From an uncultured Clostridia bacterium (GTDB taxonomy: Bacteria > Bacillota > Clostridia > Oscillospirales > Acutalibacteraceae), in contig CANQZA010000001.1 in the NCBI GenBank assembly GCA_947628175.1, positions 68,883 through 121,549 on the forward strand: a stretch of DNA of 52,667 nt, in the 5' to 3' direction. Shown piece by piece: positions 1-52,667 of the stretch. The translations under genes and the position numbers were made by a program. The notes under the pieces are model-generated. The model was not told the DNA's origin and did not search any database. It was given only the letters and a program-made list of their open reading frames with translations. The first letter of the stretch is position 1; each line of letters opens with the position of its first letter.

Positions 1-900
1 TTTTGAAAGCTCCGCGCAGATTTTAAGGTTTTTCCGCGACTCTTCCATATCACCAAGCTGAAAATACAGGTTTGCCAGATTGCCGTAATTATAAATAACA
101 TGAACCCAGCTTTTTCTGTAATTTCCGTCAGTATAAACGCAATCCAGCACCGCAAGCAGAGTTTGAATCGCCTTTATCTTTTCTTCAAAAGCATTTGCTG
201 CGAAATCGGAGCAATAATTGGTTACGGTACAACCGAAAAGATACATCAGTTCGTCAACAGCACAGCGGCATGCCTCGCGGTGCTTTTCTCCCGGGGGATA
301 GAGATAGGTTGCGGCAAAATCCCCGCTGTTATACATAAGCGGCATTTTATGCAGTATTTTCTCCATATCATCAAGTCCGAGACCGCTTTCGTCAACAAGA
401 CTCATGGATTTACAGTAAGTAGCCATTAAACGCTGCGCCCATATTCTTATACTGTCGTCCGTGCAGAAATTATCAATCCTGTCGTAAACCGACTGTACTT
501 CAGACAAAATAACCGAGCCGTTTTCAAATCCTCCCTTTGTCTTTATCAAAATCTCAAAATACCTTATCAGCAATCTGTAATCTCCGGGAAATTCATGAAC
601 GGCATTTTTCATCATTTCAAGTGCTTTCGGGCTGTCGGTTCTTTGAAGAGCATCATACCGTTCAATGTAGCTGCGTATCTTTTTTTCATTGCTTATTTTG
701 TCAATTCCCAAAAGCAGATCTGTCGTTGTCCCGAAAAACGATGCGACGGCAGACAGCATTTCAATATCGGGATAGCTTTCTCCTCTCTCCCACTTGCTTA
801 CAGCCTGAAAGGATACGCCGAGAAACTCAGCAAGCATTTCCTGCGTGAGATCGTTTTGTTTTCTTAAACTTTTTAAATTTTCACCAAAGTATAGCTTCAT
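1..900 (-). CDS. XRE-family transcriptional regulator, 3' end cut by window edge
   Basis: The frame is open over 300 codons from an ATG at 898-900 to the left edge with no stop, so the C-terminus lies outside the window. Residues about 3-60 form a Cro/C1-type helix-turn-helix (motifs LTQEMLAEFLGVS and QAVSKWERG), the usual DNA-binding head of XRE proteins. The rest is alpha-helical in character with TPR-like stretches (for example YGNLANLYFQLGDMEESRK near the end), as in regulators that sense a ligand or peptide through a helical C-terminal domain. The ribosome site AGGTG lies 5 nt upstream of the start. The gene is divergent from the 1.1 kb promoter and the protease. Its target is unknown; autoregulation is plausible from palindromes in its promoter. 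Frame, start and domain type are secure; the function is not. Confidence 0.88.
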   Translation of the reverse strand, partial: MKLYFGENLKSLRKQNDLTQEMLAEFLGVSFQAVSKWERGESYPDIEMLSAVASFFGTTTDLLLGIDKISNEKKIRSYIERYDALQRTDSPKALEMMKNAVHEFPGDYRLLIRYFEILIKTKGGFENGSVILSEVQSVYDRIDNFCTDDSIRIWAQRLMATYCKSMSLVDESGLGLDDMEKILHKMPLMYNSGDFAATYLYPPGEKHREACRCAVDELMYLFGCTVTNYCSDFAANAFEEKIKAIQTLLAVLDCVYTDGNYRKSWVHVIYNYGNLANLYFQLGDMEESRKNLKICAELSK

Positions 901-921
901 AAATTCACCTCAAAATGGATT

Positions 922-972
922 CAGCGGTACCTGCTGTAACTACATAATAGCTTGTTTCGCGTACCTGTACAA
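922..972 (-). promoter_or_regulatory. Promoter and candidate operators of the XRE gene
   Basis: On the minus strand, TTGTAC (967-972) and TATTAT (944-949) are separated by exactly 17 bp. Two GGTAC-containing inverted repeats flank the -10 box: GTACCTGTAC at 961-970, overlapping the -35, and CAGCGGTACCTGCTG at 922-936, just downstream of the transcription start. Their placement suits autorepression by the XRE protein; this is inference. Confidence 0.55.
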
Positions 973-1128
973 TAACTTATTTGTTGAGTGTTTTTCTACC
1001 GTGGTTAGAAATTCTCTTCAGCAAAAAATAATTTTATTTGTAAGTTTTGAATAAAATTCTGTCGATTATATCTGTTATTATGGATAAAAATGTCTTATTT
1101 TCTTTGACAAAAAATTAACAATTTAATA

Positions 1129-1157
1129 TTGACAAAAAATTGTCAATGTGGTACGAT
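1129..1157 (+). promoter_or_regulatory. Promoter for the hairpin RNA region
   Basis: TTGACA at 1129-1134 and TACGAT at 1152-1157 have a 17-bp spacer. The same TTGACAAAAAATT string occurs 25 bp earlier at 1104, and the second copy runs into TGTCAA, giving an imperfect palindrome over the -35. The promoter points into the hairpin at 1180-1250; no good ORF follows within the next 400 bases. Confidence 0.55.
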
Positions 1158-1179
1158 TTAATTAACACACCTTTTCGTG

Positions 1180-1250
1180 AGGTCAAACGCCATAATATGT
1201 TCATATGCTCCGAGAAAATGAACTTATGATGAGCAATTCCTGTTTGACCT
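1180..1250 (+). ncRNA. Putative structured RNA element of unknown class
   Basis: A long imperfect hairpin: outer arms AGGTCAAAC (1180-1188) and GTTTGACCT (1242-1250) pair perfectly. Inside, CATAA (1191-1195) pairs with TTATG (1224-1228) and GTTCAT (1199-1204) with ATGAAC (1218-1223). It lies about 20 nt downstream of a good sigma-A promoter and lacks a clear U tract. It may be a small RNA, a cis-acting leader or a miniature inverted-repeat element; I do not recognise the class. Confidence 0.4.
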
Positions 1251-1402
1251 TATAATATCAACAATTAATATCAACAATGAAATGGTGATTGAGCGAATTG
1301 ACGGATGGGAGGACAGTATTTAAGAAAATAAAAAGCAATAAAGCAAGATATAAATTATGCAGCTATACTGACCTAATTTATTTCAATGACAGAAAATGAT
1401 AA

Positions 1403-1585
1403 AAGATCATCACGAAAGCGTTTGTTCAAAACCCGGCAAACAGATTTTATAAAAGTTTAGGGTTTAAGGTATATAAAACCGATCGTCATCCCATATACTA
1501 TGAAATTGCTTTCAGGAAACGGAATGACGAACAAGGTATGACTACAGAAGAGTTATCCTTATATATCCCGGCGAATGATGAATAA
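1403..1585 (+). pseudogene. C-terminal remnant of a GNAT acetyltransferase
   Basis: In one frame this reads through NPANRFYKSLGFKVYKTD to a TAA at 1583-1585. That is the characteristic last part of a GNAT N-acetyltransferase (the N-x-A-x-x-x-Y-x-x-x-G-F acetyl-CoA-binding helix and following strand). Upstream the frame is closed by TGA and TAA at 1397-1402, and no N-terminal half or start codon is seen. I read it as a decayed or deletion-truncated gene left between the XRE regulator and the protease. Confidence 0.55.
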
Positions 1586-1665
1586 TAAAGAATTGTTTTA
1601 TGTTTTATAGGCTCGGACAGCTTTTGTATTACGGCTGTTATGCAGAATATAAGGAGAGAAAATAT

Positions 1666-4008
1666 ATGAAAAAATATATTTCAGTTACTCTTGCCGTGAT
1701 GCTGTTCATTACGATTACAACATCATGTTTTATGATTCCCGTCATAAAAAACAGAAAAGAACCCCTGCCTCTTGCCAGTTATGAAGAGGTTAAAAAGTAC
1801 TGCGATCAAATTAAAGAAATGAGTTTTGAAAAAAATGCCGTTGACAGCCGTCTTATTGTTATGGCAAACAAAAAAATAGACTTCCGGGACGCAGTGCAGT
1901 CAGCCGAATGCAGCGACGGCAGCTATGTATTGCAATATAAAAACAGAAAACAGGCGGAAGAAGCACTTGAATATTATAACAGCAAGAGTTATGTTCTGGC
2001 TGCCTGCTTTGATTGTTTAACGGACATACAGCTCTCATCAACGGATCCCGGAAATTTCAGCTCTAATACATACAGTGTTACCAACAGTAATATTGACGAT
2101 GCATATAAACTCTTAGACGAAAATAATATAGATCTGCCCGAAATAAGAGTAGGTATTGTGGATACCGGCGTGGCGGTAAATGATATTACTTCCAATCGGC
2201 TTTTGGATGGTTACTCCTATCTGAACGGTTATAATATAAACGGAACACAGATTCCCGCCACATCAAAAGGCTATCACGGAACATCAACTGCCGGAACCGT
2301 AATCAGAAACACGCTTGATAATGTTAAAATATGCAGCTATCAATTCACTAACGGAGAAGACGGAGACTCCGGACTATCCATAATCGCAAGCGCATTTCAG
2401 CTTGCAGCCGCTCAGGGATGTAATATTATAAATCTAAGTGCTCATATTCCGTATGATATTAATGATCCCATATCTGAAATGAATTATAACAGCCATCTTT
2501 TATTAATGAATCTCATCATCAAGCAGATTAAAAATTTGGGTTGTCATATCGTATGCAGTGCGGGCAATGACAATAAAGAGTTGAATGATTTATACTATCT
2601 GCCGCAAAAATGCGACAATATACTGGTTGCCGGAGCAAATGATTTAAAAAACATAAAGGCATCATACAGTAACTACGGTTCATTGGTTGACATCTACACG
2701 CTCGGTAACAATGTAAGCACCTGTAATGTTAACGGCAGCCTGACCGAGAATTTCAGCGGCACTTCAGCATCATCCCCCATACTCGCATCGTTATGTACAA
2801 TACTGCTGGCAGTCAATCCCGATATTACCGATGATGAAATTGTATCGCTCTTGCGTAACACGGGGTACGGATTTAATGAAGAAAAGGGTACAGCAGCTTA
2901 TACAATTGCGGATGCTTATGAGGCTGTCAAAAACCTTCTCGCTTCCAACGGTCTGAATAAGGCTCAATTCACTTATAAAATAACAAAAGATGAAACTACC
3001 AATAACGCCATTTTAACAATAAACGCTCCGGATGACACAAAAATCTGCTACAGAAAAAACAGCGCAAGCACAATATATCTAAAGCCTTATGTCGAACAAT
3101 ATAATAAACCTCTGAGATTTTCCTCCGGCGGACTGGTAAGTGTCTGCGCATACTCTCCCGGCAAAGAAAAAAATTATAAACTGATAAGAATACCCAACTT
3201 TAATTCTTCAGAATATTCGGTTATCAAAGCGGATAAAAGCAGCAGCGGTCTGAATACGCTCAGTAATTATAACACCTCGGAAAAATGCGTTGAAGTCCCT
3301 GAATACGCGGACGGAGTTCAAATTCAGGAAATTGGGGAATATTGCTTTATGGGCAATAAAAACATAGAAAAGGTGGTTTTGCCTGAAAGTGTTACCAAAA
3401 TCGGCGCATTTGCGTTTTCAAACTGCCCGAACCTCAAAACAGTTATTGCAAGCGGCGTAACGGAATGCGGAAGATATTGCTTCAGTAACTGCAACAAGCT
3501 TACGCGTCTGTCATTGCCGAAACTCCAAGACGGCAACACCTCTATTCTTGAAAACTGTGAAAGCTTAAAGCTGCTTGAAAGCGGCTGCATGTCTTTTAAT
3601 TATAACAGGTCCTATTATAATTGCAGGTCACTTAAGATGATTTTTGCGGACTATCTTCATGATATGGATATTGAAATCAATAAAAATGCAGTTCTCGGCA
3701 CTGCATTGACACTTCTTACAGACAACCCCGTCACAAACGCTGATAACGCGGGCGTAACCGTGATAAAAACTCTTGACGGACACACCTGCGAGTATATGTG
3801 TGAGGATAATTATGACAGTACATACTCCTATTACTGTCTCTGGTGCTGGAAGGAGCAGAAATACTCCGCAAGCGATTTGTTAACTTTATGGAACCCGACC
3901 TATATTAACAAAGCCCCTTCAAGTTACGGCAACGGATATCTGCTTGATGTTAACTGTGATAATATTATCAATATAAAAGACTTCGCAATGATAAATAAAA
4001 ATGTTTAA
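1666..4008 (+). CDS. Secreted subtilisin-like (S8) serine protease with LRR_5 repeat and half-dockerin tail
   Basis: A 780-residue exported protease. The ATG at 1666 is chosen because AAGGAG lies at 1651-1656 and a signal peptide (lysines, then a hydrophobic run) begins there; an in-frame ATG at 1600 has no ribosome site. The S8 triad is complete: Asp166 in VGIVDTG, His204 in GYHGTSTAG, Ser367 in FSGTSASSP, with oxyanion Asn301 in SAGNDN. After the catalytic domain (to about residue 430) comes a beta-rich region, then at about 550-630 a BspA-type leucine-rich repeat (IGEYCFMG, LPESVTKIGAFAFSNC). The end (about 759-780) is one dockerin-like calcium loop, DVNCDNIINIKDFAMINK, and stops after the first half. 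Likely role: surface or extracellular proteolysis of host or dietary protein; substrate unknown. Alone in its transcription unit. Confidence 0.9.
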   Translation: MKKYISVTLAVMLFITITTSCFMIPVIKNRKEPLPLASYEEVKKYCDQIKEMSFEKNAVDSRLIVMANKKIDFRDAVQSAECSDGSYVLQYKNRKQAEEALEYYNSKSYVLAACFDCLTDIQLSSTDPGNFSSNTYSVTNSNIDDAYKLLDENNIDLPEIRVGIVDTGVAVNDITSNRLLDGYSYLNGYNINGTQIPATSKGYHGTSTAGTVIRNTLDNVKICSYQFTNGEDGDSGLSIIASAFQLAAAQGCNIINLSAHIPYDINDPISEMNYNSHLLLMNLIIKQIKNLGCHIVCSAGNDNKELNDLYYLPQKCDNILVAGANDLKNIKASYSNYGSLVDIYTLGNNVSTCNVNGSLTENFSGTSASSPILASLCTILLAVNPDITDDEIVSLLRNTGYGFNEEKGTAAYTIADAYEAVKNLLASNGLNKAQFTYKITKDETTNNAILTINAPDDTKICYRKNSASTIYLKPYVEQYNKPLRFSSGGLVSVCAYSPGKEKNYKLIRIPNFNSSEYSVIKADKSSSGLNTLSNYNTSEKCVEVPEYADGVQIQEIGEYCFMGNKNIEKVVLPESVTKIGAFAFSNCPNLKTVIASGVTECGRYCFSNCNKLTRLSLPKLQDGNTSILENCESLKLLESGCMSFNYNRSYYNCRSLKMIFADYLHDMDIEINKNAVLGTALTLLTDNPVTNADNAGVTVIKTLDGHTCEYMCEDNYDSTYSYYCLWCWKEQKYSASDLLTLWNPTYINKAPSSYGNGYLLDVNCDNIINIKDFAMINKNV

Positions 4009-4032
4009 TTTTTTCAGTTCAGGTCAGAACCA

Positions 4033-4069
4033 AAAGGCAGACAGATGAAAATTACATTTGTCTGCCTTT
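4033..4069 (+). terminator. Hairpin terminator after the protease gene
   Basis: An 11-bp perfect stem AAAGGCAGACA (4033-4043) / TGTCTGCCTTT (4059-4069) lies 24 nt past the stop codon. The U tract is weak (TTTGCTTA), so termination may be partial. Confidence 0.6.
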
Positions 4070-4129
4070 GCTTATTGCCAAAATTCCTATAAGGTTTTAT
4101 ATTATTTCCATTTTTAAGGCGGAAAAGGC

Positions 4130-4158
4130 TTGCTTAATTTTATAAATATTCGTATACT
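4130..4158 (+). promoter_or_regulatory. Promoter of the ClC gene
   Basis: TTGCTT (4130-4135) and TATACT (4153-4158), spacer 17 bp, 34 nt upstream of the ATG at 4193. Confidence 0.55.
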
Positions 4159-4192
4159 TAGATTGTAAAAATAAGTATGACGGCGCAGAAAA

Positions 4193-5758
4193 ATGAAAGA
4201 AAAAGAAAAAACCACACTCAGAAAAATTGAATATCATAAAAAGGAAAGTATTTACCTTATCGTAAGAGGAATTGAGGTCGGTATAGCGGCGGGGCTTATT
4301 TCCGTATTTTACAGATTCATTCTGACAAACGCGGAAGCACTGCTTTTAAAAGCCGCCGACTTTGCAAAAGAGAGCACACTGAAAGGTATAATATGGTTTG
4401 CAATATTGGCACTGATGGGTCTTTGCGTGGCAAAAATAATTCAATGGGAGCCTATGTCCGCCGGAAGCGGCATACCGCAAGTCAGCGGTGAAATCAAAGG
4501 TGATCTTTCGCAATGCTGGTGGCGTGTCATCATAGCCAAGATTGCTGGCGGAACATTATCCATTCTCAGCGGACTTTCACTCGGCCGGGAGGGACCGAGC
4601 ATCCAGCTCGGTGCCATGGCAGGCAAGGGCGCCGCGCTGATTACCAAAGCGGATAAGACAAGCGAGCTCAGAATGATAAGCTGCGGAGGAGGAGCAGGCT
4701 TGGCCGCCGCGTTCAATGCCCCTCTCGCGGGCGTTATGTTTATCCTTGAGGAAATACACAGAACAATTGACAAAAGCATAATCTGTATGGGAATTGTCGC
4801 CTGCATCACTGCCGACTTTGTGTCAAAAATATTCTTCGGACAGGATAATATCTTCTCATATGAAACTGCCAATATTCCTCTCAGATATTACTGGCTTCTT
4901 TTTATTTTAGGCGCGCTTCTTGGTCTTTTGGGCTGCGGATATAACATAATCATGAGCAGGGGGCAGGATATTTTTAAAAAGCTTAATAAAATACCCCTTG
5001 CACTGAAAATGACTGCTGTATTTATTACAGGCGGTCTCATTGCTCTTTTTATCCCCGAAATAACAGGCGGCGGTCATGAAATGGTTGTGCTGCTGATGAA
5101 AAACAAGCCCAAAATCACGGTTTTAGTCTTCTTACTGATTGCAAAATTTGCATTTTCCGTTATCAGCTTCGGCTCCGGCGCACCGGGAGGAATTTTCTTT
5201 CCCCTGCTGATTTTGGGAACATATATCGGTGCCGTTTATGCAAATATTTTTATACCGCTTTTTAATCTCGACGAAAATTTATGGCAGGAATTTGTCGTTA
5301 TTTCAATGGCGGGAATGTTTGCATCAATTGTCAGAGCACCGCTTACAGGAATCATTCTTGTATTTGAAATGACGGGAAATCTTGAGAGCCTGCTGCCGTT
5401 AGCAACAGTAAGCCTGATAAGCTACGCGGCTGCCAATCTCATCGGCGTTAATCCTATATATGAAACTCTGCTTGAAAAAATTTTAATCTCGAATCCGAAG
5501 AAGCCCGAATTTCACAATGAAAACGAAAAGGTGGTTAAAACATACATTATTCCTGTCGGAAGTCCAATCAATAAAAAAGCAATTATGGATATTGACTGGG
5601 GAAAGCATTGTCTTGTTGTAAGCATTGACAGAAACGATGTGTCAATCACCCCTAAAGGCGAAACGGTGTTAAAGGAGGGTGACGAACTCGTTATCCTTAT
5701 CAGTCAGCGGCATTTCTCAAAAGACAGTGAAAGACTTGAAAAAATGATAAACGGGTAG
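4193..5758 (+). CDS. ClC-family chloride channel / H+-Cl- exchanger with TrkA-C domain
   Basis: A 521-residue membrane protein that moves chloride across the cytoplasmic membrane. The ClC signatures are present in order: GSGIP (residues 91-95), GREGP (131-135, with gating Glu133), and GSGAPGGIFFP in the second half. Glu187 in FILEE aligns with the internal proton glutamate of E. coli ClC-ec1 (family knowledge), which favours a proton-coupled exchanger over a pure channel. About ten hydrophobic segments are followed by a soluble tail (about 435-518) that reads as a TrkA-C/RCK_C domain, a likely ligand-binding regulatory module. The ribosome site is weak. The gene is monocistronic between two terminators. 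Likely roles are acid resistance or chloride and pH homeostasis. Confidence 0.92.
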   Translation: MKEKEKTTLRKIEYHKKESIYLIVRGIEVGIAAGLISVFYRFILTNAEALLLKAADFAKESTLKGIIWFAILALMGLCVAKIIQWEPMSAGSGIPQVSGEIKGDLSQCWWRVIIAKIAGGTLSILSGLSLGREGPSIQLGAMAGKGAALITKADKTSELRMISCGGGAGLAAAFNAPLAGVMFILEEIHRTIDKSIICMGIVACITADFVSKIFFGQDNIFSYETANIPLRYYWLLFILGALLGLLGCGYNIIMSRGQDIFKKLNKIPLALKMTAVFITGGLIALFIPEITGGGHEMVVLLMKNKPKITVLVFLLIAKFAFSVISFGSGAPGGIFFPLLILGTYIGAVYANIFIPLFNLDENLWQEFVVISMAGMFASIVRAPLTGIILVFEMTGNLESLLPLATVSLISYAAANLIGVNPIYETLLEKILISNPKKPEFHNENEKVVKTYIIPVGSPINKKAIMDIDWGKHCLVVSIDRNDVSITPKGETVLKEGDELVILISQRHFSKDSERLEKMING

Positions 5759-5817
5759 ATTTTCTCAAATCCCAAGTTTGTTTGTGTTGAAAGCAACCTT
5801 TCTTAAAATTGAATTTC

Positions 5818-5844
5818 AGGACACGCAAAGCGTGTCCTTTTTTT
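5818..5844 (+). terminator. Intrinsic terminator after the ClC gene
   Basis: AGGACACGC / GCGTGTCCT perfect 9-bp stem with an AAA loop, followed by a run of T residues. Confidence 0.9.
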
Positions 5845-6262
5845 GCTCGTTTTTAAGCACAGCCCCATAGGATATTTTTAATAAGGAATAATATTTTGAA
5901 GGAACTTAAACGGAGTTTTATTAGCAAGTCAAAAAATACAAATGTTGAATGAACGAGATTGAGGACAATCATACTGAATCCGTATGGTGTCTGTTGACAT
6001 CTGCCAAGATTTTGTACATTTCGGCAAAAAAAGATTGAAGAAAAGTGGTATTAATAGCAATATTCCTAATCCCATTCATAGCAATCCACAAAATTTGAAC
6101 ATAAAAAAGAGATGCCTTTCCATTCGGAAAAACATCTCTGATACATATAAATTTGTTGCTTGTGTGTTACTTATAACTGGGTATCCACAACTTTTCAGTC
6201 CATCTGACAACTCCAAAAGCCCTGTAAATAGAGGCTTTGAGCGGTCGTGAGAATTTTGCAGA
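5845..6262. other. 418-bp intergenic stretch without a supported gene
   Basis: AT-rich sequence between the ClC terminator and the 3' end of rpsI. The only signal I can support is the rpsI terminator at 6105-6140. An 88-codon plus-strand ORF (5984-6250) overlaps that terminator, has no ribosome site and has a composition unlike neighbouring proteins, so I do not call it. Short coding-like scraps could be decayed genes but match nothing I recognise. Confidence 0.5.
6105..6140 (-). terminator. Intrinsic terminator of the rplM-rpsI operon
   Basis: Read on the minus strand, AGAGATG pairs with CATCTCT, extended inward by TTTCC/GGAAA around a GAAT loop, and is followed by TTTTTT. It lies about 120 nt beyond the rpsI stop, giving the operon a long 3' untranslated region. 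Confidence 0.8.
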
Positions 6263-6661
6263 TTATCTCTTTGAGAACTGAGGCGCACGGCGGGCTTTTT
6301 TAAGACCCGGCTTCTTTCTTTCCTTCATACGAGGATCACGGGTAAGGAAGCCTGCTTTTTTAAGCGCCGGGCGGAGTGCCTCGTCATACTGGAGAAGCGC
6401 TCTTGCTACACCGTGGCGGATTGCACCTGCCTGACCTGTTACGCCGCCGCCGTTTACGCGGCATACGATATCAAACTTCTCTGTTGTCTCTGTAAGTGCG
6501 AGAGGCTGACGGACGATGAGTTTGAGTGTTTCAAGACCGAAATAATCGTCAATATCTCTGTCGTTAATTGTAATTTTGCCGGTACCTGCATAAACGCGTA
6601 CGCGGGCAACAGATTCTTTTCTTCTGCCTGTTCCGTAGAAATAAGGATTTGTTTCGTACAT
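6263..6661 (-). CDS. rpsI: 30S ribosomal protein S9
   Basis: A 132-residue protein of the small ribosomal subunit. The N-terminus carries the family signature [20 protein letters not shown]; the middle has [19 protein letters not shown]; and the lysine/arginine-rich tail ends in QFSKR, which in S9 reaches the P-site tRNA. Length and ends are full. The ribosome site GGAGGT (6671-6676) nearly abuts the rplM stop (6678-6680), 16 bp before the rpsI start, consistent with the conserved rplM-rpsI operon and coupled expression. Confidence 0.98.
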
Positions 6662-6677
6662 AGTTCAGATACCTCCC

Positions 6678-7106
6678 TTACATTTCCCAAGCCTCAGGCA
6701 TCTGAGCCTGATGCTTATGCTGTGCACCCTTATAGATATGGCATCTTGTAAGCTGCTTTCTGCCGAGTGTAGTATCGGGAATCATACCCTTAACAGCAAG
6801 CTTCATCGCAAAATCGCTTTTTTCTTCCATAAGTGTGCCGTACTTAACTTCTTTAAGATTGCCGATATAACCTGTATGGTGCTGATAAAGCTTCTTATTG
6901 AGCTTGTCACCTGTGAGAACAGCCTTATCGGTATTGATAATAATAACGAAATCGCCGCAGTCAACATGCGGTGTGAACAACGGCTTGTGCTTTCCTCTGA
7001 GGAGAACTGCAGCTTCGCTTGCTACGCGTCCGAGAGGCTTGTCAGCAGCGTCAATGACATACCACTTGCGCTCGATATCGTCAGCTTTTGGCATAAATGT
7101 TGACAT
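6678..7106 (-). CDS. rplM: 50S ribosomal protein L13
   Basis: A 142-residue large-subunit protein. Signatures are RKWYVIDAADKPLGRVAS, LLRGKHKPLFTPHVDCGDFVIIIN and MIPDTTLGRKQLTRCHIYKG, all typical of L13. The start is the ATG at 7104-7106, 9 nt after GGAGG; an in-frame TTG two codons earlier is less well placed. It is the first gene of the two-gene operon with rpsI and is driven by a very good promoter. I looked for a clear L13-type leader hairpin in the roughly 50-nt leader and saw none. Confidence 0.98.
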   Translation of the reverse strand: MSTFMPKADDIERKWYVIDAADKPLGRVASEAAVLLRGKHKPLFTPHVDCGDFVIIINTDKAVLTGDKLNKKLYQHHTGYIGNLKEVKYGTLMEEKSDFAMKLAVKGMIPDTTLGRKQLTRCHIYKGAQHKHQAQMPEAWEM

Positions 7107-7158
7107 AATCAATATCCTCCGTTAATGAATTTGAAAGTCTCTTTTCTTTTGCCGGAAT

Positions 7159-7187
7159 ATAATAACACAGAGGGCTTTTTGAGTCAA
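7159..7187 (-). promoter_or_regulatory. Promoter of rplM-rpsI
   Basis: Minus strand TTGACT (7182-7187) and TATTAT (7159-7164), spacer exactly 17 bp, about 50 bp upstream of the rplM start. Confidence 0.8.
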
Positions 7188-7299
7188 TAGTATTTTCAAA
7201 ATAATTTTATTTTTATAGGTTGTTTCTCTCATTTTCTCACTTTTTCTCTTCTATACAAGTAAAAAGCTCATTTATAATTTACAAAAAAGGAGGCAAATC

Positions 7300-7500
7300 A
7301 TGGACGGCTGTTCGCTTAATTTAACGGTTTCCGCTCTTGCGTGTGCGATTGCAAAGGATAAAACAAACGATGAACTTACCCTTTTATCTGTATTTTTCAC
7401 CCAACTCGGCGATTCACTTGCAACAATAGCGGCAGGTGATTCCATCTGCTGTAATTCCGACAGCAGCCAAAACAAGAACAGTAATATAAATATTTCTTGA
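7300..7500 (+). CDS. Small conserved protein, DUF6774-like
   Basis: A 66-residue protein with a near-perfect ribosome site (AAGGAGG, 7 nt from the ATG). It has a helical, mildly hydrophobic body with LTVSALACAIAK and LLSVFFTQLGDSLATIAA followed by a polar serine/asparagine tail. This resembles the small Firmicutes DUF6774 proteins as I remember them; the match is from memory of the pattern and no function is known. Paired cysteines occur near the end (ICC). The metF promoter overlaps its stop codon, so it is expressed separately from the methionine operon, though read-through is possible. Confidence 0.72.
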   Translation: MDGCSLNLTVSALACAIAKDKTNDELTLLSVFFTQLGDSLATIAAGDSICCNSDSSQNKNSNINIS

Positions 7501-7525
7501 ATTCCTACCTTTTCAGTAGTATAAT
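7497..7525 (+). promoter_or_regulatory. Promoter of the metF-metH operon
   Basis: TTGAAT (7497-7502), 17-bp spacer, TATAAT (7520-7525). The -35 overlaps the TGA of the preceding small gene. Confidence 0.75.
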
Positions 7526-7526
7526 A

Positions 7527-7549
7527 CACCTATATTGCAAAAATAGGTG
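7527..7549 (+). promoter_or_regulatory. Inverted repeat over the metF transcription start and ribosome site
   Basis: CACCTAT (7527-7533) and ATAGGTG (7543-7549) form perfect 7-bp arms around a 9-nt loop. The left arm lies at the predicted transcription start and the right arm is the metF Shine-Dalgarno region. As DNA it could be an operator; as RNA only part of the left arm would be transcribed. No S-box or T-box fold is seen. Confidence 0.5.
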
Positions 7550-7558
7550 GTACATAGT

Positions 7559-8425
7559 ATGAAAATCAGTCAAATATTAAAAAACAAAAAGGTTACCGTA
7601 TCCTTTGAAGTGTTTCCTCCAAAGGAATGGGCAAAAATTGAGGACACGAAAGCCATTATCAAAGAGATGGTGAAAGACAAACCTGATTTTATAAGTGTTA
7701 CATACGGTGCGTCGGGAACGAAGAGCGGATATACTACCGAGATTGCAAATGCGATTTCGCAGGGAGGCACATGTGCACTTGCGCACCTCACCTGCCTGAC
7801 ATCAACGAGAGAAAAGATTGACACTGCTATAAATGAAATGCGTGCAAACGGAATAGAGAATATCCTTGCTCTGAGAGGCGATATACCGAAAGATTTTGTT
7901 TTTTCACAGAGCCAGTATTTTCACTATGCATATGAGCTTGTAAATGAGATTAAGGAAAAGGGTGATTTTTGTATCGGGGGAGCATGCTATCCGGAAACAC
8001 ATCCCGAATCCGTAAACAGAATTGACGACATTGAACACCTGAAGAATAAGGTTGACTGCGGTCTTGATTTTTTGACAAGCCAGATGTTTTTCGACAACAA
8101 CAAATTTTTTGATTTTTGTGAAATCTGTGCGATTAAGGGCATCAACATTCCGATTATCGCAGGAATTATGCCTATAACAAACGCATCATACATAAAAAAA
8201 AGCATAGAGCTTTCAAACTGCTCTCTGCCGAAAAAATTTGTAAAAATAATGGAGCGTTTCGGTGATAATCCCCAGGCGATGAAGCAGGCAGGAATCGTTT
8301 ATGCCACAGAACAGATTATCGACCTTATGGCAAACGGCGTCAATCACATCCATATATACACAATGAACAAGCCTGATATCGCGCATAAAATTGTTGAGGG
8401 GCTGTCGGCAGTCATCCATGAATAG
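7559..8425 (+). CDS. metF: 5,10-methylenetetrahydrofolate reductase
   Basis: A 288-residue flavoenzyme that reduces 5,10-methylene-THF to 5-methyl-THF, the methyl donor for methionine synthase. Family motifs: VSFEVFPPK at the N-terminus (catalytic Glu), FISVTYGASGT, AHLTCL, LALRGDIPKD, GGACYPETHPES, DFLTSQMFFDN and PIIAGIMPI. Length is that of the short bacterial MetF without a regulatory domain. The ATG at 7559 is preferred over an in-frame GTG at 7547 that lies inside the ribosome site. It is the first gene of a tightly overlapping operon with the B12-reactivation protein and metH, so its product is used directly by the operon's last enzyme. Confidence 0.96.
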   Translation: MKISQILKNKKVTVSFEVFPPKEWAKIEDTKAIIKEMVKDKPDFISVTYGASGTKSGYTTEIANAISQGGTCALAHLTCLTSTREKIDTAINEMRANGIENILALRGDIPKDFVFSQSQYFHYAYELVNEIKEKGDFCIGGACYPETHPESVNRIDDIEHLKNKVDCGLDFLTSQMFFDNNKFFDFCEICAIKGINIPIIAGIMPITNASYIKKSIELSNCSLPKKFVKIMERFGDNPQAMKQAGIVYATEQIIDLMANGVNHIHIYTMNKPDIAHKIVEGLSAVIHE

Positions 8426-8975
8426 AAAAGAAATTTTACGCTATCTCAGAACATCCTCAAAAACCGATGATCAAAGACTGCTCAGCCTTATTGACAAATG
8501 CTGTGAAGAGGTGAACAGATGCGTTTCTCCGAAAACCATTTACAGGATACTGGATTGTACGGTAACACCGGACAGTCTTATAATAGGCAATACAGCCTTT
8601 TCAAGCAAAAGGCTTGCACAAAATCTTGCGGGGTGTAAAAAAGTATGCGTTTTTGCCGCGACGCTCGGCACGGAATGTGACAGGCTGCTCAGAACCTACT
8701 CGTCGGATAACATTTCACGGGCAATGGTTTTGCAGGCTTGCCTTGCATCAAAAATCGAAGAGGTCTGCGACGGCGTTGAGGACGAGCTGCGGCTTCGGGG
8801 ATACAGCCTGAGACAAAGATATTCACCGGGGTATTTTGACCTTGACATAAAAGAAAACAAAAAAATATTTGAGCTTATGGAAATAACAAAGCGTATCGGA
8901 ATCACGCTTACTGACACATACCAGATGGTGCCTACAAAATCCGTTACCGCTTTTATAGGTATTGAAAATGATTAG
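8418..8975 (+). CDS. Stand-alone methionine synthase reactivation-domain protein
   Basis: A 185-residue protein corresponding to the C-terminal activation domain of cobalamin-dependent methionine synthase. The conserved SAM-site segment is seen as RYSPGYFDLDI, followed by TDTYQMVPTKSVTAFIGI. This domain binds SAM and donates the methyl group that rescues oxidised cob(II)alamin. Here it is a separate polypeptide, which fits the metH next door that lacks it. The ATG at 8418 overlaps the metF stop by 8 nt, and its own stop overlaps metH by 8 nt, so the three genes are translationally coupled. Reductive electron donor unknown. Confidence 0.9.
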   Translation: MNRKEILRYLRTSSKTDDQRLLSLIDKCCEEVNRCVSPKTIYRILDCTVTPDSLIIGNTAFSSKRLAQNLAGCKKVCVFAATLGTECDRLLRTYSSDNISRAMVLQACLASKIEEVCDGVEDELRLRGYSLRQRYSPGYFDLDIKENKKIFELMEITKRIGITLTDTYQMVPTKSVTAFIGIEND

Positions 8976-11280
8976 ATTTTTTGACGGCGGAATGGGAAGT
9001 ATGCTAAACCTTTCAGCAGGCGAACTCCCCGAAAAACTGAATATAACCGATCCTGACAGAGTATTTGCCGTTCACAGGGCATATGCACAGGCAGGTGCCG
9101 AATTTATTACGACAAATACTTTCGGTGCCAATTCTCTTAAATATGACAATGTTGAACAGCTTGTAAAAGCAGGTGTTTCGCTTGCCAAAAAAGCCGGCAA
9201 AAAGGTTGCTCTTGACATCGGCCCTACAGGCAGACTTCTAAAACCCATGGGCGACCTTGATTTTGAAACCGCGGTCACTCTTTTTTCAGAGGTTGTGCGA
9301 GCAGGCGCACCGGGCAGCGATGTTGTTATTATTGAAACCATGAGCGACACTTATGAACTTAAGGCTGCCGTGCTTGCTGCGAAGGAAAACTGCGGTCTGC
9401 CCGTTATCGCATCCATGATTTTTGATGAAAAAGGCAGGCTGCTTACGGGTGCTGACATACAGACTTCATGCGCAATGCTGGAGGGCCTTGGTGTTGATGT
9501 TATCGGCATTAACTGCGGATTAGGTCCAAAACAGATGCTTTCTCTTACAAATGAGCTTCACCGATATAGCTCACTTCCTATTCTTGTTATGCCGAATGCG
9601 GGTCTGCCCGAATCGGTAAACGGTAAAACGGTTTACAATGTTTCCCCTGAAGAATTTGCAAAGGATATGAAAAAAATCGCGCAGATCGGCGTATCCTATC
9701 TCGGCGGCTGCTGCGGAACCACACCCGAACATATCAAAAAAATGACAGAGCTTTGCTCAGACATTCCCGCTGTTCTCCCCAAAAAGAAAAACAGCACGGT
9801 TGTCACATCATACTCATCCGCTGTCGAAATCGGCGCAAAGCCGGTGATTATTGGCGAACGCATTAACCCAACGGGCAAAAAGCTGTTTAAGGAGGCACTC
9901 AGAAAAAACGACCTTGATTATATAATCAAGGAGGGACTTTCACAGCAGGAAAAAGGTGCACATATACTTGATGTAAATGTGGGACTGCCCGAAATTGACG
10001 AGGTTAAAATGCTAAGTGACGCAGTATTTTCTCTTCAAAGCGTTCTTCCGCTTCCGCTTCAGCTTGACTCCTCCGACCCGCTTGCCCTTGAAAGAGCCAT
10101 GAGAATTTACAACGGAAAGCCGATGGTAAATTCAGTTAACGGCAAAAAGTCCTCCATGGAGGCTGTATTTCCGCTTGTAAAAAAATACGGTGGCGTTGTC
10201 GTCTGCCTTTGCCTCGATGAAAACGGAATACCTCAAACCGCCCGGGGCAGAATTGAAATAGCAAAAAAAATCATTTCGACCGCTCAAAATTACGGTATAG
10301 AAAAAAAAGACCTGGTTATTGATGCCCTTACAATGACGATATCCACAAACAAGGATAATGCCATTGAGACGCTCAAGGCAGTAAATTATATTAGAAATGA
10401 GCTTGGTACAGGAACTGTGCTCGGTGTGTCAAACATAAGCTTCGGACTGCCGAAGAGGGAAGCAATCAACACTGCCTTTTTTACCCTTGCGCTTGAAAAC
10501 GGGCTTTCGGCAGGAATTATCAATCCGTTGAGCGAAGGAATGATGAATGCGTATTATTCCTTCAATGCGCTGTCTGGTTTTGATGACAACTGCACAGAGT
10601 ATATAGACTCCGTAACCGCGTTCGCACACAATCCGGCCGTCGGTTTATCGTCCATGGATTTAAAAACAGCTATAATCAAAGGCATGCGCGATGACGCGGG
10701 GGTCTGTGCAAAGGAGCTTTTGAGGGATACTCAACCTCTTGATATTATAAATAATTACATTATTCCTGCGCTTGACACGGTGGGAGCCGGATTTGAGAAA
10801 AATAAAATTTTTCTCCCTCAGCTTTTAATGAGCGCCGACTCAGCCAAGGAAGCGTTTGATGTCATTAAAGAGCACCTTGTTATGACGGGCACGCAGACAA
10901 AAAGTGAAAATAAAATCATTATTGCAACCGTTGAGGGCGATATTCACGATATCGGTAAAAATATAGTAAAAGTGCTTTTGTCCAATTATGGCTTTGATGT
11001 CATTGACCTCGGCAAGGATGTAAAATGCGAAACAGTGCTTGCGGAGACTGTCAGGCACAACGCAAAGCTTGTTGCGCTCTCTGCCCTGATGACAACGACA
11101 GTTCCGAATATGGAAAAGACTATCCGGCTTATTCACGAAAACACTGACGCCAAAACACTTGTCGGCGGTGCTGTTCTTACAAAATCATACGCAGATATGA
11201 TAGACGCCGATTTTTATGCCAAGGACGCTATGGAAAGTGTAAGAATCGCCAAATCATATTTCGGAGGTGATGAAAAATGA
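8968..11280 (+). CDS. metH: Cobalamin-dependent methionine synthase, short form without reactivation domain
   Basis: A 770-residue enzyme that transfers the methyl group from 5-methyl-THF via cobalamin to homocysteine. Domains in order: homocysteine methyltransferase barrel (about 1-290) with zinc ligands Cys183 (GINCGLG) and Cys248/Cys249 (GGCCGTTPEH); pterin-binding domain (about 295-560; VIIGERINPTGKKLFKEAL, ILDVNVGLPEID); cap and B12-binding domain (about 575-765) with the DxHxxG motif DIHDIG and axial His660. Full-length E. coli MetH has about 1227 residues; the missing activation domain is encoded by the preceding gene. The start ATG 8968 overlaps the previous stop; the last codons overlap the Rrf2 gene as ATGA. 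Cofactor dependence implies cobalamin uptake or synthesis elsewhere. Confidence 0.96.
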   Translation: MIRFFDGGMGSMLNLSAGELPEKLNITDPDRVFAVHRAYAQAGAEFITTNTFGANSLKYDNVEQLVKAGVSLAKKAGKKVALDIGPTGRLLKPMGDLDFETAVTLFSEVVRAGAPGSDVVIIETMSDTYELKAAVLAAKENCGLPVIASMIFDEKGRLLTGADIQTSCAMLEGLGVDVIGINCGLGPKQMLSLTNELHRYSSLPILVMPNAGLPESVNGKTVYNVSPEEFAKDMKKIAQIGVSYLGGCCGTTPEHIKKMTELCSDIPAVLPKKKNSTVVTSYSSAVEIGAKPVIIGERINPTGKKLFKEALRKNDLDYIIKEGLSQQEKGAHILDVNVGLPEIDEVKMLSDAVFSLQSVLPLPLQLDSSDPLALERAMRIYNGKPMVNSVNGKKSSMEAVFPLVKKYGGVVVCLCLDENGIPQTARGRIEIAKKIISTAQNYGIEKKDLVIDALTMTISTNKDNAIETLKAVNYIRNELGTGTVLGVSNISFGLPKREAINTAFFTLALENGLSAGIINPLSEGMMNAYYSFNALSGFDDNCTEYIDSVTAFAHNPAVGLSSMDLKTAIIKGMRDDAGVCAKELLRDTQPLDIINNYIIPALDTVGAGFEKNKIFLPQLLMSADSAKEAFDVIKEHLVMTGTQTKSENKIIIATVEGDIHDIGKNIVKVLLSNYGFDVIDLGKDVKCETVLAETVRHNAKLVALSALMTTTVPNMEKTIRLIHENTDAKTLVGGAVLTKSYADMIDADFYAKDAMESVRIAKSYFGGDEK

Positions 11281-11669
11281 TGGTTTCAACAAAAGGCAGA
11301 TACGCCCTTCGTATCATGCTCTATCTTGCTGTGAATCAGAGTGACGGCGCAGTATCCCTGAAGGACATTGCCGAAAAAGAGGGTATCGGCATAAAATATC
11401 TTGAAATAATCGTATCCTCCCTTATCAAGGGCGGTCTGCTTGAAAGCACCCGGGGCAAAAACGGAGGATACAGACTAAACCGCCCTCCCGAAAAATATAC
11501 CATTTCCGAAATCCTCAATACCGCAGAGGGAAGTCTTGCGCCGGTTGCCTGTGTTGAAACAGACATCTGTGAAAACGCTGATTTCTGCAAAACATATACA
11601 CTATGGAAAGAGCTTGACGATGTTATAGAAAAATTTTTATCGTCAAAAACACTGGCAGATATTATGTAA
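11277..11669 (+). CDS. Rrf2-family regulator with IscR-type iron-sulfur cysteines
   Basis: A 130-residue winged-helix repressor. The N-terminus MVSTKGRYALRIMLYLA and the wing GKNGGYRLNRPPE are hallmark Rrf2 features. Three cysteines, C92, C98 and C104, have the same C-x5-C-x5-C spacing that binds [2Fe-2S] in IscR, so cluster sensing is likely. The start overlaps the metH stop (ATGA) with GGAGG 9 nt upstream. No isc or suf genes are nearby. Placement at the end of the metF-metH operon suggests control of methionine or B12 methyl metabolism, or autoregulation, in response to iron-sulfur or redox state (inference). CymR-type cysteine regulators of this family lack these cysteines. Confidence 0.9.
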   Translation: MMVSTKGRYALRIMLYLAVNQSDGAVSLKDIAEKEGIGIKYLEIIVSSLIKGGLLESTRGKNGGYRLNRPPEKYTISEILNTAEGSLAPVACVETDICENADFCKTYTLWKELDDVIEKFLSSKTLADIM

Positions 11670-11711
11670 ATCATTTGTTTAAATGACCGGTAAAACGAGT
11701 ATAAGACAAAG

Positions 11712-11740
11712 AAACCGCCCTGAAGAATCAGGGCGGTTTT
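11712..11740 (+). terminator. Terminator between the Rrf2 gene and the convergent small membrane gene
   Basis: A 12-bp perfect stem AAACCGCCCTGA / TCAGGGCGGTTT with an AGAA loop, 42 nt past the Rrf2 stop and 2 nt from the stop of the opposing gene. It can act on both strands (TTTT then TACT on plus; TTTCTTTGTCT on minus). Confidence 0.8.
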
Positions 11741-11741
11741 A

Positions 11742-12074
11742 CTATCCGAGAAAGAAATATCCGAGCGCTCCCCATATACTGGTGAGCATCACAAGCAGCT
11801 TTGACAACACCGTTGGTCTTGAAGCCGCAACTGCCGCGATAATCGCAATTGCCGACGGCACAAGTCCGAGCCACGCAATAATAATCTGAGGTTTAAGTCC
11901 CGGGGGCAGAGAGGTTGCGTCAATAACCGTAACAAGTATTCCAAGCATTACGGCAAGCGAAAAGAAGATCTTATGAACAAGCGTCTCCCTTGCAGGCAGA
12001 AACATAAATATGCCTGTCACGCCAAACGAAAAAAGTATTACAACCTCCAAAAGAAAGAGCGGACTGAGTGCCAT
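11742..12074 (-). CDS. Small membrane protein of unknown function
   Basis: A 110-residue protein with about four hydrophobic segments and few charged residues: LFLLEVVILFSFGVTGIFMF, IFFSLAVMLGILVTVI, AWLGLVPSAIAIIAAVAA and LLVMLTSIWGALGYFFLG. GGGAG lies 8 nt before the ATG at 12072-12074. The even helix number and short loops suggest a simple integral membrane protein; I do not recognise the family. It is transcribed alone and convergent with the methionine operon. Confidence 0.75.
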   Translation of the reverse strand: MALSPLFLLEVVILFSFGVTGIFMFLPARETLVHKIFFSLAVMLGILVTVIDATSLPPGLKPQIIIAWLGLVPSAIAIIAAVAASRPTVLSKLLVMLTSIWGALGYFFLG

Positions 12075-12171
12075 AATTTTACTCCCTTCATCATAAATAT
12101 ATACTGATTATACCTTAATTCACGGTTTTTAGTCAAGCATAACAGAAAATACACGGGAGAAAGTGATTGAT

Positions 12172-12360
12172 ATGGAATATGCGGCAATTTTTGCAGGGAT
12201 TTCAGTTCTTGGGGTAATAGCAGTCTGCAAAATTATAAAAATAAGAAAGGGTAAAAAAATAAAATGTCAGTACAATTGCCGAAACTGCCCCTATTCATGC
12301 AACTGCAAATATGAAAACAACAACGGCTCAAAAGATTCTGCGCATTCTAAAGTTAAATAA
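12172..12360 (+). CDS. Small single-pass membrane protein with a cysteine cluster
   Basis: A 62-residue protein: an N-terminal hydrophobic helix (about 4-23), a basic stretch (IRKGKKIK), then five cysteines at 32, 36, 39, 43 and 45 (CQYNCRNCPYSCNC) and a polar tail. The arrangement recalls FeoB-associated cysteine-rich membrane proteins, but no feo genes are near and the spacing is its own; metal binding is only inference. GGGAGA precedes by 11 nt; an in-frame GTG at 12163 is an alternative start but sits only 3 nt from the ribosome site. Confidence 0.68.
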   Translation: MEYAAIFAGISVLGVIAVCKIIKIRKGKKIKCQYNCRNCPYSCNCKYENNNGSKDSAHSKVK

Positions 12361-12374
12361 ATGTTAAAAATATA

Positions 12375-12403
12375 TTGAGTTATTGTTAATATGATGATAT
12401 AAT
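12375..12403 (+). promoter_or_regulatory. Promoter of the GPH symporter operon
   Basis: TTGAGT (12375-12380), 17-bp spacer, TATAAT (12398-12403), 37 nt before the ATG at 12441. Confidence 0.7.
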
Positions 12404-12440
12404 AGTAGCGATTAAAATATATCGGAAGAGAGGTTTCTTT

Positions 12441-13955
12441 ATGGCAAAAACGAAGTCCGGTGCCGGCACGGCAGCGGCAGAAAAAAAGTATATGAAGCCA
12501 TCAGAAATTGTTACCTTTGGTATCGGGTTATTCGGTGTAGCTTTACTTACCGGCTGGATGCCTGACTATACCACAACATTTTTTGCTGACTTCGCCTTCA
12601 AGGGAAAAGGCTTTGATTCAGCCTCCTTTGCAAATACCGTTTCACTCGTATTCGGCGTTGCAGGCTTTGTAGGCGCGATCTGCGAGCTTATAATCGGTAT
12701 TCTTGTTGACAGAACAAAAACAAAACTCGGCAAAGTAAAGCCTTGGATCGGTTTCGGCGCAATTCCGCTCGCAATCATTTCGTTGCTCGTTTTTGTAGCA
12801 CCTAATACCGCAAGCCTCGGAATCGCCTCTGTATGGATGTTTATTATCTATTCTCTGTACACTGCCGTTTCCTGTGCCGTTGAGTCGCCGTCAAACTGCT
12901 TCGGCGCTCTGTGCTCGCCTAACCCCAGCGAAAGAGGAGACGCTATTTCCATCGCTTCATTCCTTCGTTCGGTAGGTCAGTCAGGCGGTCAGGTGGTCAT
13001 CATTGTTGTCGGCGCTGTTATGAAAATGCTCATGGGTCAGCAGCAGTTTAAAAACGCGGAAGGTCAGGGTCTTGACCTTATCATTTCTACTGCAATATGC
13101 GCCTTGGGAATGGTCATTTTCGTAATGATTTTCTTTGCAAACAACAAAGAGCGCGTTCCTTACACAACAGAAAAGGTATCCCTTGCGGAGTCGATCAAGC
13201 TTGTTTTTACAAACAAAAACCTGCTTATGGTTTCACTCACAAAACTTGCCGGTTTCGGCAGAGGTGTATACGGCACAGTATCACTTTACATAGCGATTTA
13301 TCTTTTAGGTTCAAAGGGCTTAAAGCTTGCGCTTATGCTTCCCATGGGAATCGGAACCGCTGTCGGAATGCTCCTTGTTAAGGCAGTCCTCAAAAAATTC
13401 TCCACAAAGAAAACATATATTATTTTCTGTATTTACGGTGCTTCTTCACTTGCAATACTGTTTATTGTTTCAAAGGCTATCGGCTTCAGCTCAAGTCTTG
13501 TCATTCCGTTTTTGATTCTCAATTTCTTCTGCGGACTCCAGCACGGCAACACAAATGTTACGCCTAACATTATGATTGCCGACTGTGTTGACGAAATGGA
13601 ATACAAAACAGGAAAAAGGCAGGAGGGTCTTGCCTACGCGGGCTTTGGTCTTTTTTCAAAAATTGCGTCCGCGTTTACAAAATACCTTGGTCCTTTCCTT
13701 GTTTATACATGGTCAGGCTACCATTTTTCACAGGATCCGAATGTTGCATACGCATCTCAGACGGACTCCACACTTTCAAAATTCCTTGCAATTTATACAA
13801 TCATTCCGGCTATATTTGTCATTTTACAAGGTGTTCCTATCCTGTTTTATGACATGGTCGGCGAAAAGAAAGAAAAAATTACCGCCGCTCTTGCTGAAAA
13901 GAGAGCAGCACAGGCCGCTGATGACGACAGCGAACCTGATGTAATTGCAGAGTAA
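12441..13955 (+). CDS. MFS transporter, glycoside-pentoside-hexuronide:cation symporter type
   Basis: A 504-residue permease with about twelve membrane segments. It carries GPH (MelB/XylP-like) features: an N-terminal segment ending in MPDYTTTFFADF, then GILVDRTKTKLGKVKPWI, the typical loop 2-3 motif (D-x-T-x-T-x-x-G-K-x-R/K-P), and FGALCSPNPSERGDAISIASF, a conserved GPH loop. A charged tail (EKKEKITAALAEKRAAQAADDD) is cytoplasmic. It probably imports a sugar or glycoside with Na+ or H+; the substrate cannot be read from sequence, and no glycosidase lies beside it. It is followed 14 nt later by an anchored protein of unknown function, with which it likely forms an operon. Confidence 0.88.
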   Translation: MAKTKSGAGTAAAEKKYMKPSEIVTFGIGLFGVALLTGWMPDYTTTFFADFAFKGKGFDSASFANTVSLVFGVAGFVGAICELIIGILVDRTKTKLGKVKPWIGFGAIPLAIISLLVFVAPNTASLGIASVWMFIIYSLYTAVSCAVESPSNCFGALCSPNPSERGDAISIASFLRSVGQSGGQVVIIVVGAVMKMLMGQQQFKNAEGQGLDLIISTAICALGMVIFVMIFFANNKERVPYTTEKVSLAESIKLVFTNKNLLMVSLTKLAGFGRGVYGTVSLYIAIYLLGSKGLKLALMLPMGIGTAVGMLLVKAVLKKFSTKKTYIIFCIYGASSLAILFIVSKAIGFSSSLVIPFLILNFFCGLQHGNTNVTPNIMIADCVDEMEYKTGKRQEGLAYAGFGLFSKIASAFTKYLGPFLVYTWSGYHFSQDPNVAYASQTDSTLSKFLAIYTIIPAIFVILQGVPILFYDMVGEKKEKITAALAEKRAAQAADDDSEPDVIAE

Positions 13956-13969
13956 GGAGGTAGCAGATA

Positions 13970-14974
13970 ATGGCAAAAAAAGAGTTTAAAGCCGGTCTTT
14001 ATGCAATCACCGCAGGTATTTTTACCGCAATTGCACTGGTTGCTATCACGATTTTTGCGTTTACAACGAGATACACCGCGTTCTCTCCTGAAAAGGTTGC
14101 ACAGACATATGTTGACACAATTATTCAGACAGGCGACGGATATAACGCGTATAAGAATACACTCGTATCCAGAAACGCAAAATACGGTGATTTTGTTTAC
14201 AACGCTTATATGCTTCCTTACACCAATAACGGCGACGATGTAAAGCAGGCGGAATTTGTAGGCACAGGCTCAGAGGAAGAAGCAAAGGCGCTGGACGCCG
14301 TTTATTCAAGAATGTATAAGTATTACATTGAGCTTATCAAAACATACGGTCTTGATAATTATGACGCTGTTTTCAGCAATTATTTTGCTGAGCTTTCCCA
14401 GGTAAGAAAAGAAGTTTACGGCGACGAGTATATGGACAGAGATTTTATGTTCGGCGCTTTTGAATCGAATGTGTCCCAATACGGAATGAGCCTTACGGGT
14501 ACTGACGAAGAAATCGCTGAGGACGGAAAAACCGTTATTCAGGAAAAAACCATCGGCAAGTACCAGCAGCTTTACGGCGAGGACTATAAGCTCACCACTA
14601 AGGTCACCGAGTGCACACCGCTTACCGGCGATGAGGTAAAAGATTATGTGGAGCATTACAACAATACAATTGCTCCGATGAAAGAGCTTGGCGCGCAGAG
14701 AGCCGAGCAGTTTAAGCTTGAAGATACAACAAAAGAGAAAAAAATCCTCTTCATCAAAAAAACAGAGGAAATTAAAAACAAATCCAATTTCATAGGCGCT
14801 TACGAAAAGGTTGTCTGCGATGATATTACCGCAGTTGACAGATGTACCGTAGATGTGACTCTTGCGGACGGTACTCCGGTCGCAACGCAGGAGGTTTATG
14901 TTGTTCAGATCGGCAATAGCTGGTATGTTGATAACACAACCATAAACACCTCGGGTCTTTACCTCGCGCTGTAA
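13970..14974 (+). CDS. Membrane-anchored protein of unknown function, partner of the symporter
   Basis: A 334-residue protein with one N-terminal membrane helix (AGLYAITAGIFTAIALVAITIFAF) and a large, charged, probably extracytoplasmic domain rich in acidic residues and tyrosine. There are no cysteines forming a lipobox. It starts 14 nt after the transporter with AAGGAGGT upstream, so the two genes are almost certainly co-transcribed. No domain is recognised. Possible roles are an accessory to transport or an extracytoplasmic binding protein; both are guesses. Confidence 0.82.
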   Translation: MAKKEFKAGLYAITAGIFTAIALVAITIFAFTTRYTAFSPEKVAQTYVDTIIQTGDGYNAYKNTLVSRNAKYGDFVYNAYMLPYTNNGDDVKQAEFVGTGSEEEAKALDAVYSRMYKYYIELIKTYGLDNYDAVFSNYFAELSQVRKEVYGDEYMDRDFMFGAFESNVSQYGMSLTGTDEEIAEDGKTVIQEKTIGKYQQLYGEDYKLTTKVTECTPLTGDEVKDYVEHYNNTIAPMKELGAQRAEQFKLEDTTKEKKILFIKKTEEIKNKSNFIGAYEKVVCDDITAVDRCTVDVTLADGTPVATQEVYVVQIGNSWYVDNTTINTSGLYLAL

Positions 14975-14990
14975 TCGTTAAATATTATAA

Positions 14991-15041
14991 AGGTTCTGTA
15001 ACAGATGTTCATGCAGCATTTATTACAGAACCTGTTTTTTT
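14991..15041 (+). terminator. Terminator of the symporter operon
   Basis: AGGTTCTGTAA (14991-15001) pairs with TTACAGAACCT (15023-15033) and is followed by GTTTTTTT. It may also serve birA on the other strand. Confidence 0.85.
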
Positions 15042-15070
15042 ATCCTGTTTGAATCAAAAAATACAGAGCT

Positions 15071-16018
15071 TTATTTTCTTCTCACACTGATTTCGCTGCT
15101 GCGCAAAACTGTATATTCTCCGCTTTCGAGCCTTACAACAAGTCCGCCCGTCTCATCAATTTCAACCGCCGTGGCATGCTTCACTCTGCCGTTTTGAATA
15201 AAATCAATTTCTCTTCCGATGACAAACGAATGCCTGCGGTAATAATCCATAAAGCTTTTGTAGTCGCCGCCTGCAATAGTAAGAAACTGCCTTGCGGTCT
15301 CGGCAATCAGAGCGCTCCTGCTCACGCCTTCACCAAGGTTGCCTGCATTGTCGGCATATTCGGGAAAATCAATTGTCTTTATATTGATTCCTATACCTAC
15401 AATAACACTGTCAACAATCCCCGTCTCAAAATTCGTAACGGCTTCCGTCAAAATACCGCATATTTTGGCACCGTTGAAATATACATCATTAACCCATTTT
15501 ATCTCAGGCTTTTTATCCGTGAGCTTTTCAATCGCCTTGCACACTGCAACAGAGGCTGCTGTAGTTGCAGTGACAGCGTTTTGAAGCGTTGTTTTGGGAT
15601 GAATAACTATACTGAAATATACGCCTGTCATAGGCGGTGAATAAAAACGCTTTCCCTGACGACCTCTGCCGGCAGTCTGCTCATCGGCTGCGACAAGAAA
15701 AATGCCATCTTTTCCGTCCGCAATCAGTCTTTTACACGCGTTGTTGGTTGAATCAAGCGACGGATAGTACAGTACCGCAACATCATCCCTTCCAAGCTTT
15801 GAGGCAATACTCTGTGAGGAGATAAGATTGTTATTTTCACTAAGCCTGTAGCCTCTGTTGGTAACTGCATCAATATCATAACCCTCTCTTGAAAGTGATT
15901 TTACCGCTTTCCAAACGGCGGCACGGCTTTTATTGAATTTTTTTGCAAGTTCCTGCCCGCTTGTATATGTATTTACATTCATCAAAAGCTGCGCTAATAT
16001 ATCCTCTTTCAGTGACAT
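15071..16018 (-). CDS. birA: Biotin-protein ligase and biotin operon repressor
   Basis: A 315-residue bifunctional protein. Residues about 5-60 form a winged helix (LAKKFNKSRAAVWKAVKSL). The ligase core has GRGRQGKRFYSP, the biotinyl-adenylate loop, then KWVNDVYF and GIGINI, followed by the small C-terminal domain. It activates biotin with ATP and transfers it to the acceptor lysine of carboxylase subunits. The helix-turn-helix head implies it also represses biotin genes. GGAGGGG precedes the ATG at 16016-16018. It is the last gene of a minus-strand run after degV; a hairpin between them suggests partly separate transcription. Length is normal. Confidence 0.95.
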   Translation of the reverse strand: MSLKEDILAQLLMNVNTYTSGQELAKKFNKSRAAVWKAVKSLSREGYDIDAVTNRGYRLSENNNLISSQSIASKLGRDDVAVLYYPSLDSTNNACKRLIADGKDGIFLVAADEQTAGRGRQGKRFYSPPMTGVYFSIVIHPKTTLQNAVTATTAASVAVCKAIEKLTDKKPEIKWVNDVYFNGAKICGILTEAVTNFETGIVDSVIVGIGINIKTIDFPEYADNAGNLGEGVSRSALIAETARQFLTIAGGDYKSFMDYYRRHSFVIGREIDFIQNGRVKHATAVEIDETGGLVVRLESGEYTVLRSSEISVRRK

Positions 16019-16054
16019 TGTCTACTTCCCCTCCAAATCAGGTTTACAATTACA

Positions 16055-16090
16055 GAAAAACAATGCCGTCAAAGCAAGCACTTCAACGGC
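16055..16090 (-). terminator. Probable terminator after degV
   Basis: On the minus strand GCCGT (16086-16090) pairs with ACGGC (16065-16069), supported by inner AAG/CTT pairs, followed by ATTGTTTTT. The stem is interrupted, so strength is uncertain. Confidence 0.55.
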
Positions 16091-16097
16091 GGCAAAA

Positions 16098-16952
16098 TTA
16101 TTTTTTTATATAGAAAATCGCCAGCGTTTTTGGTCCGCAGTGTGAGGAAATGGTACATCCTGCATCCGCGGTAATGATTTCACCAAACGCGGCCTTGCCC
16201 TCAATAACGCCTTTTGCAAAGCTTATCATCTGGCTGCTTACCCCACCGCTGTGGGCAATTACAATTCTTGAAGTGTCAATCTTATTAACCTCTCTCAGGC
16301 AGTCATTTATATATTGCTTATAGACAATATCCTGCTTGCCTCTGTATTTTCTGAGCACATCCAGCGTTCCGCTTTTCGGATCAACACCGATACTCGGCTT
16401 TATTCCCAGAAGATTGGCGCCGAATCGCGCGACAGAAGAGCATCTTCCGCCTTTGTGGAGATATTCAAGATTATCCAGAACAAATGTTGTGCTCACCTTT
16501 GGGACAAGGGAATTAACCCTATTATATATTTTTTTTGCGTCAAATCCCTTTTTCCTGAAATCACACGCTTTAAGAACAAGAAGCCCCATACCTGTACACA
16601 GGCTCTTTGAATCAACGCAGTAAACATTATCAAAATCAGCAGCGGCTATACACGAATTCTGATAGCTCGAAGATATTGCGGATGAAAGACCGATATGAAC
16701 AACAGAATTCCCCCGTTCTGTCAAACTTTTGAAAACATCGTAATACTGATTCGGCGTAACTGCTGATGTCTTTGGCAGAATACCCGTCTTTGCGACATAA
16801 TCATAAATATCCTGCGGGTGAATATCAACACCGTCAAAATACGATTTTTCTCCAAGCAAAACAGAAAGCGGAAAAATTATTATGCCGTTGTATTCAATCA
16901 ATTTTGACGGAAGATCGCATGTTGAATCCGCAGTAATAACAACATTTTTCAC
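16098..16952 (-). CDS. DegV-family fatty-acid-binding protein
   Basis: A 284-residue protein of the DegV family, which bind a long-chain fatty acid and in some species deliver it to the FakA kinase. Motifs seen: ITADSTCDLP at the N-terminus, DGVDIHPQDIYDYV, LPKTSAVTPNQYYDVF, HIGLSSAISSSYQNS and VDSKSLCTGMGLLVL. The start is a GTG at 16950-16952 preceded by AGGTGAGG; no better ATG exists in frame. No fakA is in the window, and DegV paralogues are common in Clostridia, so the exact lipid and partner are open. Confidence 0.93.
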   Translation of the reverse strand: MKNVVITADSTCDLPSKLIEYNGIIIFPLSVLLGEKSYFDGVDIHPQDIYDYVAKTGILPKTSAVTPNQYYDVFKSLTERGNSVVHIGLSSAISSSYQNSCIAAADFDNVYCVDSKSLCTGMGLLVLKACDFRKKGFDAKKIYNRVNSLVPKVSTTFVLDNLEYLHKGGRCSSVARFGANLLGIKPSIGVDPKSGTLDVLRKYRGKQDIVYKQYINDCLREVNKIDTSRIVIAHSGGVSSQMISFAKGVIEGKAAFGEIITADAGCTISSHCGPKTLAIFYIKK

Positions 16953-17049
16953 TTCATCCTCACCTTTCAGTGGAAGAGTATAGCATATAAATATTTCATA
17001 ATCAATACAAACGGGGTTTGTTTAGTTTTAATTTATATTTTAATTTTAA

Positions 17050-18342
17050 TTAAACGCCGAATTTAATCTGTGCCTGATTAAGATCACTTTTTTTATATCG
17101 TTTGTCAAGCTTTATTGTCAGAACACTTCTGTCATTCCGTTCGCTGACAGACGCTGAATAGGATACATCAAATTCACCGCCGTCCTTACTGATCGTAACA
17201 GAATATGTGCCGTTATTTATGACCCTCTGCATAAAATGATATCCTGCTTTAGCAGTTAACACAATGGAGTCACCGTTAAATTTAATACTGTCAACCGCTT
17301 TAATCTCGCTCTGCATTTCACCTAAATAAACGCTTTTCTCTTTAACACCGCTGCTTAACTCAAGGCGTGTGTCAATCCAGTCAATGCTGCCGTCATCCAT
17401 TGCGGGCACGGAAGTACTGCTGTTTTTAATCACATAAGACCACTTCTTATCAGCAGTATCCCTGGGATCAAGAACCTTGAAGCCCTCCCGCGGTTCAAAA
17501 TAAATTGTTTTGGGAACAATTGCAAATTCACCGTTAAGCACCGCAATATCACAGTGTATATCGCCGATTGTCTGGGTGGAGTCAACTTCTTCATAGTTTG
17601 CAAGCACTTCTATATCGAGGGTGATATCACCGTTTTCTTTAATTTCATATACACCTTTGCCTCTCGACCAGTTGCTGAAGGTATAATACTTCTTTTTATT
17701 ATCGGAAAGGGCGGATACAAAGGCTACATGCTTGTTTTTGGATATTCCCGTCTTGCTGTCATATGTCAGAGGGGTATCCGCATCGTCCATTACAAACTGG
17801 AGAAATTTGTTGCAGCTTTTTAGCTGGGTCAGTTCACTTCTGATTGCCTCCTCAAAAGGCTTTCGCCATGTATCTGATGTCGCGCCTATTATCTGGTAAT
17901 CCATTTTTCCATTTTCAAGCTCAATCGGCTTAAACAGATATATATTATATACATATGTTTTTACTTTATATACATTTCTGTCAACACCGCTTACAAGCTT
18001 TACGAGAAGCTCCTTCTCCCCATCGCCGTCATAATCCTTGTAGTACATTTCGGGGTCTTTTTCATGAATAGCTGCAGTCCAGCCCTTGAATTCCTTTTCA
18101 ATGCCGTCATGAACAAGGTACACGGTCTCATTGTCATAGTAAATCTGATAGTTGCCCTCTTTGTTTTCGGCAATCAGAATTCTTTTTCTTTCGGTTGTGT
18201 TTTCTGTATTTTTTGCCGCCGTAGTCAGAACTATACTGTCGTCAATTCTTCTGTCTCTGTAATTAACGGAGAACACAAAAAATACGATTACTGCAATAAG
18301 AATAATAGAACCTATGGCAAGTGAACGCTTAAAATATCTCAT
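17050..18342 (-). CDS. Membrane-anchored protein of unknown function
   Basis: A 430-residue protein with an N-terminal membrane anchor (IGSIILIAVIVFFVFSVNY) and a large extracytoplasmic region. A short acidic stretch YKDYDGDGEKELLVKL resembles calcium-binding VCBS/FG-GAP-like sequences. The remainder appears mainly beta, with the last 150 residues looking like one or two Ig-like folds (TYSVTISKDGGEFDVSYSASV). It follows the HAD gene by 8 nt and has AGGTG upstream, so it is co-transcribed. I do not recognise a family. Confidence 0.8.
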   Translation of the reverse strand: MRYFKRSLAIGSIILIAVIVFFVFSVNYRDRRIDDSIVLTTAAKNTENTTERKRILIAENKEGNYQIYYDNETVYLVHDGIEKEFKGWTAAIHEKDPEMYYKDYDGDGEKELLVKLVSGVDRNVYKVKTYVYNIYLFKPIELENGKMDYQIIGATSDTWRKPFEEAIRSELTQLKSCNKFLQFVMDDADTPLTYDSKTGISKNKHVAFVSALSDNKKKYYTFSNWSRGKGVYEIKENGDITLDIEVLANYEEVDSTQTIGDIHCDIAVLNGEFAIVPKTIYFEPREGFKVLDPRDTADKKWSYVIKNSSTSVPAMDDGSIDWIDTRLELSSGVKEKSVYLGEMQSEIKAVDSIKFNGDSIVLTAKAGYHFMQRVINNGTYSVTISKDGGEFDVSYSASVSERNDRSVLTIKLDKRYKKSDLNQAQIKFGV

Positions 18343-18350
18343 AAAAACAC

Positions 18351-18935
18351 CTAATTATATACTTCGTCAAAATTAAATTTAATTTTTTTGCCTTTAACAA
18401 TATGATAACAATTTTCCCCCAAGGAAAAAATCGGCCTGTCGTGCTTTAAAGAATCGGAATAAACATCCATTACCTTAATGTCGTCCTTATTAAGCGCTTC
18501 ATAAAGACGCCTTACTTTTTCCTCTGAGCGGCAGTTGCTGCCAACTATTGCGCCTGTTTTCTTGTTATGCCTTGTGCAAATCAGCAAATCAAAACCAAGC
18601 CTTTTTTGTATTTCATTAAGGAGAAAATCGGGCGAGGCGCTGATAACGACGGAATATCTTTTTCTGTCATAAAACCATTTATGTACCTGCTTTTCATGCC
18701 TGTCCCAGAAGCCCTTTACCGCCCTTTGAAGCGGTATAAGCGCAACAAACAGAAAACATATTTTTTTAAACTTTGTAAAATTAATCATCCCCAGAAGCGC
18801 CAAAACCATCCATACAAACTGAACGGGCAGCAACAATGCTATCCAGGGATAATGCACAATACAGTATCCCCAAAAAAGCGAGCCGCTGTCAAACGGAACA
18901 ATTGTCTTGTCAAAATCATAAATATCAATTTCCAT
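18351..18935 (-). CDS. HAD-superfamily phosphatase (HAD-IB, SerB-like)
   Basis: A 194-residue hydrolase. The catalytic motif I is DFDKTIVPFDS (nucleophile and acid Asp of HAD enzymes); motif II is the serine of VISASPDF; a lysine-containing EEKVRRL follows; motif III is around DVYSDSLKHD. Motif order and a helical cap between motifs I and II fit subclass IB, which includes phosphoserine phosphatase and lipid-linked relatives. A hydrophobic stretch in the cap (IALLLPVQFVWMVLALLGMI) suggests membrane association, as in HAD-IB enzymes acting on lipid substrates. Its substrate is unknown. It sits 32 nt after mrp and 8 nt before the next gene. Confidence 0.87.
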   Translation of the reverse strand: MEIDIYDFDKTIVPFDSGSLFWGYCIVHYPWIALLLPVQFVWMVLALLGMINFTKFKKICFLFVALIPLQRAVKGFWDRHEKQVHKWFYDRKRYSVVISASPDFLLNEIQKRLGFDLLICTRHNKKTGAIVGSNCRSEEKVRRLYEALNKDDIKVMDVYSDSLKHDRPIFSLGENCYHIVKGKKIKFNFDEVYN

Positions 18936-18967
18936 TACATTTCCTCTGAATCACAGCACAATATTAA

Positions 18968-19795
18968 CTACTCACCCTTGAGAGCAGAAATGAATTCGTC
19001 AAGTTCACTGCACGCAAGCTCCTCAATTTTGCCCTCATCAACGAATCTGTTTATTTCGGGATTTACAGGCAGCTTTGCAATAACCGGAACATTGAATTCC
19101 CGTGCAGTCTCATCAATTCTTGATTCGCCGAAAATATTAATTTTTCTGCCGCAGTCAGGGCAGGTATAAAAACTCATATTCTCAATAAGTCCAAGAACGG
19201 GCACGCCCATCATCTTTGCCATATTGAATGCCTTGCTTACAATCATTTTTACCAAATCCTGCGGCGTTGATACGATGATAATGCCGTTTATCGGAATATT
19301 CTGAAAGACAGTCAGCGCAACATCGCCTGTTCCCGGAGGCATATCTATAAACAGATAATCCAGCTCACCCCAGCGCACATCAGTCCAGAACTGGTCGATT
19401 ACTCCGCTTATAACAGGACCTCTCCACACAACAGGAGAATAGACATCTTCCAGCAGAAGATTGATGCTCATGATTTTGATACCGCTTTTTGTTACGGCAG
19501 GAAGGAGACATTCGCCGTCCTGCATTGCTCTGTCGCGAATTCCAAAGGATTTTGGAACAGACGGACCCGTGATATCCGCGTCAAGCACGCCTGCTTTTAA
19601 TCCGGCGGCAGCGCATTTTGACGCAAGCATACAGGACACAAGACTTTTTCCTACGCCGCCTTTACCGCTCACAATGCCTATCACTCTCTTAATATTTGAA
19701 TATTTATTCATAGGCTTGAGAAAATCTGTTTTTTCTTCCTTTCTGGAAGCACAGTTTTCCCCGCAGGATGAACAATCATGATTACATTCGCTCAT
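18968..19795 (-). CDS. mrp: Mrp/NBP35-type iron-sulfur carrier ATPase
   Basis: A 275-residue P-loop protein that holds and transfers [4Fe-4S] clusters. The start ATG at 19793-19795 has GGTGG upstream and gives the N-terminal cysteine cluster C4-x3-C8-x2-C11-x3-C15 seen in NBP35-like members. The deviant Walker A SGKGGVGKS (43-51) has the MinD/ArsA-type signature lysine. DMPPGTGD follows, and CPDCG near residue 228 supplies the conserved CxxC that bridges a cluster in the dimer. The family supports cluster insertion into apoproteins; the IscR-like regulator and other iron-sulfur proteins are plausible clients. It lies 53 nt after lexA. Confidence 0.94.
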   Translation of the reverse strand: MSECNHDCSSCGENCASRKEEKTDFLKPMNKYSNIKRVIGIVSGKGGVGKSLVSCMLASKCAAAGLKAGVLDADITGPSVPKSFGIRDRAMQDGECLLPAVTKSGIKIMSINLLLEDVYSPVVWRGPVISGVIDQFWTDVRWGELDYLFIDMPPGTGDVALTVFQNIPINGIIIVSTPQDLVKMIVSKAFNMAKMMGVPVLGLIENMSFYTCPDCGRKINIFGESRIDETAREFNVPVIAKLPVNPEINRFVDEGKIEELACSELDEFISALKGE

Positions 19796-19848
19796 ATATA
19801 ACACCACCGTAAGATTTTTAAAAATTTTAGCATAAACACCGCAAAATA

Positions 19849-20436
19849 TCAATAGCCGCGTATCAATGTTTTTACTCTTCCGAGGATACTGCACTCCTTT
19901 ACAAGAATAGGCTCGTATTTATCATTCTCGGGCTGAAGTCTGAAATACCCGTTTTCTTTGAAAAATCTTTTGACAGTTGCCTCATCGTCAATCAAGGCAA
20001 CAACAATATCGCCGTTGTCCGCGACAGGTGACTGCTCCACAATCACTATATCCCCATCGAGAATAGCAGCATTCACCATGGAATCTCCCTTTACATGCAG
20101 GGCAAAAAGATTGTCTCCCTTCACGCCCGAAACAGCAATATATTCCTCTATCTGCTCAACTGCGAGTATCGGAGAACCTGCCGTTACAGTACCGATAAGA
20201 GGTATATGATTTACACCGTCTGCTGCGGCACACAAACGGATGGTTCTTTTTAAATTAGGCTCTCTTTTAATATATCCCGCTTTTTCAAGAGCATCCAGAT
20301 TGTATTGAACCGAGGAGGTCGATTTGAGCCCCACTGCCTGACCGATTTCACGCACGGAGGGCGCAACGCCCCGACTGAATATAACCTCTTTAATATAATG
20401 AAAAACCTGCGCCTGCTTTTCTGTTAATTTTTCCAT
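19849..20436 (-). CDS. lexA: SOS response repressor LexA
   Basis: A 195-residue self-cleaving repressor. The winged-helix head (about 1-65) reads LTEKQAQVFHYIKEVI and PSVREIGQAVGLKSTSSVQ. The peptidase domain has the cleavage site Ala86-Gly87 (VTAGSP), nucleophile Ser119 (KGDSM) and Lys156 (ATVKRFF). RecA filaments trigger autoproteolysis and release SOS genes. The ATG at 20434-20436 follows GAGGA at the right distance; an ATG five codons earlier has no ribosome site. Its promoter carries an operator, so it is autoregulated as in other Firmicutes. Confidence 0.96.
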   Translation of the reverse strand: MEKLTEKQAQVFHYIKEVIFSRGVAPSVREIGQAVGLKSTSSVQYNLDALEKAGYIKREPNLKRTIRLCAAADGVNHIPLIGTVTAGSPILAVEQIEEYIAVSGVKGDNLFALHVKGDSMVNAAILDGDIVIVEQSPVADNGDIVVALIDDEATVKRFFKENGYFRLQPENDKYEPILVKECSILGRVKTLIRGY

Positions 20437-20470
20437 AAATTCCTCACTCATATTATATATTCGTATCCAT

Positions 20471-20511
20471 ATAATAGCACTATATCTTTCCGCTTGTCAA
20501 ACATATGTACT
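20471..20511 (-). promoter_or_regulatory. lexA promoter with overlapping SOS box
   Basis: Minus strand TTGACA (20495-20500) and TATTAT (20471-20476), spacer 18 bp. AGTACATATGTTTG (20498-20511) matches 12 of 14 positions of the Bacillus-type LexA/DinR consensus CGAACRNRYGTTYG (consensus from literature memory) and overlaps the -35, so LexA would block RNA polymerase. Confidence 0.75.
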
Positions 20512-20559
20512 AAAATAAATAGTCAGCCTGTTTCTTATCCGCAAAATAATAAAAAAGTG

Positions 20560-20588
20560 TTGACAAAGTTAAATGAATAATATATAAT
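20560..20588 (+). promoter_or_regulatory. Promoter of the tRNA cluster
   Basis: TTGACA (20560-20565), 17-bp spacer, TATAAT (20583-20588), 35 bp before the first tRNA: a consensus stable-RNA promoter. Confidence 0.85.
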
Positions 20589-20623
20589 TCAGTTTGCGTT
20601 ATGCATTTGCAGCAAAAACATAT

Positions 20624-20700
20624 GGCTTTATAGCTCAGTTGGCTAGAGCATGCGGTTCATACCCGCAGTGTCACTGGTTCGAATCCAGTTAAAGCCACCA
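20624..20700 (+). tRNA. tRNA-Met (CAT), elongator type
   Basis: Acceptor GGCTTTA pairs with TAAAGCC and the gene encodes its own CCA. The anticodon loop TTCATAC gives CAT between TGCGG and CCGCA stems. The T-arm has GGTTCGAATCC. A normal first acceptor pair rules against the initiator; the body resembles elongator Met more than the lysidine-modified Ile tRNA, but CAT alone cannot fully decide. Confidence 0.93.
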
Positions 20701-20702
20701 AC

Positions 20703-20777
20703 GGCCCGGTGGTCAAGAGGTTAAGACACCGCCCTTTCACGGCGGTAACACGGGTTCGATTCCCGTCCGGGTCACCA
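20703..20777 (+). tRNA. tRNA-Glu (TTC)
   Basis: Acceptor GGCCCGG / CCGGGTC (one G-T pair), anticodon stem CCGCC / GGCGG with loop CTTTCAC (anticodon TTC), T-arm GGGTTCGATTCCC and encoded CCA. It starts 2 nt after the Met tRNA. Confidence 0.95.
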
Positions 20778-20780
20778 TAA

Positions 20781-20804
20781 AGGCACCTATAAGGTGTCTT
20801 TTTT
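20781..20804 (+). terminator. Terminator after tRNA-Glu
   Basis: AGGCACCT pairs with AGGTGTCT (one G-T pair) around ATA, followed by TTTTTT. Confidence 0.8.
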
Positions 20805-20868
20805 GTTAAAACAATCTGACGCGGCAGTAATCAGTGCCAATCTCAGGTCGGATTCCATACAATATTAT

Positions 20869-20945
20869 GTCTCCGTAGCTCAGCAGGATAGAGCGTTCGC
20901 CTCCTAAGCGAAAGGCCGCGCGTTCGAATCGCGCCGGGGACGCCA
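20869..20945 (+). tRNA. tRNA-Arg (CCT)
   Basis: Acceptor GTCTCCG / CGGGGAC with encoded CCA, anticodon stem TTCGC / GCGAA and loop CTCCTAA, so the anticodon is CCT, decoding AGG. T-arm GCGTTCGAATCGC. It is separated from the Met-Glu pair by a terminator, so it needs its own promoter or read-through. Confidence 0.94.
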
Positions 20946-20946
20946 G

Positions 20947-20993
20947 AAAAAATACCGCAAACTCTTGAACATAAAGGTTTGCGGTATTTTTTT
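20947..20993 (+). terminator. Terminator after tRNA-Arg
   Basis: AATACCGCAAAC (20951-20962) pairs with GTTTGCGGTATT (20977-20988), 12 bp, followed by TTTTT. Confidence 0.9.
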
Positions 20994-21081
20994 AAGATAG
21001 CAGTTGTTTTTTCTCTTGCATCAGTTATAATTATATATAGGCACAAAATAAGTGTCAATTCAAAACAAGAGAGGTATCGTT

Positions 21082-21645
21082 ATGAGAAAAACACTTCATT
21101 TAACCGAGGGAATATTTCCAATGCCGGTTTTAATGGTAGCAACCTACAACGAGGATGGAAGCGTTGATGTGATGAATGCTGCTTGGGGAACAATGCAGGA
21201 GCGGGGAAATGTTGCGTTGAACCTGACCGAAACCCACAGGACGGTTCAGAATATAAAAAGAAACAAAGCGTTCACCATTAGCATAGCCGACGCCGCGCAT
21301 ATTGTAGAAGCAGATTATTTTGGCATTGTATCCGGCAATAAAGAGAGCAAAAAGTTTGAAAAAAGCGGATTAACAGCATCAAAATCCGATCTTGTGGACG
21401 CCCCGATAATCAATGAGTTCCCCATCTGTATGGAATGTGCGTTTATGGAATATCAGGATAACACCTACGGTTGCGGCGTTATCGGCAAAGTCGTTCGCAT
21501 CACGGCGGACGAAAAGGTAATGGCCGGAGATAAGATTGATCTGTCTTTGGTCAATGCAATCGCCTTTGACCCCTATACCCACGGCTATTACAAAGTCGCA
21601 GAAAGGGTCGGAGAAGCTTTCAAAGACGGTCTGAAGCTGAAATAA
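21082..21645 (+). CDS. Flavin reductase-like (FMN-binding split-barrel) protein
   Basis: A 187-residue protein of the DIM6/NTAB flavin reductase family, FMN-binding proteins that reduce flavin or an attached substrate. The N-terminal part (PMPVLMVATYNEDGSVDVMNAAWG) and TETHRTVQNIKRNKAFTIS form the typical FMN site; ADYFGIVSGNKESKKF and a Cys-containing FPICMECAFMEY follow. The ATG at 21082 has GAGAGG 8 nt upstream; an in-frame GTG at 21052 lacks one. It stands alone between two terminators; the biological substrate is unknown. Confidence 0.9.
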   Translation: MRKTLHLTEGIFPMPVLMVATYNEDGSVDVMNAAWGTMQERGNVALNLTETHRTVQNIKRNKAFTISIADAAHIVEADYFGIVSGNKESKKFEKSGLTASKSDLVDAPIINEFPICMECAFMEYQDNTYGCGVIGKVVRITADEKVMAGDKIDLSLVNAIAFDPYTHGYYKVAERVGEAFKDGLKLK

Positions 21646-21670
21646 TAAGAAATATACCGTAAGCGGTTTT

Positions 21671-21705
21671 ACCGCCTGTTTCCGATGAAGAGCAGGCGGT
21701 CTTTT
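21671..21705 (+). terminator. Terminator after the flavin reductase gene
   Basis: ACCGCCTG (21671-21678) pairs with CAGGCGGT (21693-21700), then CTTTTG. Confidence 0.75.
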
Positions 21706-21918
21706 GTTGCCTGAAAACATTTTTCAAGTATAGGGCAATATTTCCTCTCCCGCTTCAAACAACTAAAAGCGTTTATCCAAAACCAAAATCGGACGGTTTA
21801 ATGTATAGTAATCAGATTGATTTTTTGATGTTATAGAACAAATTGTTCCTGTTTTTGCTCGGATTTGTTAATTAATTGTCAATCTGTTGTTATTTTCACT
21901 AAACTTGCATATAAAACA
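21706..21918. other. Non-coding region upstream of serC
   Basis: AT-rich sequence with no ORF carrying a ribosome site. One perfect odd palindrome, GAACAA-A-TTGTTC (21836-21848), about 70 bp upstream of the serC -35, could be a regulator site; it differs from a LexA box because the half-sites are five, not four, bases apart. Confidence 0.4.
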
Positions 21919-21946
21919 TTGACAAAAAAAATTACAAGACTATAAT
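21919..21946 (+). promoter_or_regulatory. Promoter of serC-serA
   Basis: TTGACA (21919-21924), 16-bp spacer, TATAAT (21941-21946); a second TATAAT occurs 10 bp further at 21951. Confidence 0.75.
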
Positions 21947-22012
21947 GTAGTATAATCGCATTGGGAAACACTCAAATGCAAATTTATATTTTAGCAATAG
22001 GAGAAATAACTT

Positions 22013-23098
22013 ATGGCAAGAGTTTATAATTTCAGTGCAGGTCCGTCAACACTTCCTGAAAAAGTGCTTGAGCAGGCCGCAGCGGAAATGATGGATTATC
22101 AAGGCAGCGGACAGTCGGTTATGGAAATGAGCCACCGCTCAAAGGTATTCGACAAAATTATCAAGGACGCAGAGGCTCTTATGAGAGAGCTTTACAGTAT
22201 TCCGGACAACTACAAGGTATTGTTTCTTCAGGGCGGAGCGTCTGCTCAGTTTTCGGCAATTCCGCTCAATTTTATGAACAACTCCGGCAAGGCTGATTAC
22301 ATCATCACCGGCCAGTGGGCTAAAAAGGCCTTTCAGGAGGCGCAGAAGTACGGCGATGTTGTTGCGGCGGCTTCCTCGGCGGACAAAACCTTTTCATACA
22401 TACCCAAAACAAAGCCCGAGGATTTCCGTGAGGACGCAGATTATGTCTATATCTGTATGAACAACACAATTTACGGAACGGTTTACAAGGAGCTGCCTCC
22501 CGTGGGAGACAAGGTACTCATCGCGGATGTATCCTCCTGCGCTCTTTCCCAGCCGCTTGATATAAGCAAATTCGGCGTTGTTTACTTCGGCGCACAGAAA
22601 AATGTTGCACCTGCAGGTCTTGTTGTTGTGATTATCCGTGAGGATCTTCTCGGCAAAGCAAGAGATATCACACCTGTAATGATGAATTATCAGGTTCAGG
22701 CAGACGCGGACTCTCTTTACAACACGCCTCCGTGCTGGACAATTTATATCTGCAAGCTCGTTCTTGAGTGGATAAAAAATGATATCGGCGGACTTGAGAA
22801 AATGCAGGAGAGAAATGAGAAAAAAGCTGCAATTCTCTATGATTTTCTCGATGCGTCGGAGCTTTTCAAAGGTACTGTTGTAAAAGAGGATCGCTCGCTT
22901 ATGAATGTGCCTTTCATCATCGGCGACGATGAACTTGAAAAGAAATTTATCGCCGAGGCAACTGAAGCAGGCTTTGTAAATCTCAAGGGCCACAGAACAG
23001 TCGGCGGAATGAGAGCATCCATCTACAACGCAATGCCTATTGAGGGCGTTGAAAAGCTTATAGAGTTTATGGCTGAATTTGAAAAAAACAACAAGTAA
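22013..23098 (+). CDS. serC: Phosphoserine aminotransferase
   Basis: A 361-residue PLP enzyme that converts 3-phosphohydroxypyruvate and glutamate to phosphoserine, the second step of serine synthesis. Features: N-terminal YNFSAGPSTLPEKVLEQA, MEMSHRSK, LFLQGGASAQFSAIPLNF, the Schiff-base lysine in FGAQKNVAPAG and the C-terminal GHRTVGGMRASIYNAMP. AGGAG precedes the ATG. It is first of two genes; serA follows after 12 nt. In other pathways the enzyme also serves PLP synthesis. Full length. Confidence 0.97.
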   Translation: MARVYNFSAGPSTLPEKVLEQAAAEMMDYQGSGQSVMEMSHRSKVFDKIIKDAEALMRELYSIPDNYKVLFLQGGASAQFSAIPLNFMNNSGKADYIITGQWAKKAFQEAQKYGDVVAAASSADKTFSYIPKTKPEDFREDADYVYICMNNTIYGTVYKELPPVGDKVLIADVSSCALSQPLDISKFGVVYFGAQKNVAPAGLVVVIIREDLLGKARDITPVMMNYQVQADADSLYNTPPCWTIYICKLVLEWIKNDIGGLEKMQERNEKKAAILYDFLDASELFKGTVVKEDRSLMNVPFIIGDDELEKKFIAEATEAGFVNLKGHRTVGGMRASIYNAMPIEGVEKLIEFMAEFEKNNK

Positions 23099-23110
23099 CG
23101 GAGAATAGAT

Positions 23111-24271
23111 ATGTACAACATTAAAACACTTAATAAGATTTCAAATGTAGGTCTTTCAAAATTTGATACAGACAAATACACTTATTCAAGCGAAATCGAA
23201 AATCCTGATGCAATTATGGTAAGAAGCGCGTCAATGCACGATATGGATATGCCGTCATCTCTTCTTGCAATCGCAAGAGCGGGCGCAGGCGTAAACAACA
23301 TTCCGGTCGCAGACTGCACGGAAAAGGGCATCGTTGTATTCAATACCCCCGGCGCAAACGCAAACGCAGTCAAGGAGCTTGTCATCTGCGGTATGTTTCT
23401 TTCAAGCCGCAAGATTACAAAAGCGATTGACTGGTGCAAAACAATCAAGGACGAGGGCGACAATGTAGGCAAGGTCGTTGAGAAAGGAAAGAGTGCCTTT
23501 GCAGGCCCTGAAATCAAGGGCAAAACGCTCGGTGTTATAGGTCTCGGCGCCATCGGCAGACTTGTTGCCGAGGCTGCCGTTGCTCTTGGAATGAAGGTTA
23601 TCGGCTATGATCCGTTTCTTTCCGACGACGCACAACTCAAGGCAGGCATAACACGCAGCAACAATCTTGACGAGATTTTCCCTGTCGCGGACTATCTTAC
23701 ACTTCATGTACCGCTCACTCCCGAAACAAAGGGTATGATTGGCGAAAGCAATATTGCCATGATGAAAAACACAGTCAGAATCCTCAACTTCGCAAGAGGC
23801 GACCTTGCTGTTTCATCTGATGTTGTTGCAGCGCTTGAGGACGGCAAAATTGCCGCTTATGTAACCGATTTCCCTTCGGCAGATTTGATAGGCGTTGACG
23901 GTGTTATTGCGATTCCCCACCTTGGCGCATCCACACCTGAAAGCGAGGAAAACTGTGCATCCATGGGCGCTCTTGAGCTGATTGATTTCCTCGAAAACGG
24001 CAACATTAAAAATTCAGTCAACCTGCCTTCCGTTTCAATGGCAAAGACAGGCGTCGCAAGAATAACCGTTATCCATAAAAATCAACCGAATATGATTTCA
24101 ACAATTACAGATACTTTCAGTAAAGACGGTATTAATATTTCCTCCTTTGAGGATAAAAACCGCGGTGAAACCGCATATTCAATTATCGATACCGATACTG
24201 CGCCTGCTGAGACAGTAATTGACGACATAAAGGCGATTGACGGTGTAATCAAAGTCAGGGTTATCAAATAA
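23111..24271 (+). CDS. serA: D-3-phosphoglycerate dehydrogenase with ACT domain
   Basis: A 386-residue NAD-dependent enzyme that oxidises 3-phosphoglycerate, the entry to serine synthesis. The Rossmann motif GVIGLGAIGRLVAEAA lies at about 140-155; catalytic features are the Arg in NFARGDL and the His in PHLGAST. A C-terminal ACT domain (about 315-386; ARITVIHKNQPNMISTITDTF) should bind serine for feedback inhibition. The intermediate length is that of SerA forms without the large insert domain. Ordered serC-serA, with the two products acting in sequence; the third enzyme, SerB, is not here, though a SerB-like HAD protein of unknown substrate is at 18.4 kb. Confidence 0.97.
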   Translation: MYNIKTLNKISNVGLSKFDTDKYTYSSEIENPDAIMVRSASMHDMDMPSSLLAIARAGAGVNNIPVADCTEKGIVVFNTPGANANAVKELVICGMFLSSRKITKAIDWCKTIKDEGDNVGKVVEKGKSAFAGPEIKGKTLGVIGLGAIGRLVAEAAVALGMKVIGYDPFLSDDAQLKAGITRSNNLDEIFPVADYLTLHVPLTPETKGMIGESNIAMMKNTVRILNFARGDLAVSSDVVAALEDGKIAAYVTDFPSADLIGVDGVIAIPHLGASTPESEENCASMGALELIDFLENGNIKNSVNLPSVSMAKTGVARITVIHKNQPNMISTITDTFSKDGINISSFEDKNRGETAYSIIDTDTAPAETVIDDIKAIDGVIKVRVIK

Positions 24272-24282
24272 CAGCAAACTTC

Positions 24283-24322
24283 AAGCGGTCATCTTTTAGA
24301 TAAGATGACCGCTTTTTTTTTG
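24283..24322 (+). terminator. Terminator of serC-serA
   Basis: AAGCGGTCATCTT (24283-24295) pairs with AAGATGACCGCTT (24302-24314), 13 bp, followed by eight T residues. Confidence 0.95.
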
Positions 24323-24323
24323 A

Positions 24324-24632
24324 CTATTTTTTGCACATAAGTTTTCCTATTTCAATAAAAAGCCCCTTTTTTTCACGAGGAATTCTGGAATAAATATTCA
24401 ACAGTCTTTCCTGTTCGGTGGATATTTCTTTTCTTCCGGCGTTGTCCAGCAGATAATCCGTGGATACATTAAAACAGTTTGCTATGGAAATAAGCGTTTT
24501 AAAATCAGGCTCGCGCAGATTTCTGATATAATTTCCCAGTGTGGTGGGCGCAATATTCAATTCTTTTGCAATCTCTTTCTGGGTCTTGTCATTATCCTCT
24601 ATCAAACAACGCAATGTGTCCCCAAACTTCAT
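24324..24632 (-). CDS. Small XRE-family transcriptional regulator
   Basis: A 102-residue protein with a helix-turn-helix over about residues 5-62 (KTQKEIAKELNIAPTTLGNYI, REPDFKTLISIANCFNVSTDYLL) and a helical tail that may dimerise. The ATG at 24630-24632 has GAGGTG 7 nt upstream; an in-frame start further upstream would run into the divergent promoter. It is divergent from the large membrane protein at 24760, so it is a good candidate to control it and itself. Confidence 0.9.
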   Translation of the reverse strand: MKFGDTLRCLIEDNDKTQKEIAKELNIAPTTLGNYIRNLREPDFKTLISIANCFNVSTDYLLDNAGRKEISTEQERLLNIYSRIPREKKGLFIEIGKLMCKK

Positions 24633-24693
24633 ATTGTTCACCTCAGCTTTAATATAACATCTCAAATCAGCTACACGCATGATATCCACAAAC

Positions 24694-24735
24694 TGTGTTG
24701 ACAATACACATATTGAATGCTACACTGTTTATAAT
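24694..24735 (+). promoter_or_regulatory. Promoter region of the membrane protein, with a candidate operator
   Basis: TTGACA (24698-24703) has TACACT (24721-24726) 17 bp downstream, and a better TATAAT at 24730-24735 that is too far from it. TGTGT and ACACA flank the -35 (24694-24710) as an inverted repeat, a possible site for the divergent XRE protein. Confidence 0.45.
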
Positions 24736-24759
24736 GTAACATTAAGGGGGAGATTGACA

Positions 24760-26259
24760 GTGCGTGGCATACGGATAAAAAACAGATATAATATTATATT
24801 TACGGCTGAATGTATTTTGTTTTTGATATTATCGTCATTTTTTGTACCGACAAATGATGATCTGAGGTTTGCATTCTTTTTTAAATTTGATCATTTAACG
24901 GAATATCTGAATCAGGTCCTCTATTACGGCAACGGACGACTGCTCGGAAACGGAATAATCCTATTCTTTTCAAAGCAACCGCAGTTATTCTATCCGATAG
25001 AGGCAGTTATTGTGGCACTGTTTTGCATAGGCGTTGAAAAGCTTATAGATCTTAAAAATTCAAAACTCCTCGTTATGGCGTTCATCACAATGCTTCCGAT
25101 ATACTGCTATAAGGAAATCATAAGCTGGATGAGTGCTTTTATAAATTATTTCATTCCTGTTGCGCTTTTTGTATTGACTATAATAATAATCAAACACAAT
25201 CTTGTGTCAAAAAGCAGACTGTACATAATTGCGCTTATTGCAGCAGGCTTTTGCGAACAGCTTTTTATTGAACATAACACAATAATAAACATACTGTTTG
25301 CAGCTATGGTTCTGCTATACGGTATTAAAAAACATATGCGCTTTATAAAAGAAACGGTTCTTCTTCTTATTTCAAATATGATAGGTGCAGGCGTTATGTT
25401 TTTATATAATTTTTATATTGATTATTCAAAAACATATACTGCGTCGTTCGACACGCCATACCGCAGCACCATACTTTCGGCATTTTCGTCCGGCGGTATA
25501 AAAGGAGCAGTATTTTTCGCTTTAAAAAATGCACAGTATCCGCTGATAATGCTCGGCAGCAATCTGTTTTTAATGACTGTGCTCTTTAGCACCATGATGT
25601 ACATTGAGCATAAAGCAAAAGAAAAAAACATAAAGCATAAAGCTGCCGCTGCTTTGCCTTTTGCCGCCTATATATTATTGTTTATCCTCTGCACATATAC
25701 CGCTTACAAATTTCCCGGAGATCTGCCTGATGACAAACTATACTTATTTGTACTTCTGGGTATGCTCTTTGTTATAAGCTTTCTTGGATTGGGGATTCTG
25801 TTCTGCCTGATTATACTGAAAAGAATCGGCAAGCCATCATCCGCAAAAATGATTGCCCTGTTGTTTTTCGCGGCATTGTCATTTGCTCCTTTTCTTCTGG
25901 TTTCACCCTGCGGATACAGATGCTGTTTCTTTATGTACTTTTTCATAATGGTTATAACCGTTTACACGCTAAAATTTGCGGCAGTCCGTTACGGTTTGAG
26001 ATTAGACAGGCTTTACGATGTGTCCTCTGCCGTGTGTCTTGTGCTTCTTTGCATCTATACGGGACTGTATGCGCGGGAGAAAAAAATATACAATTACAAA
26101 ACAGAATATTTTAAAACCTCATACTATCTGCCGGCTGCCGACGAAAATCTGATAAGTCTTGGTGATACGGCGGTAGTGTGGGATGCTGTCGCAGGATTTG
26201 AACACAGGTATATTCCGCTTGATAAATTTGAATTGCTGATTGAAAACGGAAAAATATGA
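24760..26259 (+). CDS. Polytopic membrane protein, DUF6056/GtrII-like
   Basis: A 499-residue integral membrane protein with about eleven hydrophobic segments. Near the N-terminus FVPTNDDLRFAF and YYGNGRLLGNGIILFF resemble the first periplasmic loop of DUF6056 and GtrII-type membrane glycosyltransferases (acidic N-D-D motif, then N-G-R-L-G), so a role in glycan transfer or export at the membrane is likely but not proven. The GTG at 24760 is chosen because GGGGGAG lies 7 nt before it; the longer in-frame ATG at 24679 lies upstream of the promoter. The gene stands alone, opposite an XRE regulator. Confidence 0.78.
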   Translation: MRGIRIKNRYNIIFTAECILFLILSSFFVPTNDDLRFAFFFKFDHLTEYLNQVLYYGNGRLLGNGIILFFSKQPQLFYPIEAVIVALFCIGVEKLIDLKNSKLLVMAFITMLPIYCYKEIISWMSAFINYFIPVALFVLTIIIIKHNLVSKSRLYIIALIAAGFCEQLFIEHNTIINILFAAMVLLYGIKKHMRFIKETVLLLISNMIGAGVMFLYNFYIDYSKTYTASFDTPYRSTILSAFSSGGIKGAVFFALKNAQYPLIMLGSNLFLMTVLFSTMMYIEHKAKEKNIKHKAAAALPFAAYILLFILCTYTAYKFPGDLPDDKLYLFVLLGMLFVISFLGLGILFCLIILKRIGKPSSAKMIALLFFAALSFAPFLLVSPCGYRCCFFMYFFIMVITVYTLKFAAVRYGLRLDRLYDVSSAVCLVLLCIYTGLYAREKKIYNYKTEYFKTSYYLPAADENLISLGDTAVVWDAVAGFEHRYIPLDKFELLIENGKI

Positions 26260-26266
26260 TTTGGAC

Positions 26267-26295
26267 TTGACAAATTATTTTCTCTTTGCTATAAT
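26267..26295 (+). promoter_or_regulatory. Promoter of the HMGL-like aldolase gene
   Basis: TTGACA (26267-26272), 17-bp spacer, TATAAT (26290-26295). The leader contains nested palindromes (AAGCGCTT, AAATCGATTT) between CACT and AAGTG arms (26299-26334) that could be an operator or fold. Confidence 0.75.
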
Positions 26296-26367
26296 ACGCA
26301 CTAAAGCGCTTTAAATCGATTTGACTTTAAAGTGTTAAAGTACAAAGGAAAGAAGAGATAAACCAGT

Positions 26368-27345
26368 ATGGCACCGAGAAAAGGAAATCTTATGTCCGTA
26401 AGAACGGATGTAAAAGTAGTTGACGCGACTATCCGCGACGGCGGGCTTTGCAACAACTTTGAATTTACGGATGAATTTGTTACCGAGCTCTATAAAACAA
26501 ATATAAAGAGCGGCGTTGACTATATGGAATTCGGCTATCGTGCATCCAAAAACCTTTTTGATCCGTCAAAATTCGGAAAATGGAAATTCTGTGACGAAGC
26601 AGACATCAGAAGCATTGTAGGCGAAAATATATCGGACATGAAAATATCCGTTATGGCGGATGTGGGAAGATGTGATTTTAAAGAGGACTTTATCCCGAAA
26701 TCGGAATCTGTAATTGATATGGTAAGGGTTGCCTGCTACATTCATCAAATTCCTGCTGCTGTTGAGATGATTGAGCATTTTCACAATCTCGGATATGAGA
26801 CGACCTGCAACATTATGGCAATCAGCCAGGCAAACAGCGAACAGATTGACGCGGCGCTTGAAATGCTCGGCAGTTCAAATGTTGATGTTATTTACCTTGT
26901 TGACTCCTATGGCTCTCTTTATCCCGAAACAGCAGGAAACCTTGCAAAAAAATACCTCGAAGCAGGTGAAAAATACGGCAAGGCAATCGGCTTTCATGCC
27001 CATAATAATCAGAATCTTGCATTCGCAAACACGATTGAAACGCTTTCCTTCGGCATATCTTATCTTGACGCAACGGCATCGGGAATGGGAAGAGGCGCCG
27101 GAAACTGTGCAATGGAGCTGCTCCTTGGCTTTCTTAAAAATCCGAAATACAATCTGTACAGCCTGCTTACTTTTATAGAAAACTATATCATTCCTCTCAG
27201 AGAAAGCGGTGTGGTATGGGGATATGATATTCAGTATATGCTCACCGGTCAGCTCAACCGCCACCCAAGGGAAGCAATGGCGTTCACCGCGGAAAAGAGG
27301 CAGGATTACTGTGAGTTTTACAAAGCACTGCTTGATAATTTTTAA
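26368..27345 (+). CDS. HMGL-like (pyruvate carboxyltransferase-type) aldolase domain protein
   Basis: A 325-residue TIM-barrel enzyme of the HMG-CoA lyase / homocitrate synthase / 4-hydroxy-2-oxovalerate aldolase superfamily. Motif I is VVDATIRDGGLCNNFEF (Arg and Asp for the metal and enolate); later come VDYMEFGYRAS, DSYGSLYPE and the metal-site GFHAHNNQNLAFANT. The glycine loop ATASGMGRGAGNCAMELLLGFL resembles aldolases rather than isopropylmalate synthase. There is no CoA-ligand or regulatory domain, and no aldehyde dehydrogenase or other pathway partner beside it, so the reaction is unknown. A second start at 26392 has AAGGA upstream and could be the real one. Confidence 0.85.
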   Translation: MAPRKGNLMSVRTDVKVVDATIRDGGLCNNFEFTDEFVTELYKTNIKSGVDYMEFGYRASKNLFDPSKFGKWKFCDEADIRSIVGENISDMKISVMADVGRCDFKEDFIPKSESVIDMVRVACYIHQIPAAVEMIEHFHNLGYETTCNIMAISQANSEQIDAALEMLGSSNVDVIYLVDSYGSLYPETAGNLAKKYLEAGEKYGKAIGFHAHNNQNLAFANTIETLSFGISYLDATASGMGRGAGNCAMELLLGFLKNPKYNLYSLLTFIENYIIPLRESGVVWGYDIQYMLTGQLNRHPREAMAFTAEKRQDYCEFYKALLDNF

Positions 27346-27365
27346 AAAAACTCTTTTAGTTTTTG

Positions 27366-27394
27366 TTGACAAATACATTCAACGGCTATATAAT
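27366..27394 (+). promoter_or_regulatory. Promoter of the TPP riboswitch-thiT unit
   Basis: TTGACA (27366-27371), 17-bp spacer, TATAAT (27389-27394), ending about 17 nt before the riboswitch. Confidence 0.8.
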
Positions 27395-27410
27395 CTATTT
27401 AACTTAATAA

Positions 27411-27476
27411 GTCAGGGGTGCCATAAGGCTGAGATTATACCCTTCGACCCATCCGTTAGCACGGATGGCGGAGACA
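27411..27476 (+). promoter_or_regulatory. TPP (THI-box) riboswitch
   Basis: The core CAGGGGTGCC, the invariant GGCTGAGA and the ACCCTTCGACCC segment are in their normal order. They are followed by a helix CATCCG / CGGATG and the closing CGGAGAC, a slight variant of the usual CGxAGGGA 3' core. It binds thiamine pyrophosphate. With the terminator at 27499-27532 downstream it should switch thiT off when thiamine is plentiful. Confidence 0.9.
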
Positions 27477-27498
27477 AAGTATTTTTATGTATTGCTGC

Positions 27499-27532
27499 GC
27501 CCCGTTCATTTTGTGAACGGGGCTTTTCTTTT
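27499..27532 (+). terminator. Riboswitch-controlled terminator before thiT
   Basis: GCCCCGTTCA (27499-27508) pairs with TGAACGGGGC (27514-27523), 10 bp, then TTTTCTTTT. It lies between the TPP aptamer and the thiT start, so it is the likely expression platform. Confidence 0.88.
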
Positions 27533-27566
27533 GACTTGTTGAGAATAAAGTGAAAGGAGAACATAT

Positions 27567-28160
27567 ATGGCAGAATCACAAATCAGAGCAACCCAGCGTT
27601 TAACCGAAACAGCAGTTATGATCGCACTTGCAACAGGACTTTCCTACATAACGGTTTTCACTGCTCCCATGGGCGGATCAATAACTGCTTTCAGTCAGGT
27701 TCCGATCGTACTTATAGGCTACAGATACGGTTTTAAGTGGGGCGCGCTTACAGGCGTTATTCACGGTCTTCTTCAGATGCTTCTTCAGGGACTCGGAAAC
27801 TTTGCGTATGTAAAGGGAATAGCATCTTATTTGGTTCTTATTTTTGCGGACTATGTAATTGCCTTTGCTGTTTTAGGCATAGGCGGAGCGCTTTTCAAAA
27901 AGGCTGTTAAAAATCAGACCGTCGCTCTCGGACTGGGTGCTTTTGCGGCATCGGCTCTTCGATTTTTATGCCACTTCATTTCGGGTGTAACGATCTGGGG
28001 TGAATATGCAAACGGCTGGAAATCGGTTTGGGCATACAGTGCGGGATACAACGGATTCTACATGCTTTTTGAAGCAATACTGACCGTTGTAGGCGTAGTT
28101 GTCCTCAGTTTTGTGCTTGATTTTACCAAGCCGAATCTTAAAAAAGTTAAATCAAAATAA
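27567..28160 (+). CDS. thiT: ECF thiamine transporter S component ThiT
   Basis: A 197-residue membrane protein with about six helices, the size of ThiT. Conserved features: APMGGSITAFSQVPIVLIGYRYG, an acidic/glycine-rich first part, and LRFLCHFISGVTIWGEYA, where the aromatic and Trp/Glu residues form the thiamine site. It binds thiamine outside and works with the shared ECF energising module (EcfA, A', T), which is not in the window. AAAGGAGA precedes the ATG. Control by the TPP riboswitch just upstream confirms the substrate. Confidence 0.95.
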   Translation: MAESQIRATQRLTETAVMIALATGLSYITVFTAPMGGSITAFSQVPIVLIGYRYGFKWGALTGVIHGLLQMLLQGLGNFAYVKGIASYLVLIFADYVIAFAVLGIGGALFKKAVKNQTVALGLGAFAASALRFLCHFISGVTIWGEYANGWKSVWAYSAGYNGFYMLFEAILTVVGVVVLSFVLDFTKPNLKKVKSK

Positions 28161-28206
28161 AAATCAGAGCCTTGCGTGATCGCATGCGCATGCTTTGAAT
28201 ATGGCA

Positions 28207-28241
28207 ACGCCCGAAAGCAGCAGCTTTCGGGCGTTTTTTAT
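28207..28241 (+). terminator. Terminator shared by thiT and the convergent lysozyme gene
   Basis: ACGCCCGAAAGC pairs with GCTTTCGGGCGT around AGCA, 12 bp, followed by TTTTTTATTT. It ends at the stop codon of the opposing gene. Confidence 0.92.
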
Positions 28242-30061
28242 TTCACCTTTATTTTTTTAGTTGATGACCAGGAACCGTAAAATCTCTTGCCGTCAACCAT
28301 CTTATATGCCCTTACATGCACATAATAGGTTCTGTTGCTTTTTGCTGTCTTTATAACCTTTGAAGTACCCTTTGAGGCGCTCGCAAATACATACTTCTTA
28401 TCTGAGGAAAAATTCGATTTTGTGGACCACTGAATCTGATATCCTGAGCATTTTAACGATTTCCACTTTAAGCGTATTTTACGGTTTGAAGGGTTTGAAA
28501 CCGATTTAAGCGCAGACTTCTGCGGCTTGGAAGCAAACTTGAGCAGTTTGCTTTTTTTGCCTGTCTTTTTCTTTTTTGAGTCCACTGTGTACGCACTGAC
28601 TCTGTAGCAATAAACACTTGACGGTTTAAGATTTGTAAGTTTCAGCTTATTCTTACTGCTTCCCGCAAGCTCCTTTATGAGTTTATATTTGCCTGTTGAG
28701 GGATAGTAGCGGTATACAAGATAGCCTTGCGCACCGGACATTTTATCCCACACAAGCGTTGCGGAGGAGGTTTTTATTGACTTTGCTCTGAGATTGGAAA
28801 CCTGCCCCGGGAGCGTATGCTTTTTATTTTCCTTTGAATACGGACCGTACACTATGTCGCCGTATTTACCTGCGCGTCCTACGGCAACCTTAACGGTATA
28901 CTCGTTTGCAGGCGTTAAATTGCCTACCGTTACCTTTGCGGATTTTGCCGTTATATAAAATGAACTTCCTTTTGTATTATTTTTTACATAAACACGGTAA
29001 TTCTTTGCGCCCTTGACCGATTTCCACTCATATAGAAGCGAAGTGGTTGTTCTCGATTTCAGGGTGAGTGCCGTTGCCTGCTCAGGCACAATTTTAAATC
29101 TGTACTTTTTTTCAAAGCCTTCATATTCGCCTATACCTACGGCAGTTACAAGTGCCGTTCCGACCTGCGTGTTATTTTTATACGCAAGAACATAATCTGT
29201 CCCTTCCTTAAGACGAATACCGTCTTCGGTTGTCACCTTTGACGGAACAGGCTCAACAGGCTTTCCCGTATAATACTGCTTTTTCAAATCGGTTATACTG
29301 CCTGTGTACCAGAAATTAACATCTGTATATCCGCCGACACCTTTTACGCATCCCTTTGAAGAATACTGCCAGAACTCATAATCACCGCTGTAGTTTGTCT
29401 CCTTGCTGTAATTCGCGAGCCAGACGATGTATTCTTCGGAAATCTGCGACGCATTAAGATGATTTTTCAAAAAGCTCTCGTTTGCATACAGGCACGCGTC
29501 ATAGCCTGCGCTGCGAATTCTGTCAAGAAAAGCAAGCGAATTTTTTGTCATCTGTGATTTTGAAAGACCCGCACTGTCAAGTCTGCCTGCCGGGGTATCG
29601 GCAAATTCATAGTCAAAAACAACAGGCATGGTAATATCGTAACTGCCTATTACATCAAGAACCTTTTTTGCCTCTGCCTGAGCCTCTTTAACATTGAGCG
29701 CCTGCGAATACCAATATACGCCTACTGAAAGCCCTGCTTTTATTGCATCTTTCAGATAGGTTTTATATCTTTTGTCGTAGTTGAGTGAATGGTGAGATTT
29801 CGTATACCCCGTATATCCCACTCTGACAAACACAAAACTGATTCCGTCCGCCTTTACCTTTTTAAAATCAATATCGCCGTTGTGCTCGGACACATCAATT
29901 CCGTTTTTAATATCAAATCCGTCAAATCTTGTCTGATGCGTATAGGTGCTGCCCGTATAACAGCTTTTGGTTTTTGATAATGCCAGAGCGACAACCGTCC
30001 CCTGAAACATTATCAAAACAGTCATAAAAACAGACAAAAATTTAATAATCCCTTTTTTCAT
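28238..30061 (-). CDS. Secreted GH25 lysozyme with fibronectin type III modules
   Basis: A 607-residue exported muramidase. A signal peptide (about 1-28) leads to a GH25 domain (about 50-265) with GIDVSEHNG (Asp56), VVFDYEF (Asp150 and Glu152, the catalytic pair) and FWQYSS. A short beta module follows (about 275-325; DYVLAYKNNTQVGTALVTAVGIG), of the kind also in the CotH protein at 46.7 kb. Then come three fibronectin type III-like repeats (about 330-420, 425-510 and 515-607; each begins with a Trp and an ...YRVY/YLVYRY/YQIQW strand). It cleaves peptidoglycan between MurNAc and GlcNAc; the Fn3 part probably positions it on a surface. It starts 4 nt after the next lysozyme gene, so the two are coupled. 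Confidence 0.93.
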   Translation of the reverse strand: MKKGIIKFLSVFMTVLIMFQGTVVALALSKTKSCYTGSTYTHQTRFDGFDIKNGIDVSEHNGDIDFKKVKADGISFVFVRVGYTGYTKSHHSLNYDKRYKTYLKDAIKAGLSVGVYWYSQALNVKEAQAEAKKVLDVIGSYDITMPVVFDYEFADTPAGRLDSAGLSKSQMTKNSLAFLDRIRSAGYDACLYANESFLKNHLNASQISEEYIVWLANYSKETNYSGDYEFWQYSSKGCVKGVGGYTDVNFWYTGSITDLKKQYYTGKPVEPVPSKVTTEDGIRLKEGTDYVLAYKNNTQVGTALVTAVGIGEYEGFEKKYRFKIVPEQATALTLKSRTTTSLLYEWKSVKGAKNYRVYVKNNTKGSSFYITAKSAKVTVGNLTPANEYTVKVAVGRAGKYGDIVYGPYSKENKKHTLPGQVSNLRAKSIKTSSATLVWDKMSGAQGYLVYRYYPSTGKYKLIKELAGSSKNKLKLTNLKPSSVYCYRVSAYTVDSKKKKTGKKSKLLKFASKPQKSALKSVSNPSNRKIRLKWKSLKCSGYQIQWSTKSNFSSDKKYVFASASKGTSKVIKTAKSNRTYYVHVRAYKMVDGKRFYGSWSSTKKIKVK

Positions 30062-30065
30062 AACA

Positions 30066-30845
30066 TTAATCCTTCATATACCAGTAATTCCTGTCAACAT
30101 ATTTGCTTTTTACGCCGTCGCAGGCACCTGTTTTTGAATACTGCCATATATCATAATCACCGCTGTAGGTGGGTTTTTCATTATAATCCGCGAGCCAGAT
30201 AACCGTATCCGGCAAAAGTTTTTGTGTATCTATATGATACTCCAGCATATAAGTGGAAGCGTAAAGTGCAGGTGTATAACCCTTATTGGCAATTTCACTG
30301 CAAAAGGCATTGATAATATCGGTGTTCTGCTGCATGGTCAGACCTGCTCCGGCAAGTCTGCCTGTTTCATACCCGTCGGCATCGGCAGGGTATTCAAAAT
30401 CGATAACAACAGGCAAATCAACATCATAGCTGTCAATAAAATCAAGAACAAAATCCGCCTCTTCTTCGGCCTCTTTCTCGCTTATTGCCTGGCTGTAAAA
30501 ATAAACGCCTGCCGCGATTCCCGCTTTTGACGCGCCTCTGAGATTTTCACGCGCATATTTATCCTCCATAAGTTTACCTGTTTTATATCCCCTGCAGCCT
30601 ACTCTTATAAAGGCAAACTCAATATTGCGGGAAACTTTCTTCCAATCTATCTTGCCGTTGTGCTCGGACACATCGATTCCGCTTAAAACCTGTTTTGATG
30701 TATTAAAAATGTCATGCCGTCTGCCTTTTCCGTCAGTATTTATAAGAATTGCAGACAGTATAACGGATGCAGCCACTATCACTGCAATAAGCGCAACAAG
30801 GTGCTTTGCTGTTGGTTTAAATATCCGTTTTTCCTTTAGTGCCAT
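30066..30845 (-). CDS. Membrane-anchored GH25 lysozyme
   Basis: A 259-residue protein with one N-terminal membrane helix (about 15-36) and a GH25 domain (about 53-255): GIDVSEHNGKIDW (Asp58), VVIDFEYP (Asp149 and Glu151) and DIWQYS. It lacks add-on modules. GAGGAG precedes the ATG at 30843-30845. It is first of a pair with the larger secreted lysozyme, whose ribosome site overlaps its 3' end. Likely role: cell wall remodelling at the membrane, or lysis of competitors. The two GH25 domains are clearly related, suggesting tandem duplication. Confidence 0.93.
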   Translation of the reverse strand: MALKEKRIFKPTAKHLVALIAVIVAASVILSAILINTDGKGRRHDIFNTSKQVLSGIDVSEHNGKIDWKKVSRNIEFAFIRVGCRGYKTGKLMEDKYARENLRGASKAGIAAGVYFYSQAISEKEAEEEADFVLDFIDSYDVDLPVVIDFEYPADADGYETGRLAGAGLTMQQNTDIINAFCSEIANKGYTPALYASTYMLEYHIDTQKLLPDTVIWLADYNEKPTYSGDYDIWQYSKTGACDGVKSKYVDRNYWYMKD

Positions 30846-30967
30846 AAAAATCTCCTCGACTGACAGTTAACATAATATCATAACGCAGAATGAAAATCCA
30901 TATAATACACAGAAAATTAACATTATTGGCAAATAATAAACAAATTTTATTGTTTTATCATAAATTG

Positions 30968-30995
30968 TTGACATTTTATTTATTCATTTTATAAT
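30968..30995 (+). promoter_or_regulatory. Promoter of the DAHP synthase gene
   Basis: TTGACA (30968-30973), 16-bp spacer, TATAAT (30990-30995). Transcription should start near 31002, leaving only about 13 nt of leader. Confidence 0.8.
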
Positions 30996-31014
30996 GATAT
31001 CAGGTGAAATAAAT

Positions 31015-32052
31015 ATGGAAAATATGATTCATACAAATTTTAAAAGAAAACTCCCTGTTCCCAAGGAAATAAAAGAGGAAATGCCTCTTTCGCCCGAAGC
31101 GGAGCAAATTAAAATGAAAAGAGACAGGCGGATTGCAGATGTCTTTACGGGAAAAAGCAATACATTTTTGCTCATCATAGGTCCCTGCTCCGCGGACAGA
31201 GCCGACAGTGTGCTGGACTATATCGGTCGCCTTGCCGAAATACAAAAGCAGGTTGAAGATAAAATCATAATTATCCCCCGTATATACACCGGAAAGCCCC
31301 GCACAACAGGCGCAGGCTACAAAGGAATGCTGCATCAGCCCGATCCCGACAAAAAGCCGGATATGCTTGAGGGTATCAAGGCAATACGCTCGCTTCACAA
31401 GGATGCAATTGAGCAGACGGGACTCACCTGCGCGGATGAAATGCTTTATCCCGAAAATTACAGATACCTTTCGGATTTGCTTTCCTATATCGCAGTCGGC
31501 GCCCGTTCGGTTGAAAATCAGGAGCATAGGCTTGTGTCATCAGGAATTGATGTACCTGTCGGAATGAAAAATCCAACAAGCGGAGATCTTTCCATTATGC
31601 TCAATGCAATAAGAGCGGCTCAGGGTGACCATACATTTTTATACAGAGGATGGGAGGTAGAGTCAAGCGGAAATCCTCTTGCCCACGCGATACTCAGAGG
31701 AAGCGTGGACAGACACGGAATCAACCATCCTAACTACCATTATGAAGATTTAAGACAGCTTTATGATTTATATTGTAATGATTATAAAAATCCTGCTGTT
31801 ATAGTTGACACCAACCACTCCAATTCAGGCAAAAAATATCTTGAGCAAATCAGAATTGCCAACGAGGTGCTTCACGCAATGCGCCACAGCAGTGATATAT
31901 CGTCCATGGTCAAGGGCTTTATGATTGAATCATACATTGAGGACGGCTGCCAGAAGGTTGAGGACGGTATATACGGAAAATCGATTACCGATCCGTGCCT
32001 CGGCTGGAACAAAACAAAAGACCTGATTCTGTCTATTGCGGATCAGTTATAA
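31015..32052 (+). CDS. 3-deoxy-7-phosphoheptulonate (DAHP) synthase, class I
   Basis: A 345-residue enzyme that condenses phosphoenolpyruvate and erythrose 4-phosphate, the first step of the shikimate pathway. Class I AroFGH signatures: IIGPCSADR, PRIYTGKPRTTGAGYKGM, QPDPDKKPDM, GARSVENQEHR, PVGMKNPTSGD and IVDTNHSNSGKKY, with the metal ligands in the last (Cys of GPCS, His of NHSN). The N-terminal extension resembles the E. coli AroG type and may bind an aromatic amino acid. The ATG at 31015 follows AGGTGA; an in-frame ATG at 30994 lies inside the -10 box and cannot be used. A dehydrogenase follows after 27 nt. Confidence 0.95.
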   Translation: MENMIHTNFKRKLPVPKEIKEEMPLSPEAEQIKMKRDRRIADVFTGKSNTFLLIIGPCSADRADSVLDYIGRLAEIQKQVEDKIIIIPRIYTGKPRTTGAGYKGMLHQPDPDKKPDMLEGIKAIRSLHKDAIEQTGLTCADEMLYPENYRYLSDLLSYIAVGARSVENQEHRLVSSGIDVPVGMKNPTSGDLSIMLNAIRAAQGDHTFLYRGWEVESSGNPLAHAILRGSVDRHGINHPNYHYEDLRQLYDLYCNDYKNPAVIVDTNHSNSGKKYLEQIRIANEVLHAMRHSSDISSMVKGFMIESYIEDGCQKVEDGIYGKSITDPCLGWNKTKDLILSIADQL

Positions 32053-32079
32053 TATTTTTATATTATTGAGGTGTTAGAA

Positions 32080-33030
32080 ATGCTGGATAAAAGAAAGGTT
32101 GTAATTATAGGGGCAGGTCATGTAGGCTCCCATGTCGCAATGGCGCTTTGCTTTCAGGGTACATGCGACGAAATTGTGTTTATCGATATTGACCATGCAA
32201 AAGCAATAAGCAACTGCTATGATGTTGCCGATGCCTGTCTGTTTTTAGGCTCAACAACCAAAATAAGCGTTGGCGATTATGAGGATTGCAGGGATGCGGA
32301 TATTATCGTAATATCCATCGGTATGCCGAGAAAACCCGGACAAACAAGGCTTGAAATGCTTGATGACTCAGTGGTTATGCTCAAGGATGTTGTTGAAAAA
32401 CTCAAACCTATTGATTACAAGGGAATAATTGTTTCCATAACAAATCCCGCTGACATTATTGCCGATTACGCAAGGCGTCACCTCGGTCTTCCGAGAGAAA
32501 GATGCTTTTCCACAGGTACCTCTCTTGATACCGCGAGACTGAAAAGGACTGTCAGCGAGCTTGCGGGCATTGACAGAAGGAGTATTACCACCTGTGCTAT
32601 AGGTGAGCACGGCGATTCCTCATTCGTTCCTTTTTCAACGCTCACTCTCGGTGGACAGCACTACAAGGCGCTTGAGCAGGCAAAGCCGGACAAATACTCA
32701 AATCTCACTGAGGATTTTGTGCTTGAGAGAACAAGATATATCGGATACGACATTATAAACGGCAAGGGTTCCACTGAATTCGGTATAGGCGCTGCCTGTG
32801 CCGACATATGTAAGGCAATCTTTCACGATGAAAAAAGAGTGATTCCGGCATCTGTTCTTCTCGACGGAGAATACGGAATGCACGATGTTGCCTGCGGTGT
32901 TCCGTGTGTTATAGGCAGAAACGGCATTGAAGATATAATTGAACTGCCTTTAAATGAAAAGGAACAGCAGCAGCTTGAATACACCTGTAAGGTTATAAGA
33001 GAAAACATAGAAAGAGCGGAAAAAATATAG
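32080..33030 (+). CDS. Lactate/malate dehydrogenase family 2-hydroxyacid dehydrogenase
   Basis: A 316-residue NAD-dependent enzyme. Rossmann motif GAGHVGS; catalytic pair Asp150 (SLDTAR) and His177 (GEHGDS); substrate arginines Arg90 and Arg153. Overall it reads as an L-lactate dehydrogenase (GEHGDS, GTSLDTAR), but the specificity position equals Arg84 in GMPRKPGQTR, where lactate enzymes have Gln (NQKPG) and malate enzymes have Arg (PRKPG). So oxaloacetate/malate or a bulkier 2-oxo acid may be the true substrate. The ATG at 32080 has GAGGTG 6 nt upstream; a GTG nine bases earlier lies inside that site. Probably co-transcribed with the DAHP synthase gene. Confidence 0.88.
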   Translation: MLDKRKVVIIGAGHVGSHVAMALCFQGTCDEIVFIDIDHAKAISNCYDVADACLFLGSTTKISVGDYEDCRDADIIVISIGMPRKPGQTRLEMLDDSVVMLKDVVEKLKPIDYKGIIVSITNPADIIADYARRHLGLPRERCFSTGTSLDTARLKRTVSELAGIDRRSITTCAIGEHGDSSFVPFSTLTLGGQHYKALEQAKPDKYSNLTEDFVLERTRYIGYDIINGKGSTEFGIGAACADICKAIFHDEKRVIPASVLLDGEYGMHDVACGVPCVIGRNGIEDIIELPLNEKEQQQLEYTCKVIRENIERAEKI

Positions 33031-33039
33031 ACCATACAA

Positions 33040-33073
33040 AAATCCGTCCGTGAAAAATCGGACGGATTTTTTT
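33040..33073 (+). terminator. Terminator of the DAHP synthase-dehydrogenase operon
   Basis: AAATCCGTCCG pairs with CGGACGGATTT around TGAAAAAT, 11 bp, followed by TTTT. Confidence 0.9.
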
Positions 33074-33087
33074 GTTTCATTCCCGTG

Positions 33088-34200
33088 TCAGATAATATGC
33101 TTATTAAAAAAGGGTATTTTTGAAACAACAAATATGATTATCCAGCTTGCCAAAAACACAACAACAGACAAAATCGGAACACTCAGCCAGCCTGAAAAGC
33201 TGACGCTTGTGATTTTCCACCGTTCAAGCCAGCCGAGTATAAACATATGCATAAAATAAATGCCGAACGAAAGACTGCTTACGGAGTTTACGACTTTAAG
33301 ACACGGTAAAGAAAATGACATTTGCGAAACAGTGTATTTGAAAAAAAGAAATAAAGCGGCTGCACACAGCACCAGATTCGGGGATATATAGTTATTTATA
33401 AAATAGACATATGCCTTTTCTCTTCCCTGTGACACAAAAACGGTTATGAGAATACAGAACAATGCAGAGGATACTCCAAAAACATAAAGCATTTTTCTTG
33501 CGGAAGGCTTAATATCATTTTTAAGAAGATAATGCCCCAAAACATAATAACCGGAATATTTGAGCGCGAAGGTAAAGTTGATTTTATTATATGCTTTGCT
33601 TAAATAGCTTATAAATTCCCAGCCGCTCAATTTCCCGACTTCAAAAACCGCCGGAAGTACGCTGCCCATAACAAACCAAAGAATCAGAAAATACTTTGTA
33701 TAATTATCATATTTTGTGATACACCTAAGGAGAGGAGTGATGATATAAAGACCGATAATCATAAATACAAACCACATTACTCCCCTGCCTGTTACAAATG
33801 TTCCCAAAAGCTCAGTCGCGTCAAGACCATCGGCCGTTCCCTTTTCCCTATACGCATTTATGATGATGTCAAGAACATTTATAGAGGACCAAAAAAGAAA
33901 CGCTGTAAAAATTCTCAAAATGTTTTTTTGGTATAACCTTTTAATGCTTATACTCCGTCTCTCGTCAAGAAACAACGCTCCGCTTATCATAACAAACAAC
34001 GGAACGGCTATATGTGCAAGACAATCATAAACGGCAAAAGCAATCCAGTCAGAGGAAAATACTGATACATTATAAAAATTCTGAGATGATGCATGGATCA
34101 CAACAACAAGAAATATCGCAAAAGCCCTGAGCATATCGAGCCAGACAATTCTTTTTTTGCTTTCGGTTAACGGCACTGAAGGTAATGCTGTATTGCTCAT
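33088..34200 (-). CDS. Acyltransferase 3 family membrane protein
   Basis: A 370-residue protein with about ten membrane helices. The family signature WLDMLRAFAIFLVVVIHASSQ near residue 20 has the conserved Arg and His; IAVPLFVMISGALF follows. Members move an O-acetyl or succinyl group onto glycans, lipids or peptides. The ATG at 34198-34200 follows AGGAAG by 7 nt; an in-frame start seven codons earlier is poorly placed. It is alone and divergent from the ABC importer. The acceptor is unknown. Confidence 0.93.
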   Translation of the reverse strand: MSNTALPSVPLTESKKRIVWLDMLRAFAIFLVVVIHASSQNFYNVSVFSSDWIAFAVYDCLAHIAVPLFVMISGALFLDERRSISIKRLYQKNILRIFTAFLFWSSINVLDIIINAYREKGTADGLDATELLGTFVTGRGVMWFVFMIIGLYIITPLLRCITKYDNYTKYFLILWFVMGSVLPAVFEVGKLSGWEFISYLSKAYNKINFTFALKYSGYYVLGHYLLKNDIKPSARKMLYVFGVSSALFCILITVFVSQGREKAYVYFINNYISPNLVLCAAALFLFFKYTVSQMSFSLPCLKVVNSVSSLSFGIYFMHMFILGWLERWKITSVSFSGWLSVPILSVVVFLASWIIIFVVSKIPFFNKHII

Positions 34201-34269
34201 TTTAACACTTCCTAACTGCACTTATTATAGCAGTCAGAGAGAATAATTTCCATATTTTTTATATTTTTA

Positions 34270-34298
34270 TTGATTTTAACACTTTTATGTGTTAAACT
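34270..34298 (+). promoter_or_regulatory. Promoter of the ABC importer with an operator filling the spacer
   Basis: TTGATT (34270-34275) and TAAACT (34293-34298), spacer 17 bp. The spacer is almost entirely the inverted repeat TTAACAC-TTTTAT-GTGTTAA (34276-34295), with perfect 7-bp arms. That position would let a dimeric repressor block polymerase. The regulator is not identified. Confidence 0.6.
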
Positions 34299-34340
34299 AA
34301 AATTACCCAAGGCATAAAATTTTTATAAGAAGGTATTTTT

Positions 34341-35363
34341 ATGAACAGGAAAATCAAAAAAATTGCAGCTCTTGCTCTGTCGGGACTTATGATGGTATCC
34401 GTATTTGCAGGCTGCTCGGCACAGAACAATAAAAACGACACATCCACCTCGGGCAACGCAGCAGACGCTTCCAAAACCTATACAGTTGGTATATGCCAGC
34501 TTATGAAGCACAATGCGCTTGACAAAGCGACTGAAGGCTTCCAGACTGCTCTGAAAGATAAGCTTGGCGACAAAATTACTTTTGATCTTCAGGTTGCAGG
34601 CGAGGCAAAGAATTGTACTGCTCTTGCGGAAAAATTCGTTTCAGCGAATGTGGATTTGATTATGGCTAACGGAACTCCGGCACTTACGGCATGTTATAAC
34701 AAAACTTCCGAAATCCCGATTGTTGCCACATCAATCACAAATTTTGCAACTGCATTAAAGCTTGATTTTGAACCCGAGGGCAAGAGCGGTGTCAATGTAA
34801 CAGGTACGCATGACCTTGCACCGCTTGACAAACAGGCTGAACAGCTTATGTATTTCTTCCCTGACGCAAAAAAGGTAGGTATATTCTACTGCACATCCGA
34901 GGCGAACTCAAAATATCAGGCTGACGGAATGAAAGAACTTTTAGAAGCAAAAGGCGTCACGGTAACTTATTACACCTTTAAGGATACAACGGATTTACAA
35001 ACCGTTATCACAAAGGCCGCAGCAGAGTCGGAAGTCGTATATATTCCTACAGACAACACGGCAGCAAAAAATTGTGATGTAATCAGAAGTGTTTGTGAAG
35101 ATGCAAAAACACCGATTATTGCAGGTGAAACAGATATTGCCAAAAACACAAACGCTGTAGCAACATATTCTATCAATTTCTATGATATCGGCTACAATGC
35201 AGGTTTGATGGCATATGAAATTCTTGTAAACGGTTCCAATCCTTCCGAAATGAATATTAAAGCACCTGAAAAACTGACAGCGCAGTACAATAAAGATGCA
35301 GTTGAAAAATACGGCGTATCCGATAAAATAACATCTGAATATGTGGAATTAAGCGCTGAATAA
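34341..35363 (+). CDS. ABC transporter substrate-binding lipoprotein (TrpX-like)
   Basis: A 340-residue lipoprotein with a signal peptide ending in the lipobox VFAGC. It belongs to the COG2984 family (YTVGICQLMKHNALDKATEGF, GTPALTACYNKTSEIPIVATSIT, YIPTDNTAAKNCDVIRSVC), whose members in streptococci bring in tryptophan and related aromatic compounds. GAAGG precedes the ATG. The permease and ATPase follow on the same strand. The substrate is inferred from the family only; a shikimate enzyme is 3 kb away, but no trp genes are in the window. Confidence 0.9.
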   Translation: MNRKIKKIAALALSGLMMVSVFAGCSAQNNKNDTSTSGNAADASKTYTVGICQLMKHNALDKATEGFQTALKDKLGDKITFDLQVAGEAKNCTALAEKFVSANVDLIMANGTPALTACYNKTSEIPIVATSITNFATALKLDFEPEGKSGVNVTGTHDLAPLDKQAEQLMYFFPDAKKVGIFYCTSEANSKYQADGMKELLEAKGVTVTYYTFKDTTDLQTVITKAAAESEVVYIPTDNTAAKNCDVIRSVCEDAKTPIIAGETDIAKNTNAVATYSINFYDIGYNAGLMAYEILVNGSNPSEMNIKAPEKLTAQYNKDAVEKYGVSDKITSEYVELSAE

Positions 35364-35370
35364 TTTATTA

Positions 35371-35399
35371 TTGACATTAACAGTCATCAATTTTATAAT
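35371..35399 (+). promoter_or_regulatory. Candidate internal promoter between substrate-binding and permease genes
   Basis: TTGACA (35371-35376), 17-bp spacer, TATAAT (35394-35399): a consensus sigma-A match in the 99-bp gap. Transcripts would meet the hairpin at 35414-35443 at once. Confidence 0.55.
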
Positions 35400-35413
35400 A
35401 ATAATAAATACTA

Positions 35414-35443
35414 AAGAGCAATAGTAACATATTGCTCTTTTTT
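35414..35443 (+). terminator. Hairpin with U tract before the permease gene
   Basis: AAGAGCAATA pairs with TATTGCTCTT around GTAACA, 10 bp, then TTTT. It probably causes partial termination so that the binding protein is made in excess over the permease. Confidence 0.8.
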
Positions 35444-35462
35444 GACGGACGGAGAATAGAAA

Positions 35463-36401
35463 ATGCTTAATTTTGATTTATTCCTCACCTCAATGCCCGG
35501 GGCAATCGCTCAGGGTATGGTATGGGGATTGATGGCAATAGGGCTTTATATCAGTTATAAAATTCTTGACTTTGCCGATTTGTCGGTTGACGGCTCGTTT
35601 ACAACAGGAGGCGCTGTATTTGTTATATCCGTTTTAAACGGTATAAATATTTATATTGCAATGGTATTCGCTTTTCTTTCCGGCTGTCTGGCAGGACTTG
35701 CAACCGGTATATTCAATACCAAATTCGGCATACCGCCGATATTGGCAGGTATATTGACACAGCTTGGTCTGTATTCTGTAAATCTCCGAATCATAGGACA
35801 GGATTTCACTCTAAAAGGAATGGATGTCAAAGCCTTGGAAGCCATACCGCGAGGTTTGTTTACGCCGATTATCAGCAGTATGTATACAAATCGTTCCCTG
35901 ATATCATTGCTGATTATTCTCGCATTGGTAATTCTTGTGCTTTACTGGTTCTTCGGTACGGAATTAGGTCATTCTATCAGAGCAACAGGTTCAAATAAAA
36001 ATATGGCACGGGCAAACGGCATCAACATAGACGCAACCACCATCATAGCCCTTATCTTGTCAAACGGCATTGTTGCCTTGTCAGGGGCAACATTTGCACA
36101 GTATCAGGGCTCCGCGGAAGTATCAATGGGACAGGGCGCTATCGTTATAGGCTTAGCCGCTATCATTATAGGAGAGGTTCTGTTTGGCAGAATTTTCAAG
36201 AACTTTGCTCTCAGACTGCTGGGCGCGGGACTCGGCGGAGTCGTTTACTACATAGTGATTCAAACAGTTGTAAATGTCGGATTTAATACAAACGATATGA
36301 AAATTCTGACCGCTTTGGTTGTTGCGCTGTTTCTTGGTGTTCCGTATTGGAAATCTAAAATATCCCAGAAAAAAGTTAAGGTTAAGGAGGTCGCAAAATA
36401 A
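35463..36401 (+). CDS. ABC transporter permease (TrpY-like)
   Basis: A 312-residue membrane protein with about eight to nine helices, of the LivH/BPD_transp_2 fold and COG4120 type. It begins with MLNFDLFLTSMPGAIAQGMV. The coupling-type region reads HSIRATGSNKNMARANGIN (interaction with the ATPase), and FADLSVDGSFTTGGA is a conserved segment of the family. GGAG lies 11 nt before the ATG. Its stop overlaps the ATPase start (TAATG), so the pair is translationally coupled. A second copy for a heterodimer is absent, so it acts as a homodimer. Confidence 0.92.
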   Translation: MLNFDLFLTSMPGAIAQGMVWGLMAIGLYISYKILDFADLSVDGSFTTGGAVFVISVLNGINIYIAMVFAFLSGCLAGLATGIFNTKFGIPPILAGILTQLGLYSVNLRIIGQDFTLKGMDVKALEAIPRGLFTPIISSMYTNRSLISLLIILALVILVLYWFFGTELGHSIRATGSNKNMARANGINIDATTIIALILSNGIVALSGATFAQYQGSAEVSMGQGAIVIGLAAIIIGEVLFGRIFKNFALRLLGAGLGGVVYYIVIQTVVNVGFNTNDMKILTALVVALFLGVPYWKSKISQKKVKVKEVAK

Positions 36402-37210
36402 TGCTTGAAATCAGAAATGTTCACAAGACCTTCAACCCCGGAACGATTAATGAAAAGGTTGCCCTCAAGGGTATTGACATTGTGCTGAACGAGGGTGATT
36501 TTGTAACCGTAATCGGCGGAAACGGAGCAGGCAAATCAACAATGCTCAATATGATTGCGGGCGTATACCCCGTTGACTGCGGTTCCATCATTATTGACGG
36601 AATCAATGTAACAAAGCTCCCCGAACACAAACGGGCAAAATATATAGGCAGGGTTTTCCAAGATCCTATGAACGGTACTGCCGCAGATATGCAGATTGAC
36701 GAAAATCTCGCCCTTGCCTCGAGACGGGGACAAAGAAGAGGTCTGAAATTCGGCGTCAGCCACAAAGAAAGAAACGAATATGTAAAAATTCTCCGTGATC
36801 TTGACCTCGGGCTTGAAACCAGACTCACATCAAAAGTGGGACTTCTTTCAGGCGGGCAGAGGCAGGCGGTCACGCTGCTTATGGCAACACTTAAAAAGCC
36901 AAAGCTGCTTCTTCTTGACGAGCACACTGCCGCGCTTGATCCAAAAACGGCAAAAAAGGTTCTTGATTTAACAGAGAAAATCGTTTCAAGAAATAACCTG
37001 ACAACCATTATGATTACGCATAATATGAAAGACGCCATTGCAATCGGAAACCGTCTCATTATGATGAATGACGGCAAGATTATCTATGATGTGTCGGGTG
37101 AGGAGAAAAAGGGACTTACGACAAAGGATTTGCTTGAGAAATTTAAAAACACCTCAGGCGAGGAATTTGATAATGACAGAGTTCTGCTTTCAACACAAGT
37201 CGATGAATAA
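36401..37210 (+). CDS. ABC transporter ATP-binding protein (TrpZ-like)
   Basis: A 269-residue nucleotide-binding subunit (COG1101 type). Walker A is GGNGAGKST, the Q-loop is in GRVFQDPMNGT, the signature LSGGQRQAV, Walker B LLLLDEHTAALD (the Glu after the Asp is the catalytic base) and the switch His is in MITHNM. The DEHTAALDPKT form is typical of this family. Overlaps the permease stop by one base; AAGGAGG upstream. A strong terminator follows. It powers uptake by the three-gene importer. Confidence 0.96.
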   Translation: MLEIRNVHKTFNPGTINEKVALKGIDIVLNEGDFVTVIGGNGAGKSTMLNMIAGVYPVDCGSIIIDGINVTKLPEHKRAKYIGRVFQDPMNGTAADMQIDENLALASRRGQRRGLKFGVSHKERNEYVKILRDLDLGLETRLTSKVGLLSGGQRQAVTLLMATLKKPKLLLLDEHTAALDPKTAKKVLDLTEKIVSRNNLTTIMITHNMKDAIAIGNRLIMMNDGKIIYDVSGEEKKGLTTKDLLEKFKNTSGEEFDNDRVLLSTQVDE

Positions 37211-37219
37211 ATTGCAATT

Positions 37220-37252
37220 AACGCCGGAATCACTTTGATTCCGGCGTTTTTT
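37220..37252 (+). terminator. Terminator shared by the ABC importer and the convergent membrane gene
   Basis: AACGCCGGAATCA pairs with TGATTCCGGCGTT around CTT, 13 bp, followed by TTTT. Confidence 0.93.
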
Positions 37253-37665
37253 CACTTATTTTTTGATTTTGCTTTCTTGTTTACATTACTGCACACGATT
37301 ACAAACAACGCCTGAAGAGAGCAGACGGTTAAATACTCCCTTAAACTGCTTTTGAAGCAGATAATCCCTACTGCAACGCAGGAAATATAAATAATTGCAG
37401 TTATAACAAGAATGTGCAGTTCACTGTTTTTAAAAATATTAACAACATATCTTGTCTTATAAATCCTTGCCGCTCTCGCATAAATCAGCGTGAAAAAGGT
37501 TGTAAAAACCGCGATTACAGCCTGATTTACACAAAGAATACTTACGCTGTCAGATGTGTGTTCGACCGCAAGTATAAAAAAATCCTTTCCAAAAATCAGA
37601 AACGGAATATAAAACAGGAGCGACAACATATTTACCCATTCCATCGCCTTTAATATGTACCTCAT
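37252..37665 (-). CDS. Four-helix membrane protein, partner of the MerR regulator
   Basis: A 137-residue protein with about four hydrophobic segments (LSLLFYIPFLIFG, VNQAVIAVFTTFFTLIYA, LHILVITAIIYISCVAVGIICF, LTVCSLQALFVIVCSNV) and a lysine-rich C-terminus. AGGAGAGG precedes the ATG and overlaps the region just after the MerR stop, 11 nt away, so the pair is one operon. I do not recognise the family. Because its regulator is itself membrane-tethered, it could sense or be regulated by the same envelope signal. Confidence 0.75.
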   Translation of the reverse strand: MRYILKAMEWVNMLSLLFYIPFLIFGKDFFILAVEHTSDSVSILCVNQAVIAVFTTFFTLIYARAARIYKTRYVVNIFKNSELHILVITAIIYISCVAVGIICFKSSLREYLTVCSLQALFVIVCSNVNKKAKSKNK

Positions 37666-37676
37666 ACAATCCTCTC

Positions 37677-38822
37677 CTAACGCATATTGTATTCAAACAT
37701 AATATCAAGCATATTATAACAGTCTTGGCTTATATCATATACCTGTGCATTTTCGTCTGAAATATAATAATATTTATTTTCTTCATAAATAATTCTTCCT
37801 TTAACGCGGTAAAAAATTCCGCTTTCGTCGTATGCGAGTATCCGTGCATCGTAATAATTTTTATTTTCATCATACGAGAATCCGCTTTCAGACAACCGAA
37901 CGCAATCCACCATATTTTTGATCTGCCTGTTTGCCTCAACAACATACTCTTTTCCGCCCATACCCTTGAGCGCGCAGGCATAGCCGTGTTCTTGAAAATG
38001 GTCTATTAAGCTTTTATAATAATCATATTTTTCCTCAAGAACATAGTAACGCGGGTATTTGCTTTTATCATGCGTTTTCAAATAAATCAGTTCATTGTTT
38101 TTCACATTATCTATTTCATATATGGAAAACCGATGGAATATCGGCAACTCATCAGAAAATATATATTTAAACTCTACGATTTCATCATCTGTTTTCACAT
38201 GACAACCTTTTATCTCAATCGGAATGTACCGCTGTGAATAAAGCTCTATATGAGACCCGCCGGATTCAATAAACGCATACCCTGTCGGTGTTCCGATATA
38301 AAACAAATCTATCCATTCGTGCCCCGCGAACAAAACCGCGGCCGCAACTATTACGGCAATCAGAATTCTGTATTTCTTTTTGCTTTTCTGATAGACAAGC
38401 CGATATGCCGCATTGCTGTCGTTTTCATTTTCAACCGAGAGCGATTTAATGTAGTCAATATTTTCAAGCTTGCCGCAAAAATCCTCAAGGTTTTGCGGAT
38501 GAATATTCCTGATGGATATCAGATCGTCGGTAAGCTTTTGGTTTTGCGCGTTATCATGCTCCATTTTTTCAAGATGCGAGACAAGAATTGAATCAAAATC
38601 AGAAAAATCGGTATAAAGCGTTTTAATATCGTTGAGGGAAAAATTATATTTTCTCAAAAGCATTATCTGCTTTAAACGGGTTACATCCTTTTCGCTGAAA
38701 TTAAAATTTCTTCTGCCGGCATAATTTTCATTATAGCTTGGCAGCAAAAGTCCGCTGCTTATATAGAATCTTATTGTCCTGTCCTGCAAGCCTGTTTTTT
38801 CACAGAGTTCTTTCATTTTCAT
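37677..38822 (-). CDS. Membrane-anchored MerR-family transcription regulator
   Basis: A 381-residue protein. Residues about 1-70 form the MerR winged helix (KMKELCEKTGLQDRTIRFYISSGLLLPS, GRRNFNFSEKDVTRLKQIMLL), followed by a coiled-coil dimer helix (about 75-110). A single membrane helix lies at about 152-168 (ILIAVIVAAAVLFAGHEW), after a lysine-rich stretch. The last 210 residues would be outside the cytoplasm and hold few recognisable motifs. It could therefore bind DNA from the membrane and sense an external signal, unlike soluble MerR proteins. GGAGG lies 8 nt before the ATG. It is co-transcribed with the four-helix protein and has its own dyad promoter. Confidence 0.85.
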   Translation of the reverse strand: MKMKELCEKTGLQDRTIRFYISSGLLLPSYNENYAGRRNFNFSEKDVTRLKQIMLLRKYNFSLNDIKTLYTDFSDFDSILVSHLEKMEHDNAQNQKLTDDLISIRNIHPQNLEDFCGKLENIDYIKSLSVENENDSNAAYRLVYQKSKKKYRILIAVIVAAAVLFAGHEWIDLFYIGTPTGYAFIESGGSHIELYSQRYIPIEIKGCHVKTDDEIVEFKYIFSDELPIFHRFSIYEIDNVKNNELIYLKTHDKSKYPRYYVLEEKYDYYKSLIDHFQEHGYACALKGMGGKEYVVEANRQIKNMVDCVRLSESGFSYDENKNYYDARILAYDESGIFYRVKGRIIYEENKYYYISDENAQVYDISQDCYNMLDIMFEYNMR

Positions 38823-38845
38823 CGGACCATCCTCCCTTCATACCC

Positions 38846-38876
38846 ATTTTAATTTTTACATCAGATGTAAAGTCAA
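38846..38876 (-). promoter_or_regulatory. MerR-type promoter with 19-bp spacer and central dyad
   Basis: Minus strand TTGACT (38871-38876) and TAAAAT (38846-38851) are 19 bp apart instead of 17. The spacer holds the perfect dyad TTTACATC-A-GATGTAAA (38855-38871). This is the layout of promoters that MerR proteins activate by untwisting DNA, so the regulator probably activates its own operon. Confidence 0.78.
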
Positions 38877-38880
38877 TACT

Positions 38881-38910
38881 TTTTTACATTTTTCCGCCTG
38901 AATGTAAAAA
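38881..38910. repeat. Inverted repeat upstream of the MerR promoter
   Basis: TTTTTACATT (38881-38890) and AATGTAAAAA (38901-38910), perfect 10-bp arms around a 10-nt loop. They share the TTTACAT half-site of the MerR dyad, so this may be a second regulator site; the right arm also supplies the U tract of the adjacent terminator. Confidence 0.5.
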
Positions 38911-38934
38911 AAGTCTGCCTTGCGCAGGCAGACA
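38905..38934 (-). terminator. Terminator after the response regulator gene
   Basis: Minus strand GTCTGCC / GGCAGAC (38927-38933 with 38913-38919) closed by TGCGCAA, followed by TTTTTTT. Confidence 0.85.
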
Positions 38935-38951
38935 TAATTTTTATTTTCATA

Positions 38952-39632
38952 TTATCTGAATTTATATCCTCTGCCCCATACGGTTTTTATATAGTCAGCA
39001 TTATTATCGGCATCCTTGAGCTTTTCACGCAGCCGATTTATATGAACCGTAAGGGTTGAGGTATCGCCGAGCGAATCGTAATTCCATACGGCTTGAAACA
39101 ACTCGTTTTTTGAAAGAACCCTGTCAGGCTGTGACGCCATCAGATAAAGAACATCAAATTCCTTTTTTGTAAGGCTGATCTCCTTTTCTCCGAGATAAAC
39201 CGTCCCCGAATGCTTATCAAGCCTCAGCTTATCAATGATTATGCTGTCATCGGCAGGTTTAGAAGTGAGCCGCATATAACGGTTGATGTGAGCCTTTACT
39301 CTTGCCACAAGCTCACCGGGTGAAAACGGTTTTACGATATAATCATCAGCCCCGAAGCCAAGTCCGCTGATTTTATCAAGCTCCTCTCTTTTTGCGCTTA
39401 CAAGCAAAATGGGAATATCCTTTTTTTCTCTTATTTTTCTGCATATATCAAAGCCGTTGATACCCGGAAGCATTATATCAAGTATCACAAGGTTGAAATC
39501 GCCGTTGAGTGCCAGTTCAAGACCTTGCCTGCCTTCTGAAGCCGCCTGCGTTTGAAAACCGCTTGCCTCAAGATAATCCCTTTCAAGCTCAAGAATATTT
39601 CTGTCATCCTCGATGATTAAAATTCTGCTCAT
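38952..39632 (-). CDS. OmpR-family response regulator
   Basis: A 226-residue two-component regulator. The receiver domain (about 1-118) has the acidic pair in IIEDD, phospho-acceptor Asp52 (VILDIMLPG) and Lys in VKPFSPGEL. The winged-helix output domain (about 130-225) ends YIKTVWGRGYKFR, typical of OmpR/PhoB proteins. It starts 4 nt inside the histidine kinase stop (ATGA overlap), so the pair is translationally coupled. Targets are unknown; the divergent VTC-CotH cluster 200 bp upstream of the kinase is the nearest candidate. Confidence 0.95.
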   Translation of the reverse strand: MSRILIIEDDRNILELERDYLEASGFQTQAASEGRQGLELALNGDFNLVILDIMLPGINGFDICRKIREKKDIPILLVSAKREELDKISGLGFGADDYIVKPFSPGELVARVKAHINRYMRLTSKPADDSIIIDKLRLDKHSGTVYLGEKEISLTKKEFDVLYLMASQPDRVLSKNELFQAVWNYDSLGDTSTLTVHINRLREKLKDADNNADYIKTVWGRGYKFR

Positions 39633-41137
39633 TTAATCATTTCCTCCTTGGGCAATGAAATAAATATGGATAAACCTGCGTTCTCATTGCTGTTTGCCCA
39701 AATAAAACCGCCGTGCAGCTCAATAATCTGTTTGCATACGGACAATCCCAGCCCTGAGCCCTCTGAAACCTTTGACCTTGCGGGATCAGCCCTGTACATA
39801 ATATCAAAAATTTTGGATATACTCTCGCGGTCCACGCCTATACCGTTATCGGATATTTCAAGTATAACAGAACTTTCATATTCATTCAAGGTCATTTCAA
39901 CTCTGCCTTTAACATCCTCGCGCGTATATTTGATACAATTGGAAATAATATTGCCTATCACGCGTGCAAATCTGTCCGTGTCGACCGAAATTTCCGTATT
40001 CTTTGCACAGTTAATTTTGTATGAGAAGCTGAAATCCGCCTTTTCAAGCACTGCACTGATTTCCTCGGCACAATCGCTGAAAAATGCCACCGCGTTCACA
40101 TTATTTTTGTTCAAGCGATAACTGCTCAGTTCCATCCTTGATACCGTCAACAAATCATCAAGTATCCGTTCCGTATCATCTATTGAGGAACAGATGGTTT
40201 TGATATATTTCATCTGCTTTTGCGGTGAATCTGCAATTCCGTCAAGAAGTCCCTGGGCATAGCCTTTTGCGCTCGTGAGCGGTGTTCTCAGATCGTGGGC
40301 AATTCCGGCAACAAGCGCCTTACGCTGTTCATCAGCCTTATTCTGTTGTTCTATTGACTGCTTAAGCCGCGCCCTCATTTTATTGAAGCTGTCCACCGTT
40401 CTGCCGAGCTCGTTTGTGGACTTGTATTCTATTTTATAATCAAGATTTCCCCGCGCAATTTCGTCGGCACCCCGTTCTATTTTCTTTATCGGGGACACAA
40501 TGGTTTTTGATGTTATAAACGACAAAACTGTAATGGATACAATAAATAAAAGCACAATGATAAGCACGATGATTCCCGTTCTTCCCAGAAGCAGATTCCT
40601 CAGCTCATAGACGCTTATGCGTCCCGAAGCATCGTTTACCGTATAGTCGTTATTTACTATGACAACTCTGTAACGCCCTTCCGGCGAATCGGTATGATTT
40701 ACGATAACAAGACCGTTTCCTGAAAAGTAATTGATATTCCTGTCGTTGTCAATTCTTACAATTCTGTTTGCCTTTTCAAGCACATCTCCTCCGTTTTTTG
40801 TGGAGTAAAAATACTTTCCGTCGCACTCTATATATATAAGCGAATTAAGCCTTTCAAGAGGTGCGACAAAGCCCTGTATACTCCTGAGCTTTTTCTCGCT
40901 GCTGTCGTCCCCCGCAAGTTCATTCGCAATTCCCGACACGGTCTGGTTCCACTGCATCTGATTCACGGTGCCGAATGTATTTGTCGTAACTGTTGAAAAG
41001 TTGAAATAAGACGCCGTCGTGCTTATGAGCAAAGGTGACGAAACGGCGATGATAACAAGCGGAATTACAATCGCCATTACAGACGAAATGATAATTCTCG
41101 TATTGATTTTGAGATTTTTTGAACTTCTTTTCTTCAT
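39629..41137 (-). CDS. Sensor histidine kinase
   Basis: A 502-residue membrane sensor. Two membrane helices (about 20-45 and 185-215) frame an extracellular sensing domain of about 140 residues, probably of dCache/PAS-like type. HAMP follows (about 215-265), then HisKA with His281 (GIAHDLRTPL) and HATPase_c with N-box SNCIKY, G1 DNGIGVD and G2 GSGLGLSVCK. The ATG at 41135-41137 has GGGAG upstream; a TTG five codons earlier is poorer. It is transcribed before its regulator. The signal is unknown. Confidence 0.95.
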   Translation of the reverse strand: MKKRSSKNLKINTRIIISSVMAIVIPLVIIAVSSPLLISTTASYFNFSTVTTNTFGTVNQMQWNQTVSGIANELAGDDSSEKKLRSIQGFVAPLERLNSLIYIECDGKYFYSTKNGGDVLEKANRIVRIDNDRNINYFSGNGLVIVNHTDSPEGRYRVVIVNNDYTVNDASGRISVYELRNLLLGRTGIIVLIIVLLFIVSITVLSFITSKTIVSPIKKIERGADEIARGNLDYKIEYKSTNELGRTVDSFNKMRARLKQSIEQQNKADEQRKALVAGIAHDLRTPLTSAKGYAQGLLDGIADSPQKQMKYIKTICSSIDDTERILDDLLTVSRMELSSYRLNKNNVNAVAFFSDCAEEISAVLEKADFSFSYKINCAKNTEISVDTDRFARVIGNIISNCIKYTREDVKGRVEMTLNEYESSVILEISDNGIGVDRESISKIFDIMYRADPARSKVSEGSGLGLSVCKQIIELHGGFIWANSNENAGLSIFISLPKEEMIK

Positions 41138-41171
41138 TTCATCTTCTCCCAAGCTGCTTTAGAGTAAGTAT

Positions 41172-41201
41172 ATTATATCATTCGTACGCCGCACATTACA
41201 A
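41172..41201 (-). promoter_or_regulatory. Promoter of the two-component operon
   Basis: Minus strand TTGTAA (41196-41201) and TATAAT (41172-41177), spacer 18 bp. Confidence 0.6.
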
Positions 41202-41271
41202 CATATAAATTGACACATAAATATACACCTGTTTTAAACCGATTTATTTTATATTAATAGACAAAATCATA

Positions 41272-41300
41272 TTGACTATTCCATAAATATAATTTATAAT
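41272..41300 (+). promoter_or_regulatory. Promoter of the VTC-CotH cluster
   Basis: TTGACT (41272-41277), 17-bp spacer, TATAAT (41295-41300), about 30 nt before the first start. It is divergent from the two-component promoter, with about 70 bp between them. Confidence 0.8.
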
Positions 41301-41332
41301 GAGTTGGGATTTAATATAGGGGAGGTATGATT

Positions 41333-42115
41333 TTGGCTATTGCGACCTTTAAGAGATACGAAAAGAAATATCTCATTACAAAAGAGAAACTTGACAAAAT
41401 CCTGCCTGTCCTGCTTGAGTATATGGAGCTTGACCCATACTGCCTCAACGGTAACGAATACAGAATTTACAGCATCTATTACGATACCGACAATCACGAT
41501 GTTATCAGGCAAAACTCATCAAAACCCGTTTACAAGGAAAAAATGAGAATCCGCTCTTATTATGACCATAACGATCCTGAGGAAAAGGTTTTTATGGAAA
41601 TAAAAAAGAAATGTGAGGGGCAGGGAAACAAGCGCAGAATAAAAATAAAACTCAGGGAGGTTGAGCCCTTCGTTAACGAGGGAATTCTGCCTGAAACAAA
41701 AAATTACTTGTCTGCGCAGGTTGCCAAGGAGCTTCAGTATTATCTGAGTAAAAACAAAGTACATCCTGCGCTTTATGTACAGTATGACCGCCTTGCGCTT
41801 TTCGGCAAGGAGGATAAGGAATTCCGTATGACCTTTGACAGAAATGTCAGAACGAGAAGAACGCATTTCCGCTTCGGAGAAAGTGACGAGGACGAGCTCC
41901 TCCTCTCTGACGGGGAATACATAATGGAAATTAAAATTCTCGGCGCTATGCCGCTTTGGCTTACGCACCTTCTCAGTGAAAATGAGCTTTTCAGCCGCGG
42001 TTTTTCAAAATACGGCGTAAGATACAAGCGTGACGCGGAAAACAGGCGGCTTGCATATCATCTTACGGACAGCAATGCAAACGAAGTCGGCTTCGACTAT
42101 TTTTATCAATTTTAA
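41333..42115 (+). CDS. VTC-domain protein (polyphosphate polymerase-like tunnel enzyme)
   Basis: A 260-residue cytoplasmic protein of the VTC family, a triphosphate-tunnel fold that in yeast Vtc4 makes polyphosphate from ATP. Tunnel-lining charged motifs are visible: FKRYEKKYLI, IYYDT, EKMRIRSYY, VFMEIKKK, the long NKRRIKIKLRE, and MEIKILG near residue 205, with KYGVRYKR at the end. The TTG at 41333 is preferred: it is 7 nt from GGAGG and gives the MAI-TFKRYEKKY start seen in relatives, while an ATG at 41327 sits only 1-2 nt after the ribosome site. First gene of a five-gene plus-strand run; DUF4956 follows after 11 nt. The product and acceptor are unproven. Confidence 0.9.
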   Translation: MAIATFKRYEKKYLITKEKLDKILPVLLEYMELDPYCLNGNEYRIYSIYYDTDNHDVIRQNSSKPVYKEKMRIRSYYDHNDPEEKVFMEIKKKCEGQGNKRRIKIKLREVEPFVNEGILPETKNYLSAQVAKELQYYLSKNKVHPALYVQYDRLALFGKEDKEFRMTFDRNVRTRRTHFRFGESDEDELLLSDGEYIMEIKILGAMPLWLTHLLSENELFSRGFSKYGVRYKRDAENRRLAYHLTDSNANEVGFDYFYQF

Positions 42116-42126
42116 GGAGTATAACA

Positions 42127-42828
42127 ATGTCTGATTTCTTTTACAACCTAACCTCAGGTGAAGCAGCGTCATTAACTTGGCATGGTGTTCTTGAAACCCT
42201 GATTGCAGCAACTGCCGTCGGACTTATCATAAGCCTCATCTATCTCTTTACGCATAAAAAAGAGGGGTACAGTCAGGCATTCTGTGTGGCTCTTATTCTT
42301 CTTGCTCCCATTGTGGGAATGGTAATTCTTGTAATCGGCAATAATGTTGCCACGGCGTTCAGTCTTGCCGGCGCCTTTGCGCTTGTGCGTTTCAGAAGCG
42401 CGCCCGGCGATCCCAAGGATATTGCGTTTGTCTTTATGAGTGTAACAATGGGACTGACCTGCGGTCTCGGATACTGGATATGGGCAGTCATGGGCACGGC
42501 TATTCTGTGCGTAATTATACTCATTCTGCATTTCACAAACTATGCCGGCAAAAAGGGAGAACGGTTTGTACTCAGGATAACGGTTCCCGAAACGCTCAAT
42601 TATGTCGGCGCTTTTGACGAATGTCTGAATAAATACTGCAAATCCTTTAAAATGACACGCGTTAAAAGTGTTGATTTCGGCGCTCTTTTTGAAATCAGCT
42701 TTGATGTGGACATAAAGGATTCTAAACAAATCAGAGAAATGATAGACGACCTCAGAGCCATGAACGGAAATCTGAAAATTATGCTTTCCACGCCTGAGAC
42801 TCTCAACAGAAGCTTTCATTTTCAATAA
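42127..42828 (+). CDS. DUF4956 polytopic membrane protein
   Basis: A 233-residue protein with about four membrane helices in the first 145 residues and a soluble C-terminal domain. The family motif is FSLAGAFALVRFRSAPGDPKDIAFVF followed by a glycine-rich helix (MGLTCGLGY). DUF4956 proteins are often found next to VTC-domain proteins, and the pair are thought to act together at the membrane; the biochemical role is unknown. AAGGAG precedes the ATG, 11 nt after the VTC stop. A perfect hairpin follows, then the lipoprotein gene. Confidence 0.93.
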   Translation: MSDFFYNLTSGEAASLTWHGVLETLIAATAVGLIISLIYLFTHKKEGYSQAFCVALILLAPIVGMVILVIGNNVATAFSLAGAFALVRFRSAPGDPKDIAFVFMSVTMGLTCGLGYWIWAVMGTAILCVIILILHFTNYAGKKGERFVLRITVPETLNYVGAFDECLNKYCKSFKMTRVKSVDFGALFEISFDVDIKDSKQIREMIDDLRAMNGNLKIMLSTPETLNRSFHFQ

Positions 42829-42833
42829 TAATT

Positions 42834-42864
42834 TTTAAGGGAACGGTATGACTGTTCCCTTAAA
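42834..42864 (+). other. Hairpin between DUF4956 and lipoprotein genes
   Basis: TTTAAGGGAAC pairs perfectly with GTTCCCTTAAA (11 bp, 9-nt loop), without a U tract on either strand. It is more likely an mRNA stability or processing element than a terminator. It separates two cytoplasmic/membrane genes from three secreted ones. Confidence 0.6.
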
Positions 42865-42943
42865 GTATCTTATAACCACTTTTAAAAAATTCAATATGTT
42901 GATGTTTTTTCAACTTTTTCATCTATATTTAGGAGTTATCCAT

Positions 42944-44593
42944 ATGAATAGAAAAAAAGCTTTATGCATAATGACAGCAATATTCCTTATAAGCGGGATG
43001 ATTGCAGGCTGTACACACAGCGCAGATCCTGCCGTGGCAACCGAAATTGTCACCGTTACCGATAAAAGCGGAGACACCGTTACGCGAAAAGACGGAAAAG
43101 CGGTGACGGAAATAAAAAAAATAACCGAAAAGCAGACTGAAAAAAATTCGACAGCGCCGACAAAACAGAAAGCGTCCGGCGGAAAAACAACTTCTTCAGC
43201 ATCCGACACCTCTGCCGGCAATGCAGAAGAAAAAAATACTTCCGCCACCTCCTCCGGTACTAAACCATCCTCTGTTCCGGGCACTTCAAAGAAAACCGAA
43301 ACTACAAAAAAACCGAGCAGCACAGTCCCTAAATCTAAACCGAACCCTGAAACGAAGCCGACTGCTGCACCTGCCCCCGCGCCCATCTCCATCAAGCTTG
43401 AAAAAAATTCAAATGCGGACTGCTCCTCGGACAATGTTACCATCGGTATGGGAACCGTTCAAATTGACAAGGGCGGCAGCTATGTTATCACACAGGATAC
43501 AGGCAGCCAAAAGTGGCATGGGCAGATTATCGTAAAATTAAAAAACACAGAAAGTGCCGAATTAAGATTTGAAAATGTAAACATCTCAAACACAAGCCCC
43601 AACATAATAAAAATAATTGACACAAGCATAAAAACCGACAGGAGCTTTATTGAGGCTGAGGCAACAACGGGTACAAACAGCGACAATCAGCTCAAGGATG
43701 AAATGAAGCTTGTTTCAAAAAATGAGAAAGCGCCCAATGTGGACCTGTCTTTCCCTACAGGAACAAAGAGCACCTTTGAAACCTCCGCAAACAGCTTTAC
43801 AGGCGTTGTATATAACGAATCAAAGCTCACCATACGCGGCAACGGAGAAGTCCGTTTCACTGCTTCAAGAAATGCAAATAATGTAATCTGTTCAACAAAG
43901 AGCCTTACTATAAAAAATGTAACCGCAAATCTTACCACATCGGATGCTGATGTCAATTCATCACTCTCGTCCGCAAAAGGTATTTTCTCATATTCAAGAG
44001 TGGATATTGAGAGCGGAAGACTGTACATCAGATCAAATGGCGACTGCATAAGATGCGATGATTTTAATCTTTACCACGGTAATGTTGATTTGAACTCGGG
44101 AGCGGCCGACGGAATTGACGCCGACGATTCCATATGTATTTACGATGGCAACATAAATTCGATTGCGCTTAAAAAATCCTGTTTCAAAGTGCGCCGTGTA
44201 AACAATCAGGAGGCACTTCGTGAAGGAGACAATACAATCAAGAAAGAAGACGGAATAACCGACAAAGCAAAACACACATTTAAAATAAACGGCGGTATTG
44301 TAAGGGGTGAAAGCAAAAACATCACAACTGTTCAGTCCTCAACACAGCCGAGCATAACCTGCCGTTCGGTAAAAGCTCCGAACTCGACTGAGGCAAAAAA
44401 GCTGATTTCGTTTAAGATAACAGGAAACGGAATCCAGGAAAAGCACTCCTATAACAAATGTATAAAATTTATCTATTCATCAAATGAAATAAGAAAAAAC
44501 GGCGACTACACGGTTGCATCACAGGGATATGAAAGCACAAAGGTTACTTTTAAAGGAAATGTCGGTGATGCAAGAATCGTGGCAAACAGATAA
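42944..44593 (+). CDS. Carbohydrate-binding beta-helix lipoprotein (Cthe_2159-like)
   Basis: A 549-residue lipoprotein: signal peptide with lipobox ISGMIAGC (Cys23), a Ser/Thr/Pro/Lys-rich linker (about 45-145), and a beta-helix domain (about 150-549). The latter repeats short strands such as LTIRGNGEVRF, LTIKNVTANL, IFSYSRVDIESGRLYI, DDFNLYHGNVDLNSG and DDSICIYDGNINS, as in Cthe_2159, a calcium-dependent acid-sugar/cellulose-binding protein of Clostridium thermocellum (from memory). AGGAG lies 8 nt before the ATG at 42944; an earlier ATG at 42848 lies inside the preceding hairpin. It would sit on the outer membrane face and bind a glycan, tethering or templating for the CotH protein next to it (inference). 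Confidence 0.88.
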   Translation: MNRKKALCIMTAIFLISGMIAGCTHSADPAVATEIVTVTDKSGDTVTRKDGKAVTEIKKITEKQTEKNSTAPTKQKASGGKTTSSASDTSAGNAEEKNTSATSSGTKPSSVPGTSKKTETTKKPSSTVPKSKPNPETKPTAAPAPAPISIKLEKNSNADCSSDNVTIGMGTVQIDKGGSYVITQDTGSQKWHGQIIVKLKNTESAELRFENVNISNTSPNIIKIIDTSIKTDRSFIEAEATTGTNSDNQLKDEMKLVSKNEKAPNVDLSFPTGTKSTFETSANSFTGVVYNESKLTIRGNGEVRFTASRNANNVICSTKSLTIKNVTANLTTSDADVNSSLSSAKGIFSYSRVDIESGRLYIRSNGDCIRCDDFNLYHGNVDLNSGAADGIDADDSICIYDGNINSIALKKSCFKVRRVNNQEALREGDNTIKKEDGITDKAKHTFKINGGIVRGESKNITTVQSSTQPSITCRSVKAPNSTEAKKLISFKITGNGIQEKHSYNKCIKFIYSSNEIRKNGDYTVASQGYESTKVTFKGNVGDARIVANR

Positions 44594-44610
44594 AAAGAGG
44601 AGGCAAAATT

Positions 44611-47600
44611 ATGAAAAAGGCAATAAAAAAACCGCTTTCACTGCTTCTGGTTGCGGCAATACTGCTGACAACACTGCTTATCTCACCGATAAGCGCCGGT
44701 GCGGCAGAGAGCCCGCTTGATCTTGAGGGCTCATCGCTCAACATATGGGCAGACGCGGAAAATGTACTGTCACAAAATGATGTAACAAATTTTACATCCG
44801 GAAACAAGCTTGCCGTTCTCGGAGGAATTGCTCCCTTCAAAAGAAGTACAAGCTCACAACAATATTATCTTTTTCTGCCTTCAACAGCGGACTGCACCTC
44901 CCTTAAATTCTGGTTTGACGGTACTGCTTCAATAAACAACATGCCCATTACAAGCGGTGTGCCCACAGATGCGCTTTCAAGCATAAATGAGGGCGGAACA
45001 ATGGTTGGGTTCACCTTTTCGATCAATGGCACAAACTATTCTGTTTCGGCAGTAAAAAGCGGTGATATCGCAGCAGTATATATTGATACAAATTCAGGCT
45101 CGCTGAGCACGATTACGGGAAACCGTCTGCAAAGTGATCACACGGGAGAAGAACCGGGTTCCATCATGGTTGTTCAGCCGGACGGCACCGTTGATTATAT
45201 GGGAATTATGGAAAAAATGTCGGGACGAGGCAACGGCACATGGAACTACAGCAACAACAAAAACCCGTATAACTTCAAGCTTGCCAAATCAACATCACTC
45301 CTTGGAATGGGAGCGGCAAAAAAATGGTGCCTGCTTGCAAATGTAAGCGATTCATCTCTTGTGAAAAACCAGCTCACCTATGATTTTGCGAAATACATAG
45401 GAATAAAGTATCAGCCTATCTGCAAACCATGCGACCTTTATGTCAATCAGCAGTACTTGGGCTCATATCAGCTTTCCGAAAAAGTTGAAATCAAATCAAA
45501 CAGAATTGATATAACAGACGCATATGAAAATCTTGAAATAGCAAACGGAACTACCGATCCTGCTACGGGTATTGTCTTACCGGCAGATCTGTCGAATGTT
45601 TCCGCAGGCTCATATAACGCAAGCGGCGCTTCAACAACCGGATCAACAGCAACCTTCGGTCAGGGAGTCGGAAACAGGAAGTATTCAACATCCATTAAAG
45701 ATCCGTCAGATTACACGGGCGGATATCTGTATGAGCTTGAAATCAGCAACAGATGGTATGAGGAAAATGCAGGCTTTAGCGCATACAACAGACAGGGCTG
45801 GGTAATAAAAAGTTGTGATGTCGCAACAAAGAATATGACGGACTACAGCTATGACCTGCTGTACGCCTTAGGCTCTTCCATCTATAACGGAGGCAATGTT
45901 CCCAGCACCTCTACCACAACCAAATGCCCTAACGCAAAGACAGTTATCACTGCTATGACATCAACAGGCACTTCGACAAAAACAATAACAAACCCTGCCC
46001 CTGCCACGCAGTATCAGGGCAAAAGATGGAGTGCTCTTCTTGATGCCGATTCAGCAGTAAAATATTACTGGACGCAGGAATTCTTTAAGAATATGGACTC
46101 CTCCACCTCATCAACATATTTCTACAAGGATGCAGACGCTATAGATGCAAAGCTTTATGCGGGTCCTATGTGGGATATGGACAACTCTATCGGATATGAC
46201 AGAGGCAGTGAGTCGCGCTGGGGCTATAGCTGGACATCAGCAGACGGCTGGTATACAAAAAATACCCGTATTTACCGCTGGAGATGTGAGGACAGCAATA
46301 CCGGTTATAAAACGGATGATGAATCCCCTCTCTCTTTTTACGGAACTCTTTCATCAAAATGTACTGACTTCTGGTCAATGGCAGAAGATTACTGGTATTG
46401 GTTAATTTCCCCTGCCGTTGAAATAATCAAAGGTAACGCGGTTGACAAAACAGGAACGCTCAAATCGGCACAGGAGTATATCACAACTGTTTCAAAGAGC
46501 GGTTACATGGATGCTGTGCGCCTTGATATAAATAACAGTTCGTATGATACACAAAATCATATCACCAAGATGACAAACTGGTTTACAGACCGACAGGCTT
46601 GGATAGATACACAGATTCAGAAAACAGATATAGGCAGCGCCAATATCTATTCCATCCCGGATCAGGCTTTCACCGGCTCAGAGATTAAACCTGAGCTCTC
46701 GGTTTCATATTATGACACATATCTCTCCAACATTCCGCTTGTTGAGGGCAGGGATTACACAGTATCCTACGACAACAATGTGAATGTGGGAACAGCCACG
46801 GTAACACTTACCGGCATAAACGGATACACAGGAACAAAAACGGCAAATTTCAGTATCCTTTCAGATTCAATTGACGGTTATACGCTTACAATAGACAGCA
46901 CTGCATACAAGAATTCCGTTATAAACGCTGCGCTTGTAAACACAAACGGCAATCCTGTTCACTCGGGCGTTACATATCAGTGGTACAAAAATTCCGTTGC
47001 AATAGACGGTGCTTCGGATTCGTCATATACTGTTTCAGCCGACGATGCCGGCTCTGTATTAACAGTCACTGCAACAGGTGACGGGACAAACCTTACCGGC
47101 AGCGTGACATCAAACGAATGTACCGTGCTTGAGGGAGAACGGCCTTCATCCTATTCAAAAACAATTGCGTCATGGGATTACGACTACACAGCCGACAGCG
47201 GCGCGCTTATAACATCCGACCCTGCCGGAACAGATTTTTACTATGCTGCAACAAGCGGTGAAAATATGCGTTTGTCCAATCTTTACGCAAGTGTAAACGG
47301 TAAGGATAATGCAAAAATCAAGTGGTCAGGCAATGCTGACTTATACAGCAACGAGTCAACAACGGCAGCATCTGATCAGACGCCTGTAATGGGAACATCA
47401 AAAACCGATTTACTTGCGTGGAACGAATGGCCTTATTTTGAAACAACAGTGTCCACTGCAGGATTTGAAAACATCAAATTCAGTGCAAAGCTCGGAGGTA
47501 CAAAAAAAGCTCCGCGTGACTGGAAGCTTCAGTACAGCCTTGACGGAACAACATTTAAAGATATAGAGGGCGCACAGTTTTCAATTACCAAAAACAAGGC

Positions 47601-49854
47601 AATGCAGCCTGCGTTTGACAATGTACTTCTCCCTGCCGAGTGCAGCAATCAGCGCACTGTATATATTAGGATGACTGTTGCGGCAAATATTGCCATTAAC
47701 GGTCTTGATCCTGTCATAAATCAGCTCAGCGGTGACGCGGCTGTCAATAACATTCATATTACAGGCTCCTCTCTGAGTGTAATCACCTCTCTTTACGAGC
47801 CGACCATTTCGCCTGAAAGCGGCACAAAAATATTCAGCGACAATCCTGTTGCAATAACGGATAACAACGGCGGAGCAGATATCTATTATACCGTTAACGG
47901 CTCAGAGCCTACGCTTTACACCGGTTCATTTATGCCGTTTGACACAAAAACCGCAAAAACGGGAGATTCCGTAACTATAACGGCTTATGCAAAATTCAAC
48001 GATATCACAAGTGATATCGTAACAGCCGAATACGCTTTTGCAGGCGTTGATATCCTATGCTTCTCCTATGACACATATAGCACCAATATAACATCAGGCG
48101 CCGTTCAGTCAACCGGCGGTGTTTATGACCAGAGTGGTAAAATGACTGCATACACGGACGGTTCAACACAATATGTCCCGCTTTGGAGAGAGGATAACAA
48201 ATCCTTCAGTGTATCGCCTGACGACGGCACATTCTGGACTGAAGATGCCGGCTTCACATACAAAGTAAGTACTGCCGGATATGAAAATATTAATTTCACC
48301 GCAAAGGCATATACAACTTTACAGGGACCCAAGAGCGTAACGCTTCAGTATAGCACCGACGGCATACATTATTACAATGTCAAATCCGATGTTATTCTGC
48401 CTGCGGCAGGAACGCTTGAGCAAATCTTTCTCACAGTTCCTCTCCCCGCTGCCTGCGACAATCAGGAAGTTCTTTATATACGCCTGGCAACAACAGAAAA
48501 TCTCACATCAAGTGACACCGTTCTTCACAACAATGAGTCAAAAGGCAATCTTTATGTAAATGATGTCATTATAGGCGGTGAGGACACGGGCGCGCTTAAA
48601 ATGCCGTATACAAACAAGTCCACAAACTATTTCGGCATAAACGGAATCATTCATTATACCAGCCCTGATTCGGCAGATATACAATATGTTGTTCTTGACA
48701 GGAACAACCGAGTTGTTCAAAACGGAACATATAATGATCTGACAGGTATTCAGCTTTCTTCCGTGACCGGCTTCAATCCGTATTCGCCGGGACCTTACAA
48801 TGTGCTTGTTTGGGCAGGCGATGATGATGATCAGAGCCTTGTAAATAGGAAAACATATTATTACAAGGGAGACAGCATTGTTAAATTCAACTACAACGGC
48901 TCAACCAATCTTTTCAATAACTATGTTTCCTCTGATTTCCTTTCTGTCAATAACACCTCGGGCGCAAACAGCGGAACACTTTCAATGTATCCTGACTCAA
49001 ATACCGCCGCGCTGCTATCCTACACGGGAACATACGGTGTAAAGGTTAGCTGGGACGCCGCCAATCCGTTTACGGCAACAAAAAAACTTGACAACCCTGA
49101 CGGCAACGGATACTGGCTCATCGAAACAAGCACCAAAGGATATGAAAATCTTACCCTTAACCTTGAACAGCTCAGCTCAAACAAAGGTCCGCGCGACTGG
49201 GGTATTGCCTACAGCCTGGATGCAAACAGCTATACTTATGTTGAAAATTCCAATGCAAGGGCAATAAGCAATGATGCTTCCCCCGATACCGTTGAAACAT
49301 ACGGCAATCTGCCGCTTCCTGCCGATTGCGATAATGCAGATAAGCTTTATATCAAGGTATTTATTAACGGCGGTGAGGGCGTTGATTCAACAGAGCTTGA
49401 TCTGGCATTAAAGGGCAACACAGGCATAAACGGTATAGAAATAAGCGGAACGAAAATCCCCGAAAAGTACAGCCTTACAATCAATACAACTGTCCTTGAA
49501 ACAAAAGACGGCGTATCGGGCTCCATTCCTTTCGGCGATATAAATGTTTATGTAAACGGTGCGTTCAGCGGTAAATCCGATTCAGACGGCATCCTCACCA
49601 TTGACAATCTTTTGCAGGGCAGCACATACGATATTAAGTTTGATGGCAGAAATATTGCTGAAAAAACAATTACAAAAACAATGTCTGCCAGTGAGGCCAT
49701 CAATGTGCCGGTGCTGATATTTGATGTTAACGGAGACGGTTATATCAATGCAAAGGACTATGCAATGATAAATAAAGAGAATGCCTACGCAACATCAAAG
49801 CAATATTTCTCAAACTTTATCAATACAAAAACGAGCGAATTCAAATATGAATAA
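44611..49854 (+). CDS. Giant secreted CotH-family protein with beta modules and half-dockerin tail
   Basis: A 1747-residue exported protein. A signal peptide (about 1-30) precedes the CotH domain (about 180-670): RGNGTWNY, KKWCLLANVSDSSLVKNQLTYDFA, DLYVNQQYLGSYQLSEKVEI and MWDMDNSIGYDRG (CotH is an atypical Fam20-like kinase fold, family knowledge). Then a bacterial beta module (about 690-750; VSYDNNVNVGTATVTLTGINGY), an Ig-like stretch (about 770-845), three copies of a roughly 180-residue beta module (about 850-1053, 1145-1324, 1424-1614) and, between copies one and two, a chitobiase C-terminal-like domain (about 1065-1140; IYYTVNGSEPTLYTG). A carboxypeptidase-like fold (about 1620-1695) and a single dockerin loop (DVNGDGYINAKDYAMINK, about 1707-1725) end it. 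GAGGAGG precedes the ATG, 17 nt after the lipoprotein stop. Confidence 0.92.
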   Translation: MKKAIKKPLSLLLVAAILLTTLLISPISAGAAESPLDLEGSSLNIWADAENVLSQNDVTNFTSGNKLAVLGGIAPFKRSTSSQQYYLFLPSTADCTSLKFWFDGTASINNMPITSGVPTDALSSINEGGTMVGFTFSINGTNYSVSAVKSGDIAAVYIDTNSGSLSTITGNRLQSDHTGEEPGSIMVVQPDGTVDYMGIMEKMSGRGNGTWNYSNNKNPYNFKLAKSTSLLGMGAAKKWCLLANVSDSSLVKNQLTYDFAKYIGIKYQPICKPCDLYVNQQYLGSYQLSEKVEIKSNRIDITDAYENLEIANGTTDPATGIVLPADLSNVSAGSYNASGASTTGSTATFGQGVGNRKYSTSIKDPSDYTGGYLYELEISNRWYEENAGFSAYNRQGWVIKSCDVATKNMTDYSYDLLYALGSSIYNGGNVPSTSTTTKCPNAKTVITAMTSTGTSTKTITNPAPATQYQGKRWSALLDADSAVKYYWTQEFFKNMDSSTSSTYFYKDADAIDAKLYAGPMWDMDNSIGYDRGSESRWGYSWTSADGWYTKNTRIYRWRCEDSNTGYKTDDESPLSFYGTLSSKCTDFWSMAEDYWYWLISPAVEIIKGNAVDKTGTLKSAQEYITTVSKSGYMDAVRLDINNSSYDTQNHITKMTNWFTDRQAWIDTQIQKTDIGSANIYSIPDQAFTGSEIKPELSVSYYDTYLSNIPLVEGRDYTVSYDNNVNVGTATVTLTGINGYTGTKTANFSILSDSIDGYTLTIDSTAYKNSVINAALVNTNGNPVHSGVTYQWYKNSVAIDGASDSSYTVSADDAGSVLTVTATGDGTNLTGSVTSNECTVLEGERPSSYSKTIASWDYDYTADSGALITSDPAGTDFYYAATSGENMRLSNLYASVNGKDNAKIKWSGNADLYSNESTTAASDQTPVMGTSKTDLLAWNEWPYFETTVSTAGFENIKFSAKLGGTKKAPRDWKLQYSLDGTTFKDIEGAQFSITKNKAMQPAFDNVLLPAECSNQRTVYIRMTVAANIAINGLDPVINQLSGDAAVNNIHITGSSLSVITSLYEPTISPESGTKIFSDNPVAITDNNGGADIYYTVNGSEPTLYTGSFMPFDTKTAKTGDSVTITAYAKFNDITSDIVTAEYAFAGVDILCFSYDTYSTNITSGAVQSTGGVYDQSGKMTAYTDGSTQYVPLWREDNKSFSVSPDDGTFWTEDAGFTYKVSTAGYENINFTAKAYTTLQGPKSVTLQYSTDGIHYYNVKSDVILPAAGTLEQIFLTVPLPAACDNQEVLYIRLATTENLTSSDTVLHNNESKGNLYVNDVIIGGEDTGALKMPYTNKSTNYFGINGIIHYTSPDSADIQYVVLDRNNRVVQNGTYNDLTGIQLSSVTGFNPYSPGPYNVLVWAGDDDDQSLVNRKTYYYKGDSIVKFNYNGSTNLFNNYVSSDFLSVNNTSGANSGTLSMYPDSNTAALLSYTGTYGVKVSWDAANPFTATKKLDNPDGNGYWLIETSTKGYENLTLNLEQLSSNKGPRDWGIAYSLDANSYTYVENSNARAISNDASPDTVETYGNLPLPADCDNADKLYIKVFINGGEGVDSTELDLALKGNTGINGIEISGTKIPEKYSLTINTTVLETKDGVSGSIPFGDINVYVNGAFSGKSDSDGILTIDNLLQGSTYDIKFDGRNIAEKTITKTMSASEAINVPVLIFDVNGDGYINAKDYAMINKENAYATSKQYFSNFINTKTSEFKYE

Positions 49855-49869
49855 CGAAGGAGGCAAAGT

Positions 49870-51063
49870 ATGAAGAAAAAATTATTTTCGTTGTTTATTG
49901 CAAATGTAATCCTTCTGTCATGCTTTGCCTTTTCCCTGTCGGCATACGGAAAAACGCAGCAGCTTATTCTTGACACAAAAATGACCTATGAGACTGACGG
50001 TGCTGATGACAAGGGGATCTTCACCTATACTCCGGACGCATCGGGTACATTCTCCTTTTTGTCATATAATGTTCCTGCAAGCGAGGTATATCTTTATGTA
50101 AAAGAGATTGACCCGCAAACAGGTGAAAAAAAATATGTTCAGCTTGCATACTCAAACAGCGATCCCGATTATGAAAAAAATAATCACAACCGACAGCAGT
50201 TCTGCCTTACTTATCATCTCAACCGAGGTGTTACATACTACTTTCACGCAGGCTGGCTGTTTGAGAGCAGAACATCGGGAACAATGACCGTTATGCTTAC
50301 CTGCAATGAATATGATGATAAGTGCATTGAAAACATCACTGTTTCGTGTCCTGTAACTGCAAAGCTCAATGTTTATGCGGACGGCAATTGGATGACAGAC
50401 GCAAACGGCGAAAGATATTACTACTATAACCCTTCAAAGATTATCAGTAATATGACGGTAACGGTTTATTATTCCACGGGCGAGGTGTCCTCCGTTACCG
50501 GAAAAACGGAAATTGACGGCTACACAATCAGATATCTGAACGATCAGCTCAATACGCACTGGTATCCCAAGGAACATCCAAACTACACTGCAAATATCAT
50601 TACCGTAAAAATCCTTGATGTAACGGCAGATTACAATGTTGACATTATTTCAAGCGCAAGGTATCCCGTTCAGGGCGTAGTCAAATCCATGAACGGCGAA
50701 TATATTAAAGAAGCGCAGATTTACTGTGGCTCTGAGCTTCTGGCAACATCAAGCGCCACGGGTTACTTTTCCTTCAGTTATCCTGCGGGTCAATATACTC
50801 TAACGGTCAAAGCGCCGGGTGCGCTTGCAAGAACGGCTACCATCATTGTAAGCACAACAGCGAAAGACAACAACTATGTTTCACAACCCATCAATCTTTA
50901 CACCTGCGACTATGTTCAGGATGGCATAATCAATACAAAGGATTACGCAAAAATTAAAAAGCTCACAGATGATGCTCTGATGAAAAAGGATATCGAGCAG
51001 TACAGCTCGGCTATACACTACACATCCAAAAATTATGAAGATCTCAATATCTATCCTAAATAA
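49870..51063 (+). CDS. Secreted protein with carboxypeptidase-like domain and half-dockerin
   Basis: A 397-residue exported protein: signal peptide (about 1-26), a beta-rich region of about 200 residues of unknown type (IFTYTPDASGTFSFLSYNV, TYYFHAGWLFESRTSGTMTVML, resembling bacterial pre-peptidase C-terminal or Ig folds), then a carboxypeptidase regulatory-like domain (about 268-330; VQGVVKSMNGEYIKEAQIYC, GYFSFSYPAGQYTLTV). It ends with a dockerin-like loop, CDYVQDGIINTKDYAKIKK (about 345-365). AAGGAGG lies 15 nt after the CotH stop. Last gene of the cluster. It lacks a catalytic signature, so it is likely a structural or binding partner. Confidence 0.82.
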   Translation: MKKKLFSLFIANVILLSCFAFSLSAYGKTQQLILDTKMTYETDGADDKGIFTYTPDASGTFSFLSYNVPASEVYLYVKEIDPQTGEKKYVQLAYSNSDPDYEKNNHNRQQFCLTYHLNRGVTYYFHAGWLFESRTSGTMTVMLTCNEYDDKCIENITVSCPVTAKLNVYADGNWMTDANGERYYYYNPSKIISNMTVTVYYSTGEVSSVTGKTEIDGYTIRYLNDQLNTHWYPKEHPNYTANIITVKILDVTADYNVDIISSARYPVQGVVKSMNGEYIKEAQIYCGSELLATSSATGYFSFSYPAGQYTLTVKAPGALARTATIIVSTTAKDNNYVSQPINLYTCDYVQDGIINTKDYAKIKKLTDDALMKKDIEQYSSAIHYTSKNYEDLNIYPK

Positions 51064-51103
51064 AACCTGAATGAAAATGCACAACCGACAATAAAATAAA
51101 AAG

Positions 51104-51147
51104 AGGGCTGCCTCGGTGACAATTAGTCACGGGCAGCCTTTTGTTTT
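51104..51147 (+). terminator. Terminator of the VTC-CotH cluster
   Basis: GGCTGCC (51106-51112) pairs with GGCAGCC (51132-51138), with an inner GTGAC / GTCAC (51116-51120, 51126-51130), followed by TTTTGTTTT. Confidence 0.88.
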
Positions 51148-51149
51148 GC

Positions 51150-51416
51150 CTATTTTTCAATCAAATCATTTTCGTCAAGCATTTTAATAAACTTTTCTAT
51201 GTCTTTTCTTGCGGTATCGGCATCAATCTCATACTCATCCGTTACCATTTTAACGGCGTCATCAACCGTTATATCATCGCAAAAACAATCCCAGAAGAAT
51301 GAGCCGCTCTGATTAAGCGTTATCATCCCGTTAAATTCTCTTGTCGTTTTTCCCACAGGAACAACGATTATCGATCCTGCGATTTCTCTTTTGGCAAAGC
51401 CTTCTTTAATCTTCAT
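51150..51416 (-). CDS. PqqD-family peptide chaperone-like protein
   Basis: An 88-residue protein: MKIKEGFAKREIAGSIIVVPVG, then LNQSGSFFWDCFCDDITVDDAVKMV and a helical end (ADTARKDIEKFIKMLDENDLIE), the order of elements in PqqD/RRE domains that present leader peptides to radical-SAM or other modifying enzymes. The ATG at 51414-51416 lies downstream of a good promoter; a longer ORF start would overlap the -35. No radical-SAM enzyme or precursor gene is within the window. Confidence 0.82.
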   Translation of the reverse strand: MKIKEGFAKREIAGSIIVVPVGKTTREFNGMITLNQSGSFFWDCFCDDITVDDAVKMVTDEYEIDADTARKDIEKFIKMLDENDLIEK

Positions 51417-51447
51417 AAATATCCGTACCTCTTTAATTAGTATATTA

Positions 51448-51476
51448 ATTTTAACAAAAATATACTCCGCTTTCAA
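51448..51476 (-). promoter_or_regulatory. Promoter of the PqqD-like gene
   Basis: Minus strand TTGAAA (51471-51476) and TAAAAT (51448-51453), spacer 17 bp, about 35 nt upstream of the ATG. Confidence 0.7.
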
Positions 51477-51508
51477 GAGTTATTGGCAATTTATTGAGGT
51501 TATTAAAG

Positions 51509-51550
51509 CAAAAAACAGAGGCATCATAACAGGAAATGCCATGATACCTC
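51509..51550 (-). terminator. Terminator after the wall-anchored protein gene
   Basis: Minus strand GAGGTATCAT (51541-51550) pairs with ATGATGCCTC (51518-51527; one G-T pair), then TGTTTTTT. Confidence 0.8.
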
Positions 51551-51575
51551 CGTTAAATTCAGTTTTCTTTCATCA

Positions 51576-52667
51576 TTATTCGGCTTCATCTCTGCGCTTT
51601 TTTGACGCCAAAATCATGAACGCCGCGCCCACAAAGATTCCCACTGTTGAGGCAGTATAGCCCGCAGCTCCCGTGTCAGGGCTTTTTTTGGAATAATTCT
51701 TTTTTGAATTGTTGGTTTTGGATGTGGTATCGGTTGAAGGATGGCTTTGAGCAGTCTCTGTTTCAAATTCAACCTCTGCGTTTACAACCGTGTCTTTCTC
51801 ATCCCATACAGCCTTTGCCTCGTCACTTATGAATGTAACGGTGAATGTTCCGTCATTATTCTCAGCAACCTTGTAATCCTCACCAAGCACCAGTTTGTCA
51901 TTTCCGGTTTCAATACTCCAGCCTGTAAGTGCGCCGCTGCCAACATATGTGAAAGTAACGATATACTCGTTTTCAGAATCTGTTTCATATGTGATATTGG
52001 ACTCTGCCGCTTTGCCGTTTACCGTAAGGGTCAATTTCTTTCCGCTGTGTGATGCCGTTGTCTCAATAACAGGTATTTCTTTCGTTTCCTTTTGATGACA
52101 TACGGAACATTCTCTCTCGCTGAGTCCTTTTTCTATCGCTGTGGCTTCTTTAACCGTATACCATTCACCAAAGCTGTGTCCTGTCGCAGGCACTTCCTCC
52201 TGCTTTATAAAAATTTCACCGCAAACAGAACAGTGGCTTCCCTCTGTAAGTCCTGTTTCTGTACAGGTGGGAGGTACTGCCTCATCTATTACTTCCGTAT
52301 GACCTGTTGCAGGAATCTCCTCCTGTGCTTTTAAGATCTCATTACATACCGAGCAGTGCTTGCCCTCCGTAAGTCCTGTTTCTGTACAGGTGGGAGGTAC
52401 TGCCTCGTCTATTACCTCTGTATGACCGTTTGCAGGAATTTCCTCCTGTGCTTTTAAGATCTCATTACATACCGAGCAGTGCTTGCCCTCCGTAAGTCCT
52501 GTTTCTGTACAGGTAGGTGCTTTTGCCTTGTCTATTACCTCTGTATGACCATTTGCAGGAATCTCCTCCTGAGTTTTTAAGGTTTCACCGCAAACGGAAC
52601 AGTGGCTTCCCTCCATAAGTCCTGTTTCTGTACAGGTAGGTGCTTTTGCCTCATCTATTACCTCTGT
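51576..52667 (-). CDS. Repeat-rich, sortase-anchored surface protein, 5' end cut by window edge
   Basis: The frame is open to the right edge, so the N-terminus and signal peptide are outside. What is visible: four tandem 41-residue repeats encoded by 123-bp units (each has [16 protein letters not shown] and QEEIPA), a degenerate fifth copy, then a beta domain ([21 protein letters not shown]) and an anchoring tail: KSPDTGA, a membrane helix ([16 protein letters not shown]) and a KKRRDE positive end. The SPDTG pentapeptide is an LPxTG variant for sortase. The paired Cys in each repeat suggest metal binding or disulfides. Its function is unknown, probably surface adhesion. Confidence 0.88.
52131..52667 (-). 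repeat. Tandem 123-bp coding repeats
   Basis: Start-to-start distances of the conserved TCCTGTTTCTGTACAG stretch are 123 bp each (52251, 52374, 52497, 52620), encoding 41-residue units at high nucleotide identity. The three central copies are nearly identical at DNA level, so copy number may vary among strains or be misassembled. Confidence 0.85.

Follow-up and report, generated by a model that had tools for sequence, protein, structure and literature searches.

A VTC-DUF4956 gene pair accompanied by secreted CotH and Cthe_2159 proteins in an uncultured Clostridia bacterium, with a possible role in polyphosphate delivery

The window (the whole stretch of DNA analysed, 52,667 nucleotides from an uncultured Clostridia bacterium) contains a minus-strand two-component pair that is divergent from five plus-strand genes. 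The coordinates and strands of these seven reading frames are all as given in a preliminary description of this DNA, and the families named there (response regulator, histidine kinase, VTC, DUF4956, Cthe_2159 and CotH) all score above their Pfam cut-offs. The features of the locus are as follows.

38913..38933, minus strand: terminator-like hairpin 3' of the response regulator gene; 8-bp stem, then TTTTTTT on the minus strand
38952..39632, minus strand: OmpR/VanR-type response regulator; Response_reg and Trans_reg_C above Pfam cut-off
39629..41152, minus strand: membrane histidine kinase; HAMP, HisKA and HATPase_c above cut-off
41172..41201, minus strand: promoter-like site toward the kinase gene; TTGTAA-18-TATAAT, 10/12, a consensus match only
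41272..41300, plus strand: promoter-like site of the VTC gene; TTGACT-17-TATAAT, 11/12, a consensus match only
41327..42115, plus strand: VTC-type putative polyphosphate polymerase; PF09359
42127..42828, plus strand: DUF4956 membrane protein, five predicted helices plus a ferredoxin/ACT-like domain; PF16316, 65 bits; model pLDDT 78
42833..42865, plus strand: hairpin between the DUF4956 and lipoprotein genes; 15-bp stem
42944..44593 (reading frame open from 42848), plus strand: Cthe_2159-type lipoprotein; PF14262; AGGAG and lipobox
44611..49854, plus strand: secreted 1747-residue CotH kinase-fold protein; CotH 78 bits (Pfam)
49870..51063, plus strand: secreted CarboxypepD_reg protein, accessory; PF13620 above cut-off

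Translation of the VTC gene probably begins at the TTG at 41333, which lies 7 nt after GGGAGG and is where most relatives begin, and the lipoprotein probably starts at 42944 rather than 42848, as read from its Shine-Dalgarno sequence and lipobox. With the latter start, the gap between the DUF4956 and lipoprotein genes is 115 nt and includes the hairpin at 42833-42865, a possible attenuator or processing site; a comparable hairpin was judged by eye to be present at 14 of 30 folded junctions, the window included. Facing promoters had been proposed for the divergent genes, and consensus-like sites do occur on both sides, but the consensus scan finds 30 promoter-like sites in the region against a mean of 29.7 in shuffled sequence, so that there is no excess.

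The VTC domain scores 161.2 bits against a Pfam cut-off of 23 and is the only domain of the 262-residue chain, SPX and the Vtc transmembrane domain being absent by Pfam. Its profile matches the polymerase Vtc4 of yeast (3g3q) first (1.5e-15). Residues Lys14, Arg74, Arg76 and Glu201 align with Vtc4 Lys200, Arg264, Arg266 and Glu426, the stretch with Glu426 through a weak second alignment, and are invariant across 35 aligned sequences. The term "tunnel-type", applied to this protein previously, is appropriate in that the basic tunnel residues and the metal-binding Glu are kept, and the loss of key residues in homologues, raised then as a possible objection, is not seen in any of the 35. The window VTC is likely, from these alignments, to be a polyphosphate-making enzyme. 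It has the catalytic tunnel residues of the yeast VTC complex and, as there, synthesis would take place next to a membrane part; however, yeast VTC is one polypeptide, whereas in the window the membrane part is a separate, MgtC-like DUF4956 protein, SPX is lacking and export is putative. PPK1 has no match in the window's assembly.

In an hhalign comparison, DUF4956 and MgtC are matched at 96.5% over 194 columns, as compared with 5.6% for a reversed control and no more than 0.3% for four shuffles, with the homology spanning both the membrane and the C-terminal domains. The MgtC Pfam model does not match the window protein, and matches 17 of 53 relatives weakly (best E 0.0047). On this profile evidence DUF4956 is a distant homologue of MgtC; at the C terminus, its domain is similar to ACT and other domains of the ferredoxin-like type. 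Arg88 and Arg90 are invariant and lie within a predicted helix, residues 74-91; according to the available part of PMC9911596, basic residues line the channel of yeast VTC.

The lipoprotein matches PF14262 with 62 bits (cut-off 25.8) and has a lipobox, in agreement with its previous description as Cthe_2159-like. The family is represented by structures 4peu and 4phb, and the VTC-adjacent member of another locus, L046, matches 4peu at 2.6e-38. An export signal was recognized in 23 of 25 Cthe_2159 frames by a simple hydropathy rule, which also detected one at 52 of 60 CotH loci. The family is known for binding cellulose and pectin, whereas the window member is tied to VTC-DUF4956.

The giant CotH protein has the CotH domain and fold, followed by a long β-rich tail. 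Among 33 distant CotH rows taken from 60 fetched CotH loci, Asp496 is kept in 32 and Asp522 in all 33, and both are present in all 10 window-type rows; the loss of key CotH residues, the counterpart of the objection raised for VTC, was thus looked for and the aspartates are retained. By position, one or other of them would be the equivalent of Asp228 of Bacillus subtilis CotH. Compared with the Bacillus spore-coat kinases, the window protein is secreted, carries the large β-rich tail and adjoins VTC-DUF4956. PMC7821199 counts among the unanswered questions on CotH where its ATP comes from and whether it works before spores are released or afterwards.

A dockerin-like character had been ascribed to the last protein of the cluster, and this is not supported. 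The CotH protein ends in a single calcium-loop-like motif and the last protein in one degenerate F-hand-like motif, in each case half a dockerin motif; Dockerin_1 matches the former with 19.1 bits (cut-off 22.9) over model positions 36-54 of 57, one third of the model, and the latter gives no dockerin match at E 0.1 in Pfam. Cohesin has no match at E 0.001 in the window's assembly, which is 98% complete, and this together with the incomplete, sub-cut-off dockerin speaks against a cellulosome.

Every related locus whose sequence continues for 4.1 kb or more beyond VTC, 32 of 32 by a hand count from the locus table, keeps the order VTC, DUF4956, Cthe_2159 lipoprotein, giant CotH; in L041 the VTC gene runs off the contig, and the DUF4956 assigned to this locus comes from a separate search. 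The proposed conservation of a five-gene order consequently holds, far beyond this strain, for a four-gene core, but the last gene is optional, being present in 11 of 26 related loci with room for it. The histidine kinase/response regulator pair is likewise optional (21 of 33 related loci with room). The earlier idea of a surface system next to this divergent pair, which may control it, fits the data.

Beyond these close relatives, the VTC-DUF4956 pair is associated with CotH or Cthe_2159. In 147 genomes of the window's class, one or both of the two secreted families occur in all 74 genomes with the pair, representing 38 of 38 families: CotH is present in 56 of the 74 as against 4 of the 73 without the pair, and Cthe_2159 in 52 as against 6. 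Domain pieces within one reading frame were counted once, and dropped from the counts were DUF4956 places under the cut-off (G137, G143 and the second ones in G047 and G076), VTC places that were short and partial (G155 and a second place of G044), CotH in G063 (under the cut-off) and G102 (26.2 bits, over the cut-off and partial), and Cthe_2159 in G076 (under the cut-off) and, in genomes that were in the count anyway, at weak or further places (e.g. G059, G092, G103, G127, G135 and G172); retaining G063 and G102 gives CotH in 6 of the 73. B. subtilis, as a control, has CotH and lacks DUF4956 and VTC.

The association extends to gene neighborhoods. CotH is nearby at 41 of 89 pair loci, Cthe_2159 at 26, both at one, which is the window, and neither at 21, giving a partner within 8 kb at 68 of 89; distances were taken between match starts, so that a locus truncated at the end of a contig may be counted in the last group. 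Both families frequently have several copies per genome, and the majority of these are not close to a VTC: 44 of 109 CotH places and, among the matches listed, 27 of 73 Cthe_2159 places are. On a quick VTC tree of 89 of 100 rows, which omits L096 and ten near-copies, has long branches for L133 and L169 and includes two CotH-labelled row pairs that are the same locus fetched twice, CotH-adjacent VTCs cluster, with 5 changes compared with a shuffled mean of 25.4 and none of 500 shuffles as low. In a second class, Cthe_2159 is within 2 kb of DUF4956 in all 10 genomes that have DUF4956 over the cut-off and no CotH. Of the 121 genomes that lack both DUF4956 and CotH, 17 were searched and 1 has Cthe_2159; of the 15 that have CotH alone, 14 were searched, the weak G233 being left out, and again 1 has it.

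Part of the cluster has been described before. The available parts of PMC7112168 and PMC12345266 report cotH, polyphosphate polymerase and DUF4956, with DUF4832, as an accessory cassette for Pel in streptococci and clostridia (SIR_1594-1591 of Streptococcus intermedius), SIR_1592 being likewise described as MgtC plus ACT. This cassette and the window have in common VTC, DUF4956 and a secreted CotH, but the window has in addition an inserted Cthe_2159 lipoprotein and a 1747-residue CotH, and a Pfam scan of 20 window proteins, both flanking neighbors included, found no Pel family. The three-gene arrangement is stated in PMC12345266, in the part available, not to be found outside Pel loci; CotH-VTC-DUF4956 adjoins Pel genes (PelG, a group-1 glycosyltransferase and DUF2194) at one locus, L114, and a GT2 chitin-synthase-like gene at another, L128, where the three downstream neighbors scanned contain no Pel family. 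Similarly, NELoc-2 of Clostridium perfringens is listed in the accessible part of PMC2879425 with VTC, "tubulin/FtsZ", CotH, HEAT and chitin-synthase-like genes; as in the window, VTC is followed by a membrane protein of 222-226 residues, presumably DUF4956, and by CotH, but this is a GT2 synthase locus and the gene table has no Cthe_2159. A link between VTC and Cthe_2159 was not found in searches of the open-licence PMC literature.

The reading that we prefer, held tentatively and with somewhat under even confidence, is that VTC makes polyphosphate and DUF4956 carries it across the membrane to secreted partners that retain or use it. In its favor are the co-occurrence in the first class and the adjacency in the second, the intact active-site residues of VTC and CotH, the invariant arginines of DUF4956, the export signals on most partners inspected and the lack of a PPK1 match in the assembly. 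VTC and DUF4956 would be a two-protein machine for synthesis and delivery, in which VTC would polymerize phosphate from ATP in the cytoplasm and DUF4956, replacing the transmembrane part of yeast VTC, would hand the chain to the outer face, where a dedicated secreted partner would take over. The β-helix lipoprotein may hold the polyanion, and CotH may phosphorylate surface proteins or glycans, with phosphate perhaps from the chain; in the window's lineage both partners share a cluster that adjoins a two-component system, merging two locus types that elsewhere usually occur one at a time. The cluster hints at an undescribed use of polyphosphate outside the cell, and the simple, testable rule that the unexplained pair is accompanied by CotH, Cthe_2159 or both would give a bacterial VTC a place at the cell surface instead of in storage, provide Cthe_2159 proteins with a context beyond plant-cell-wall binding and help to approach the question of where kinases outside the cytoplasm obtain their phosphate.

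Several observations count against delivery. A hydrophobic N terminus, as of a secreted protein, is also seen on CotH where the pair is absent, at 4 of 4 such loci in the first class and at 13 of 14 in the other. Of the 89 pair loci, 21 are without a nearby partner, and most CotH and Cthe_2159 places are not near a VTC. PPK1 shows no enrichment or depletion in genomes with the pair (31 of 74 versus 21 of 73), the reported Cthe_2159 ligands are cellulose and polygalacturonate, not polyphosphate (PMC6712302, in part), and deletion of the VTC gene in S. intermedius is without reported effect in the available part of PMC12345266. The same source describes altered aggregation and Pel when either the DUF4956 gene or the CotH gene is deleted, the two deletions shifting Pel in opposite directions, and these mutants, together with the neighbors of L114 and L128 and a β-rich CotH tail that could bind carbohydrate, are consistent with the core and its secreted proteins tuning, phosphorylating or anchoring an extracellular polysaccharide, polyphosphate being secondary, much as originally proposed and as the Pel papers suggest. 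We regard this as somewhat unlikely; a synthase is absent from the cluster and from the 20 proteins scanned, a partial test. Nothing in the data points to an acidic glycan in particular, and the cluster is also without a glycosyltransferase.

It is unlikely, too, that the core is a regulator of phosphate or ATP status, with short phosphates as the target of VTC and an MgtC-like action of DUF4956 on cell energy or on the uptake of phosphate, that tunes the adhesin-like secreted proteins encoded nearby. The MgtC homology, the ACT-like domain and the lack of a reported effect of VTC deletion in S. intermedius would suit such a role, but the VTC tunnel retains polymerase-type residues, with the polymerase Vtc4 as first match, and a general regulator need not be accompanied by CotH, Cthe_2159 or both in every one of 74 genomes. 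A bolder extension of delivery, which we regard as decidedly improbable, is that polyphosphate is exported as a general extracellular commodity, with Cthe_2159 proteins as its surface receptors and pair-linked CotH kinases taking phosphate from the chain instead of ATP; if true, proteins or glycans outside the cell could be phosphorylated with no need for ATP there. Finally, that co-occurrence merely mirrors a shared niche and regulon in lineages rich in surface proteins, with no common biochemical step, is very improbable, for although the secreted families are multi-copy and the two-component pair and last gene optional, in genomes of 1-5 Mb about 40% of the copies have a VTC no more than 8 kb away, the VTCs next to CotH group together in the tree, and the predicted adjacency held in the second class.

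Across the class, the pair formed by VTC and DUF4956 is accompanied by CotH, by Cthe_2159 or by both. In 147 evenly drawn genomes, DUF4956 and VTC were each found in 76, CotH in 62 and Cthe_2159 in 59, counts that precede the removal of weak rows; after removal, 74 genomes carried VTC and DUF4956 together and one carried VTC alone. CotH was present in 56 of the 74 pair genomes compared with 4 of the 73 others (Fisher 1e-19), and Cthe_2159 in 52 compared with 6 (2e-15), P values that do not come from independent samples because the genomes are related. CotH and/or Cthe_2159 occurred in all 74 pair genomes, and in all 38 families of these, with both somewhere in the genome in 34. This genetic rule, together with the window as the only one of 89 pair loci in the even sample to join both kinds of partner, is the secure result of the analysis. 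CotH was also found somewhere in 31 of the 37 genomes reached via more distant VTC loci. The 14 named control genomes include Corynebacterium glutamicum and Methanosarcina acetivorans, where CotH accompanies the pair, Bacteroides ihuae, where Cthe_2159 does, and Bacillus subtilis, in which CotH is the only one of these families.

In a second class, 198 genomes were searched for DUF4956 and CotH, and selected ones among them for Cthe_2159; CotH was found in 63 genomes, DUF4956 in 62 and both in 48. It had been predicted beforehand that genomes with DUF4956 but no CotH should carry Cthe_2159, which was true in 12 of 14, the two misses being DUF4956 matches under the cut-off. In all 10 such genomes with DUF4956 over the cut-off, Cthe_2159 and DUF4956 share a contig and are no more than 2 kb apart. 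Cthe_2159 was present in 1 of 17 genomes searched (of 121) with neither DUF4956 nor CotH and in 1 of 14 searched (of 15) with CotH only.

Usually one partner stands beside the pair. Within 8 kb of 89 VTC-DUF4956 loci of the even class sample, CotH was found in 41, Cthe_2159 in 26, neither in 21 and both in one, the window; outside that sample, both occur in all window-type relatives and, by profile search, in one further locus, L082. Some genomes with two pairs, such as G059 and G171, have CotH beside one pair and Cthe_2159 beside the other. In several Clostridium species (loci L043, L047, L049-L052 and L055), Cthe_2159 is encoded divergently from the VTC-DUF4956 pair rather than downstream of it. 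In a tree of 89 VTC sequences, 23 of 30 CotH-adjacent rows fall in one group (99% SH-aLRT), and CotH adjacency requires 5 changes compared with a shuffled mean of 25.4; the tree is a quick search with some long branches and an uneven sample, L043-L082 having been chosen for their similarity to the VTC of the window. The window group lies opposite the CotH group, alongside Cthe_2159-type rows, which suggests that the window-type locus is a Cthe_2159-type locus that acquired a CotH gene.

The window's assembly (2.24 Mb, 121 contigs) is 98% complete. The seven reading frames of the preliminary description are present as described, and its family assignments have matches over curated cut-offs, dockerin being the exception. 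The features are as follows.

Leftward: response regulator and histidine kinase
Rightward: VTC, DUF4956, Cthe_2159 lipoprotein, 1747-residue CotH protein and small secreted protein
41272-41300: good promoter-like site
42833-42865: hairpin between the DUF4956 and lipoprotein genes

The probable starts are TTG 41333 for VTC and 42944 for the lipoprotein, which places the hairpin in the DUF4956-lipoprotein gap. Judged by eye, a comparable hairpin lies 3' of DUF4956 in 14 of 30 junctions folded; other junctions have the lipoprotein gene immediately after DUF4956. Between the kinase domain and C-terminal motif of the window CotH (residues ~850-1600), three related beta-rich repeats are visible by eye, where Pfam gives Fn3_assoc and CHB_HEX pieces only, between two of the three.

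Relatives were taken from a scan of genome contigs (best 80 of 330 kept), 40 of them close (L003-L042); in L041, the end of the contig truncates VTC, and DUF4956 was taken from a separate reading. The proposed five-gene conservation holds for the first four genes, from VTC through DUF4956 and the lipoprotein to the giant CotH, whose order is the same in 32 of 32 close loci with at least 4.1 kb after VTC, but the last gene occurs in 11 of 26 with room. Some lipoproteins were too divergent for a single-sequence match; Pfam identified Cthe_2159 in five of six such, the sixth having no match. The kinase/regulator pair is present in 21 of the 33 close loci with room for it. The histidine kinase-VTC gap held a ~200-residue frame in five of six relatives viewed, TetR-type in all four scanned; no such frame is present in the window. 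The four TetR-family genes, each upstream of the histidine kinase, are listed by locus.

L006: 9164-9802
L010: 9169-9780
L011: 8522-9154
L028: 2196-2825, minus strand

Excerpts of published work (PMC7112168, PMC12345266) describe CotH, a polyphosphate polymerase and DUF4956 adjoining Pel genes, and those of PMC12345266 state that this three-gene arrangement did not turn up outside Pel loci. The window likewise has VTC, DUF4956 and CotH together, but no Pel family was found among 20 window proteins scanned. In one fetched locus, L114, CotH-VTC-DUF4956 adjoins Pel genes. In another, L128, which like the window bears on that statement, the three genes stand beside a chitin-synthase-like GT2 together with a HEAT protein and one of 729 aa; this layout resembles NELoc-2 of C. 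perfringens, for which an excerpt of PMC2879425 describes a similar gene set. No paper tying VTC or DUF4956 to Cthe_2159 came up in the searches made of open-licence PMC literature.

A stretch near the N terminus was scored as hydrophobic when its mean hydropathy over 15 residues reached 1.6. By this simple rule, 52 of 60 CotH loci inspected have one. Among the Cthe_2159 frames of the fetched VTC loci, 23 of 25 are hydrophobic at the N terminus and 16 match a simple lipobox pattern. Most partners therefore look exported, and VTC, which has no signal, should be on the cytoplasmic side, with DUF4956 between. The VTC catalytic residues suggest that the core would synthesize polyphosphate, DUF4956 suggests, by analogy with yeast, that it may pass the product across the membrane, and the outside location of the partners suggests that a dedicated secreted protein could receive it there. 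Two observations weigh against CotH depending on the core in every case. Those of the 60 CotH loci that come from genomes lacking the pair also have the hydrophobic stretch, in all 4 loci of the first class and 13 of the 14 of the second, and in the excerpts of PMC12345266 no change is reported for the S. intermedius VTC deletion, whereas deletion of DUF4956 gave less aggregation and more Pel, and that of CotH less aggregation and less Pel.

No second CotH was matched in the window's assembly. A second, distant VTC gene of the same genome (27% identity) lies at 2699-3370 of locus L113 (G000:C115), near a contig end that cuts off the sequence beyond. In the window, a MerR-type regulator (37677-38822) has an unusually long C-terminal part with a membrane helix discerned by eye, and a lone PqqD-family gene (51150-51476) adjoins a surface protein (51576-52667) in which the unit [13 protein letters not shown] recurs and an NPXTG/LPXTG-like anchor is weakly matched.
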